In this document: piece after piece, positions 1 to 64,000 of the stretch
How the letters are laid out: each line of letters begins with the position of its first letter
Numbering within the stretch: position 1 is the first letter of the stretch
The notes under the pieces: generated by a model
Databases searched by the model: none
The model's input: the letters and a program-made list of their open reading frames with translations, nothing else
Told to the model about the DNA's origin: nothing
Source: Agelas oroides
Lineage: Eukaryota > Porifera > Demospongiae > Agelasida > Agelasidae
Direction: 5' to 3'
DNA length: 64,000 nt
Assembly (NCBI GenBank): GCA_949130485.1
Contig: OX422184.1
Span: 6,242,655 to 6,306,654 of the forward strand
Made by a program: the position numbers and the translations under genes

Positions 1-1300
1 TCACCCTCAGTTTCAGTCTGTCTTCCTTTGTGATGCTACAGGAAGCATCACAGAGGTTCGGGTGGGACACCACCAGCCTTTCCAGACATCCAGGCTCATA
101 TCCTAGCACACACAAAGCAGGGGCAAACGTGTATTTTGAATACTGCATGATAGTACTGTATTGACAGGCAAACATACACTATAAATTGTGGCAGAACTTA
201 AGGCATGACAGATAATATCTTGTAGCCCTGCAAGCAAAGGTAAGTATACTTCATCAATCTTTTTCATCTAAAATGTTGCCTACAAAATAGTGCCAGACAA
301 ATAACGAGACAGCTTAGTATAGAAATTGATTACCTGAGCATGAGTTGTCCTTCATTCCAATGACACCACTAGTATACATCACAAGCACATACACTTTCTG
401 CCATCTGTCACCGGCTAAATTCACTCCTTCCTTGGTAGAGCCTTTGGTTCTTTGAATACCATCCTGAAGAATTCGTACTGCAAATACAAATCAAAAGAAC
501 AATGTGCCATGTCCCTCAATTAAGTGTGATAGATAGCCAATGCCAAATCAGAGTGGGTGTTTCATCAAGATTACAGGAAGAGTTGGCTGGAGTCTGAGCT
601 AACAGCAGCTCAATAATTCAGGCCAGGCTAATTCACTTCTGAGCAATATTTTCCCTTGTTAAAGTATGCTCAACACCATACAAGCATGTGCCTAAGCTTT
701 ACTTGACTTTATAAGATGTTTAACGACTATTAAACAGGATTAATCAACCGTGAACAACAACAACAACAAAAAACTTTATAACCTAATACTGAGTCTGCAC
801 ATGCTCACTCACACTCACTGACACCCCATAGTGTTAGCTGCTTCACACGTACTATGCAGCTTTTGTTGTAACTGCCATTTACTTCAAACTGTTTTCCAGC
901 CATGTGTCCCCAAATTACTCCACCTTGGTTAGATGTGGCCATCTAAGGGCTCCACTCCCGCCCCAGTATAAATAGACCCCAAGCTTCATACATGCAAAGG
1001 CTGCTGGACTTCCCTACACACTATAAATTATGTCTGTCCTTCAGTGGGGGTGAGCTGGAAGGCTAGAGTTTCCTAGTAGTAGAGGCAGCTAAACAGCATC
1101 AGGTGTATGCACTCACTGAGATAGTGTAAGCTAAGTACTGACGGTGACTCAGTACTGAGGGCTATCTACTCGGCGTATTAAGACTAGTATACACTCACTC
1201 CCGGACTCCACCTCAGCCTTTGTCGCATAGTGAGCCTGGCAACACGGTTAGCTCGCGCCTTACCTGGTGAAACTCTTGATCTTGAAGCTGCTGTCCCCAT
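1..1300 (-). CDS. Unrecognised multi-exon gene, 5' part (runs off the left edge)
   Basis: Three exons can be chained on the minus strand: 1300-1264 (start ATG at 1300-1298, donor GTAAGG), 477-334 (acceptor TTTGCAG, donor GTAATC) and 101-1 (acceptor GTGCTAG, cut by the window edge). All junctions are phase 1 and the joined frame stays open for about 94 residues. The protein begins MGTAASRSRV, a start that fits the N-myristoylation pattern (Gly2, Ser6), and has several cysteines in the third exon (GYEPGCLERL, then two more Cys). I do not recognise the family and cannot give a function. A GC box lies just upstream of the start. Missing exons inside the 786-bp first intron cannot be excluded. The support is splice and frame consistency only. 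Confidence 0.5.
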
Positions 1301-1325
1301 AATGGTGGGATTGTACGCTGATAGA

Positions 1326-1333
1326 CCCGCCCC
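1326..1333 (-). promoter_or_regulatory. GC box upstream of the minus-strand gene
   Basis: GGGGCGGG on the minus strand, 26 bases upstream of the predicted ATG at 1300, inside a C/G-rich patch (1326-1355). It looks like an Sp1-type site for a TATA-less promoter. The assignment rests on position and motif only. Confidence 0.3.
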
Positions 1334-1639
1334 TAAAACTCATAGCCCCACCCCCAAATATTTTGGTAATCGGTGATGAACTTTCTTCAAGTTCCTGCTT
1401 CACGGACTCGCTCACGGAGACCGGTGAGTGCACTGTAAAGGGTTTAGACCACAGCAGGGACTATCACCGCCCGCACAGACTTCCTAATCCAATGAATCGA
1501 GTTCCTGATAGTTCCACTTCTCAAAACACACTACAGTATAAATACCGCTTCCGCACTAAATACTGTTATAGAAGCCTTTGGAAAACACAGTAGAAACTGT
1601 GTCCTTTATAAACCAGCTGCATTTTGACAGGTTACTAAA

Positions 1640-1985
1640 GGTTGACCCCTTTCGGGTTATAGTGCTACACTCAAGTTATAATACCGTTAAAAATAATTCG
1701 CGTAAAAACGTTTCGTGTTGATAAATTTTCGCGGTTCGTTCGATCCACGAAATTTTTTTAACGGTTGACAGTCACATAATGGACGAGCGCCTGGAGCGTT
1801 CCTAGCGTTGTACTACCAGGTGTGGACGTGCGCGCGCACGCTTATTCGTTGATCATCGCCGCGTAAATGTTTTTATTCGCGTGTTAAATTTTCGCGGTAG
1901 GTCTCAACCGCGAAATTATTTTAACAGCGAAATTTTCCCGATCTACGTGAAAATTTCCCGATCTACGTGAAAATTTCCCGATCTA
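1640..1985. repeat. AT-rich repeat with TTTCGCGG motifs and a 20-bp triple repeat
   Basis: This stretch has repeated, partly inverted TTTCGCGG / CCGCGAAA words typical of an invertebrate MITE. It ends in three tandem copies of a unit of about 20 bp (core AAATTTCCCGATCTACG) between about 1925 and 1985. No coding signal is seen. Confidence 0.45.
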
Positions 1986-3340
1986 CGGTACATGGTCTAC
2001 AAAATACAAAAACACTGGGGTACAACAACTTATAACAACTGGAACCAAGTTCCAACAAAGTAGTCATATCCATGCAGTCCATAAGCAGTGTATGGTATCT
2101 CAGGACATGCTCAAACAAAGTCTGGTTTTCCAGTACACTCTCACATCCATTGGGATGCATTCCAAAGATGGGCAGTGTCATCAGCCTAAAAGGTGCTGTC
2201 AGATGTTTCATTCCTGTAGGTCCATGGTCAGGCTAGGCCATGGTCCCAGACTTTCAGCCAACTCCCATTTCTTGCCACTTGGAGAGCCAGTTCAAGAGTG
2301 GGATGGTGTTCAGCTTTCATCAAGAGAAGTATCTTTCTTAAATATGTGATCTCTTATCAGCCTTGGGGATTTGGCTTCCAAAGGTGAAGCGTCTGATCTT
2401 AGACTGTGGCATATCTGGTGGGTGAAGGAGGTGCAGAGGGGTGTTTCTACATGTAGCTGTATGCATTGCTGCACCAGATCAAGCTGTTGAATGTCTGTGG
2501 CTGCTATTGTCCTTAGCGATTGGGTGCTCATAGTGTCACTCTCCCCAAGGGCAGTTCTTCGCAAAAAATCATCGGTTAGTCTGGCTATTCTGGGTTCAGC
2601 ATGATTCACACTGTGAGTTTCGGAGGTTTGATATCATGCTACTATTACGTTACTGTAGTTCCTTCCTGCAAACAAATGGTCAGCAATGTCAGGATGATAT
2701 TTAGTAGCTAATAGCTACTCCAAGATCGCTCAACCCTTCAGTTGCAGGAAAGGACTAGCCTAGCTAGCTTCCTAACTTCAGCACTGTATTATTATTGATA
2801 CTACTAAAGCAGGCATGTTGCAGTGGCTTAGCCAGGATGAGCAAGTTCCATGGGCACAGCATGGGCCCACCCAGTGCGTGCGTAACACACATCTGCAAGG
2901 AAATTTGGGGCACGCTCCCGCCATGAAGAATTATATACTCTGAAATCGCTTCTACTGCCGTTTTCGGCCACAAATACCAGTCTTTCCTGTGTGCTCGCTT
3001 CAGTCCACATGAGACTTGCGATTGCACATGCTAATACCTGATCTACCTTAGCTTTCCACATTATTTTTACCCGGGTGCACCAGCGAATTTTATGTGGGCA
3101 CAGGCCCGGGTATGCCCGGGTGTAGCTACACCACTGGCCTGTTGTACATCCATGTACGAGCCTCACACTAGTGAGCCGAATTGCATAATTATAGAGGCCT
3201 ATATGCAATGGATTATGCATGGTAGCCTGCTATTTATGGTCGTAACCACCTGAGGGTGAGGGCAGAGCCTGGAGGACATTGTAAACCTAAAGCCCAAAAT
3301 AACATATGCATTATGTGTTATGTCTGCATGATTGGTCCTT
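1986..3340. other. Unassigned DNA with decayed minus-strand coding traces
   Basis: Overlapping minus-strand open stretches at 1963-2211 and 2310-2609 read as broken protein sequence, with frame changes around 2220-2320. I cannot assign a family. They may be remains of a transposable element. The rest, to 3340, shows nothing supportable. Confidence 0.3.
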
Positions 3341-3471
3341 GTTATTATTGGGGCGAGCCTGAGCGAGCCCCACACTAGCGTGACTGCATTGCGCACGCAT
3401 GTGTCTATCTATGGACGTCGGACCGACCACTTACCGTAAATTTTAAATGAGCGCATTCAAATATTTCACGA
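3341..3471 (+). repeat. Dispersed repeat family A (GGGGCGAGCCTGAGCGAGCC type), copy 1
   Basis: About 130 bp starting with a GC-rich imperfect palindrome (GGGGCGAGCCTGAGCGAGCC), followed by TAGCGTGACTGCATTGCGC, then ACTTACCGTAAATTTTAAAT and AAATATTTCACGA. The same order of blocks recurs at 20123-20248 (inverted) and 54270-54393 (direct). Fragments lie near 4200, 11375, 17715, 17870 and 19565. The class is unknown. Confidence 0.7.
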
Positions 3472-4080
3472 AGATCGATATCGTGAAGCATGTGAAGGCC
3501 AGTGAAGGTCTGACTGTCAGACATATCAGAGTGCAGCATCGGTGACCTGGAGCGAAGACGACTGAAGTTGAAGCACGCGTGGCAACTTAATTCTGGTTTG
3601 TGCTTCTATCGACGATGGCAGGCCGCTCACAGGTGGAACAAATTTAATCATTATGGACAGTGGTTGACTGGGTCGCTTCAGGTAGGGCCATTCATAAACG
3701 GCACTCAGAAACGCCAGAAATTTAGCTCATGATTTCGGTGTAAAGGTTAGTCCATGCAGGTGTAGCCACGTTAGCTGCCCTGGCTGGAGAAATGGCTGGT
3801 ATATGTGATATTTATATTTATCTCGGTTTCAGGTCAGGGCAATGGCACTCATAAATGCCATGAAGTTCAGCTCATGATTTCAATGTAAATCTTAGTCGAT
3901 GCATGTGTAGCCCAGGCTGGAGAAATGGCTGCAACTTGTTGGCATATGTGATACCTAGCTGTACGGCTTATCATATAGGGTACTTATGCGTCATCAGGTT
4001 TGGCTTATTACGCTCATGTTACAGTAGACAGTGACAAATCCTGCTGTGTGCCATGACAAGTTAACATTTGACATTTAAAA

Positions 4081-4806
4081 CAAAGCAAAAACACTTAAAG
4101 CCCCCTGTGAATGGTAAATGCCAAAATGGATGTGCATGTAGGAGGATGATTGACTTGATGTGTTACATCACTTATCATGAATATCCTGTATCAGCTTGCT
4201 CAGGCTCGCCCCCACATGCAATGTTCCATTTTCTAGTTAGTAAACATGCGAGCTACCTATTATTAGTAAACAAGGTAGCTAGTTTATAGGAAATGTCATT
4301 TTGCAACTTCCTGTGGCATATGAAACAGAATCTATACAACTTTGCTGTCACTATATAGCTATATATGGAATAATACCTACCTGTTAGTCTTGAATGAATA
4401 TGTCTATATACGTATATTATCTGTCGTACATCTTTCCATAAAACAAAGCAAAAACACTTAAAGCCCCCTATGAATGGTAAATGCCAAAATGGATGTGCAT
4501 GTAGGAGGATGATTGACTTGATGTGTTACATCACTTATCATGAATATCCTGTATCAGCTTGCTCAGGCTCGCCCCCACATGCAATGTTCCATTTTCTAGT
4601 TAGTAAACATGCGAGCTACCTATTATTAGTAAACAAGGTAGCTAGTTTATAGGAAATGTCATTTTGCAACTTCCTGTGGCATATGAAACAGAATCTATAC
4701 AACTTTGCTGTCACTATATAGCTATATATGGAATAATACCTACCTGTTAGTCTTGAATGAATATGTCTATATACGTATATTATCTGTCGTACATCTTTCC
4801 ATAAAA
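4081..4806 (+). repeat. Recent 363-bp tandem duplication
   Basis: 4081-4443 and 4444-4806 are almost identical; I see one substitution (CCTGTGAA against CCTATGAA near the start). Each copy has the same open stretch of about 60 codons, which is a consequence of the copying and not good evidence of a gene. Each also carries a fragment of dispersed repeat family A (GCTTGCTCAGGCTCGCCCC). Confidence 0.9.
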
Positions 4807-7357
4807 GCAGGTTCATACTCTTTCTTTTAACATGACAACCACAAAAGTAAACTTTCTACTCAAGATGCATGCAGCTAGTCAAAGAGGTCTCAAATGTTCC
4901 TGCATGAGTGAAGACAAGAAGAAAGTTACAAAAAACGTCCTTGGAGAGCATGAGTATCTACAGAACAAGGGCTAGCAGTCAGCAGGCTATTTACAGAACA
5001 CAGAAGGCGGCAGAGGTTTTTCTGATTGCATGTTTCAGGATTGAATAGCTGTGAGTTTAGTATGCATGGAGACTTCTCTCTGCAATTTGTGAAAGTAAGG
5101 ACTATGCAAAACAAACCAGGATATCTGTTCACAGACAATAGAGGTCAGCACAAGGTAGGTTCTGGCTGTCAGTGTGTAGTACCACTAAAAGCCAGTAGAG
5201 AGTGACAAATTTTGTGATCTGGTAATGCACTGGTGAAGTGTTGGCCATTGAACTGCATTGCTCGCTCACACTTGCTCTATAATGTTTTACATTTCCCTAG
5301 CATTACTAAAGAACAACTCTGAATTGAGGAAGTCTATGACTGGAAGGAGTTGAGAGCATAGACCTTATGCATTACGCATCATTTCCACTCAAACTTAGGC
5401 TAGCAGGTGAGCCTAAGTGAGCAGCACATTGCCAAATATATATTTTCATCACACTCACGCAACAGTAGACGGTGACAAGACCTGCTGCTATGCATGGTCA
5501 ATTTGCCAAGACAAATCTTTAGCCAAAGTTCATAGTGCATAAAGTAAGCCCTCACCACAGGCAGCTAGGTGATCACATACAATGCAGCCCAATTTCTCCA
5601 AGCAGGACAGCTATTATGGCTATACAGGCATGAACTAACCAAATCACAAACTGAATCTCTGTTGTTCACAATCGTTGTTTGTGCATGGCACCTGAAGTGA
5701 CCTCATAATTTCTGCCATCTTTGACAAGCTTGCTTATCTGGTGCAAGTGGAAAACACTGAAGTGCAGAACTGAAGTACAGAAATGGAAGCATGGAAACAG
5801 AAGTATGGAAATGGAAGTACAGAAGCGAGAAGACAAGCCACCTATAGGTGTATAGTCCCTTACTGGTGACTTACAGCCATGTGTCTGATGAAGCCTTGTA
5901 GCCATAGGGTGATTGTCTCTCAGTGAAGTGAGGGGCAGATCCTGGGACTTGGTCTCCAGCAAGCGTTGTTAACATGGGTTATACTAGCCTGGTACACAGT
6001 GAGTGGGCCAACTGTGCAGGTTTTCTGCTCCTGATGTTCTCATGACTGTGATACACATGCGAGTGTCGTGGTTCCTCGCAAAGAGCCTTCGGCAGTGGCT
6101 CAAAAAGTTGGAGAACTACTCTTGAGACGCTAGCAAGTAAGGTAAGTGCTCACCAAGGTCTTGAAACATTACCAAGACGAAACAACACAGTAAGTGTCGT
6201 GCTCAACAACAGTTCCAGGTAAATAGAATTATAAGTGAAGCAAAGACCTTACAAGAGAAATGAGGTAGGAAATTGACAGAGGCTGACAAAATTATGAGTA
6301 GATCAGAAAATAAACAAATAAGTACATGTCAGCAAGGAGCACCAGCACTGCACATTACCTGTAAACCACAACCTCCTATGAAATTCTGCCAGTCAGTTAG
6401 ATTGTACACTACTTTGCTACAACTTCCCTTTGTTCCCTCTTGCAAACTTCAAGCTCCATGGCCCTCCAGTAGCTAATCAGTCAGATGAATGTTAGCAGTA
6501 GTGAAAGTTTCCCATTGGTGGATTTTTCAAACCTTCTCCTGCATGACTAGATTATTCTGATGATGCTGATGCATAAACCTCAAAAAAATTGCAGAGACCA
6601 TAAATTCACTTACCCAGCATTTCACATTGATGAAAGCAATGGAGGAAGAGAGAAAGAAGTCTGCCAATAAATCTGGGTCCCAGTTAAGAATTAAGATTGA
6701 GCCCAGGATGTTCTGAAAGATTCTTTTATACCACTGAGCCACTGGACCCACAACAGAAAAGCAGAAGCAAGTCTGGTGTTATATCCGGCATGGTATGTGG
6801 CATCACAGGAATGTTGTGATTGGCAATAGTGAGTTCCCTGAGTAGTTGCACAGTTCATTTCCTTAAAATGTGATCCACTGAGTGAAAAACCTACATTTTT
6901 TGTACACAAATCAAGATAAGATTGGATTTATATTGTGTAACAGTAAAAAAATGCAGCTGCTTAGTTGGAGTGAAATGCATTAATTGCAGATGCTGATGTG
7001 ACTTTTCAAGAAAATTTATTTTTATGGTGTTATGGTAAAGTTCAATGCCTCAGTATGCTATCATGTTATCTAAGTACTATGTATGATGTTAGTGCATACT
7101 ATGAAGAGAGCATGCAATTAATTGCACTCTCTCAACCAACTTCTTAATCACTTTACAAGTATGATGTCACATTGCATCACTGAACCTGTTACCGCAAGTT
7201 TCAAAACATGTTATTGCACTGAGCATGCATTCCTGGTGTTGGTGATATTCCTGGTTTGTTGAGGAGAGGCAAAGGTTACCAAACAGGTCATGCAGTAATT
7301 GATTGCTCCCTTGGTGAAAATTTTGTCACAAAGAAAACAGACGAAGAGCTATGAAAA
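4807..7357. other. No supportable gene
   Basis: Short open stretches on both strands have no recognisable product and no matched splice signals. A short purine-rich minisatellite (GAAGTATGGAAATGGAAGTA-like units, about 5750-5830) is the only clear structure. Confidence 0.4.
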
Positions 7358-7726
7358 GATGACAGGTGAAAGTACATTATCCAACCTCTGAACTACAAGT
7401 TCAGTAGACCACACATCCAGCCTGTAAACAAATGTACTGATAGCCTATAAAAGAAGCAACTGATACACTAGCTACATTAGTTGATGACAAGTGAAAGTAC
7501 ATTATCCAACCTCTGAACTACAAGTTCAGTAGACCACACATCCAGCCTGTAAACAAATGTACTGATAGCCTATAAAAGAAGCAACTGATACACTAGCTAC
7601 ATTAGTTGATGACAAGTGAAAGTACATTATCCAACCTCTGAACTACAAGTTCAGTAGACCACACATCCAGCCTGTAAACAAATGTACTGATAGCCTATAA
7701 AAGAAGCAACTGACACACTAGCTACA
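7358..7726 (+). repeat. 125-bp TATA-bearing tandem repeats, left group (three copies)
   Basis: Copies begin at 7358, 7483 and 7608, exactly 125 bp apart. The third is cut at 7726 by a foldback element. Each unit carries TATAAAAG (7446-7453, 7571-7578, 7696-7703) followed by GAAGCAACTGA. The same unit recurs at 25787-26045, directly upstream of the collagen-like gene. The left group is therefore best read as duplicated copies of that gene's core promoter, now 18 kb from it because a transposon inserted between them. Confidence 0.9.
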
Positions 7727-8499
7727 GGCCGTCTGCAATCACTGGACTGGACTAGTGGACTGGACTGGTGGACTGTACTGGTGGACTGTACTGGTGGACT
7801 GACACTAAAAATCATTTTTATCCTTTCCAATGACACTCACTCACCTGTGGAGTTGTGTGGAAGCCCTGCAGCTTTGTTTCTAGCCTGCATACATGGTCCC
7901 AGAGCAAATAACTCACTAGGCCTACAGTATTTGTGATGGTCTTTGTACCCAGTGTGTAATGGCTTTCTCCTCTATGATGTAGTGTAGAAATTTCAACCCA
8001 ACTTCAGTTCCTAGGACTTCAGATGAGGTTTGGTAGTTTGGTAAATGTTTTAGTTGTCATTACACCATACTGTACATTGTAACACTTAAGTGTATATATA
8101 CAGTGAGCAATCTGATCGCATGCTCGGTGCAATACTTGTTCCTTCGTACAAGCATCATCTAGACTACCAAATGTCAGTTGTCCTGTGAGGACCAACAACA
8201 TAGGATGTTGCACCCTCAAATATTTGACTAACTGTTAGATCACTTTTGCTCCTCCCCTACCCTGTCAATTTTTGGAAATGAAGCCCAGGTTATGCAGTGG
8301 TTATCGCCATCAAAAATTTACTACTTTGGCATAAAGGTCTGTCCAAGAAGAAAGCTGTTTTGGGGGTAATATTATGCATCATGCAACCCTACAGGCAAGT
8401 GAGTCTGATTAGAAAGCATAAAAATGATTTTTAATGTCAGTCCACCAGTCCAGTCCACCAGTCCAGTCCACTAGTCCAGTCCAGTGATTGTAGACGGCC
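7727..8499. mobile_element. Foldback element, 773 bp, with minisatellite arms
   Basis: The terminal inverted arms are about 90-100 bp (7727 to about 7825, and about 8405 to 8499). They start GGCCGTCTRCAATCACTGG and contain tandem GGACTGGACTRGTGGACT units. The flanks carry a 5-bp direct repeat, CTACA (7722-7726 and 8500-8504). No transposase is seen, so it is non-autonomous. It inserted exactly where the 125-bp repeat meets the left end of the 17-kb transposon, so it came after that transposon. Confidence 0.8.
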
Positions 8500-8502
8500 C
8501 TA

Positions 8503-8515
8503 CACTGCAAAAAAA
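8503..8515 (+). repeat. Left terminal inverted repeat of the 17-kb transposon
   Basis: CACTGCAAAAAAA, preceded by TAGCTA in the reconstructed pre-foldback sequence. It matches the right end over 12 bases with one mismatch. CACTR ends followed by an A-run are typical of animal EnSpm/CACTA elements. Confidence 0.8.
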
Positions 8516-8715
8516 GTTGTGTTAAAATAACATTAAAATTGATGTTAAATCAATTGAAACTGAGGTAACCCTATGTAAATTGAAATTAACTGCATTTAAT
8601 TTGATGTTATTCTAACCACAGTGAAGAAAGTCATATTAAGTTAAATATTTGGTTACTTATAACCCATTCTGTGTTAGGTCATTGTAATGATATTTGATTG
8701 TTAGTATAAACATTT

Positions 8716-9300
8716 ATTGCTGGTACAAGTAGCTATTAGAAAAAGTTGTTTCAGCCAACCCTGAAAGTTAATGTAACTAAATAATATTTAGTTAAACTTA
8801 ACATTAGTAATGCCTCCATACAACCTATGCAAGTTGTTGTAACCTAACTTATTGCTGGTACAAGTAGCTATTAGAAAAAGTTGTTTCAGCCAACCCTGAA
8901 AGTTAATGTAACTAAATAATATTTAGTTAAACTTAACATTAGTAATGCCTCCATACAACCTATGCAAGTTGTTGTAACCTAACTTATTGCTGGTACAAGT
9001 AGCTATTAGAAAAAGTTGTTTCAGCCAACCCTGAAAGTTAATGTAACTAAATAATATTTAGTTAAACTTAACATTAGTAATGCCTCCATACAACCTATGC
9101 AAGTTGTTGTAACCTAACTTATTGCTAGTACAAGTAGCTATTAGGAAAAGTTGTTTCAGCTAACTCCAAAAGGTTAATGTAACTATGCAAATTGTTGTAA
9201 CCTAACTTGTTGCTAGTACAAGTAGCTATTAGGAAAAGTTGTTTCAGCCAACCAAAAAAAGTTAATATAACTAATAATGTTTAGTTAAACCTAACTTAAG
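8716..9300. repeat. Subterminal 135-bp tandem repeats of the transposon
   Basis: Units begin at about 8716, 8851, 8986 and 9121 (period 135), followed by a shortened unit from about 9208. The first copies are nearly identical. Each contains GTTGTAACCTAACTT and AACTAAATAATATTTAGTT, words also found singly in both subterminal zones. In plant En/Spm, subterminal repeats bind the accessory protein TNPA. A similar role here is inference. Confidence 0.85.
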
Positions 9301-9333
9301 TCCCCTATACAACCTATGCGAGTTGCTGTAACC

Positions 9334-9428
9334 TAGCCTCATTCCCAGGCCTTCCCCAGCTCCAGTTTTTGATCGCCTGCAGTATGCGATCAAAAACTGG
9401 AGCCGGGGAAGGCCTGGGAACGAGGCTA
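9334..9428. mobile_element. Minimal self-complementary element (TAGYCTCG family), 95 bp
   Basis: A nearly perfect palindrome running from TAGCCTCATTCCCAGGCC to GGCCTGGGAACGAGGCTA. The flanks GCTGTAACC (9325-9333) and GTTGTAACC (9429-9437) form a 9-bp target duplication with one mismatch. It would fold into a long hairpin. Confidence 0.8.
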
Positions 9429-9652
9429 GTTGTAACCTAACGCGTAAGTATTACCTAGTTGAAATAGGCGTGACAAAATTGTTTCAACAACATTGATGTA
9501 GTTCTTTTCATAGTAGACATGACCATGAAATAGGAAAACTATTTCAATAATAAATTCAAACCAACCAGAGCCAGTTCAAACGTACAGAACACAAATGTCA
9601 AGGTAAACTCAAATATTGGTAAGTTTCAGGTACAAAACTAGACCAAAAGTGA

Positions 9653-12600
9653 CTATTCTTCTTTAAACTTTTGTATATCAGTGGTCACAGATAAGTATGT
9701 TGCTGACTTTTGCCTTGTGCTAACAGAAGGCACTGGCTGTGAAAAAACAAATTCCTGTATAAACAGGCAAACCTCCTTAGCTTGCTTGCAATACTCTAAG
9801 TTGAGTACATAAAATAAAGCAAAGCAAAGCATAAGTGCCCTGGAAAAAAAAGGAGTGTCAGTCACTACACGCGAGTCCACATAAATGACATACGTGCTGG
9901 AATCATCACCCTTGAAGCCCGCAAACCTTGGGGCACTTCGTGGCGGACGGCGAGTAGCAACTTGTTCTGGTGTGTCGGTCATCTGCATGTAAGATAGGAA
10001 TAGCTAATAACTTCTGGGTGCTCTCCTGTACCAAAAAGAAAGCTTCTATAGGATGTCCAGGTCCGTTCCTAGCTGGGAAAGATGTTTACACTGCTTGCTT
10101 AACCCTATATACCCCCGACACGCATGCGCAAAAATCAATGTCGTAGCCACGAGACAAGATATTGAAAAAATGGTGATTTTGATTCATAGCGTTATATCTT
10201 GTAAACTAGCCAAGTTCACAGGCTGCTAGTTAGGCTTAGCTTAAACCTGCTTTACTCAGGAATTAGTCATACGAGTTGACAGTGAAGTTCGACTAAGCTA
10301 CAATGGAGGAAATGCCGGGGACTTGCTATCCATTGGAAATGACTAGAAAACCGTGGCCAAACTTCTAGCGAAGGTCATTGTTGTTTAGACAAACGGCTAG
10401 AAACAATTCTGTAGAACCAGTTGCACGTGGGATACAAGCTGTTCTGTGACAATGCTAAGTTCAACACGATCGGAAGGCAAACTTCGAATGCGATTTCCAG
10501 GGAAAGTCCCTATGGGACACCCTGGCTTATTATGCTGAGATCGACTTCCTGTGGCTTATAATTACTATATACTAACTCAAAAACACGCAGCTGTGGCAAT
10601 AAATCGCGGGAAGCTAACTCGGGCGCATACGGGCGCTATCTGGTTTAAAGTATCGGGTTTAAAGGTTGTAAAAATTCCGGGCACATACAGGCGCTATCGG
10701 GGTTAAAGGGTTAGTTATTAGTATTATATGAGTATGACATTAGTCGCTATACAATCACCATAGAGTTATGACTCAGGAGATGGGACTGCATGTGCATAAT
10801 ATATGATGGAAATGGATTAGTGTGTTAATGTCCTTTGTTCCCAAAGGTCACCGTTTAAAATATTACGAACTTTCCTTGCTAGTAACCATATTCGTTACAC
10901 ACACTGAAAATTAACCATGCGTATGACAGCAAAGCATAAGGTTCTCCATTGCTGCTGCTTTACGGACATGACTAAAATATGGACTGGATTGGAAAAACGG
11001 ATCAAAAAACGGATCATCTGAATTTTACAATTTCTAGCACTTCAGGTCACTGGAGAACTTCACTGAATTAGTGATTGTGGTTTGTTAAGTTAGCTGCTTC
11101 TACTAGCTAATAACATCAGCGCAGGCCACCAGAACATCGTCCATGACCACCTGCGTCCTAGACTCCCAGGCTGAGCACGCTTAGTCACACTAGCCACTTC
11201 CCATTCCGCAGAAAACGGGGTGCAGCTAGCAGCGACACAGTCTGATGAAGCAATCGAGAGTGTCAGCCCAGTGATAGCTATGGTAGTAGCTAGGTACTGC
11301 ACTGTGCATGTAGCAGTTTACTGCCACAAAATCCCCATAGAAGCATAGCTCGTGTATAGGCTGCTTGCTTACTTGCAGCCACTTACCGTAAATCCTAAAC
11401 CAGAACAAATCATATCAATATTTACAGAACACATGCAACTTGAACGCAACGTCAATGTCGACGATGGCGGTGGGGTGAGAGACTGTATGTGGTGTGAGCT
11501 ACTTCAAAGCTGGGCAAGGGCCTGGGAACGAGGCTAACTGTAGTTAAGGAATACTTCATAATGCTGTTTGTAAACTTTATCACAAAATGCATAATGCATT
11601 ATTGTAATACTAGTGAAATGCACATTCAAAGAGTGGAACTGCAGCCATCCTTCCTAGGAAGCTACTATGGCCGAAGCAGTAATTGTGATAAGCTAATAAG
11701 CTTCACACTCAAAGCATTAAGATAGCAAGAGACCCTCTACTACCATGCACATTCAAAGAGTGGAACTGCAGCCATTCTTCCTAGGAAGCTACTATGGCCG
11801 AAGCAGTAATTGTGATAAGCTAATAAGCTTCACACTCAAAGCATTAAGATAGCAAGAGACTCTCTACCACCTTCTGCAGCCTAGTCCTTACTTCAGACAG
11901 CTTGGAGAATGCTGTGTGGCTCGCCTACGTATCAATATATTGTGATTATTGAGACGCGCACGCGCATTTCTCCGATCAAGTAGAAATCGAACATTATTCC
12001 GTTGCGTAATTCGACCGCGTTACCGCGTTCGAAGCGCTGTAGCGCAGAACTTCCGTTAAGGGCGGGGTTCATACACGCAGCGAAGATGCATGAATACCTA
12101 GTCTATGTAGCGCTTATGAGCCCCGCCCTTAACGAAAGTTCTGTGCTACAGCGCTTTGAACGTGGTAATGCGGTCGAAATACGCAATGGAATAATGTTCG
12201 ATTTCTACCACGATTTCTACCCAGGACTGCAAGAAGAAAGCTGTTTGTCGTCTCGGTAAGGTCGTGTCACCGTACTCCGGGAACCCAATATATTGTTACT
12301 ATGGAGTCCACAATAATCGATATGCTCAATATCGTCCAGCACAAATTTGGTGTGGGAGAACTGCTTCCAGATTTCACATAAGGCAGGAGTACTACCTTGT
12401 AAATTGGCTGAGTCTATCGGAGCTGTAAGCAGCAAGCGAGAAAAACAGCACCATTTCAAGATGCTGGTATAAGCTACAACATAGAGAATGGTTTCAAACA
12501 GGCTTATCTAGCAGTGATCAGCTATTAAGTCCAGCCTAGTTACACTCTATCCAGGGTTTCATACAGGATTTTGAGTTTGGGGGGGGAAACAGGATGGTAG

Positions 12601-15600
12601 AGGGATGATAGTAGTGTGTGAAAGCACGCTCACACACGCGTAAAGCGTGCGTGCCTACTAGGGGGGTCTGGGGACATGCCTCCCCCCCCCCTAGGAAAAT
12701 TTTGAAATTAGATCCTCTCAGATTGCTTCTGACGCAATCTGGGACAAACTTTCCAAACAACATTTTGATGACACATACTTATGTCCAGTAACATGTAAAA
12801 TTGAATAGCTAATATTGATGGCACCACAATAATAACCATACTCAATTTCAAGATTTCTGGGGGGTGGGGGGGGGGGGGGGGGGGGAATTCCAGCCCCCCC
12901 TCCCCCCCCCTGTATGAAACCCTGCTATCTATGCAAATCAGGCCGCTGGCAAGTGTACATGTACTTTTCAAGATTGCAATAGAATCATACGCTGCCCCAT
13001 GTTCAACTTCCAGCTCATACATAGTGTGTTTGCAATTAAAGTGTGCAAAGTTAGCTTCTGGTGGGTGTAATGAATATGGTTAATAATAGCCATGTAAGTC
13101 TCTAATAAACCGCTACCTTTAGAGAAAACTTGCAAAATGCACTTATGTACTCTTTTTATGTACTCAATGTGCATATACATGTACGCATCATTGGTTGGTA
13201 AAGGGTAACCACAAATGCTTTGGGAAAGAGGCTACAAATGCTGCCCCATACTAGTTAAACATGTACCTTGCACTCTTCATAGATGTACGCCAGTGCACTG
13301 GCTGCACCCTTCTTTGAGAGGACTTTACACAGGAAGTACAATCCAGCTTTCTCATCCTTTTCAGGGTCACCTGTACAAGTGGTAGTAAAGTAATCCAAAA
13401 GTACCATGCATAACAAAAATGAGTAAATATCATGCTAATCAAAGCCCAAAGGCACATGGTGCAAGTGCTATTCATTGTTAGTAAGAGTAGTTTCGCTCAC
13501 GAGAGTGCATTGGAGTGTTACTTCTAATATGCACACAGTAATACGCAACAGAGTAATGTTTGATTTCTACCCAGGACTGCCATGCCACATATTATATTGC
13601 ATCCTTTTACTTGCATCTTGGTGTAATAATAATAATTGGAATAATAGTCAATTTCTACATGGGACTACCACGTATAGGTGCACTAAGCATATACCTCACG
13701 AACGCTATATACAAACAGTGCTTACAGTGAGACAGATGTTATTAATAATGTCCAGGATTGCCATACAAAATTCTGGAATATCCTCAAGTTGCCCCTTTAT
13801 ATACACAGATGATTCTTATTTTAACCTTAACCCTTTGGACACGATAGGCGTATAAATACACCCACTTTTTACTTCCTGTGAGCACGAACGGTGTATATAT
13901 GTCTACGTTACGCTTGAGTGTCTACCACGCTAAGTATCAAAGCCTAGCGAGTCTTCGGGGTAAATCCCTACCTACTTGTAGTAATAAGTATAGGCCACAC
14001 TTTTCCACCTACATCACTACTCAGGAAAAGCAGGAAGGGTACTAGTTTGTGAGTGATCGTGAATTTGGGCAAGGGCTGCCAAACACGAAGGTTTCTCTTG
14101 AACACAGGAAGCAAACGGCCTTCAGTTTTCACTTAAGGCAGGAGTGTTATCTTCAAATAACTTTGAAATTGGCTGAGTCTGTCAGAGCTGTAAGTAGCAA
14201 ATGAAAAAATGGGCACAGCTTTGAATTGCTGGTAAGCTAGAAGTATAGCTGCAGAAAATGGCTTCAAACAAGTAGCTTACCAAGCAGTGATTAGCTATTA
14301 AGATAAACTAGTCCAGCCTAGTTACGCACATCTACACAAATCAGGCCAAGCACTGCCCTAAGCAACGCTTGTCACTCTGACCTCCAAACTAGACTGATAA
14401 TGAACAGCTTCTGGTTGGTAAACGGTGACATATAAACTACTTCAGCGTCCAAAGGGTTAACACAAAGGAGGCAATCTTTAACATGTGCAACAAGGATACC
14501 TTCAAACATCTTCTGGGCACTGTCATAGATGTTCTCATGCAGGTGGCTGCCATACTCCAGCAGAGTGGGGACCCAAATTTCTTTCCAGCTCTGAAGAGCT
14601 TGCTTAAATGAATCCCGCTTGGACAAAACAAGGTCCATTTCCTGCTCAATCTGCAGGGATAGCAGAATCAATGCTAGAGTGATTGTAGAACACCTACCCC
14701 ACACACACTGTATAGAGAGACTGCTTCTCATAAGTCTAAAAATGAAATGAGTGGAAGGGTACTGGTGCATACATAATCTGTCACCATGTGATTACGTGTC
14801 ACTAAACTGAAGAACAGCAAGGAGATAAACTCTAGGCTTAAAATGTATCGCAGCTAATGTTTCCATACTACTGTACTGTATGACATATTTCATTAGCAGT
14901 TCACACTTATAAGCACCCATTTCAGTAGTCTCGGAGCCAGACCCTCGCATGCGGAGGAGGGTCTGGTAAACTTGCATACATAAACTCTTTATGGGATATG
15001 GCCTCCTTACAGGCTTCCTATGCAATAATTGAAGGTGTTGATTGGGTGCAAATATGCATGTGCTCAATTAGCTACTGTAGACTGTCGCTGCCAGTGAAGA
15101 TACTAGTAACGAAGCGACCGTTTGATAGTACCTTGGAGAGCGCCACTGCTACTTTTGGCAGGCAATTTAAACAGCGAATAGCAGGGCAGCCCAGAACTGT
15201 GGTGTTGGCTAACGAAATTTACGTGACTTGTGTCCATTGCCGTGAATGCCTCAGCTACATCAAGCACGAGCGCCTCCAGAGGGCTTACAATAACTACGAT
15301 GGACTTACGTCTGCCTCCGTGACTTCAATGCGCCAAAATTTGCCGATGAACGTAGCTAGCCTATACCATAGCAGAGGGACTTTCACAGTTCCACTGCTTG
15401 GGTAGTGAAACCGAAGACTTCTATCCCTTTCATAACAGCTTTCCAGCTGCTCAAGATTCGCTGGAGAATATCTAAGCTTGTTGAACGATGGTCGCTTCGA
15501 TTCTTGTATCAATCGCTGGTTCGTCATTCAAATTCGCCATGTTGTTATTACATGAACACATGCCTTCATGGGTAGAAATGTAATTACACAGTCATCAACC

Positions 15601-18600
15601 AATCAGATTCATCCCGCCGAAATTCCGCGGACTTCAAATCTGTATGTATGCAAGTTTACCAGACCCTCCTCCTCCTCCGCGTGCGAGGGTCTGGTTCCGA
15701 GACTACCATTTCAGCTGCTAATTTTGAAAATAGGCTTATCATTTCAAGTCTACCTGTATAGGTATACTTACAACATAGCCTTTTGTGAGTTCAGGATACT
15801 CTTTGAGCAGCTCTGAAGCTGTGACGGACTCAGGATCTGCCAGTACCGACTCCCTTCGAGTCAAAAATGTTTCCCTGGCAAGTGCTAGCACCACCTCTTT
15901 TTTGGGTCTGGCTTCCATCAACTCTTTGTGAAGCTTCTGCACGTTTCTAGCAGCAGCCACATCATCATCATCTGTCTCCCTCAGTGGGGGATAGCGTATC
16001 AGAAGAGCATCGTGTTTGGGACGTCCTCGTTTCGCCTTGGGTGTCTCCAATTCCCCAGAGAGATGTCTCTTCTTACTGCCACTGTTGACGTTGTGTATGC
16101 GCTCTAGGATTTTTTTCTCCCAAGAGCCCTGGAATAAAGGTGGGAGGATGACCACCATTAGCTAAGTGAAAATGAAAAACATAAATAAGTAACTTACATA
16201 GCCAGACACATTTTGTCCCACATCCTTCAGGAAAGGATACTTTTTAACAAGCAGTCGTGCAGCCTGCTCAATGAAAGTTTTGTTCGGCTTTTGTTGAAAG
16301 GAAAACATTGAGACCACCAGGTCCCTAACAATTTCGTTCCGAATCTTTGGAGTAAGTTGCATCTTCCTTTCCTCATCAGTTGGTTGTTGAATACACGCCA
16401 TGATTGAGGGTCTCCATGTATCAGGAATCATAAATTTATGATGCAAGGCAGATGCCGAGGACGCAACTGAGACTCCATCATCAGATTCAGATGGTGAAAA
16501 TGGTTTTGCAGGGGGTGAGAAGGGACTAACTGGACTGAGTGGGGATGATGGTGGTTGAAAATGAGCATTTTCTTGCAGGTTGTCAGGCAGTACAGCATCA
16601 GATGAAGTAAGCTGAACATGAAGAGCAAATAACACCAAATGAAATTGCCAAGAATAAGAAATCAAGTCACAAGAAGAGGAAGGGCTGCACAACTTGCCCA
16701 GACTCACTCTCTTGGAGACTACTGTATACTTAGATATCATCCACTGTAATTAATATGTAAGGGTCAAGGGACAGTCAATGGCTCAAAATTTCTCACCATA
16801 TCAGCTATTAGCTATCATTGTACCCATCTGTGAGATTCATACACCTGATCAGGCTTTCACAAGTTACAGAGCCTTTTGATTTGTATGGCCTCCACAGTAC
16901 ATGTACCAGTGAATATACTTATTGTGGGGCAAACCTGAGCAGGCATGTTTGTTGCAGAGTAGCACAGCTTCAAGAAGTCATATAAAGGAAAGGCACTCAA
17001 GGGCTACACATGAACAACAAGTTAGGTAGCTTTAGTCTAGCCTCATTCCCAGGCTCTCCCCTCGCCCCGCCGAAAAATAAAAACGGAGGGGGAGAGCCTG
17101 GTATCGATTCACACGTGCCTCCCCATTTGTTCAGCATTTTCAGGAGGGTGATGATCTCTCAAGTTGGTTTATACGGCTCAAACTTTCTACCCAGAAGAGG
17201 TTAGAAGTTAGTAATTAGTAGGTAGCAATTAGTACTACATGAATGGTGTAATCATACAGACTGCCATAGCAGCCAAAGTGATTCACAAGGACAGCCCTTG
17301 TTTGTATGGAACGAAACTCGCTCAGTGGATACTGCAGGCCTGCCAACCTAGCTACTCCAAAAATCTTGAGACTGGGTTGTCTGGTGGGTGTGGCTAAGAC
17401 AGGCCTAACATGCATAGTCCATGCTTGAGGAAACTTAGAGGAAGCCGACATGCATGCTAAATAGCAATGTAGCTATTCAACTTGCACACTCAGACCTGAA
17501 GCTACTGCCCTCTACAATAGGTCAGCTGCCTCTCCTAATTGTCTCTCATAACCATCTGCTGGTTGCACGAATGAAGCAGAGCAGAGGAATGTCGCATAAG
17601 GTCATGCACATGCACATGCAGTCTATAACACTGCAAAATAACCAAATAGATACAAAATTACAGACAGACAGACGAATATACATATGTACCCAAACTTTTC
17701 CACAGACTACATTAGTGTGGTGCTTGCTCAGGCTCTCCCCAACTATAGCTGTCCCACCTAGAGCTCACCAGGCAGTATCCACTGAGTGAGTTTGAAGTTG
17801 AATAAGTTCAAGCAAGCAAGCAAACAAGCATGCACATGTGCGCAATGCAGTCCTACTAGGGTAAGGCTTGCTCAGGCTTGCCAAAAGGCTGGTTTCCTGG
17901 AACCTCTGAACTTCTTTTACTTCCTGTCATTAACACTTAGAGTGTGAAGCACCAATATATGCATGGGCTGTAATCATGTATTGCAATGCGCCTACATGTA
18001 TATATTGGCATGGCTACCTGTTAGACTTCAGGGGTAAAACTCTATTATCACTTCGCTTCCTAATGAGACTCAGGGGTAAGTACCTACCTATTGAGTTTAA
18101 GACACACTTTTACACTTACATCACCATTCACAAAAGGCCAGAAAGGGTGGTACTATAGTTTGGACTGATCATGAGGGCTGCCAAACACGAAGCTTTCTCT
18201 CAAACACAGGCAGCAAACGGTTTCCAGTTTTCGCTTGGGAGTTCTACCTTCCACAGTCTACACGCAGACCTCGAAATTTATTTTACCCGCGTAACCACGT
18301 GATGTCATCAAATCTGGGATGAATAAGTAGTGAGCTCAACGCACGGTCAACTGTCAAGCATATATCTCTCAGTAGCAAATCTGGATCAAGATGATACTTA
18401 CACAGCAGTGTAAGACCTGTCTATTGTAGGTTCATAATGCCGTCATGCCTGCTGGCTGCTTCATGTGGTGGTAGAGATCAAGCTAAAATTTGTGCCATCT
18501 TCGATTTGTGGTACAATTAAATAGGGGCAAAGTGGAGCTACAAAACAAGCTTCACAGCGCGCATACATTACAGTCGGCAGCATAACATACTCGAGCTAGA

Positions 18601-20933
18601 AGCCAAAAGCTCTAGTTCTACAGGAAATATGAAGTGTACAGTATTGAAAAAAAATGGCCTCATGAGGCTCAAACATACACACGGTATAGAATACGCTACT
18701 GAAATGTAACGAACGCTACAAAGCCTTCCTGGCTCTTGGCTATAACCTACAAAAAGTGCCATCTCCATAGCTATTGTACTCTCCGAGATAGAGCGCTTTT
18801 GTAAGTGACCTTCCAACTGTGAGCGATTTTCAATTTTGGTACAAATAGGGGCAGACCGTCGAAGGACTCCGTAAATTTCTGGAAAGTCCCGGGAAGTTCG
18901 CGGGACTCGCAACGCAACTGAATAACAGCTGCATTGTAACTGTTGCAATAATAGCTTACACAAGCTGTACTTTTAGTTATCTGCTTGTAATTGCTAATGT
19001 GATTTTGTAGGTAGAATAATCTGTACTGGAAGGCCTAGGTCTGCGTGTAGACTGTCAAATAACTTGGAAACTGGATGAGTTCATTGAAGTTGTAAGTATC
19101 AAGTGGGAAAATTGGCACTGTTTCATATTTCAAGTAATATTATCGTAGAGAATGGCTTGAAATGGTTACTTGCTATGTAGATAAACTAGTGCAGCCTAGG
19201 TATACACTATGTGTGCAAATCAAGCCACTAGCACTGCCCAGAAGCTTGCTAGCACATTTGTCACTCAAATTAATATCTGCTACTAGGCGTTAGCTTAATA
19301 ATTTCATTCTGCAGAGGGACATACCTGCAAATAAATTAATGATTACACAGACTGACATAGGATTTTGCAGAATCTCACATGAGCACACAGCATTGGTTAA
19401 TCAAATGACTGTGAACAAGGTGCTACTTCCTGGATGCACATAATTACAATGTATATTTGCTGTGAACAAGGTGCAACTTCCTGCATGCACATAATTACAA
19501 TGTATTTGCTGTGAACAAGGTGCTACTTCCTGCATGCACATAACTAGTTGATGATTCATCATCATGGGGCGAGCCTGAGCAAGCAGCACATGGCTGATGT
19601 TCTATTTCGTCATGGCACACAGCAGGATTGTCACTGTCTGTTTGCGGTTATAAGCCAAACTTGATAATGCATAATAGCTAGTCCTCACCAAAGTAGTCTT
19701 GTTCCCAGACCGCATTTTTCGCACCCGCCGCAAAATTAGTCTGGGCACAAGACTACACCAAAGGTAGGTATCACAAATTGCATGCAGTGACATCTCTCTA
19801 GCCAAGGCAGCTACTATGGCTACTTGTGAATAGACTAAGCTTTACACTGAATCATGACCTGAATCTCTGGCGTTATGAGTGCCATTTATGCACAGTCTTT
19901 ACCTGAAGCAATCTGAACCCAGCGTGTATAATTTGTATGGTCTGTGAGCAGCTTGCAGTTGATGGTCGGTCCGTAGCTGTCATGACAAACAAGAAGTAAG
20001 TTGCCATGTGTGCTTCAACTTGAGCCGTCTTTGTTCTGGTTGCCGACCCTGCACTCTGGCAGCCCTGCATTGCCCTTCACCTACTGAGGCTAACCTACTA
20101 AGTGCACGAGGACGTTCAATTTTCAGGAAATATTTAAGCGCGCTTTTAAAATTTACCGTATATGGCCGCAAGCAAACCAACAGACATATACGCGCGTTTT
20201 GCAATGCAGTCACGCTAGTGTGGGGCTCGCTCAGGCTCGCCCCAATTTACAGTACATAACCATAGCCTTAACAGTGCAGCAGTTGACTTCCATATAAGGA
20301 ATGCAAGACAGTTTATCCGGTTTTATTCTGTAAAACCTGTACCTGCCCAGCTAGCTGGCTCTCTGGAAAAGCAGACAGCTTCCCACCCACATCCCCTCCC
20401 CCCAAAAATAAAAATTAAGCAATGAACACAACTGGAAAAAAGGGTTTAATTGGTTATATTTGATAGTGTCTTTTGCCCAACACAGAACCTTGACTCTTCC
20501 ATAATTTCTCCAGAGCACATTCTTAGCTGTCCAGCAGTCAGTCTTTCCATACTGTTCACTTCAAATTATCATCCCTAGACTGAAACTGTAACATAGAAAA
20601 GTCTGGCAAACTTACTTTGCGTTGAAGTTTCAAGATCTTCTTCACATGACCGAGCTTTGAGATGAGGCCTTTCAACTCGCTTTCTGTCAACTCAAGGAAA
20701 GATTCGGCATCAATATCTTCTCCTTAAGAAAGAGAAGTCAGAGAGTAATTTAACTAGCTCACCATACGTTTGCATTAATTAAAGCACTGTCAGAACTTAC
20801 TTTCAAGGACGTCGCAAACTTCTCGAGGTATTCCACTGTTAATCAAAAATGCAGACAGGTCGGTGGAATCCATCGTAGGGTCGAAAGGTACGGATGAGGA
20901 TTCCCCAACAACGTCGGCCAAAGGCTGCTGCAT
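9653..20933 (-). CDS. SAMD3-like protein with SAM domain and AT-hook, seven exons
   Basis: Exons on the minus strand: 20933-20801, 20722-20616, 16611-16198, 16128-15772, 14650-14500, 13370-13267 and 9982-9653. All introns are GT-AG, phases match, and the total is 1596 nt (531 residues). Residues about 22-80 form a SAM domain (INSGIPREVCDVLE, then LTESELKGLISKLG), usually a self-association module. A Ser/Pro-rich linker follows (about 95-130). Then comes the block I recognise from animal SAMD3-like proteins: WRPSIMACIQ, RNEIVRDLVVSMFSF, LLVKKYPFLKDVGQNVSGY. Residues 251-256 (KRGRPK) are an AT-hook core in a basic stretch. The last exon has a hydrophobic segment (ALMLCFALFYVLNLEY) in the position usual for the family. 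The biochemical role is unknown. It lies head to head with the transposase inside the same transposon, so an accessory transposition role like TNPA is my inference. The donors of exons 5 and 6 are weak, and an extra exon in the 4-kb second intron cannot be excluded. Confidence 0.75.
10099..10714. mobile_element. Possible TTAA-type MITE
   Basis: The left end is TTAACCCTATATACCCCCG. The inverted right end is CTAACCCTTTAACCCCGATA. The interior is non-coding and has two GGGCGCATAC-like words near 10620-10690. It resembles the TTAA-flanked elements elsewhere in the window, but the right flank is TTAG, so the call is weak. It lies in the last intron of the SAMD3-like gene. Confidence 0.35.
11621..11874 (+). 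repeat. 127-bp tandem duplication
   Basis: 11621-11747 and 11748-11874 are near-identical. The unit includes CCTAGGAAGCTACTATGG and AAGCTAATAAGCTT. It lies in the last intron of the SAMD3-like gene. No function is seen. Confidence 0.85.
11980..12208. mobile_element. Foldback MITE with 93-bp arms
   Basis: Arms 11980-12072 and 12116-12208 are inverted copies with few mismatches, separated by 43 bp. The outer end reads GTAGAAATCGAACATTATTC. A fragment of the same end recurs at about 13535-13575 (minus orientation), so it is a dispersed family. The open stretch across it reflects the inverted repeat and is not a gene. Confidence 0.75.
12552..12924. mobile_element. hAT-like MITE with poly-G/poly-C interior
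   Basis: The inverted ends CAGGGTTTCATACAGG are perfect for 16 bases and are flanked by CTATC on both sides (12547-12551, 12925-12929). The interior has long G and C runs near 12575, 12680 and 12858-12910. CAGGG ends suggest the hAT superfamily. The expected 8-bp duplication is not clean; only 5 bp match. Confidence 0.65.
13831..14456. mobile_element. piggyBac-like MITE, 626 bp
   Basis: TTAA lies on both sides (13827-13830 and 14457-14460), with inverted ends CCCTTTGGACRC. TTAA targets and CCC ends are typical of piggyBac-type elements. Related sequence lies at 12340-12545, 18140-19290 (interrupted) and 48577-49137 (inverted). It sits in the intron just downstream of the 14650-14500 exon; its right end is about 40 bp from that exon's donor site. 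Confidence 0.75.
14926..15705. mobile_element. Mutator-like non-autonomous element, 780 bp (TAGYCTCG family)
   Basis: The terminal inverted repeats are about 58 bp (14926-14983 and 15644-15705), start TAGTCTCGG and contain an inner palindrome (CCAGACCCTCGC...AGGGTCTGG). A perfect 9-bp target duplication, CCATTTCAG, flanks it (14917-14925, 15706-15714). Nine-bp duplications and long ends suggest Mutator-like elements. A plus-strand open frame of 135 codons (14998-15405) matches nothing I know, and it may be captured sequence. The element lies in an intron of the SAMD3-like gene. Confidence 0.85.
17195..17795. repeat. Old degenerate copy of the 39.4-kb foldback family
   Basis: 17195-17340 and 17745-17795 match the two arms of the foldback at 39431-39870, with shared words such as GAACGAAACTCGCTCAGTGG and GGCAGTATCCACTGAGTGAG. 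They are much more diverged. Between them lie AT-rich unique sequence and a CAAGCAAGCAAAC run. A lone left end of the TAGYCTCG family lies just before, at 17043. Confidence 0.55.
18140..19290. repeat. Interrupted copy of the 13.8-kb MITE family
   Basis: The flanks match internal parts of 13831-14456 (for example AGGGCTGCCAAACACGAAG at 18175, and AACTAGTGCAGCCTAG at 19185). About 800 bp of unrelated sequence (about 18260-19035) sits in between and may be a nested insertion. It lies in the second intron of the SAMD3-like gene. Confidence 0.5.
19411..19545. repeat. Short tandem repeat, about 47 bp x 3
   Basis: Three units of GTGAACAAGGTGCTACTTCC followed by TGCATGCACATAATTACAATG. They are non-coding and lie in the second intron of the SAMD3-like gene. 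Confidence 0.7.
19694..19755. mobile_element. Tiny self-complementary element (TAGYCTCG family), 62 bp
   Basis: It reads TAGTCTTGTTCCCAGAC to GTCTGGGCACAAGACTA and is flanked by an exact 8-bp duplication, CACCAAAG (19686-19693, 19756-19763). It is the smallest member of the family in this window. Confidence 0.75.
20123..20248 (-). repeat. Dispersed repeat family A, copy 2 (inverted)
   Basis: An inverted match to 3341-3471, with TTTACCGTA, GCAATGCAGTCACGCTAGTG and GGGGCTCGCTCAGGCTCGCC in the reverse order. It lies in intron 2 of the SAMD3-like gene, about 370 bp from exon 2. Confidence 0.65.
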
Positions 20934-21410
20934 TTTCCGTTCACTCGAGTGCGGTGGGGCTGCAACTGTATAAAGTCCTCGGCGCTCGCAGAACTCCGAC
21001 CTGCAAACGTACGGCTAGCAAGTTCAAACTCGCATCTTGACCGCGTGCTTTGACACGTGATCAGCAGTGTCGCCGGCGCGCGCGCGCAGTTTGGCCGCGA
21101 TCTGACGGGCCGGCCGCAGAGCCGCGATCTGATCGTGTAGTCCCGTGCCCAGACCCCGCCCTCTTGCAGGTTGGGGTCTGGGCACGAGACTATGGTACTA
21201 TATTATCCATGCATGGACCGCGTACCGACGTAGATAGAACCATAGATAGTATATACCTTCGGAACGGGATTGGAAACATCTCATGTGATTCCATACTGCC
21301 GTATCGTAACGGTTACGTGGGCTCCGTGTTGCGGTTGTTGTTACTAGCGGCGAAGAAGACGACGAGTCAGACGGCGGATTTTGAATGGTTCCGAAGGTCT
21401 ATGATGGAAC
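20934..21410. promoter_or_regulatory. Shared 477-bp spacer between the two transposon genes
   Basis: The SAMD3-like gene (minus) and the transposase gene (plus) start from opposite sides of this spacer, which suggests a bidirectional promoter. It has a CpG-rich core (about 21070-21135, with a CGCGCGCGC run) and a hairpin element at 21138-21192. No TATA box is evident. The regulatory role is inferred from gene layout. Confidence 0.55.
21138..21192. repeat. Hairpin of the TAGYCTCG family in the shared promoter
   Basis: TAGTCCCGTGCCCAGACCCC pairs with GGGGTCTGGGCACGAGACTA across a short loop (55 bp in all). No clear target duplication is seen. It is probably a minimal non-autonomous element that landed between the two start sites. 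Confidence 0.65.
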
Positions 21411-24400
21411 ATGGCGATGTCGAATGCGATTCAGTGTCCTTTGTGTGAGCAGTTTGCTCCGACTATCTCGCTTTACATCAGTCATCTCCGCCTTGTTCAT
21501 TCGAAAGACAGATCGTTTAGCGTCGTGTGTGGAATCGGCGGATGTAAGGAAGTGTTTGGCGCTTTTTCGGGGTTGAACACCCATGTTTACCGGCATCACA
21601 GAGCTGCTCTTGGACTTGAACATCCATTGGTTGGTACAACTTCTTCTGCGCTAGCAGCATTTGAACCTGCCAATTGTGATTTTGATGCCCTTAATGTTGG
21701 GAGTGGACCAAACACTGATTTAGACTGGAATGAGTCTAGTGTGGCAGGGCAACCTTGCTCAAAGTCCTATCCACCTGGATTTTCTGCTGCCAGGTTTATT
21801 CTTCAGTTGAGAGATGGCCGACAAGTGACTCAAGTAGCTCTTGCAGAAATCAAGGAGGGATGTAACAAACTGTGCAACGATGCAGTTAAAGAGCTCCAGA
21901 CAGATATAAAGGCCAAATTGGAGAGTGCTGGAATTGACTGTGACTCAGTTTCTGGTTTAAGTGACAGTCTGTGCAAGGAAGTTGACTTGTTTGAGAATGT
22001 TGGTTCGAATTACTTGTTTGAGAAATTCTGCATCGACCACTTTGGATATTTGGTAAGTATTAATTCTTATGACATTGTGCCTATAAGTAACAGAACCCAA
22101 GTTCTTACCTGTTTGTTTCGTTTATCAGTTACACTGATGATTGTTACATGTTTTGTTTGATACATCGTTCACTTGTGAAGAGATGATAATCTATGTACTC
22201 CTCCAGATTTATACAACTGCATGCTGTACAGCATTTGTGCTACACTATCTCATATCACAATTAGGGCATAATATAGCTGCTCTGTCCACCAATGTAATTC
22301 TGGAGATGACTTATGTAAAGCGAGATAGTTGGAGCAAACTGTTCACACAAAGGACACTGAATCGCATTCGACATCGTCCAGGTTGTGATATCATATATAG
22401 TTGCTCTAATTAAATTCACTGCATGCTGTCACAAAATTTTTGCTGTGTTACCACACCACTGCTATCATTTGCTGTAGAGACACCAACTTTCCTGGATGAC
22501 AACAGACAGGTGTTCATCTCTGGAGCAGAGTGGACTAGAGACCCTTGATTACAAATGGATTGATTAAGAATTACATTGGTGGACAGAGCAGCTATATTAA
22601 TGAAAAGAAGCTTGTGCTATGATACTAGTTATGTTGTGTGTTAAAACTAGACACCTATTTTGTTCACCCTGTTAGAGAGAAATTATGAAATAGAGTGACG
22701 ATGATGATGTGTTATGTGTGTAACTGGCTTTTGACACAGTGGAGAAGTTGTGACACAAGCATTCACTTTGAAGTGATGTATATAGGGCCAGATTCAGACT
22801 TACAGTGTTAAGTATAGCCGTATGCGCCTATACATAAACCAGGGTATGTGTTGATCAGGCATGCCACAAGTGTAAGTATTGAAAGAGGTTGGAGATGAGG
22901 CTAAGGTTGCTTGGCAACTGTGATTAGGCCTTGGTGTTGAAAGATTATCCTGTCATGCTATGCTCCAATGATCCTAACTGCTTTGATGCCTCCAAATTAT
23001 GGTCACATTATGTTTCTATTCATGTAAACATGGAAGACTATTAGCCAAGTTAGCCCTCTATAACTTGACTGCTCACACCTTCTCCACATTCTATTTATAT
23101 TCACTCACAGGAACCTGAAGAGATGGCATTTGGGGAAATGTACTATGGCTACAGGTTTACAGGGGCAAAACGCCAGAAGGTTACTTGTACCGACCACTTC
23201 TATTACATTTCATTACTTCAAACACTACAGACTCTACTTAAGCAGGAAGACATTTTGTCTGAGGTTCTTAATCCTCACCAAAGGCAAGATAACATTTTAG
23301 GTGATTATTGTGATGGTAAGCAATTTCGAACACACCCACTGTTTAGTTGTGACCCCCATGCGTTACAAATCATTGCGTATTACGATGAGCTAGAAGTTGC
23401 AAACCCACTTGGCTCATACGTCAAAGTGCATAAGCTTGGTGTACTGTCATTTTTTCTTGGCAATATCCGCCCCCAGTTTCGTTCTTCTCTGAAAGCTTAC
23501 AATGTGTTGGCTATCGCAAAGCACCAAGATGTGGTGACTTACGGCATTAACAAGTTGTTAACTCCTTTTGTGGAAGAGTTGAAAACTTTGTATTTGGAAG
23601 GTGTCAGCATTTCTGTGAATGCAAACAAGAAAACTCTTCACGGTGCATTACTTGCCTTCTTGGCCGACAATCTTGCAGCTCACTTTGTCGGTGGCTTTAA
23701 GGGAAGCATGTCCTTTGCCTTGCGCATTTGTCGAAGTTGCATGGTAACCCCTGAAACCATGCAAGAAGCAAGCTATTACCAGGAATCCAACTGTCAGTTG
23801 AGAGATCCAGAGACCCATTTTGAACAGTGCTCTAAGTTAACTGGCCCTCTCAAGGACCATTATTCCACAAATTATGGGATAAATCATTTATCTGTTTTGG
23901 AAGAAGTCCCAGGATTTTCTGTTGTCACATCAATGCCTCATGACATCATGCACGACCTTTTTGAAGGTATTGTTCCTCTTGAACTAAAGCTCTTGCTTTC
24001 ACATTGCATCTCTTGTAAGTATTTCACACTTCAAGAACTCAACGTTCGGATATCAGCTTTTGACTTTCCTGAAAATATGCCAACAAGTATTTCAGACATT
24101 TCTCATATAAGGCAGTCAGCTTCACAAATGATGACATTGACAAGGTTCTTGCCATTAATTATTGGGGATAAAATTCCATTGGAAGATGATCATTGGGTCT
24201 CATTCTTGTTGCTTCTAAAAATTTGTGGGCTCTCATTGTCCCCAAGTTTCACACCTGATAATGTGGCATATCTTTCTGTTCTAATTGAAGAAAAGCTCTC
24301 TCTCTTCCATCAGCTTCATCCTGGTGTACGGTTAATTCCAAAGCAACATTATACAGTTCATTATCCCTCTCAGATAGAAAACTTTGGACCACTACTGCAC

Positions 24401-24979
24401 TCATGGACAATGCGACAGGAATCAAAGTTGAGCTTCATAAAACGTGTGTCACGCCAAAGTAACTTCAAAAATGTCTGTAAAACTGCTGCGAGGAAACACC
24501 AGTTTTGGTTCTGTTCCAAACTAGTTTCACTGCCACATTTGCTATTACCGAATCTAGAAATAAGCCCTAAAGGTTATACAATATGTTTGGAGAATGAGTC
24601 GGATTATGTTCAAGTTGAATTCCTAAGAATCATTCCCTCCTTGACTCCAGTAAGCAATGTAAGGCATCCTAAATGGGTGAAGCTACAAAGTTCTCACTTT
24701 ACGGTGGGTGTATTTGTCCATATTGAGCATGACCCAATTCACCCTATTTTTGGAAAGGTATTTGACATTGCTGTACTCGATGAAACAATGATCTTCTCTG
24801 TTAAAACTTATATTGGATCATGCTTCTGTACACATTACAACAGTTTTGTAATTAAAGCAAAGGGTGAAGTTAGAGTTGTGGACGTACATACATTGGCTGA
24901 CCATAGGCCACTACATGCACGACAAAACTTTGATGGAATTGACAAAGATCTGTACATATCACTACCTTACATTAGCTAA
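21411..24979 (+). CDS. CACTA-type (Tnp2-like, CMC superfamily) transposase with N-terminal C2H2 fingers
   Basis: Two exons, 21411-22052 (donor GTAAGT) and 23111-24979 (acceptor CTCACAG), join in phase 0 to give 836 residues. Residues 9-30 (C9, C12, H25, H30) and 40-63 (C40, C45, H58, H62) look like C2H2 zinc fingers. The body has the CMC signatures: C-x2-C at 421-424 (CRSC), D-x2-H at 492-495 (DIMH, in the context DIMHDLFEGIVP) and a glutamate at about 651 in WTMRQESKLSFIKR. Candidate first acidic residues are D306 (YYDELEVANPLGS) and D400. No stop or frameshift interrupts the frame, so the enzyme may be active. It is expected to cut and rejoin the element ends in the nucleus. The exact catalytic triad is inferred from family knowledge. 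The second Met (ATG at 21417) is an alternative start. Confidence 0.85.
22270..22598. mobile_element. Inverted-repeat insert in the transposase intron carrying an antisense copy of exon 1
   Basis: Perfect 32-bp inverted arms (22270-22301 and 22567-22598, starting AATATAGCTGCTCTGTCC) bound a 329-bp segment. Directly inside the left arm, 22302 to about 22379 is the reverse complement of exon 1 bases 21413-21489 with about three substitutions. The insert therefore captured the start of the transposase coding region in antisense. A nascent pre-mRNA could pair exon 1 with this intron segment. Confidence 0.8.
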
Positions 24980-25289
24980 ACACCATGCACCCTGTCTGTT
25001 ATTGAATGTTTTTGTTTCTGTACTTGTACAGAGTGAATTATTGAAATGTTTTTGGATTACAAAACTTCTCAATAATGAAGTATATAGGCTTTTGGGATAC
25101 ATCACTCATCTCCTCATAGCTTTGCTGACATCACATTCCATTGCATGGGTCAAAGTCCTGCAGGTGAGATAGAATAGATAAAACTCTAGCCATGTTCCTA
25201 GGCCTAATTCCTTAAAGTGCACAAAATATTGTATATATAAGTGATCAAAAACTGCATGGACAGTTGGAAAACTTGGGAATGAGGCTATA

Positions 25290-25786
25290 ATGATAAAAGG
25301 ATAATTTCTAGCCCAAAGTAGCAGAAATAAATGAGTTAAAATGACCGGAGACTAGAATTGATTTCCACTATATTGGGGTCTTTAGTCAATCAAAGTGTAA
25401 CTTTACCTACAACCATAATTGGTTACTTCAAACTCCAGTCTTATAGAACAACCATTTCTTATTTGGTTCAACCAACCTTTAGTTAAAACTATCAACTCTG
25501 TCAGAATTTATCTACACTGGTTAATTCAAATCATACATAATTAGAAAATTGACTACTATTTATTGGTTTTATTAACATGGTTATATTATGTTATTTTCAA
25601 ATACAGCTGTTAACGGTAGAAACTACAACGTCTTTGTAGGTTCAAATAATATTTAGTTAAAATAGCAATTTTAGGCAAAATTACTCGCCTTGATTAATTC
25701 AAAACAGCTGTATGTAACATCAACATCATAATATTCAGGTAAGATTCACCATAAAATGTTGAATTAACTGGTCATTTTTTGTAGTG
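25290..25786. repeat. Right subterminal zone and terminus of the 17-kb transposon
   Basis: AT-rich, with many variants of GGTTAATTCAAA and TTTAGTTAAA. It contains AAATAATATTTAGTTAAA, shared with the left zone, and ends TTTTTTGTAGTG at 25775-25786, directly before TAGCTACATTAG of the interrupted 125-bp repeat. Confidence 0.75.
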
Positions 25787-26045
25787 TAGCTACATTAGTT
25801 GATGACAAGTGAAAGTACATTGTCCTGAACTACAAGTTCAGTAGACCACACATCCAGCCTGTAAACAAATGTTCTGATAGCCTATAAAAGAAGCAACTGA
25901 CCCCTAGCTACATTAGTTGATGACAAGTGAAAGTACATTATCCAACCTCTGAACTACAAGTTCAGTAGACCACACATCCAGCCTGTAAACAAATGTACTG
26001 ATAGCCTATAAAAGAAGCAACTGATACACTAGCTACATTAGTTGA
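25787..26045 (+). promoter_or_regulatory. 125-bp TATA-bearing promoter repeats, right group
   Basis: The tail of an interrupted unit is followed by a slightly shortened unit (25801-25918), a full unit (25919-26043) and the first bases of another that runs into the collagen-like gene. TATAAAAG at 26007-26014 is 84 bases upstream of the ATG at 26098. It would place transcription start near 26040 with a short 5' UTR. Another TATAAAAG lies in the unit before. Confidence 0.7.
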
Positions 26046-26097
26046 TGAGAGCTGCAAGTACACCAACAACAAAGGAACAAAGGAGAATTTTGCAGAG

Positions 26098-27918
26098 ATG
26101 TACCTCAGGCTGGCCATTGTGCTACTTTCTGCATTCTACATCAGTACAGCTGCTGGTATGCCATATCTTGCTTAGAAATGCACAGACTAGCATTCATAAA
26201 GTAAAATGTTTTCAGCTGATCATTATCTTTCAGGAGCACAGCTAGGATTTTCACAGGAGGCAATGAGATGCATGACTGTATAAAGCATGTGGTAAAATTT
26301 TTGGGTTAATTACACTATATATTGTCAAGCGTCAACTCCACTTTGTGGGCAATGATCACTTGCAGTTACTTGCGGTGTCCCTCATCTTTTCACAGCCATG
26401 AAGTAACTTGTAGCTATTTGAGCACACATCCTCTACTGTCTTTTTCCTACAAATTATGAGTCTTACAGTGTGCCCAAACAAAAGACTAACTAATAAATTT
26501 TTTTAAAAAACTTAAGTGTGACACCAAAAAAATCAATTTAAAAGAGTGCAAGGATTGATAGTCATGTTCAGATAGTGCATTCCACAGAGCAATCATGGGA
26601 GGGGGGTCTGGTAATAATTCAACACCAATTCATGGAGCTAGGTGAGAAGGTCTATTCATGGTGGAACTATGTGTTAAACCCATGTCTTGAATAGCCCTTG
26701 AATCCTGAGGGTGAACAACAAGCCAGATATAGTAATGCAGTATGCCTATTAAAGAATCACTGTCACCTAATGCACCTATCAATGGTATGCTCCACCTTGC
26801 ACACCTGGGGTAGATGTTTGAAGGAGGGGGATTTACCATTGGAATCTTCCCGAGGGGTTGGTACTTAGTCAGGATTGTCCCAATCCACTCAAATGGCATA
26901 CACATTCTCTTTCGTTGTGTTAAATGTCTTTGGAAACTCTTTAGTTCCACAAACACACATATCTCTTTGTCACGCACTGTGTATAACGGGGAGATGTGGG
27001 GTATTTGTAAGGGATATGTAGGCAGATGGTATGCAGGTTTATGCCCCAGGTATGGAGGCTTGTTCCATTAGGATATGCCAGATATTGTAGGTAGGGCATA
27101 CCACTGATAGGCGCATAAAACCAACAAAATTGTGCTCCTTTTGATCAAAAGACACCATTATCACTCTTTATTGTACTAGTTCCTGATAATGCAAACAGTT
27201 CAACTAACTACTACACTGTCACTGTGTTAAAATACAGTCTAAGGGATGAAATTTTGGTGAGGGTGGCCATTTAACAATTTGAAATTAGAGTCCTTTGAAT
27301 TGAGATATAATATGTACTGCACGCACACATATAGGATCAACAGGTCCCACTGCTGGTGGTGCAGTGTACACCAGGTGGGGGAGGACCACATGTCCTACCA
27401 CTTCCGGAACACAGCTACTGTATGCTGGAAGGGCAGCCGGGAGTTTATGGAATGATAGAGGAGGTGGAGCAAATTACCTCTGTGTACCAGAACAGCCGCA
27501 GTACTTGAGTTACACTTCTGGAACACAGAGTGGACGAGCATACCTGTATGGAGCTGAGTATGAGACCGGAGGTTCTCATTCTGGGGATAATGGACCGTTT
27601 CACTCTGTTGCTGAACATAATGTTCCATGTGCAGTGTGCTACACTTCAACGCGAGGGACCGTTGTGATGATCCCTGCACGATACACCTGCCCATCATCCT
27701 GGACCAGGGAGTACTATGGATATCTCATGGCAAACTTCTGGGCCCATCAACGTACAATGTTTGAATGTGTAGACCGATTTCCACAGACAGTACCTGGTAG
27801 TATAGCAGACAGAGATGGAGCCTCATTTTACCACACTGAAGTGAAGTGCAACCGTGGGATTCCATGTTTACCATATGTTGCACAGAAAGAAGTCACATGT
27901 GTAGTGTGCACTAAGTAA
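26098..27918 (+). CDS. Short-chain collagen C4-like secreted protein
   Basis: Exon 1 is 26098-26155 (donor GTATGC) and exon 2 is 27335-27918 (acceptor ATATAG). The phase-1 join gives 213 residues. MYLRLAIVLLSAFYISTAA is a clear signal peptide. Mature residues from about 20 start GSTGPTAGGAVYTRWGRTTCP and continue with GGGANYLCVPEQPQY, AEHNVPCAVCY, IPARYTCPSSW, ECVDRFPQTVPGS and a terminal CVVC. This is the Cys-rich globular domain I recognise from sponge short-chain (spongin-like) collagen C4 proteins and their cnidarian relatives. Only a trace of Gly-X-Y is left, so either a collagenous exon in the 1179-bp intron was missed or this member lacks a triple helix. It is likely an extracellular matrix or surface protein. 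Confidence 0.75.
26510..26612 (-). pseudogene. LINE reverse-transcriptase C-terminal fragment in the collagen intron
   Basis: The minus strand reads MIALWNALSEHDYQSLHSFK, which matches the usual C-terminal pattern of CR1/jockey-type reverse transcriptases (W-N-x-L-P followed by a SLxSFK stretch). It is short and in antisense to the host gene. A truncated insertion is the simplest reading. Confidence 0.45.
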
Positions 27919-28506
27919 TTACTTGAACAATATAGCTACGAAAGACTTGTTCTCAACTTATTACAACTGCTATATGGTTGATAATGTAGCTATAGAGAAT
28001 GTAGTTATTTCCTTGATCTATTAATTTTGATGAATTTTCTGTTACGACTAGTAGTGACCCTCCATTGTTGTGTATTTCAACAACAGTTCTGTGTGTAGAC
28101 ATGTTTTTGATTAAGAATTTTGGCGAGTTCTTCAACATGATATATAATGGAAGTCTTAAGTTAGACATCTATAATTATAACTACACCTCATATGCAGACA
28201 AATGAAGTCTGCATGGGTATATCAGGAAGGTATCAAACTTTCTGCTTGAAAATAGTATGGTAGTACTACTTGCAACAATGCTACCATGTGTAATTTACAT
28301 GCGATAGAATATGCATGAACATTAATGCTACATCATTTTGGTGATGTATGATGTCACCATTACCATGGTGCATCACTTTGAATTACCAAATCATGATGAT
28401 GTCACTATAACTTTAACTTCACTAGCTTAACAAGGTAAATATGGTATATGACCCCTGCTGTTAGCTTTTAGTTTTTAGTTACTGTCACTTCTCTACATGG
28501 CATGTA
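27919..28506. other. 3' flank of the collagen-like gene; no gene seen
   Basis: AT-rich DNA up to the BEL/Pao insertion. No clear AATAAA signal is found close to the stop; AT-rich stretches around 27950-28160 may hold the 3' end. Several ATGATG/TGATGTC words occur near 28340-28400. Confidence 0.4.
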
Positions 28507-28511
28507 ATAAG

Positions 28512-28707
28512 TGTTGGTGTTCGGTCCTGCAGACTACGGTTCATGCAAACGTTCCACTTGTTGTTATTTGTGTAACCATGTGCCATTGCCCCATTTTTGT
28601 GATTTGCGCATGCTCAGTTGCTCTATGATAATGAAGTTTTGAGATGTACTGTGGCATGTTTGACTTAGCACTAGAATCCGTCGCAATCGAGAGGAAACAT
28701 GAATACA
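28512..28707 (+). repeat. 5' LTR of the BEL/Pao element
   Basis: Starts TGTTGGTGTTCGG and ends GAGGAAACATGAATACA. It differs from the 3' LTR at one position (ATCCG here, ATCGG there). Confidence 0.92.
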
Positions 28708-28710
28708 TGA

Positions 28711-28727
28711 TGGTCCTTCGAGCCGGA
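28711..28727 (+). other. Primer binding site for tRNA-Tyr
   Basis: TGGTCCTTCGAGCCGGA, three bases after the LTR, is the complement of the 3' end of animal tRNA-Tyr (including CCA) over 17 bases. Confidence 0.8.
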
Positions 28728-28864
28728 TAGTGTGAACTAACGTTGCATATCAGTTTTCTCTCGGTTCTCTCGTTGTTTGTCGTATCAAATCCGTCGTTTT
28801 CCGAACACGTGTTCCACAATTCTCACCCGACCCGTCTTCATCGTTTCTCGTTGTCGCTCCCACC

Positions 28865-29943
28865 ATGTCTACCGCTTCGGGTGTCAGAAAGAGAAGGGGC
28901 ACCGTTCACAGCTCCATAACTAGACTACTCAACCGCCTAGCTGCCTTAGAAGGCAAAGCAGCTGAACCCTCGACCTTTGACCTTGCGCAGGACATGGCCA
29001 AAAGACTTGGTGAACTTGACCAAGAATTCAGGAAGCATCATGACCAGCTCCTTGACCTCATCGATGAGACAGATGAGAGTGGCCTGGAGAGTGCACAGAA
29101 TGAACTGGACGCCCATGATGACATAATTGACGATGCCAACATGCGTATCCGGCAACTCCTGTCAATCAGTTCATCTTCTGCTAATTCACCCAAACGCAAG
29201 GTTCTCTCTCGTCAACAGTCACAGTTGGAGAAGGCTGTACAGTATAGAGGTCATCAGAGTCCTCCAGATTCATGGTCAGAAGGATAGCAGACAGTTCCTT
29301 CAGATCAGTTTTGTGGGCTTGAAGCCGCCCCTCGTAATGGCGAAAGATGCAAATGTCTGAAGTGCTGGTCAGATGTATGACAGCTTCACGAATAGCATTC
29401 CCGAGGTAGAAGTTTCCTACTGATCTGGATGCTCCTTTCCCGTAGAAACTGAGGTAATAGTTAATACAAAGTATATTATTTATTTAATGTTTACTTGGAA
29501 TTGCAGTTGAGGGTTGAAAAGCCAAATAGCAGTTGAAAGTTGGAATCACAGTTGAGCGTCAAAGTGCACTTGAGTCACTGATTTTTGAGTGTGACCTGAT
29601 GATCAAGAGGTTGGTTGTGCCTGATCCCCCAACGTCCGCTACTCCCCCTACAGCCTCAGACAGCAAGGGTGTCAAATTGCCCAAGCTGGAGACACCCACT
29701 TTTGATGGGAAACTAACCAACTGGATATCATTTTGGCAGCAGTTCGATGTTGCCATACACAGTCGGAGTGCCCTGTCTGATGTGGAGAAGCTTGCATACT
29801 TGCGCAACTCTCTCAAGGATGGGTCTGCCAAGGGGGTCATTGAAGGACTGTCAACGTCTGGCGAATTCTACGCTGAGGCCATCGAGACCCTAAAGGCACG
29901 ATACGATCGACTGCGGCTCATCCACCAGTCACTGTACGAATGA
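28865..29943 (+). pseudogene. BEL/Pao gag region, frames broken
   Basis: 28865-29287 is an N-terminal gag piece (140 codons, acidic coiled-coil-like, starting MSTASGVRKRRGTVHS). It ends in a stop, and about 245 bp of poorly coding DNA follows. 29533-29943 then resumes in another frame with a DUF1759-like stretch (PKLETPTFDGKLTNWISFW). A further frame change near 29930-29940 leads into the long pol frame. Gag should form the particle shell and bind RNA. As it stands it would be made only in pieces. Confidence 0.8.
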
Positions 29944-32900
29944 TTCTTGAGACTCCAAGCCTCAAGGAAGGTACTGGTCGTGAAATTCGTCGACTTCATG
30001 ACACAGTTCAACAACACTTGCGGGCCCTCAAGGCCATGGATTGTGAGCCCTCCGGCCCCTTCATCACCTCCATATTAGAGTTGAAGTTGGATGCCAGTAC
30101 CAATTTCGAATGGCAAAAGTTCAACCAAGACCTCCCTGGCTACCCTCACTATGGGAAGCTGCTTGAGTTTTTGAACCTTCGAGCGCAAGCATCTGAGGCT
30201 TCCACCAATGATGTGAAGAAGAACCTGCCTCGTTGTGATGACCGTTTGAAGAAAGGAGTGAACAGGCAGATCGCTTCATTTACGGCTAACACCTCTGATC
30301 CCTCATTCCCCAGTTGTAGTCTGTGCAAGACAGAGAAGCACTCTCTCTTCGCTTGTCCACAGTTCAAGACTCTCACACATGAAAAGAGAATGTCTGCCGT
30401 GAAGTCCAACGACCTTTGTGTCAACTGTCTACGTCCTGGACATTTTGTGAAGCAGTGTCGATCTAGCAACCGTTGTCGCAAGTGTCAAAAATCACATCAC
30501 ACCCTTCTGCACGTCGACCAGAGTAATGACACTCCCCCTTCCCCTGCTCCGAGTGTGAATTTGACGTCCAACGCCAGTCCTGAGACCACTCCTGGTTCTC
30601 TACTCATGACCTGTCGTGTAGTGTCGCGAGGGCCCGATGGTTCCTCCATTGAGTCACGAGCTCTCCTGGACTCTGCATCCTCCATCTCATTTGTTTCGGA
30701 GCGTCTGGCTCAGGCTCTACGTCTCCCACGATTTCGTCGAGATGCCAAGATACATGGTGTCGCTGGTCTCTCACATGACTATCATAGTCAGTCTTTCACT
30801 AACCTTGTTGTTTCTCCCGTGCAGGAATCCACCAAGGAGATCAATGTGAATGCAGTCATCGTTCCCCGAGTGACGTGTGATCTACCCAGTCAACCTGTTC
30901 CGTTCAAAACTGAGTGGAGCCACCTGGCAGATCTCGCACTTGCAGATCCAGACTTTGGTCGACCAGGCAAGATTGATCTACTCCTGGGCGTGGAAGTATT
31001 CTCTGAGGTTGTGCATCAGGGCCGGCAGTCTGGGATGTCTGGCTCACCATCAGCGTTTGAGACTGACTTCGGCTGGGTTCTTGCTGGTGAGACTAGCATG
31101 CATTTCTCTCACTTGTCACTCCTCACACACCACACTACCATTAACATTGGTGATGATCTGTTGCGCAAGTTTTGGGAGATTGAGGAACAACCCTCTGAAT
31201 ACTCCAGTCTATCCCCTGAGGAACGGTCCGTTGTAGAACAATTCCAGAAGCACCATTCCCGTGCTAGCGATGGTCGTTTCATTGTTCCCCTGCCTAAGAA
31301 ACCTCAGATGAAGCCTCTTGGTGAATCTCACTTGCAGGCAGTGAGAAGACACAAGTCTCTGGAAAGAGCTTTGCGTTCCAGAGGAGCATATGATGACTTC
31401 CACTTGGTGATGGAGGAATACTTCGAGAAGGACCATGCGGAATTGGTACCTGCAGACGAGCTCGAGAAGCCAACATCGGAAGTATTCTATTTACCCATGC
31501 ATGCTGTTTACAAGGAATCAAGCAACACAACCAAAGTACGTGCGGTATTCGATGCATCGGCACCCTCCTCATCTGGCGTCTCTCTCAACGACAAGTTACT
31601 GGTTGGTCCTACTGTCCACTCTTCCCTTGTGGATGTATTGATCCGTTTTTGTCTGAACCGCATCGCCCTCACCACAGATGTCAGTCGCATGTACCAGATG
31701 GTTCTCTTGGAGGAGTCTGACAAGGATCTTCACAGATTTGTGTGGAGAAGAGATGCATCTGAACCACTCCGTGATTATCGTATGACACGAGTCACATTTG
31801 GTGTTGCTGCCTCCTCGTTTGCGGCTAACATGGCTATCAAACAGAATGCCGCTGACTTCTCCCTTGAATTCCCCGCTGCTGCAAAAGCCGTCAATGAGTC
31901 CTTTTATGTGGACGATGGGCTGGTTGGCACAGACTCCATTGAGGGAGCGATCTCCCTACAGCGTCAGCTCCAGGAACTATTTGCTCGTGGTGGCTTCACT
32001 TTGCGAAAGTGGAATTGCAGCAGCCCTGCTGTATTGGAGCTCATACCAGAGGAGCTCAAGGGCACTCAATCCCTCTGTACACTGCCTGACGATGATGGAT
32101 ACACCAAGACCCTTGGAGTAGAGTGGAACACAGTGATGGATCACTTCCGTCTCAAAGTCGCAGAACTCCCTCCTATTGATAGTGTCACAAAACGTTTCCT
32201 GATCTCAGATGTCGCGAAAACCTTTGACGTTTTGGGATGGTTTTCCCCCTGCACCATCAAGATGAAGATCCTCTTTCAACAGCTATGGGAGATGAAAGTG
32301 AGTTGGGATGATGAGGTACCAGATCCGGTGCGTGATGCCTGGTTGAGATGGCGATCTGAAATGAGTATGCTCACTACGAAGTACATACCTCGCTGCTACT
32401 ATGACAAGAGAACATCTGTGGCTTCTATGGAACTCCATGGTTTCTCGGATGCATCCGAGCAAGCGTACGCAGCTGTTGTCTATCTTCGAATGGAGTGCAC
32501 TGATGGCAGTACACAAGTTGCACTTGTCTCGTCAAAGACGAAGGTCGCGCCTATCAAAAGGCTCACCATCCCGCGTCTGGAGCTATGTGGAGCTCAGCTT
32601 CTTGCTCAGCTTCTACATCATGTACGACTCGTTCTTGACATACCCCTGAACCGGTCCTACGCATGGACTGACAGCACTATTGTGCTATGTTGGCTTGTGA
32701 GAAGTCCAAAGCGCTTCAAGACATACGTTGGCAATAGGGTCTCCAACATTGTGGAACTCCTTGGACCTGAACACTGGCGTCATGTGAATGGTATGGACAA
32801 CCCGGCAGATTGTGCTTCCAGGGGTTTATTTCCATCTGAGCTCATTGACCACAACCTCTGGTGGGAGGGCCCTGATTGGCTCAAGCTCCCTTCCTCGCAC

Positions 32901-34487
32901 TGGCTTGCTCAATCTCAAGTTCCTGAAGCAGTATTAGTTCCAGAGGAGGAGAGGGAAGTCTCTCTTGTAGCGCTAGTACAATCAGTGGAGCCACTCATTC
33001 CATTTGATCGATTCTCCACTTTTTCTCACTTGAAGAGAGTTACTGCTTGGATCATGCGATTCATCAAGAATTGTCGTACAAAGGCAAGCTCTGAGTCACA
33101 CTTGAGTGTTCTGGAGTTACAGAAAGCAGAGATCTACTGGTTGGTGCTCGCCCAAAGACAACATTTCATGAAAGAGATAGCATACATCAAGAAAGGCCGT
33201 CAACTCCACAAATCAAGTCCCCTGATCCCTCTTCACCCCTTCCTAGATGCAGAGGATCTCATCCGTGTTGGTGGACGAGAACAGAATTCCAACAGAGCGT
33301 ATTCCACTCAACACCCCATCATTTTGTATGGTGGGCACCCCATCACTCGTCTCATTATTTTCTCTGAGCATCTCAGACTGCTTCACGCAGGTCCTACTCT
33401 CCTCTCATGATCATTGAACCGTCGCTTCCACATCATAGGTGGGCGCAAGATCATCCGGTCTGTTACCCATGCCTGTGTGACGTGTCGTCGCCATGCTGCC
33501 AAGCCACAAAGTCAGATGATGGGACAAGTCCCCACTGAACGTGTCACGCCAGATCTCGTCTTTGACAGAGTTGGTGTGGACTATGCCGGACCACTGCAGC
33601 TGAAGCTAGGGTCCACGCGTAAGCCAGTCATTGTCAAGTCATATGTGTGCGTGTTTGTTTCATTGTCTGTTCGAGCAGTGCATTTGGAACTTGTATCTGA
33701 TCTGAGCACAGACGCATTTATCGCATGCCTGCGACGATTCATTTCCCGGCGAGGAAAGCCTACCCTTATTTGGAGCGATCATGGCACAAACTTTGTTGGT
33801 GCTACTAGTGAGATCAAGGAACTGGTGAAGTTTCTTGAATCTCAGAAAGCACAAGGAGAAATCTCCTCATTTTGTTCTGTCCAAAATATACAATGGCGAT
33901 TCATCCCAGAGCATGCACCACATTTTGGTGGGTTATGGGAGGCTGCTGTGAAAAGCTTCAAGTCACATCTATGACGAGTTGTCGGCAATGTAAAGCTGAC
34001 GTTCGAAGAACTGACAACGGTGCTATCACAAATTGAGGCTTGCCTCAACAGCCGGCCTCTTGTCGCTCTCCCTCTTGCTGACGATGGAGTAGAGGCCCTG
34101 ACGCCTGGTCACTTCCTTGTAGGAAGACCGCTGGAAGCACTGCCAGATCCAGCACTTGCATATCGGTCCATCTCGATCCTCTCCCGTTGGCACTTGTGTC
34201 AAGCACTCGTTCGTCACCTCTGGCAACGCTGGTCAGCTGACTATTTGGACACCTTCAAGCGTGTTTCTAAGTGGCACAATCCATCGAGGAACTTGCATGT
34301 TGGTGACATTGTCATTCTCCGAGAAGACAACGTGATTCCAGCAAAGTGGCCTCTGGCTAGAGTGGTGACAGCTCACACCGGAAATGATGGACTGGTACGT
34401 GTTGTTTCCGTCAAAACCTCCACAGGCACGTATCGAAGACCTGTGACGAAGGTTGTGTTGCTACCTACTGAACCCTCATCTGCGTAA
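29940..34487 (+). pseudogene. BEL/Pao gag-pol polyprotein with two in-frame stops
   Basis: 29940-33410 is open for 1156 codons, then TGA (33408-33410). The same frame continues to a second TGA (33972-33974) and resumes to 34487. In order it encodes the gag C-terminus, Cys/His zinc knuckles (about residues 125-190), a protease site LLDSASS (about 240), a reverse transcriptase with YVDD (about 655), RNase H (FSDASEQAYAA about 834, AWTDSTIVLCW about 907), then after the first stop a Cys-rich integrase head, GVDYAGP, WSDHGTNF and GLWEAAVK as the acidic core blocks, and a DUF5641-like end. Protease has DSA where DTG/DSG is usual. The stops fall in the integrase, so protease, RT and RNase H may still be translated. 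Confidence 0.88.
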
Positions 34488-34582
34488 CTGTATGTTATTT
34501 GTATATTACCCACTTGATCACCCATTACACCTCATCATGTTAGTCATTTGTGTGTGAAAGACCCTGTCTTTGGCCGGCGGTA

Positions 34583-34778
34583 TGTTGGTGTTCGGTCCTG
34601 CAGACTACGGTTCATGCAAACGTTCCACTTGTTGTTATTTGTGTAACCATGTGCCATTGCCCCATTTTTGTGATTTGCGCATGCTCAGTTGCTCTATGAT
34701 AATGAAGTTTTGAGATGTACTGTGGCATGTTTGACTTAGCACTAGAATCGGTCGCAATCGAGAGGAAACATGAATACA
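34583..34778 (+). repeat. 3' LTR of the BEL/Pao element
   Basis: 196 bp, one difference from the 5' LTR, followed by the target copy ATAAG. The usual purine-rich tract before a 3' LTR is poor here: the preceding bases are GGCCGGCGGTA. Confidence 0.92.
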
Positions 34779-34783
34779 ATAAG

Positions 34784-36600
34784 AGTTTATGACAGCAGGC
34801 AGTTGCGTTTCCACCACATGGAGCCTATGTACATGTTGATGGTAATTTGCACACATGCTCATACTCTGTGAGTTAAAAGGAACAACTTGGGAATGCTGTA
34901 AAAGTCTTTGAAATGCACCCACTCACATCTGGGGAGGGAATGGACATCTGTACAATAGGGCTGTAATTTGCGCTCATAGCTTTACAACTGTAGAGCTCTG
35001 TAGATGTAGCAGAAAATGATCAGCACAAAGCACTTATCTCTATCATCAACTCAGCACAAATTTTATCAGAAAGAGTGAAAAAGTGGTGAGAAAGTTCTTT
35101 TAAATCCTCTTTATCAAAGGATTGTACAAACGTTTGGTGAAACCTATGAGGTACTCCCCCGATACAATCCAAAGAAAGAAGTGCAGGGACAAACCAACAC
35201 TTTGCTACACATGGTTCAAGGTCAGGGGACAATTCACACAGCACAACAATAGCAAACAAGATGGGGTAACAAATGCGATGCAGTAAGAAACTACCTAGCA
35301 CTAACTACCTAGCACTGATGACTCCAGAAGCTTCTTTTGCAAAGCTCTCATACATCCTTGGACAGCAAAATCTCTCACAGATTCAGAGAAAAGAAGTAAG
35401 CATGGTATTGTATATAATTCTAGTGAAGGTGTCTAATTCTGCAGTAGGCAAGATTGGCTTTCACGTGTAGTGCATGTGAGTAGTGCTCTCAAGGTCCTGG
35501 ATCATTTGTCTTCATGTGTCTAATGTGTAGTATAAGTACTGCATCTACTACATAGGCATAGGCTACTTTTACTGTTAATCCTAGTGACTAGGCCATACCT
35601 CCTGAAGTGCAAACAGCCCAGACCTAGTGCATGATCATGAGGCTGAGTCTGACAGTTTACCTTACATTCTCCTACGAGAGATAGGAAACATAATCTCTCG
35701 AAAATATGGGTGATGAACTAAAGTGGGTCCTCAACGAGGGGGGTGGGCTTATTTTCGAGAATTGTGATATTTCTCTCAAAAAATATGCCCACCTCACACG
35801 CAGCTAGTCTAGCTCTATTTATGTATGCATGCAGTGATTCTGCAATGCTTCTTTTGTCATGTGCTTGCTTATACAAAATAGCAAATGATATCTGCCTTCA
35901 TTTTTTTGTCTCTCCTCTTGCACAGTGCTGCTTCTTCAGTGCTTCTTGCTAACTGCACATACTACAGCATAAATAGTTAGGCGTACTTTCGAGAGAAAAG
36001 CACCCTTTGCAACAACTTCATTCAAAAAGGGGGGGTGGGCTTATTTTCGAGAGATTACAGTACATATCTATTGCTAGGTGCATTTAATATACCAGCCATA
36101 ATTGTGACACATTGACTACTACTGAAATAACTAACCAGAACAATGTTTTTGTTTCTTTATCGTTAGGTTTTGGTGAGGGTCCTTCGTGGAGAACTCACTC
36201 CTAACTTAGATACACTGTTGAAAACCCCAATCACATAGCTAAAACCTGCATGCTGGACAGAGATCAGGACAATAGTCTATATTTGTCAATAAGGTGCTCG
36301 TAACTGGAGATTGATAGGTTTGACCAACTAGCTAACTGTTTAATCTGATGCATTTCTCATTCCATTACCTTTCTTTTGTTATGATATTTGCACAAGTCAG
36401 ATGTTTATAGTTTGTCAATTATTGGCAGTTAAAATTTGGTATAACTATAATGTAGGCATGGTAGTCTGGTCCATTTACCATTTTATTTAGTTTTTGGCAT
36501 ACTATTTGTACTACTTGATTTGATGTCAGTTAAAATGTGGTATATAAATCCCAACGTTTGAGTGAGTAGGCATGTCAATTTTGCTACTTTGATAGTTATC
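34784..36600. other. No confident gene; possible minus-strand exon and a MITE
   Basis: A minus-strand open stretch at 35020-35301 (94 codons, with CVAKCWFVPALLSLDC and FVQSFDKEDLKELSHHFFTL) looks protein-like in composition, but I recognise no family. The rest is AT-rich and featureless apart from the MITE at 35691-36057. Confidence 0.3.
35691..36057. mobile_element. MITE with ends TAATCTCTCGAAAATA
   Basis: The left end, TAATCTCTCGAAAATATGGG, and the inverted right end, TAATCTCTCGAAAATAAGCC, bound about 367 bp. An inner TGGGCTTATTTTCGAGA copy occurs at 35746. The target duplication was not resolved. It is non-coding. Confidence 0.6.
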
Positions 36601-36609
36601 AAGTGATAT

Positions 36610-37440
36610 CATCAGATATCATGAGACAGGATAAGACGTGGCACAACATCAGACAGCAGGAGACACGTTGAGACATCATCAGACACCACAAGACACCATG
36701 AGACACCACAAGACAGCATGAGACATCATCAAACACCCTGAAACATCATGAGACACAAAAGAGGGCACATTCTCCATGTACCGTTCCTTACAATACATCA
36801 TCGTTACGTCACATACTGTTGCTGTTCTTACGCCCCATTCCCTGGCCCTAGCCCCAACCCTAACCCTAACTGTAACACTAAGCCCTAACCATTCGGCTAC
36901 GAGGCACTGCTGACGACTGTGGTGCACTGCACTGCCAGGCTGCCTTTAACGCACCAACCAACATTGCAATAATATTACACGACGTAAAGGACATAAATTA
37001 CATGACGTAAAGATGACGTATTCTAAGGAACAGTATGTGAAGAATAACCCCAAAAGGGTCACAAGGAGACATGTGACTTCACAAGAGACCATGAGCTGAG
37101 ATCGTGAGGAAACATGAAACATCATGAGAGTGCATCAGACACCACTAGACACCATGAGACACCACGAGACAGCATGAGACATCACCAAACACCCTGAAAC
37201 ATCATGAGACATAAGAGGCACAAGGAGACATGTGACTTCACAAGAGACCATGATCATGAGGAAACATGAAACATCATGAGACGTGCATCAGACACCACTA
37301 GACACCATGAGCCACCACAAGATAGCTTGAGGCATCATGAGATAGCTAATATGAGACCGTGACCCACTTAAGTTAAACACCATGACAAATCATGAGACAT
37401 TATAAAGCATCATGGGATGTCACGAGACATAATTTACAAT
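36610..37440. repeat. Degenerate tandem repeats of CATGAGACAYCA
   Basis: Many short imperfect units (ATGAGACACCACAAGACA and similar) run at 36610-36760 and 37045-37430. The two blocks share longer stretches such as GACATGTGACTTCACAAGAG. They are separated by a SINE-like repeat and unique DNA. Confidence 0.75.
36831..36905 (-). repeat. tRNA-like SINE fragment with CCCTAA run, copy 1
   Basis: Order of parts: CCTGGCCCTAGCC, a short CCCTAA run, ACTAAGCCCTAACCATTCGG. The same order is found at 37945-38025. On the minus strand the block ATGGTTAGGGC resembles a pol III A box. No B box was found, so a SINE origin is tentative. Confidence 0.45.
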
Positions 37441-37944
37441 GGCAAACACTGGGACACACACTGTCTTATACTGCCTTTGAGTAGCCACTCCTCAGTATCA
37501 CGGCGTACAGTAGTACGCCATACGTAGGGATGACCCCGAAAAAAATGGCGGCCACATTAAAAGTGCACAAATGACACGCTCGAAATGTCCGCGTTAGATT
37601 AGTCAAAGGCCTCCATGAGCCATACATGGCATTATCGAGCGCTTCCATGAGCAGCGAGACCGTTAACTTCACTCGGGAGAGCATCGCTAATTAGTAAAGT
37701 ACCAGACCGGCAAGTCGCTAAAACGGGCACACACCCCAGTTTTTAGGCCAACTTCCGGTTGACGAAGACGACGATGACGACGACGAAAAATCTCAAGGGT
37801 CTCATTACTTTCACGCCGTTTCATGTCCCCTGTCACATGACCCAGGTGCAGGGTGAAAGTCGCATTACGTCGCACTTACGCCACATTGCCACAAGTGGCA
37901 TCACATAAGGTGTTCGTCACTTTTTAAAGCAGAAAAAAAAGGAG

Positions 37945-38025
37945 TAAAACCCATTTCCTGACCCTAGCCCTAACCCTAACCCTAACCTGTATACACTGAG
38001 CCCTAACCATTAGACCACAAGCAAC
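37945..38025 (-). repeat. tRNA-like SINE fragment with CCCTAA run, copy 2
   Basis: A match to 36831-36905, including CCTAACCATTAGACCAC on the far side of the CCCTAA run. The minus strand reads GTGGTCTAATGGTTAGGGC, close to an A-box consensus. Confidence 0.45.
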
Positions 38026-38143
38026 TTCGAACGACCGTGCACACTTTTCCGTCTAATGTGTACCACTCAACCGTCATACAAGTGCCATACTACACTACGC
38101 ATGCGCAATGCATGCTCCACCCACACATATCACGTGAGGGGGC

Positions 38144-38777
38144 TAGCCTCGTACCCAGGCCGTTAATTAGGAAAAACGGCCTGGCAACTTACCCGGGTTC
38201 AAACTGTATACGGATGTGACGTGAAAAGATTACAGCTGCACCCATACAAGCCATGAATATTGGATAATGCATGTGATATTTAATCGTAGCCACGTGACTG
38301 TTCGTAATTGTGCAAGCGCGTTGTTGTTGCCAGTAGACTCGTTACAGGCTTATATTGGATGGTTACTGTCTTACTTGTCATCTGTAGACGAACTGCTTGC
38401 AGTAGACTCGCTCTCGCTCACCGATGTCGATGTGTCCAACTGACAGTAAGTACTAAACTAGTACCTGACACTGCTACTCTCGAACTGGTCCTTTTTTATA
38501 AAGAATCCGTTTTGTCCGCAGGCACTGTAGTTGTTGCACACAAGTCAACGGAAGGAGTTCGAACAAAAGCGTCATTCCAAGCGCTAGCGGTACCACGGGA
38601 CGGGTATATTAATACTGTGATGCATTTATGACGCAATTAAAATTCTGTACAACTGTCACGTGAAGCGTTCTGAAATCTGATTGGTACTGACAACTCCAGT
38701 GCAGCGGAAGTCAACAGTTTGAACTCGGAGAAGTTGCCAGGCCGTTTTTCCTAATTAACGGCCTGGGTACGAGGCTA
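38144..38777. mobile_element. Mutator-like non-autonomous element, 634 bp (TAGYCTCG family)
   Basis: The inverted ends are about 47 bp, start TAGCCTCGTACCCAGGCC and contain an inner palindrome around TTAATTAGGAAAAACGGCC. It is flanked by an exact 10-bp duplication, GTGAGGGGGC (38134-38143, 38778-38787). It contains an open stretch (38308-38631) of no known family. Confidence 0.85.
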
Positions 38778-38969
38778 GTGAGGGGGCATGAAACAACGTG
38801 AAAGTATTGAGACCCAAAATCTCAATTGAACGCGGAAATTTGTATCATCCAAGCATATACCAGGGGGTGGGGCTCCAGCCCCTCCCAGCCCCCCCCCCCC
38901 CCCTATGACAACTTGCATTTGTGCATGAAGCGGACCATGTGGTAGTCTCGTGCCCAACCGGATATAACC

Positions 38970-39428
38970 TAGCCTCGTCCCCAGGCCACACCCAAAAATC
39001 GGGAAAGGGGCCTGGCTAACTTTCCCGTATGTGCTGAGTCAGCATATTATGTAACGATTACGTGCCTTACTTCATCACGTGGTAGCCAGCTACTGTTGAC
39101 GATGGCATTACAGAGTAGATGAACAGATTTTGCTACGGAGCGACTACGGAAAAATCCTGTGAGGCAACAGCAGTAGCCTAGCAAGCGTAACTACGCTCCA
39201 AGTTTCTGAAATCCGAGGTTTATAAAAAGTCTGCTTGCCCTGTTCCCATTTTCAAATGGTCTTGGAACGAGTCTACTACTTTCACGTGTCAAGAATTTAG
39301 TAATTGGTAATGGACGAACGTGATTCCTCTACTCCAAACGAAGACTGCTGACACAGCACATACGGGAATTTTTGCAAGTAACATCAGGCCCCTTTCCCGA
39401 TTTTTTGGTGGGGCTGGGGACGAGGTTA
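38970..39428. mobile_element. Related element, 459 bp (TAGYCTCG family)
   Basis: The left end TAGCCTCGTCCCCAGGCC and inverted right end TAACCTCGTCCCCAGCCC are followed by shared AAATCGGGAAAGGGGCCTG and CCCGTATGTGCTG. The target duplication is poor (5 of 9 match), so it is older than the 38144 element or has been rearranged. Confidence 0.65.
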
Positions 39429-39430
39429 GA

Positions 39431-39870
39431 TACACAGGCGGTTGGAAGCTGGTAATTAGTGGTGCGCGCGGGATAGCTACGTGATGACGTAATCATACGG
39501 GCTGCCATAGAGCCCCATAGTGAAATGTGAAATCGATTTTCACAACGGCGCCCTCACTTGTTCGGAACGAAACTCGCTCAGTGGATACTGCCAGGTGAGC
39601 TCTAGATCGCCCAGTGTAATCCTTCGTTATAAGTGAAGCATTTGAGTGGTTCCTTGGGAATCCCCTCAGCCTACTATGCGTATCATAAAATGCCATAGCG
39701 GGCGATCTAGACCTCACCTGGCAGTATCCACTGAGTGAGTTTTGTTCCGAACAAGTGAGGGCGCCGTTGTGAGAATTGATTTCACATTTCACTATGGGCC
39801 TCAATGGCATCCCGTACGATTACGTCATTCCACGCGCACCACTAATTACCAGCTTCCAACCTCCTCTGTG
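39431..39870. mobile_element. Foldback element with arms of about 175 bp
   Basis: Long inverted arms (39431-39611 and 39690-39870, with GGTTGGAAGCTGGTAATTAG and GAACGAAACTCGCTCAGTGG) surround a loop of about 80 bp. The arms are about 90% alike. It directly abuts the 459-bp element on its left. It is non-coding and would form a long hairpin RNA. Confidence 0.75.
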
Positions 39871-39876
39871 CTAGAT

Positions 39877-41080
39877 TTAACCCATTTCGGTCCGATGTGG
39901 GATTTGGCACAAGTGCAGGGGGTTCTATTCCTGAGTGGCCGGCTGCCCAATAAACTGCTTGGTATTCCGTGGCTCACTCACCGAGCCGGACACTCTGTCC
40001 ACAGCTGGCCCTCACTGTATGACCTTCACGGAGGGCACCCATGGGCCCTCATGGCTTCAATATCCGGAGGGCACTCACCAGCCCTCATAGCCACCATATC
40101 CGGAGGGCACTCGCAAGCCCTCATTGCTGCCATATCCGGAGGGCACTCACTAGCCCTCATTGCTGCCCGGGCACTCACTAGCCCTTTTAGCAGCACCATC
40201 CGGAGGGCACTTCCTGTCAGTGTTCCTCTGCCTGCAGCCGGCCACTCATCTCCTATCTGGTTCTACTCTGGTAGTCCTTGCGGTGGTGATACCCCTACCC
40301 TCTTGACTCCTACCCTACTCTAGTTACTACAGAGCTTACATTAGTTTTCCCCTGCACCTTTCACGCCATCCTATTTGGCATGGCGGAGATGGTGAGCAGG
40401 GTGGGAAGGGAGGGGTTCACTTGGAACTCTGACTCTTGACTGGCTTGCTGCTATGAACTGGCTTTGGCGCCTCACGACTTCGCTGCTCCGCCCCTGCACG
40501 TGCCATCTCCCCTCATGCGTTAACATCATTTAACTTGGGTTAAATTCCCATTAACCCATTTCGGTCCGATGTGGGATTTGGCACAAGTGCTGGGGGTTCT
40601 ATTCCTGAGTGGCCGGCTGCCCAATAAACTGCTTGGTATTCCGTGGCTCACTCACCGAGCCGGACACTCTGTCCACAGCTGGCCCTCACTGTATGACCTT
40701 CACGGAGGGCACCCATGGGCCCTCATGGCTTCAATATCCGGAGGGCACTCACCAGCCCTCATAGCCACCATATCCGGAGGGCACTCGCAAGCCCTCATTG
40801 CTGCCATATCCGGAGGGCACTCACCAGCCCTCATAGCCGCAATATCCAGAGGGCACTCGCAAGCCCTCATTGCTGCCATATCCGGAGGGCACTCATAAGC
40901 CCTCATTGCTGCCATATCCGGAGGGTACTCACTAGCCCTCATTGCTGCCCGGGCACTCACTAGCCCTTTTAGCAGCACCATCCGGAGGGCACTTCCTGTC
41001 AGTGTTCCTCTGCCTGCAGCCGGCCACTCATCTCCTATCTGGTTCTACTCTGGTAGTCCTTGCGGTGGTGATACCCCCAA
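39877..41080 (+). repeat. Duplicated block with in-frame 36-bp minisatellite
   Basis: A block starting TTAACCCATTTCGGTCCGA is present at 39877 and again at 40551 (offset 674). Each contains tandem 36-bp units (core TATCCGGAGGGCACTCA...AGCCCTCAT), about five in the first and seven in the second. Because 36 is a multiple of three the units read as a 12-residue repeat (GGHSPALIATIS-like), giving open frames of 193 and 109 codons. There is no start context, splice evidence or family, so I treat it as a repeat and not a gene. Confidence 0.8.
40414..40558. repeat. 145-bp dispersed repeat, copy 1
   Basis: Nearly identical to 46818-46962, in the same orientation. It includes GGTTCACTTGGAACTCTGAC at one end and TTTAACTTGGGTTAAATTCC at the other. 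The class is unknown. The pair flanks 6.3 kb with no LTR-type coding, so they are not LTRs. Confidence 0.75.
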
Positions 41081-42885
41081 GACCTGCCACCCCTTAATCA
41101 TGGCATCTCCTCCATGCCATGATTCATCACCACCCAAGGACCACCGCACGCTGGCTTTCGCACTCTAGCCAGCCACTCACATGGGAACATTACAGTGGGT
41201 TAAGCATGAACCATGGCAAGTTAGTCTGTCAATCAGAGAGTCCCGTCTAGACAGCCACTCACATGTGTGGGTTAAGCACAAAACCACAGCAAATTAGTCC
41301 ATCAATCAGACAGCCCCCATCTAGACAGCCACTCACATTGATACTCTGGCATCTTAGCCTGTCCAATATTAGACAGTGGAACCCCAACAACCACCAGCAT
41401 TACTGGTTCGTGAGTAAACTGCATTTCGAGGAGATAAGACATACACTGTGTGCTCTCCTAGAGTGTGACTTTTGGTGCTATGCGCGTCTCTGCAACAGGA
41501 CAAGGCCAGACCCTAACAATTGCTTGCACATGTATGCCTCCATGCACTCACACAGTCTCTTCCTCACCATGCATGCTGCCCACATTCATGTATCCCAACT
41601 GGGGAGCATGTGCACAACTCAGGGAGGGGGCGCGGGTATTAAGGGACAATCTGCCTGTAAGCGTGAACAGACTAGTTTCATCCCCTCATGTTTGGGTACA
41701 CGACTATGGGGAGTTCATTTCAAACTGACCACATGCGTCCTGTCACATCAACGCACACATAACCATGGTAGTACCCACCGCGTACCAACAAACACAGACA
41801 AGCATGAGCATATTATATTACCAGATGGTGAATTCAACTATCACTCCTTTTGTAGCACTTAGTTAGTCCTCCTCTCATGAGGTCACAAAGCTAGTGGTCA
41901 GAGATCTGGCATAACAATGTACTCACTGATAACAATGCGCCCTGCTCTGGTTTCACTCCGTGAACAAGAGAGCCAGTGTGCATGGCAACTCCTCACTAGC
42001 CCTCCATCTGCGGGTTCTGATTACAGAATGCTCGAGCACAATGGAAATTGGTCAGCCACATCAATGTCACAGAATCAAATCTCTGAGGATCAGTCTGTCA
42101 CCTACCTGTTATATGGCACACATATGCCAGGCTGCTTGAATCCTCTAAAGCTAACATAACTGGTCACACACACGTCACATGGCAATACCGCACAACCAAC
42201 CACTGTCCAGTACTTACAACCCAATGGCATCTTCATGGTACAGTTAATGCAGTGGAGAGAGGCCTCAAATAGAGTGCAAATGGACAGTCAGGCTTGTGCA
42301 AATTCTTGGGCATACACACTACCATTACACTACCAAGGGTTACTTGACACCCAAGGAATCAGATCAAAGTGCACACTCTGGCTGTGAACACAGGTGTAGC
42401 CATCGAACGTCACAAGTGAGGTTAATTGACTTACTACCATGTAGCATTCGGCCTACCGGAATGCGGAAGCCACGTCGAGGGTAAACAAACCCACCCAATT
42501 TCCACATATGGCTAGAGCATAGGGCGTGCTCAACGTTGACAGGTTGGGTGGACGAAGGCTGTGCTGTTGCTATCTCAATCTGGGTTGTGTATGGGCTAAG
42601 AGGACCGTGCGTTGCCTTTTGAGAGTTGTCGGTCCATGTTGTAACGAAGCGCCATTACCATCACAGGTGCCATGGGACACACTGGCAGGATAGGCTGCAG
42701 TGCAGCAGGCCAGTAGCAGCGTAGTTAAGTGCACACTTCACCGAAGTGTCAAAGTGACTTGTAGCCCGTTGCAACTGTGCTAGACTGATACCCTGCTACC
42801 AGCAACGTGTAGCTAAAACCAGCTCGCTGTAAGCCCCACGCTAGGCTCCAGGGATGGAAGCCAGGACAACGCATGCACAGCATCA
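41081..42885. other. No confident gene
   Basis: Long open stretches (41263-41862, 199 codons; 41917-42159) have composition bias but no recognised domain. CACTCACAT-type words repeat near 41160-41340. A coding role is not supported. Confidence 0.3.
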
Positions 42886-44060
42886 ACACTCCTGACCACA
42901 CCCAGGTCAGCCGTGGTTTACTGACAGTCCACACACTCACAGTGAACTGCAACACTCCTGACCACACCCAGGTCAGCCGTGGTTTACTGAAAGTCCACAC
43001 ACTCGCAAGCTCATGAAATGCAGCACTCCTGACCATACCCAGGTCCGCCGTGGTTACTGAAAGTCCACACACTTGCGGGCTCATGAAATGCAACACTCCT
43101 GACCACACCCAGGTCAGCCGTGGTTTACTTAAAGTCCACACACTTGTGGGCTCGTGAAATGCAACACTCCTGACCACACCCAGGTCAGCCGTGGTTTGCT
43201 TAAAGTCCACACACTTGCGGGCTCATGAAATGCAACACTCCTGACCACACCCGGGTCAGCCGTGGTTTACTTAAGGTCCACACACTTGTGGGCTCATGAA
43301 ATGCAACACTCCTGACCACACCCAGGTCAGCCGTGGTTTGCTTAAAGTCCACACACTTGCTGGCTCATGAAATGCAACACTCCTGACTACACCCAGGTCA
43401 GCCATGGTTTACTGAAAGTCCACACACTCGCAGGCTCATGAAATGCCACACTCCTGACCACGCCCAGGTCAGCCGTGGTTTACTGAAAGTCCCCACAGTC
43501 GCAGGCTCATGAAATGCAACACTCCTGACCACACCCAAGTCAGCCGTGGTTTACTTAAAGTCCACACACTTGTGGGCTCATGAAATGCAACACTCCTGAC
43601 CACACCCAGGTCAGCCGTGGTTTGCTTAAAGTCCACACACTTGCGGGCTCATGAAATGCAACACTCCCGACTACACCCAGGTCAGCCATGGTTTACTGAA
43701 AGTCCACACACTCGCAGCCTCATGAAGTGCCACACTCCTGACCACACCCGGGTCAGCCGTGGTTTACTGAAAGTCCCCACAGTCGCAGGCTCATGAAATG
43801 CAACACTTCTGACTACACCCAGGTCAGGCGTGGTTTACTGAAAGTCCACGCACTCGCAAGCTCATGAAATGCAACACTTCTGACTACACCCAGGTCAGCC
43901 GTGCTTTACTGAATATCCACACACTCGCAAGCTCATGAAATGCAACATTTCTGACCGCACCCGGGTCAGCTGTGGTTTACTGAAAGTCCACACACTCACA
44001 GGCTCATGACCACACCCAGGTCAGCCGTGATTTACTGAAAGTCCACGCACTCACATGCAG
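42886..44060. repeat. 71-bp satellite-like array, about 16 copies
   Basis: Units start every 71 bp (for example 43091, 43162, 43233) and include CAACACTCCTGACCACACCC, AGGTCAGCCGTGGTTTACT and AAGTCCACACACTYGC. Each unit carries the inverted pair CTGACC-(7)-GGTCAG. The period is not a multiple of three, so the open frame across part of it (42749-43210, minus) is not a gene. Variation is mild, suggesting recent expansion or homogenisation. Confidence 0.92.
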
Positions 44061-45800
44061 GCTAATGAAATCCAGCTAGGGGAATGCAGTGCATTGTGTG
44101 AATGAGTTGTATGGAGCATTTGGTGTCAGAGGCAACGCTTGGCCTCCCATAAACATTTATCCACTGTATGCATACGACACTGACGACTTGTACACCACAA
44201 GCTCCCTTGCAAGCTGTCATCGTATTAGTGAGGGAATGGGTAAACTGTGACCATCTCAATTTTAAAGCCACTAACCTAGGTACTTCGGGGTCGTCAAAGC
44301 ATCCGGTTTTGGTCACCATTGCTGCACACTATGCACAACAAAATTCTCACCAGTCCAGAGAACCCGCCGTAGTTGATAGATTGACACTTCGCTTCAGGTG
44401 GCTCTCTGCTCACCCTTACCCACAATGCTCCATGCAGCAGTGAAATGACTGTAAGGGAAATACTTGCCACCCCAGACAATTTGGCTACCTGTCAGTAAAT
44501 ATCAATTTAGAATGCATTGGCAACAGGAGTTCAGTCATCAGCCATGATCATCTTTGCGCTATAAACTACTGACGACCGGAGTGCCTTGTCTACTTTTCCT
44601 TCATCTCACCGGATGAGGCCCGGACTTGTACTCATGTCTCGCTCGTGGGCATTTGTCTCTGTCTTTGTTCCATTGATACCACGCAGTCTGTCGAATGTAG
44701 ATCACTAACTGTGCCTCCCTTGTGATTTAGGTAGTACAACGACCCCTACCATGGTCTATGCCTATATACGCTTTTCTGCTGTTCTTTCTTGAAGGTCTAT
44801 GCCTACGCTTTCCTGCCGTTCTTTCACCATGTTTAGCTACAACATGTGTGCTCATGCATCAACTTGTGATTGTGGCAGTACCTGTGGAAATATTCGATCC
44901 CACACAACGCATGGCAGAAATGCACACACGGAACACACACCATATACACCAACACACACGGACGAACTTCCACTCTCACCATAACTGTGGGGCTTGCCAC
45001 ACCTGCCCCAATTACATTCAAGACCCCCTTTCCAGTGTGGGTCTAATTCCTTGATGGCAAACATATAGCCCTGTGCAACGCTGCGGACCAGCTCTCATGC
45101 AGCGCCCGCACCTGTGCCGCAGATACTTCAATGACAACCACCTCCAACCCCACCCCCAGTAAGTCCTCTCGTGGCAGGGTGGATGGGCCAAAGCATTGGC
45201 CATACATGTGCCCCCTTGTGGCTTTCACTACTTTATTTTCCTCCCTCTCTACTTGGGCTGTAGCATTGTTCCCGTTGACATACCTGCCAAAACCGAGGGG
45301 GAGTACCCCCAACTCATGCAACAACCAACACTGAGGCAAGGAGGTGCATGTGGCACTACCTACACGCAAGACACAGACACGCACAACTGAGTTTACTCAC
45401 GGTGTCGACATAGCTGTCGACATGGCTGTAGCCAAGGCTGGTTGCTCCCTCAGGATGCAGATGTAGACCTGGTGTGCCTTGTGGGTCCAGCGACCCAAGG
45501 CTCCTGTTTGCAGTCTCTTGACTTGTGGTACGGGCTATGGCAGTGCTTATGTTCCTCTTGCGTTAGCAGGTGTGATCCCTCACGGGAAATGTCTACCATG
45601 CTATGTGGGGACACTTGGCTGCTGTTGCATCATTGAGTTTCCTTGAGTTGCAGGCTCGCCTGGAATGTTTGAACCATGCAATTCTAGCACTCTCTCGGGA
45701 TGCTTCACTGCCATCACCCCAAGGACACGGAGAGTTTACGGTGACCACACTGCTGTTTAATGAACTCTCAAATCCGCCCTGCTACCATCGGTGGAGTTGC
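44061..45800. other. No confident gene
   Basis: Several overlapping open stretches of 60-113 codons (for example 45043-45384 minus) show no recognisable domain or consistent splice sites. The base composition is balanced and no repeat dominates. Confidence 0.3.
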
Positions 45801-45802
45801 AC

Positions 45803-46220
45803 AGAAAAAAACTGGTGTGCTATTTGGGTAAAACTGGTGTGCCAAATAAGCACAGAGTGTGCTATTGTATATCTTTAACACACTAAACGGTCAAATCCAG
45901 CACTGGAGTGTGCTAAAACGGCATGTTCTGCTGTGCTATATAACATATTAGCACATGCAAGCACTAATTTCCCTATTAGCACCCTCGGTTTGACACGCCA
46001 CATGTGCTAGTTCCTCATCACCAAAACTGTATGACACACTACATGTGCTAGTTCCTCATCACCAAAACTGTATGACACACTACATGTGCTAGTTCCTCAT
46101 CATCAAAACTGTATGACACACCACGTGTGCTAGTTTCTCATCATGATCAGCACACTAACACAACAACTGCATGGGACACACTTGTGATAGTTTGTGTATA
46201 TGATCAGACTCTGATGCTTG
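45803..46220. repeat. Possible DNA-transposon end with GTGTGCTA words, and a 41-bp tandem repeat
   Basis: CACAGAAAAAAACTGGTGTG at 45807 is followed by many GTGTGCTA/TAGCACA words, a pattern like a CACTA-type subterminal zone. Within it, about 45990-46140 holds four 41-bp units (CATGTGCTAGTTCCTCATCA). No matching other end was found. Confidence 0.45.
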
Positions 46221-46260
46221 TCATGTAATGGAAATATCGATATAATATATGTGACTGATT

Positions 46261-46538
46261 GTGATTGTACACACCAAATGGAACTGTTTGATACCCATTT
46301 GGTATAGTTTGGTCAAGTATTAGCTGTTTCGGGCCTGAAATTGTTAGTTACAAGTAACCGATATGTACAAGTGGTAAAATCACAACCGCACCTGGACTAT
46401 TTCTGAACCACTCATACCAAAATGAAAACAAACATCAGATTATGAATGTACACATCAAATGGAACTGTTTGATACCCATTTTGTATAGTTTGGTCAAGTA
46501 TTAGCTGTTTCGGGCCTGAAATTGTTAGTTACAAGTAA
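46261..46538. repeat. Two direct copies of a block of about 92 bp
   Basis: Blocks at about 46268-46358 and 46448-46538 are nearly identical (for example ACCAAATGGAACTGTTTGAT and GTTTCGGGCCTGAAATTGTT). Between them lies unrelated sequence. Confidence 0.8.
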
Positions 46539-46584
46539 CGTTGACGTCAACCACACCCCCATGGGGGTGTGGTTGACGTCAACG
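46539..46584. repeat. 46-bp perfect palindrome with nested CRE-type sites
   Basis: A perfect inverted repeat centred on CCATGG at 46559-46564. Each arm contains GTTGACGTCAAC, itself a palindrome with the full CRE core TGACGTCA. It would extrude as a cruciform or act as two symmetric bZIP sites. It also marks the junction between the preceding direct repeats and the GC-richer block to its right. Confidence 0.85.
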
Positions 46585-46817
46585 CTGTTGCTCCCGGAAG
46601 CTCAGCTATCGCCGGCTTTGGAGTAGCCGCTGATCCCGAGGGGGCAACGGTCCCACTGTTTCCTGCTAAGCGAGACGATGGGTCGACTATGGTGGTAATA
46701 TCGGGGGATGGACATGACGGGCTAGCAGCTGTTGACGCCAGAGAGAGGTCGAGCGCCCGGTTGGTTGGTTGGTTGGGAGATAGGGGCATGACGCTGCGGA
46801 GAGTCGCTATCGGCGGC

Positions 46818-46962
46818 GGTTCACTTGGAACTCTGACTCTTGACTGGCTTGCTGCTATGAACTGGCTTTGGCGCCTCACGACTTCGCTGCTCCGCCCCTG
46901 CACGTGCCATCTCCCCTCATGCGTTAACATCATTTAACTTGGGTTAAATTCCCAATAACCCA
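46818..46962. repeat. 145-bp dispersed repeat, copy 2
   Basis: A direct match to 40414-40558. It lies at the right end of a GC-rich block (46585-46970) that is open on both strands over 120 codons, most likely by composition. Confidence 0.75.
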
Positions 46963-48576
46963 TGGAAAATCCGTCCGGTAAGATAAGCGCATTTCTTGGG
47001 CTTTTGCACACGTCAACAGGGTTTGAATGCGGCTGGCGCTGACCATATCCGCACAAGCGCTAGTGGGCCGCTGGAGTAATTTGACATGCTACAATTTGAT
47101 TGGCACTTTCAAATAACTCCGTCGAAATTAGAAAAGCCCAGGAATCCAGCCTTACCTTTCCAGACGGACTTTCCGAAGGTATATCCGGCTGGTCACGAGA
47201 CTAACCATGTGGATGACAGTTATAAACCAGACGGAGAAACCTGAGACGTGATGCGCATGCGCAAAATTCTGCCACGTGCACAGTACCAGTATTCATCTCG
47301 CCCTCGGTGGACATGCGTTTGGTGAGCATCACACACACCCCAATGTTTTTTACTTGTGTTTTAAATAGCGATGTTTCAACTGCCATGCGTCATCCTTCCG
47401 CAGCTTGAAGATAACTGATGGTTCCTGTTCGCTGATACTTGGGTGGACTCTGCTTTTTGTGTGAGAGTCTGGCTCCGCGAGACTACTCAAGGTAAGGGTA
47501 ATAGCTGTCTGCATTTCTTACATGTTTGCACCTTTGGATGTAGCCAACGAGAGGTAGTGTTACTACTCTCATATCCAGAGCAAATTTCATCAATCAAAGA
47601 TGCATAAGCTGGTTGCATGGGCATTTTTGTTTATTCCTTGGTCTGCTAGTACCACATGACTGTGTTACTGAAACTTTCGTTTTCGGTATTATGGGAACAT
47701 TTGAGTGGGGATGCAGATAGATGGGAGAAATTGACAACAGTGATGAGGTAGTACACGTTGATGGATCATGCCTTGATTTCATGACATAATGGCTTAGTGC
47801 TAACACAGGGAACTATGATGGTTCATTCACCACAAGCCTAGGACAAAAAATACATAAAACCCTTTTTTATCAATCCTCTCAGATCACAGCCGATATGCAA
47901 ACCCCACCTCCACCTTCCTTACAGTTACTGCAAAACTGCCATGCTATGGAGATTTCCACTAAATCACAGTTGGAGTGTGAGTGCAGGTCTAGAATATGAT
48001 CTAATAATTCTTACAGGCTTACAAGCAAAGTAACCACTCCCCAAGATGCTCATAAGAGGTTTAGTGCTGCAGGTTTTCCTTGGCTCAAACACTTTAGAAT
48101 TCAGTGGTACGTAGGTAAAAACTTTGGTAGTAGGCTTTAGCAAAACACAGTTCATTGCTATTTATAAACAGCACAAAAGACATGTGGACCAAGCACCATG
48201 TTACTGTGTGGTCATATTTGACAAGATGTGAGGTAAGCTCTACTTATCTAAAAAAGTTTTTTTTATCAAAATGCAGTTCACTGGCAGTTACCTAAAAGGC
48301 TTTTATGTTAGCTTTTATGTCACGTAGGCATATTGAACGCGTGATGTTACATAAGCGGGGAAATCGCTTCGGGAGTCACTGTGAGGGGTGATTGTGGTGT
48401 AGCTGGTGAAGGGAGACTTGGTGGTGTACCAAAGTTTCATTCCTGGGGTAAGTACACCATACCATTAACGAATATCAACTCAGATTGGATGTCCACCGCT
48501 TCCTTGGCGCGGCAGTAATGTTACGTCACCATTAATTAACTGGACAGCTGTTGCATAATTAGTGTTATTACTCTGA
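46963..48576. other. No confident gene; MITE-like ends near 46964-47176
   Basis: GGAAAATCCGTCCGGTAAG (46964) and, inverted, GGAAAGTCCGTCTGGAAAGG (ending 47176) suggest a MITE of about 213 bp. Two right-hand ends of the TAGYCTCG family lie at 47190-47205 and 47467-47485. The rest, to 48576, is unassigned. Confidence 0.4.
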
Positions 48577-49137
48577 GGTCAAAGTGTCAAGCATTGCTTA
48601 GCAAGCCCTGGGAGTAGCCTTTAGTCTGATTTGTGTAGATAGTGTGTAACTAGGCTGGACTAGTTTGTCTAAGTAGCTGATCGCTGCTAGGTAAGCTATT
48701 TGAAGCCATTAATGCATAGCTATACTTGTAGCTTACCAGCACTTCGAAACGATGCCGATTTTTTTTTCTGCTAGTTACCTACAGCCTTGACAGTTTCAGC
48801 TCATTTCCAAGTTGTTTGAAGGTAGTACTTCTACCTTAAGTCAAAACTGGAGGTCGTTTGCTCCTTTCGTTTGAGAAAAAGCTTCGCTTTTGGCAGCCCT
48901 TGTCAAAATTCATGCATTAGTACCGCCCCTTCCTGTCTTTTCCACGTAGCGATGTAAGTAGAAAGGTGTGACCTAAACTCATTACTACTCAATAGGCAGG
49001 GATTTACCCCGCAGTCTTGTTTGGCTTTGCAACTCGGCGCGGTAGGCGCTTGTTTGAATTGTGTGCATATATGCTCATTACGGTGAGCGGTAGGCACACG
49101 ATACATATATATATGCTCATTGCACCCAGAGGGTTAA
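48577..49137 (-). repeat. Inverted copy of the 13.8-kb piggyBac-like MITE
   Basis: An inverted, diverged match to 13831-14456 (for example GGCTGGACTAGTTTGTCT, GTTTGAAGGTAGTACTTC, CTTTTGGCAGCCCTTGT). It ends GGGTTAA at 49131-49137, consistent with a TTAA boundary. The other end is not clear. Confidence 0.6.
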
Positions 49138-49962
49138 TTAATTCGCATCTTGGGGTTATTTAGAACCTTATTACACCCATTAGTGGCCAAATTTGCCTGT
49201 AAAGTTTCCTGCCCAATGTTTTCATTAACCAATTATACGCGATAGACGCCAATTGGCATCACGGTAGCGTTGTCATGGCCCAGGGCGAATAGCTATAAGC
49301 TTTGTATCTGGTCTGTGATAAGCTTGGGGCATCCCCTACTATTACTAGTGGGCTGGTCCATAAGCCCTCAAGGGGCAGGGCATGGTGAGCAATAATGGCC
49401 CGGATGGTTGTCGATCTCCTCGATCGAGAAAACGACGTATTAGCCACTTTTTCTTCTGAATGCCAATAAGCAAGGGCACAGCGCTAACTGCAGAGGTACA
49501 GCATCTATTGGGCTTTGTAAATATCAAGACAGATCTCGAACTGTTCCTTGTTAGTCAATGAGCAAAACCAAAGATGGTACACACAACAAGCAGCATGTAA
49601 GCGTCCTCCATAAACCGGTTACATATAACATCAGAAAACATACCTCGGTTCGGAATAATCCTGGAAAGCCCCTGTCCATTGTTTCACTCTGTAGATCTTC
49701 GTTTGACTTCCCTGATGCTTTAATCCTTGGTTACCATCAGAGGTGATTAGCTAGAATGTAGGATAGTAAGCTGTACTGTAGCACTACTAAGCACACAATG
49801 AACAGAAAAATTTTTTATCGCAGCGAAATCCCTACAAGACACCCCAGCTATCAAATTATGCTTTACTCTGTTCACTTTCACATGTATATAGTAACTGATC
49901 AACTGCAAATGTACGGCCATTGTGCAGGAACCAAGTGCAAGCACATCTGTTATCCTGCTTAA

Positions 49963-50401
49963 CTCTTTACCGACCAATGACACCGTACGGCATCATAAGA
50001 TTAATGTTCCCGTATGACCAATGACGCCATGAGTACTTACCTGTGTTTCCCCCGGAAGATAGCGGTTTAGTACGCACCGTACACGCGTGTAACAGTATTC
50101 ATTACACCCACCGGAAAACTGTAACATCCAAGTTACAGGCACCAGAACAGACCGAAGGCAGCAACTCCCGGTATAAAAAGTTCGGGTTTATCTCCAAGCT
50201 TGTTCTTTAGTGGTAAGCTTCAAAACTACAGCGAAGCTAGGCAAAGCCTAAGGCTCTCCAATGTTTTTGACCAGAGGTCTGTAGCTGGTTTGCAACTGGA
50301 GATATAACATGGAGTATACAACATGTCGTCTAGGCCGCTTCCGGAATTCCTGTGTGGTCATTCATGTAATATTGCAATAATTTGCTACAGTCGGTAAAGA
50401 G
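49963..50401. mobile_element. TTAA-type MITE, about 440 bp
   Basis: The left end, CTCTTTACCGACCAATGAC after TTAA, and the inverted right end, CTCTTTACCGACTGTAGC, share 13 bases. The right flank is GTAA. It is non-coding and similar in plan to the 13.8-kb MITE. Confidence 0.6.
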
Positions 50402-50564
50402 GTAACCACGAGATTAAATGGAATGCAATTAACCTCAAACGCGGAACTAGATTTAATGTCAATTTTTACAAAGCTTTTTTCTCTTCTATGTGTTTTTGGG
50501 TTGCCATAGCACAACTTGCGTAAATGCTTACTTTAAGCTTAAGTACCCAAACTACAGCAAAGTA

Positions 50565-51107
50565 CAGTGGGAAACTTATCGAACACATTGGGACCGGAGG
50601 GTATTCAGGTAACTGGATAACTGAAGTATGAAGGTGGCATTATAATACTAGCTCACGTGACAGAAACTGTCGGCAGAGTAAGCTGCAGCACTGTGCTGAG
50701 CTGCTGACGTGCTCTGTCATTGGTGTGTGATACATCTCCTGACTCTACGGGTCTGAAAGTGAACTTCTGGACACTGCGTATATAGCAAGCGCTAGAATGC
50801 GCACCACCGTAAGCCATTGCTCAGTTTCCATTTCCACTGGCGCATGCAGTAGGCTAGCGGTACCAAGCAGCTGACTTTGACAGTTGCTTTTCTTGAGAAG
50901 CCTACCTTGCCCTTAGAAGTTGTCCTATGTCTTCACCTGCCATACAACGGGTAGAGCGAGCACTGAAACCCTCAATATCGGCCATTTGAACAGCTACAAC
51001 CAGCTTCCCATTGACAAAAGTAGCCAGAAATAGTGGGTGTGGCTTTGCTAAACACATTCGGATAACTGACATGTTCGGATGACTGAAGTTCGGATAAGTG
51101 ACTACTG
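50565..51107. mobile_element. Tc1/mariner-pogo-type MITE, 543 bp
   Basis: TA lies on both sides (50563-50564, 51108-51109). The ends CAGTGGGAAACTTATCGAAC and, inverted, CAGTAGTCACTTATCCGAAC match in 15 or so positions. GTTCGGATAACTGA-like words repeat inside both ends. TA targets and CAGT ends suit the pogo/Tigger group. A pogo-like transposase remnant lies 1.5-2.3 kb to the right. Confidence 0.7.
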
Positions 51108-52588
51108 TAAATTGCCTTTTTTTATCAGCTTCTCTTGTAACCCTACATTTGTTTTCTGCACGTACATGGATAAAAGGTTAATAATGTATGGTACAATGAG
51201 AAAGTATTGCAACTCCAAGATACGGGTGTTCCGTTCCTTACCCGTATGCTAGGTTCGTTTAGGAGTCGCTACTGAGACCTGTTGTACCCGTCCCATGGTT
51301 GCGAATCCTGTATTCGTCTACTTTGTTAGTCTAACACTGACTATGACTGCTCTGAGCCCGCTATTGAAGGATTATCTTAGACACAATGTTCATCAAGATA
51401 TTATCAACTCTCATTCATCACATCCTGCTCACATGATCAATGCGTGATGTAATAACAATGAATATAATTAAGAATGAGTTGACAACACCATTACGTTTGA
51501 AAGCGTACCCGTATAGGTACGGTAGGCCTACGTACGGTACAGAACAGCAATGACCAAGTGCGTACAGGTACAGTTTCTAGTCAGGACGGAGCTTTTAGCC
51601 ATCTGACAAACTTCTTCAACAGCTGATAAACTTCTTCAACAGCTGATAAGCTTGAAGTTTTTCTTAGTCAAGTGATGGATGCCTCCTTGATGAATTAATT
51701 GTGTAATGCCTCTGATTAAACTTGAGTGATCTCCTTGAGTTCAACATAATTGTATGCTGACTAATGCCTCTGATTTGTTTCGTATAATGGTTGTGCATAT
51801 GCACTATTTTGCTAACACTTGATAACAATTATAATATGCAGTTGAAGTTCTGGTTGCTAAGCAGCAGTGAAATCTTTTGAGTAGGTGATGGCTTTTAAAA
51901 GGTGTTAGTGCAATGCAGTTTTTGTGCAGCACGGTGAGGACTCGCGCATGAGCAGTACAAAAGGGGCTGGGCTGTAATGCTCAATGCACATCTAAAAAAA
52001 TTATTACAACTCCGCGATGATGTAATGGTGTGCATAGTCGCATGGGAGTGCTCGGAAGCGAGTTCCTTCTTTTTATGCACTGCAAAAAGACATTAAACGA
52101 AACTGCTTACTTGAGGCAACCATGACTATATATTACACAAACTGTGAGGTGACACAAAACATGCAGTTAAAACGTTACACAAAGTACCTACTGAAGGCAA
52201 CCATAAATGAAAAGTTACACAAAAAACTTGCTTACTGGAGGCAACCATCACAGCAACACTAAATAATACACAGTTCTCTTGGTCTGGTGATACCTTTGTC
52301 TTAGCTTTCAACTTAGCTCTAAGGTGCTTACAACAATTGGAAAGAGCCAACTTGCGCAACGGCCAAGGTTGCTTCTTAAAATCCTCCAGTGGCATTGATT
52401 GGAAGGCTGTATTGCAAATAAAGTTCTGAAGAAGCTCCAGCTGTGTTTCATTTAGGGGGCAGAGTGTGAAGGCTCATCAACGTTGGTCAGTTGTTGGGGC
52501 TTTCGCCACCTGCCTGTCCGGGGTGTGGGGGGTCGTCAACGTTGGTCAGTTGAGGGGGGCATCCACCACCTGCAAGTAATGCTGACAG
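51108..52588. other. Mostly unassigned; an isolated CACTGCAAAAAG end at 52078
   Basis: 51600-51655 has a 25-bp tandem pair (AAACTTCTTCAACAGCTGAT). At 52078, CACTGCAAAAAGACATTAAA looks like a CACTA-type terminus, but no inverted partner was found. A minus-strand open stretch ending at 52290-52440 (with MPLEDFKKQPWPLRKLALSN) has a possible donor, but no family is recognised. A 50-bp direct repeat with CAACGTTGGTCAGTTG lies at 52478 and 52537. Confidence 0.35.
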
Positions 52589-53400
52589 CTAAGTATCTGA
52601 TGCAGAAGGTTGTGAGGCAGATGGGAGTAATGACTGTCTCAGTGCCTCTTGTGGTGCCGTGACTGAAGAACTTTCAACAGCACCAGAAAGCAAGCAATCA
52701 TCCATCATACCCGAGAGCTCATTTATATAGCTGTCACTCAATATGCTGGCCAATTCGTCAATTGGAACTGGAGGACAGCTACTTGCCCTGATAGCAGGAG
52801 GCTTTGTAGGAAATTGTGGTGTAGGAAATTGCGGTGGTGAAAATCCAGGCCACGGTATTGAAAGACAATTGTTTGAAAGTGTTCGTGACCGTGAAGATGC
52901 AGGACACATCACAGGTGGTGTTCGAAATACACCGGACTCTTTCATCAGCATACTCTACAGTATGTCTTGCTTATCAGCTAGTTGGTCTTGCTTGTTATGG
53001 AGGTGGGCAACTTCTTTGTGGATCTCTATCTGCTTATTTGCTTGCTATAAGGTCATCTGAAAATTAGATTACCAATGTTTCCCTGGGCCCTACTCAGGGT
53101 TGAACCTATCAGCACTTCCTGTTCTTTTTGCTATGGCCCACTCAAATGCCATGACCATTTTGCGAGTGAGTGGGAAACCTTGTTTAGCCATGTATAGCAA
53201 ATACTGAACGTGTGCCTCCTCCTCTTCTGCGCTTAGAACTGTTTTAGGCTCATGCTGAACAAACGCTTTCATTCTACCATCTAAGTCTTACAAGGTACGA
53301 TAAAACGTCGCACAGCTGCAGATACAGTTACTTTATCATCAGAAACAGCCTCCATAGCCTTCTGCATGTCATCAGGGTCCCACCATTTCCTCTTAGCCAT
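52589..53400 (-). pseudogene. pogo/Tigger-like transposase remnant, internally deleted
   Basis: Reading from 53400 on the minus strand, MAKRKWWDPDDMQKAMEAV begins a psq/pogo-type helix-turn-helix region. The frame shifts by one base near 53285 and continues as AFVQHEPKTVLSAEEEEA down to a stop at 53090. The next 140 bp keep a coiled-coil-like reading with two stops, then 52951-52589 reads a Pro/Ser-rich tail. No DDE catalytic region is present, so the middle was lost or the tail comes from another gene. The N-terminal part is a fair match to known pogo-like fragments; the tail is unassigned. Confidence 0.5.
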
Positions 53401-54269
53401 TCTCCTGCAAACAAGACAGAAAAGGGTACAACTCAGGGGAAGAAAAATTAATGTCAACTACACAACTGCACAGCTACAAGCACCTAAATACAACTTAAAT
53501 TCCCCATAATACAGCACCTACAACTACATTCACCTTCTAAATACTGCTGTTTCATCTTCCCAAACAACCACAACTGCACCACATCCTTGCTGAATACCTG
53601 TAGCTCTGTCACCTGATCACCAGTAGACCTGAGAAATGAACTCTTCTACAAGGGGGCTCTGTTGGCAGCACGAAGATCAGCCAAAAAAATACTCGTCCAC
53701 AAATTGCACGAGGCCATCGTCTTGAACTGAGCATATGTAGAAGCGAGTAAAATCCACACATTTAGAGGAAAACCTAGAGTGGCAGTAATATGAGGCGTGC
53801 GTGGTGTGGCGATAATAGGGGGCTCTACGCTAAGCCTGTTTGTCTTTAATCTCAAATTAAACAGTATGCTGCAAAATGACATTGCAGCACTGATTGCCTT
53901 TAACCCTTTAGTTCCGCAATTGCGCATGCGCAGGGAGATCCCTCGTATGGTACTAATTATTGAAAAGTCACACTATCTTTTAGACGAGGAAGAAAACTTA
54001 GTTTGGAGAGAAGAGTACGCTGCAATGTCAGTTGTACTGACGATTAAGGTTATGGGATATAGTTTATACGTAACGTTCAACTGCGTATGTATGTGCACAG
54101 ACGACTCTCTATGGACTTTGAACTGACGTGATTAGTGCTGTCAAGCATCTTTTATTTGAACCAAAAATGGTGTTCAGTAGCTATGGATCCGAAGAGACCT
54201 AGTTTACCAACATACTGTACGATGGACAATGCAGGGCCTGAAGGAGCAATTTTTTGAATCGCGTTGGCT
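53401..54269. other. No confident gene
   Basis: AT-rich, with lone MITE-like ends (CTTTAACCCTTTAGTTCC at about 53900). An open stretch at 53797-54126 (109 codons) crosses this end and is unlikely to be a gene. Confidence 0.3.
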
Positions 54270-54393
54270 ATTATTGGGACGAGCCTGAGCAAGCCCCACA
54301 CTAGCATGACTGCATTGCACACCCGTGTGTGTATGCATGTTTGGACCAACCACTTACCGTAAACTTTAAATGAGCGCATTCAAATATTTCACG
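54270..54393 (+). repeat. Dispersed repeat family A, copy 3
   Basis: A direct match to 3341-3471 (GAGCCTGAGCAAGCCCCAC, ATGACTGCATTGCACAC, AAATGAGCGCATTCAAATAT). It marks the start of further similarity to about 3600-3780 (GTGGCAACTTA/CACGGCAACTTA and GCTTCAGGTA words), so the full family member may be 400 bp or longer. Confidence 0.65.
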
Positions 54394-55699
54394 ATGACTG
54401 AATGTCCATTTCGACGCGTACTTCAGGCTCAGCTAAGCCGTGAGAACGAGCATGAAGGGTTACTGCTAGACTGCAGGGTCGGCGTGAAAGAGAGCGAAAG
54501 CGAAGACGATTCAAGTTGAATATTGGCAGCACGCACGGCAACTTACTTTCAGGACTATGGTACGAGTCTGACGATCGCGTGACAAGGCAGGCTAGTGAGC
54601 GAGGTTTGCTTCAGGTAAGCACCTGGAATGACTGCTCATACATAGCAGGGGTTCTCCTGCTAGCTAATGGTTCGACTGTGAAGCTTAGCCCATGCCCGTG
54701 TAGCCATAGTAGTCCGGCTGGACAAATAGCTCATGCATGTCTGTGTTGGCATTTGAAATGCAATTTGCTACTCGCTCAGGCTGGCCCCAGGATGATGCAG
54801 CATCTTTCTAGTAATTTTACAGAGGAGAAAAGTCGTGAGATGTGTGAAGTTTTACTGGACAAGGGGCTATTTCTCAAAAACCGAATGAGGTTTGCAACAA
54901 AACGCTCTGTCTGGCCCTCGAGTATGTTGAAAACTGTTGATCTGTCGATATGGTGTATCGTTCGTCACTTTCCATTGCTTGGATGGTCAGATTATGGTTC
55001 AAAGTTTGACCGCGTATACATAACGCTCGTATATGGGAACTTGTTGGTTCTCGCTGAAAAGGACACGTTGAGGGACTGTTTTTTCATGTTCTGTGTTTTG
55101 CAGCTGTAGTCTAGTGCTGTGTAATCGCTTCACAGTTAGTAAGTCTGAACCATTGACGGCACCCTATTACGTCTTGTTGAAGCATTTAAATGCATTCATT
55201 GATGTGCTTTTACTCACCATTCTCCCTGGATGTGTTTTTACTCATCTTCCCCATGTTCTGATGCATATGAGATGGTGCTTGGAATACCAATAGAAAGTTC
55301 CTGATAGTTCAGGGTCATTTTGTGGTACTGTCACAAAAGCTGACAAGTGCAAGTACTTCAATTCTTTAGAAGTGAATGGACTATTTGTATAACTATATTT
55401 CCACTCCCATGATGAAGTGCCAAACTGATGTGACAAATATCGGTATCTGGAAATAAGATGAGTGTTTGAGGCATTCATGCATCCAAACTCTTTTGTTAGT
55501 TACTTCTGCATTACATGTACAGGCTGGGTTTGGTTGGAGTCTTCTGCCACAAGCAACAAACCAAGCTGTGTTTTGTATATCACCTTCAAATCCACCAGCA
55601 ACAAGAAAGACCAACGAAGTGAGATACTGCAAGATACAGCAAGATATGTACTTTCAAATCCTGCTTGACCAATATCCGGAAATGTTGACAGGTCGTGTT
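54394..55699. other. Long open stretch of doubtful status
   Basis: 54516-55109 (plus, 197 codons) starts inside dispersed repeat sequence and has no recognised domain. The part from about residue 95 (NFTEEKSREMCEVLLDKGLF) looks more protein-like. Other open stretches around 55240-55790 overlap on both strands. No gene is claimed. Confidence 0.25.
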
Positions 55700-56690
55700 C
55701 TTGTTCATGAGTTGCTTTTTTTTTCTACGAAAAAGATTTGTGAGACTCCAATTGCTTTGAGTAGTCCAACAGACTTTGTAGCGCTGATCTGAGTTCTGAC
55801 ATTGGTAACAGTTTTCTTCTCATCATCGTTGGTGGTCAAAAAAGAGGTTGGCCGTCTTATGATCATTCTTTTCAGGTTTCCTAAATGGTGATAAATGATG
55901 AATAGAAGTGGTCCTAGCACTGAGCCCTGCGACACTCCATATGACACAGGTAAAATATCAGAGGATGAACCGTTTGCACAGACGTATTGAGTACGTGAGC
56001 AAAGATGATGTGCAAGCTGTGTTGGTGAACACCATAATTTTGGAGCATTTGTAGCAGAGGCCTGTGTGGAAATATATCGAATGCTTTACTGTAGTCCAGA
56101 AATACAGTGCAGATGTCACGTCCCTGTTCCAGCTCTCTAAACCACTGCATCCAGTAGAGCTCCAGTGGTAGACTTTCCACAAGTAACCCCCCGCTACTGT
56201 CTAGAGATTGGATGGTGTTCTTCGAAGTGGACAAGTAGGATTACCTCAGATATGTTTCTCAAGGAATTTACTCAAAATTGATAGCAGTGATATTGGGCGG
56301 TAGCTTGCAGGGTCTGAATGGTTGTCTGATTTGGGAATAAGTGAGACACGTGAGACTTTCCATTCATCCGGTAATTCACCAAGTCTGATGGAGATACTCA
56401 ATGCAGTCTGCTTGAACATTCTGGGTGAAAAGTCATGATGTCCATTGGCTTTTATTAGTGGTGTCAGTCACTGCTGACTCTTTGTGGACCTTGAACCAGT
56501 GGAAACATTCAAACTGAGAGCTGCCATTCGCCATGTATGTCTTGCGCAATAGTGGTGAAACTTCTGGTCGCAGCTTTGACATTGAAGGCACTCATCTTTG
56601 CCGTCCTCTACTTCAGTACTACAGATAGCGCAAGCTACACTCGCTGTCTTTGGATACTTTTGTTTAGGCGGCATTCTCAACTTGACTGTT
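55700..56690 (-). pseudogene. LINE (CR1/jockey-like) remnant: PHD-type ORF1 start fused to RT fragments
   Basis: From 56680 on the minus strand an ORF1-like start reads MRMPPKQKYPKTASVACAIC with a PHD-type Cys/His pattern (C-x2-C, C-x2-C, H-x2-H-x2-Y-C). It stops at 56468. Directly after, the reverse transcriptase begins: LGELPDEWKVSRVSLIPKSD, then SYRPISLLSILSKFLEKHI, FLDYSKAFD and GVSQGSVLGPLLFIIY, in shifting frames and with stops. The catalytic YxDD region and everything after are missing, and most of ORF1 and the endonuclease are deleted. The element is inactive. Confidence 0.8.
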
Positions 56691-56956
56691 CCTTATGCAT
56701 CAGCCCTTTTGGGATAGTGCATGCAGAGGAAAAGGCTTTATACCCTGCACTTTTGTCAAGTACTTACCTCTCAAGCTCATTGAGGCAACTTGCAATTTTT
56801 TCCTGGTTCCTCAGCTGGAGATTGCACTCTAGCGCACAGTCACCTACACAGTAACAGTAGCTCTAAGGTCACATTGGACCTTTTAGCGCTTCTGCACTTG
56901 TTGAATTCTCTTAACTGCAAGATCCCGAACAGACAACAGTGAGGTACCACTTTCTA

Positions 56957-59035
56957 TCAGATTCTATAACCTGAAAGGTCAGCAGCTTGGCCTGAGTTCA
57001 CAGGGAGTAGAGCTGCTTCAGTTGGTGTCCTGCCGTCAACTCCAAACAAGAGAAAAGATGGCTTTTCACCTGTTGATTTGTGAGGCAGATTCTGGCACAC
57101 CCGAAACACGCCATGGAGAAATTGGTCCCTTGTGGTCCAAACCTCACAGCATATCAATGCTCTACCATGCTGTCACACTGCAGGTGATAAGCAGTTGTAT
57201 TCAGCTTCTTGTCACCCAGTAGTTAGTGTGCATCAAGCATGAGGAGATTGGCTCCCTTCTCTGATAGCAACGACTCAGAAAGGGAAGACTTCCTTACTGA
57301 GTATACATGAAAGATGCAACTGAATTTCTGATCTTACATTGGTTACACCATTGACCATTTTGTTACGAAATCTTAGAATACAAGAACAAGCCTGTTGCCT
57401 TAGTTTGTTAGTGGTAACTGCATTATGTCAACTCCAATAACTTGGAATGGTCTCTGAACTAGAAAGGGATGTAGTGGCGGTCGATTCATTCTTCCTCCAC
57501 CAGACACAGTCACATACTCAGGGCAATTTTTTGCATAGTGTGAAACATCCAAATACGTACCTTCCCACAACCAATGTTGGGGAGAGGCTCTTGAACAAAT
57601 GGTCGCCAGTGAAATGACAACCCATTGGTCCCCGATGACTCTCTTCTGTGGTACCGCTGTACAGTTGTACAGATACCACAGCTTGTCACTGATCAGCTCG
57701 CTTTGGGTCATTGTGATATAGAACTTGATCCGCAATTGTGAAGAGGGACTCTTGTATACCAATTTTGAGAGCTTTTTGCTGATTCAGTGGTAGCTCTCCC
57801 TTTTCTAGAAAGAGAATATAGTCAAACAACTTTCAATCTTTCACAAATGAGTAATTCGGTACTCAAGGCGTGAGTTCTGACTGAAATAATGTCTGAATTA
57901 ATGTCAATGTTTTCTGAGTTATCACTTCTCACAGCAGAGGCCTGGAGCTCTGCTTCTGCAATTCCTTGGGGGGTTCTGAGGACTGTGTGACAGTGCATTC
58001 GCATTGAAATTGGTTTTGCCTGCTTGGTGGGTGACATGTAACCTCCTTCACACCCTGACCATATACCTTTATTGCTCATCTTTGGTGTTTGGTAGCATCA
58101 CAAAATTTAACGATACCATAGATTTCGTTCTGTTCTATAACTGCCATTTTGCAACTATACTATCACATGGTCTTTTTGGTCTACTGAAGTAGTTTGGAAA
58201 ATCCCTATACATTCATCACTGTTGATATAGTACACATGCTCCTCAGCTAGCATATGCCACTGGATGAGGCTTGTTATTGTCCTGTACTTGAGATAGTACA
58301 GCACCAATGCCTTGGATGATCATGTCTGTCTCCAGAATTAAATCCTGATCAAAAGATTGATAGGCAAGCACTACAAGTTCCTGTATAATGACAATTTGTT
58401 TTCAACTTCAGACCACACACTTCGAGGCACTTGATCGCAAGCTACAGATAATGGAGTTGGTCTTCCAGTGTGCATGAAAACACAAGGACGTCATTAATGT
58501 GAACAGGAACGAAGTCAAGACCCTCGTCCATCTTCAATCTCAGTAGGACACGCATCAGCCTCTAAGAGACTACAGGAGCATTTGTTAGGCCAAAGGACAT
58601 GACCCGAAATTCATACAGGCCTTGAGGTGTTGTAAGGTCATCTTCACCTGAAAGTGGGGTTGTGCTCCGACCTACCAATAGCCGGCAGCTAGATCCAAAA
58701 TGGTGAAGAACCTCGATCTCCACAGCTGATCCAAAAGGTTATCTATCCTCAGGAAAGGAAAAAGACCTGTTTTGGTCACTACGTTCAGTTGGCGGTAATC
58801 AACACAAAATCTGTGAGAACCATCCTTCTTCCTCACCATGACCACTGGACTTGCCTGTGGACTGTTGGATGGACAAACCAATCCTGCTTCCTGTATCTGT
58901 CTAAACTGTCGTCCCACCTCCTGGTGCACTGCAAATGGCATTAGACGGGCTGATTACTTCCTTAGACGGATACGATCAGTATCCATCTCAAGCTGAACTG
59001 GGTCAGTCTCGCCACGCTCATGCTTCTCTAAGGAG
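56957..59035 (-). pseudogene. Ty3/gypsy-like retrotransposon remnant
   Basis: On the minus strand, from 59035 down: a linker before RT, then 58941-58672 with VGRQFRQIQEAGLVCPSNSP and VVMVRKKDGSHRFCVDYRQL and FTILDLAAGYW (RT). Around 58525 the active-site block reads VHINDVLVFS, so the usual IDD has become IND. 57762-57400 carries the integrase zinc region and core start (HYAKNCPEYVTVSGGGR, VIGVDIMQLP), and 57157-56957 the end of the core (STGEKPSFLLFGVDGRTPTE). Frameshifts and stops are frequent and RNase H is eroded. No LTRs were found. It is older than the BEL/Pao insertion. Confidence 0.82.
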
Positions 59036-59765
59036 AAAGCTTGATAGTGTCCATCCATCTATGGTACATATGGATGCAATTAGAGATCAAACTAGATACA
59101 GGAATTGGTCTACAAGTCCAGCAATGCTTTATACATGGCTAAGCTCACACCCTCATGACGGTGACCATGACTTGGGGAGCTACTTCCATACAAGACAGAC
59201 AAGCCAGACAAGCCAAGCTGCTCAGTGTCAATAGATGAGCATTTAATCATGCATGATCTGGTATCACAAGAAAGCATCTCATGTTACAAGATAATTTGTG
59301 TACCAAGTATGAAGGGAAATGTTATTACTAGACCAATCAGTTCTCAGCTACCTACGTATATCCAAAGTCATCAAAACCAGGTGAAGTGGACTTGTGTGCA
59401 GTATGGTTTGGGGGAAATTGCGTGTTGTTGCAGGTTCATGTAACATGATGTCTACATGTATATGAATATTGTGTCAGTGTTTAGCAAACAAAATCTAAGA
59501 AGCACAAAAAGGCAGTGCTTTATCAGTGGTGGTTAAGTGTATAAAATACCCAAACACAACAAATGAAACTCTGAATGACCAAATGTTATTGCTCCCTTAG
59601 ATGTCTGTGTTTGGGTTCGTTGTACAAATCTGTACATTTTTTGAGTCATCTTTCGACAAACCACCTTGTCTTTTGATGGCCCCCTACGGCATAGCTATCA
59701 AAAGATGACTATTTTTATTTTCTTGTGTTATGCTATTAAGGCCTTCCAGTTTTACATCTTTGTAA

Positions 59766-60560
59766 TCAGGCTGCTGATTTGCTTTGTACAGACATTACAG
59801 CTCAAGGGTTGGATTTCCCTGCGATTCACTTGGTGGTACAACTAGACTGTCCTGGAGATGCCAATAGAGTTGGAAAAACAGCTAGATATAACACAGCAAG
59901 GTATTGATGTTTTTTTTCTTCCTTCAAAGGAACACAAGGTTTTAGAGACCCCCCCAGACAAAGAGGATTCCTATTACCAGATCAACTTTAAGTCGAAGAA
60001 AATTGTCTTAATTCAGAGGAAGCATTTGGCTAACTACAGTTTTATCTGCTACTTAAGATCATCCACCCTGTAGTCAAACGAGATCTTTGACATATGTTAT
60101 CCCTCAATAACTATGTAGACCCTATACCAACTTACTTGGCAAGGTCTAAGGCTGTGCCACCAAAGAAAAATATAAAAAATGACTATTTCCTGTGATGTAA
60201 TGTTGAGGAAGGAAATACGTTTGTGTGTCTATAGCCAGTGAGGCAAGTCAAAGTTGCTGGCACAAATTGCAAAATGGATCACAAGAAATTCGAAGTGAAC
60301 ACGCACATCAAATTGAATGAAAGTAATCCACTGCATGAAAGTATACTGTATCCCGATTTGGAAGAGAATCATAATGGTGATTTATTTTATTCCCAGCAGG
60401 GTTTATCAAATGCTTGCCTATTGATTGCCTGTTAGAGGGATACATGGAGTAAATTAGTGGCATCAGTATTGAAGAGGCTCAGAGAGAAGTAACAGGATTG
60501 TAGGAAGCAGGAATGACAGAGGATCAAAACCAATACCTAGAGAGAAAGGGGAAGGAAAGA
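59766..60560 (+). pseudogene. DEAD-box RNA helicase (DDX10/Dbp4-like) fragment
   Basis: Around 59780 the plus strand reads LLCTDITAQGLDFPAIHLVV, helicase motif V, followed by QLDCPGDAN and RVGKTARYN, motif VI, with about four residues lost between. The frame then shifts. 59858-60073 continues with FFLPSKEHKVLE, KSKKIVLIQRK and CYLRSS, in the order expected for the DDX10 region after motif VI. Weaker similarity (EEAQREVTG, EDQNQYLERK) runs to about 60560. The N-terminal half is absent. There is no clear intron within the matched part, which could mean a processed copy, though a CAG acceptor-like site precedes the match at about 59770. Confidence 0.5.
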
Positions 60561-61752
60561 CACATAAAGCCTGAACCCTTGATCGTTTATCTTAGAACGT
60601 GACAAGTTTCATTGTCGACGCGGCTTCGCTTGCAGGTACGACCCCAGACTAGTTGCGAAACTGATGGCAGCTATCACAATTATTTCACACGCACGTTGTG
60701 TGCACTACTTACCCCTTCCTTAGCAGCTCTTCAACTATTTCTCCTTCCCTCCACTTTCCTCTACTCCCCCTCCAAGCCCACCACACATACACTTTGCTGC
60801 CTTCTTTCATGGCATTGACAAGGCTCCGCTTCACTCGCTGCACTATTCGGGTCTATTAGCTCTTTAACCACCATAGGCTATTTACTGGGGGTCTTGTATA
60901 GGCTATGGATATTTTCTTTGGTCTGTATTTCCACTTCTGCTTGGAGCTAGCGCTGGAAACGTGAGCCAAATCTTCTTTGACACATTCTCTGTGGGTTCAT
61001 GACCCTAACTACACCCACTCATTAGGGAACTTTCAATGGTCAGGGGTCTCCGACCAGCGAATGCTCCACCTGACTAAAAACTGCCTACAGATCTAGAAAT
61101 GGTGCCCCTACAAGGGGAGAGGAGTAGTTTCTGCACCCATTGGTGCTGACAAGTTGTAAAATGGTCCAGGCAGTGCCGACTAAGGCTGTTCTACAGCCAG
61201 CCAAGGCAGCCACCATGTGCACGCCCTGTCTTGAATATGCCCACCCACTTCCCTTTACCCAACCATTGTGGCTAGCACAAACCAATCAGTCGAGTTCGAC
61301 TCTGCCGAACTCTGTTAAAAGAGGGTTCGGTCGAGTCCTATACTGTGCCGAACTCTGTCTAAAGCTACATGGACAGAAATGAGCAAGTTTTAATATTGAA
61401 TTTTCCCTTTGTCTGGATGCGCTGCATGCTTAATAAAGCAACCTAGTTCTGCTGCACGTGCTACCACCATACCTTTGTCCACACTGCCCTAAACGCAAAA
61501 AAGCATGAATCAACTGAAGTGAATAGGCTTGCTCGCTTACTCTGATTTTTTGAGTGCCTGGGAATGAGGCTACTGGAAATGTTACACAGAAATATAGCTA
61601 TGAGAATTATGAACAGCTTTGCATGATTCACGTTTTTAACAAACAGCTGTGCAAAAAGAAACCTGTAATATAGTCTCATTCTACCTAATGTCGCAATATA
61701 TACCAATTCAAAGGCTACATGTTATTAGGGTGAGTAAATAACTGACACTCAC
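60561..61752. other. No confident gene
   Basis: Open stretches at 60612-60818 and 61140-61382 have no recognised product. GAGTTCGACTCTGCCGAACT and related TTCGG words repeat near 61285-61365. A lone TAGYCTCG-family end (GGGAATGAGGCTA) lies at 61561-61573. Confidence 0.3.
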
Positions 61753-61853
61753 CTGGATCGGTGGATGATGACATGCGCTTCTTGTTCAGCACATACCATC
61801 CAATGGCAGTAACCACTACAATTATTAGTGTACCAAGAAGGCCGATACTCAAG
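61753..61853 (-). CDS. Single exon coding a transmembrane helix
   Basis: A 101-bp exon with a strong acceptor (TTCCTCTTCTCTTTCAG) and donor (GTGAGT) on the minus strand. It reads LSIGLLGTLIIVVVTAIGWY followed by VLNKKRMSSSTDP: a hydrophobic helix and then a basic stop-transfer segment, as in a type I membrane receptor. Flanking exons lie outside what I could join, so the protein is unknown. Confidence 0.6.
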
Positions 61854-63000
61854 CTGAAAGAGAAGAGGAAACTTACACAATCCGCATTGGAAGAAATTCT
61901 GCAAGATGTCACTGAACTATGCACAGATCTTGTTACAGAGCTTGGGAAACGTGTAGCCTCCACACTACTGTCTGCTGGAGTGAAGGGAGAGGAATTCCTG
62001 GGTTGTTGGAGCTGTTCAATGAGAAATCAGCTCCTACAACTGAGGAAATGCCATTAATTTCAGCATTATTCAGTCCTTCAGCTCCTGCAGTGGCTATAGA
62101 ACACAGAAAATACCATTTGTAACTTGAGACATCCTGTTCTCTAATGTATCATTTGCACAGTCTCTTCATAAACAAGCAAAGCAATTACGAAAGTGAGTCT
62201 ATTGTCATCGCAGTTATTTCCAAAATGCACTAAAAATGGATGTCATTGTATGCTAATCATATACCGTAAAATCGGGATAATAGGCACCCACACAAAATAA
62301 GCACCCCATGAATATAGGCAGCTATTTTGATTACAACAACCACATTGCGTTTTTCCTCTCCACCAGTTTCGGTCACTCATATCCACAACAACAATTATTT
62401 CGGCCTTCTGAAGGGCTAGTTCATCCTCATCGAGTGGTTTGAAATCATTGACAAATTCTACCTCGGCCTCCGGCAGCATATCTGTTAACTTTAAAGTCTG
62501 TGTGAGGCTCAGTGAAGATTTTCGGTAATGCTCGATGAGTTGGTTCAACGAGTTGAATTGTACAGCCCAAAAAAGAAATGGCCAGCTCCATCACGGATAT
62601 TGGCACCCTACATAAAAAGGCACCGTTGCCTCGCAAATGGAAGTGAATTGCTGATTCTTTTTTTTTTTTTGAATGCAGCAGCTAACTTTCACTAATATAA
62701 TCTCTGAAGCTATCGACACAGGATAAAAGCTAACATATAGGCAATGCCTCTTCATAAAACATATCCAGATACCTCTCAGGAATTTGTTAGTTCCAAGCGC
62801 TTTACTTTGGTGGGCGGGGGTTGGCAATGATCAATCGAGTATCTTGGGTTCTATATAAGCAGCGAACATGGGACAAGAAATAGCAAGAAGATGAACTCTA
62901 GGCCTAATATATATCTCGGCTAGTACGTTTCCCTACAACTGTACCTTGTCACATTATTATATGCGTTTGTTAGCACCCCATGAATATATGCGCCCCACAA
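61854..63000. other. Unassigned; possible decayed coding at 62243-62548 (minus)
   Basis: The minus strand at 62243-62548 (101 codons, with LTDMLPEAEVEFVNDFKPLD) has protein-like composition but no recognised family. ATACCGTAAAATCGGGATAA at 62263 looks like a MITE end related to the one at 63001. Confidence 0.3.
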
Positions 63001-63372
63001 TTACCGTATTTTTTCAATCAGACGCCGTCGCTACTATTTATTTCACTGCTGGTTTTGTGCGGCTACTATTCGAGGGCGGCGATTTTTCTTTGGAAAGCCT
63101 GGAGACATCAACGACGGCTGGATTGGGTACGAACTAGTGAGATGGTGACGGTTGCTAGACGCTGTCAGTAGTACGCGCAGCCTCTCAGTCCTGCTGTCAG
63201 CCGTGGGAACAACTCGTACAACACAAACAGTCCTAGCGCTAGCGTGGTGACTGTTGTCAGAAATCATTCGCACATGCCGCATGCGCGTGCCGCATTTACT
63301 AGCCGCAGCTACTCAGCTACTATTCGAGGGCGGCCACTATTCAAGGGCAGCGTCTATTCAAAGAAATACGGT
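63001..63372. mobile_element. MITE with ACCGTATTT ends
   Basis: The left end, ACCGTATTTTTTCAATCAGA, and the inverted right end, ACCGTATTTCTTTGAATAGA, bound about 372 bp. ACTATTCGAGGGCGG words occur inside both halves. The target duplication is unclear. It is non-coding; the open stretches across it arise from the repeat. Confidence 0.6.
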
Positions 63373-63379
63373 ATAAGCA

Positions 63380-64000
63380 CCCATTCAGTCAGTTTCAATT
63401 TTTGCAGCCACCTTTTACACACTGGTGCAAGATGTTATCCTCTTAAACATGTTGAGATTGATACTTGTGTGGTTACACTGCTTGCTGACTCGTGTGGATA
63501 CAATCTATTAGTTGTGGTACAACTCACACTGCACTGTAATGAAGAAGGTCACATACTTGGGGGCTTCCCCTAGATCTCTGATTGCTACGCACCTGTATCT
63601 GTTGTTTTTGCATATCTCTAGTTACCCTTGGAATAGTGAGGGTGCTACTGTGTAGAATTTAACAATCCTGCATCCCTCTGTTGCCTTTTGGCTGTATCCA
63701 GCCAGTTGTCACAGTGTTTACTTATTCCTAGCAAAATTCTATTAGAAACCAATGTGGTCTCGGGTGAAAACAATGTACGTTACAATGCATTGAAATGTGG
63801 TACATCGCAATCTACCATATAGTATTTCCAAGGTAGCATAGAAAACAAGAAATCTACAGCAATTTAACTGCGATTTTTGCTCGCAGCACTACTATAAATT
63901 ATTATTATAATATTATAACAAGTCAATGTTCATGTGTTTTATAAGTTTGAACAGAATACAACAACAACAATACTGAGAATGGTGCAGGTTGAGAATGGTG
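63380..64000. other. No gene seen
   Basis: AT-rich sequence with no convincing open frame, splice pairs or repeat. Confidence 0.4.

What the first reader, a model, noticed from the sequence alone, without database searches (positions are those of the whole stretch)
8503..25786. A 17.3-kb CACTA-type transposon that carries a SAM-domain gene head to head with its transposase
Seen: matched ends (CACTGCAAAAAAA and CACTACAAAAAA inverted); flanks that rejoin exactly into a unit of an independent 125-bp repeat with TAGCTA shared; an intact two-exon transposase; and a complete seven-exon SAMD3-like gene between the same ends. Known: plant En/Spm has an accessory DNA-binding protein (TNPA) beside the transposase (TNPD). 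Inferred: the SAMD3-like protein is the accessory factor here, and the many SAMD3-like genes in marine animals may be transposon cargo and not host genes. I do not know of a description of this pairing, but I could not search.
Basis: partly seen in the sequence, partly recalled or inferred. Interest (0 to 1): 0.92.

Follow-up and report, generated by a model that had tools for sequence, protein, structure and literature searches.

The report
Sponge jumping gene with helper protein
A large animal "jumping gene" of the CACTA type carries, next to the enzyme that moves it, a second intact gene that looks like a DNA-binding, end-pairing helper protein, so some animal genes of this second kind may really be parts of jumping genes.

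Summary

The pairing is probably not an accident of this copy. In a protein search, 4 of 26 relatives of the SAM protein lie on contigs of exactly the length of contigs holding listed transposase relatives (0.046 coincidences expected). One of those contigs is only 6,799 bases.

I read the SAM protein as a TNPA-like accessory factor that binds and pairs the ends (inferred). Not tested: other copies in this genome (the genome search did not complete), the duplication length, and any link to human, fish or cnidarian SAMD3. One degenerate sponge locus showed no SAM gene.

The parts
8503..25786 (.). CACTA-type transposon, 17,284 bp
   Evidence: matched CACTR ends; exact rejoining of flanks into the 125-bp unit
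8503..8514 (+). left terminus CACTGCAAAAAA
25775..25786 (-). right terminus CACTACAAAAAA
8628..9289 (.). left subterminal repeats: 8 matches of AAATAATATTTAGTTAAA (3 or fewer mismatches), in a 135-bp tandem array (8714-9185) and beside it
   Evidence: AT fraction of 8503-9332 is 0.700
25644..25661 (+). right subterminal repeat, exact copy of AAATAATATTTAGTTAAA
   Evidence: AT fraction of 24980-25786 is 0.682, of 25300-25786 0.706
20801..20933 (-). SAM gene exon 1 (ATG at 20933)
20616..20722 (-). SAM gene exon 2 (rest of the SAM-like domain)
16198..16611 (-). SAM gene exon 3 (conserved helical domain)
15772..16128 (-). SAM gene exon 4 (RGRPK AT-hook-like motif)
14500..14650 (-). SAM gene exon 5
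   Evidence: splice sites and open frame only
13267..13370 (-). SAM gene exon 6
   Evidence: splice sites and open frame only
9653..9982 (-). SAM gene exon 7 with stop
   Evidence: splice site and open frame only
21411..22052 (+). transposase exon 1 (weak C2H2-like fingers)
23111..24979 (+). transposase exon 2 (RNase H-like D-D-E core with C(2)C and H(3)H; BAH-like C-terminal fold)
7727..8499 (.). 773-bp inverted-repeat element nested across the left boundary, flanked by CTACA
14925..15706 (.). 782-bp inverted-repeat element nested in SAM intron 4, flanked by CATTTCA (read by eye)

Best explanation
This is an autonomous, probably recently active, animal CACTA/EnSpm transposon with two genes of its own. 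The RAG1-like D-D-E transposase cuts at the CACTR ends (shown: signature and predicted fold; inferred: activity). The SAM protein is its accessory DNA-binding factor. Its AT-hook-like segment and helical domain bind the AT-rich subterminal repeats at both ends, and its SAM domain oligomerises to bring the ends together and recruit the transposase, the job that TNPA does for TNPD in plant En/Spm. The two divergent genes share the 477 bp between their start codons as a promoter region, which lets the element control both together. Shown: the anatomy, the conserved motifs, the shared subterminal motif and contigs of equal length. Inferred: binding, pairing, promoter sharing and control.
For: Both genes are intact between ends whose outer flanks rejoin exactly, although SAM intron 4 holds a nested element.

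Of 26 SAM-protein relatives, 4 lie on contigs of exactly the same length as contigs of listed transposase relatives (6,799; 2,272,181; 2,466,313; 6,431,975). 0.046 coincidences are expected over all 26, and 0.0033 for the 6,799-base contig.

Close copies: SAM exon 3 reaches 133/138 identical residues (P0126). P0145 has 34/43 identical residues in intron-derived sequence against 82/90 in the exon, and P0146 19/43 against 62/131, a decayed copy. This points to dispersed copies; the higher identity of the exon in P0145 is a weak hint of selection.

RGRP is present in 8 of the 9 sequences that cover the region.

All 9 matches of the subterminal motif in the window lie in the two ends, against 0.12 expected. 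The motif was picked because it is shared, so that figure flatters it; the control for shared 12-mers between the two ends gives 8 observed, 0.27 mean and 5 at most in 200 shuffles. Each end is more AT-rich than every stretch of equal length that does not touch the ends (0 of 1,198, 0 of 1,199).

Against: Only the 6.8-kb contig shows close linkage; the other three are megabase contigs, where both genes could lie far apart. The contigs themselves were not seen.

The one other locus I could read, L001, has a frameshifted relative of the transposase, with a hAT-like reading frame upstream on the other strand and no SAM gene detected. It is a weak test: only about 0.9 kb lies upstream of its transposase, too short to reach SAM exon 3 at the spacing seen in the window.

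Distances of the two proteins over the five paired contigs correlate only weakly: r = 0.53, reached by 8 of 120 permutations on common columns; with unequal columns r = 0.04, 57 of 120.

Shared words of 9 bases between the ends are within the shuffle range (20 and 18 against maxima of 24), and part of the longer shared words belong to another repeat.

Confidence: 0.6

Rival explanations
1. Passenger: this CACTA copy captured a host SAM gene, and the gene has no role in transposition.
For: CACTA elements can carry host gene fragments (recalled). The relative on L001 shows no SAM gene beside its transposase, though little upstream sequence is held. Three of the four shared contigs are megabases long.
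Against: The gene is complete with introns. SAM relatives occur with transposase relatives on contigs of equal length, including one of 6.8 kb. Close copies of exon 3, one of them with intron-derived sequence, exist.
Confidence: 0.17
2. Two neighbours, not one element: a host or other-element SAM gene happens to lie between two unrelated CACTA ends, or the true element is smaller.
For: CACTR ends with one mismatch are not rare (9 of 100 shuffles reach 4 matches). The duplication is not a clear 3 bp.
Against: The outer flanks rejoin exactly into a repeat unit. The same 18-bp motif sits only near these two ends.
Confidence: 0.06
3. Regulator or anti-silencing factor: the SAM protein belongs to the element but acts on chromatin or transcription (SAM polymer plus AT-hook), in the way that fungal EnSpm elements carry a TET/JBP enzyme, and does not pair the ends.
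For: SAM domains and AT-hooks are common in chromatin proteins (recalled). The transposase has a BAH-like C-terminal fold. Fungal EnSpm elements carrying TET/JBP are described in PMC12730594 (passages seen). Plant TNPA itself also acts on the methylated promoter (PMC1636069 passages).
Against: The subterminal repeats at both ends fit an end-binding role directly.
Confidence: 0.17

Closest known systems
Plant En/Spm (CACTA): TNPD transposase plus TNPA
   Same: CACT-type ends, Transposase_21-type D-D-E enzyme, a second element-borne protein proposed to bind DNA; subterminal repeats near both ends (the plant ones recalled).
   Different: TNPA and TNPD come from one alternatively spliced unit (PMC1636069 passages); here there are two divergent genes. 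The second protein is a SAM/AT-hook-like protein; it was not compared with TNPA by sequence.
SmTRC1 of Schistosoma mansoni and other animal and fungal CACTA elements (PMC1636069)
   Same: Animal CACTA with a Transposase_21-type enzyme and further element-borne proteins; the authors propose a TNPA-like role for SmTRC-PrA (passages).
   Different: The passages seen say SmTRC-PrA/PrB have no detectable similarity to sequences of other animal or fungal elements; no SAM protein is mentioned in them.
Fungal EnSpm elements with a TET/JBP dioxygenase (PMC12730594)
   Same: EnSpm elements carrying an extra gene that may help the element persist (passages).
   Different: Different extra protein, fungi; 'SAM domain' does not occur in its main text.
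RAG1 and Transib transposases
   Different: Sequence identity 8-15% in the rows; different ends; a BAH-like C-terminal part.

Membership tests
CACTA/EnSpm (CMC) transposons | termini 5'-CACTA/G... in inverted orientation | tested here: met
   the only two exact CACTRCAAAAAA matches of the window, in inverted orientation
CACTA/EnSpm (CMC) transposons | D-D-E transposase with C(2)C and H(3-4)H between second D and E (definition: PMC12730594 passages) | tested here: met
   D106, D200, C221/C224, H427/H431, E451 identical in 48 of 48
CACTA/EnSpm (CMC) transposons | Transposase_21 (Tnp2) homology | tested here: met
   window protein is below Pfam's cut-off (15.3-15.9 against 28.6 bits), but 44 of 48 family members match at E 0.01 or better, best 8.5e-8
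CACTA/EnSpm (CMC) transposons | 2-5 bp (in EnSpm 3 bp) target-site duplication (PMC12730594 passages) | tested here: inconclusive
   palindromic TAGCTA leaves 6, 4, 2 or 0 bp (and my reading); 3 bp does not fit
CACTA/EnSpm (CMC) transposons | subterminal repeats at both ends (recalled) | tested here: met
   9 of 9 motif matches in the window lie in the two ends, 8 left and 1 right
TNPA-like accessory proteins (function) | binds subterminal repeats and is needed for excision | not testable with these tools
   needs bench work; AT-hook-like motif and motif placement are only suggestive
SAM-domain proteins | sterile alpha motif domain | tested here: inconclusive
   SAM_1 E 6.8e-4, 20.4 bits, cut-off 23; Amphimedon relative 22.6 bits
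SAMD3 | homology to vertebrate SAMD3 along its length | not tested
   no vertebrate SAMD3 sequence was fetched; the profile search listed 26 proteins, one with an organism name (Amphimedon queenslandica), and scored only 7,991 candidates that share words
RAG1/Transib-type fold | RAG1-like catalytic fold | tested here: met

The most novel reading that the evidence does not exclude
SAM/AT-hook proteins are the standard second gene of a large animal lineage of CACTA transposons, and the multicopy 'SAMD3-like' genes annotated in marine animals, possibly vertebrate SAMD3 itself, are active or domesticated copies of this transposon accessory protein.
Probability: 0.3. Interest if true: 0.85.

Novelty: new variant of a known kind. 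Interest (0 to 1): 0.68.

Why it matters
If right, an animal gene family annotated as host genes is really part of a transposon. Animal CACTA elements would then have a definable second protein, comparable to TNPA but made from a SAM domain and an AT-hook. That would give a testable two-component system whose transposase shares the RAG1 fold. It would also change how SAMD3-like gene counts in marine genomes are read.

Tried and rejected
Other copies in the same genome: the genome search 'own' was asked 15 times with the same request and never answered. Copy number, empty site and duplication length therefore stay open.

Other collections: three scans of viral contigs and one of genome contigs with the SAM exon-3 alignment confirmed no relative; the tool says records of the window's own genome may be left out. 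A second genome-contig scan, with the transposase alignment, confirmed 1 of 27 candidate stretches, L001, a sponge contig inside a symbiont bin; no SAM gene was detected in it by tblastn or profile.

Co-divergence of the two proteins: the first version with unequal columns showed nothing; the version on common columns is weak.

My first gene model had six exons and 425 aa. It read through a donor site in exon 6. The seventh exon was found partly because its sequence resembled what I recall of fish SAMD3-like C-termini; that resemblance is recall, not a test. The homologue, PDB and first Pfam searches with the SAM protein used the six-exon model; only one search used the seven-exon one.

Literature: ten searches of the held library. 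Papers listed of papers held: 0 of 0; 4 of 4; 15 of 24; 1 of 1; 10 of 10; 15 of 52; 1 of 1; 12 of 51; 0 of 0; 12 of 129. No listed title or abstract opening describes a SAM protein in a CACTA element or a BAH domain in a CACTA transposase. Only listings were seen, except passages of PMC1636069 and PMC12730594 (12 of 17 places). Most subscription papers, and Repbase reports, are not in this library.
Full report
WHAT IS THERE. The element runs from 8503 to 25786. The two exact CACTRCAAAAAA matches of the window are its ends, although matches with up to one mismatch are not rare in shuffles (9 of 100 reach the observed 4). The strongest boundary evidence is outside: the left flank and the right flank together regenerate a unit of a 125-bp tandem repeat that lies on both sides. 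To see this one must set aside a 773-bp inverted-repeat element at 7727-8499, which lies across the left boundary between two copies of CTACA. The shared TAGCTA is a palindrome, so a duplication of 6, 4, 2 or 0 bp fits equally; the 3 bp typical of EnSpm does not.

THE SAM GENE. On the minus strand, seven exons from 20933 to 9653 give 531 aa, with GT-AG splice sites and an open frame through all six joins. The N-terminus matches SAM_1 at E 6.8e-4, slightly under Pfam's cut-off. Exon 3 encodes a helical domain that is predicted with high confidence in the Amphimedon relative but has no clear known fold. Exon 4 carries KRGRPK, which I recognise from memory as an AT-hook core; RGRP is kept in 8 of the 9 sequences that cover it (read). 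Exons 5 to 7 rest on splice sites and open frame only.

ARE THEY A PAIR? The window alone cannot say. The protein database gives no neighbourhoods, but it gives the length of the longest contig of each hit. Four of 26 SAM relatives share that length exactly with one of the 120 listed transposase relatives (of 235): 6,799, 2,272,181, 2,466,313 and 6,431,975. The expected number of coincidences is 0.046 for all 26, and 0.0033 for the 6,799-base contig. Fourteen of the 26 SAM contigs are at least 6 kb long, and about half of the transposase hits were listed, so four is a lower bound. The three megabase contigs prove little about distance; the 6.8-kb contig does, as both genes must lie within it. 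Against this, the only other locus I could read, L001 from a sponge symbiont bin, holds a frameshifted transposase relative, a hAT dimerisation domain on the other strand upstream (E 2.4e-13) and no detectable SAM gene. With only about 0.9 kb upstream it is a weak test. Distances of the two proteins across the five pairs agree weakly (r 0.53, 8 of 120 permutations; r 0.04, 57 of 120, with unequal columns).

COPIES. The SAM gene is not unique: P0126 shares 133 of 138 residues of exon 3, P0127 110 of 119 of exon 4, and P0145 82 of 90 of exon 3 plus 34 of 43 in intron-derived sequence; P0146 looks decayed, 62 of 131 and 19 of 43. The clusters of the closest transposase (P0004) and of P0127 hold 33 and 31 member sequences. 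This is what dispersed copies would give, but I could not tell copies in one genome from repeated assemblies.

ENDS. The motif AAATAATATTTAGTTAAA occurs 9 times in the window with 3 or fewer mismatches (0.12 expected), and all 9 are in the element's ends: 8 within 790 bp of the left end and one exact copy about 140 bp inside the right end. I chose the motif because the ends share it, and part of the left-hand number comes from a tandem array. The control for shared words is 8 shared 12-mers against 0.27 on average and at most 5 in 200 shuffles; for 9-mers there is no excess beyond the shuffle range. The ends are 70% (left) and 68% (right) AT, above all 1,198 and 1,199 stretches of equal length that do not touch them.

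HOW IT MOST LIKELY WORKS. The transposase cuts; the SAM protein binds the AT-rich subterminal repeats through its AT-hook and helical domain and links the ends through SAM-SAM contacts. This is the division of labour that I take from TNPD and TNPA in En/Spm (PMC1636069 passages, and recall). The anatomy is shown; the action is inferred. A chromatin or anti-silencing role is the main rival.

WHAT IS NEW. Animal CACTA elements are known (PMC1636069). I found no description of a SAM protein in one in ten searches of the held library (not every hit was listed), which lacks most subscription papers and Repbase reports. I therefore rate it a new variant of a known kind. The organism is probably a sponge: the one SAM relative with an organism name is from Amphimedon queenslandica and L001 is from a sponge sample; the window's species was not given.

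Noticed in passing
window 24551-24958: The C-terminal part of the CACTA transposase (residues 495-630 of the ORF starting at 23069) is predicted to have a BAH fold (DNMT1 BAH1, BAHCC1, ZMET2). A transposase with a histone-reader-like domain seems unusual; one paper search for it held no paper.
   Followed up: partly
window 28736-34487: ORFs of 183, 1177, 187 and 170 aa in a row on the plus strand; the 1177-aa one matches the Pao retrotransposon peptidase (E 2.5e-53) and reverse transcriptase, the 187-aa one an integrase core: a BEL/Pao-type retroelement.
   Followed up: partly
window 14925-15706: A 782-bp inverted-repeat element in SAM intron 4, flanked by CATTTCA, contains short reading frames reminiscent of a RecQ-type helicase (recalled, not searched).
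   Followed up: partly
window 22302-22384: An inverted copy of about the first 80 bases of transposase exon 1 (94% identical) lies in the transposase intron.
   Followed up: no
window 61839-62003: Weak match (40% over 55 aa, E 6.6e-6) to the transposase exon 1 region, perhaps a remnant of another CACTA element.
   Followed up: no
L001 149-3390: A contig filed in a Cycloclasticus symbiont bin (LWTN01000176.1) holds a frameshifted animal CACTA transposase and a hAT dimerisation domain, so it is probably host sponge DNA in a bacterial bin.
   Followed up: partly
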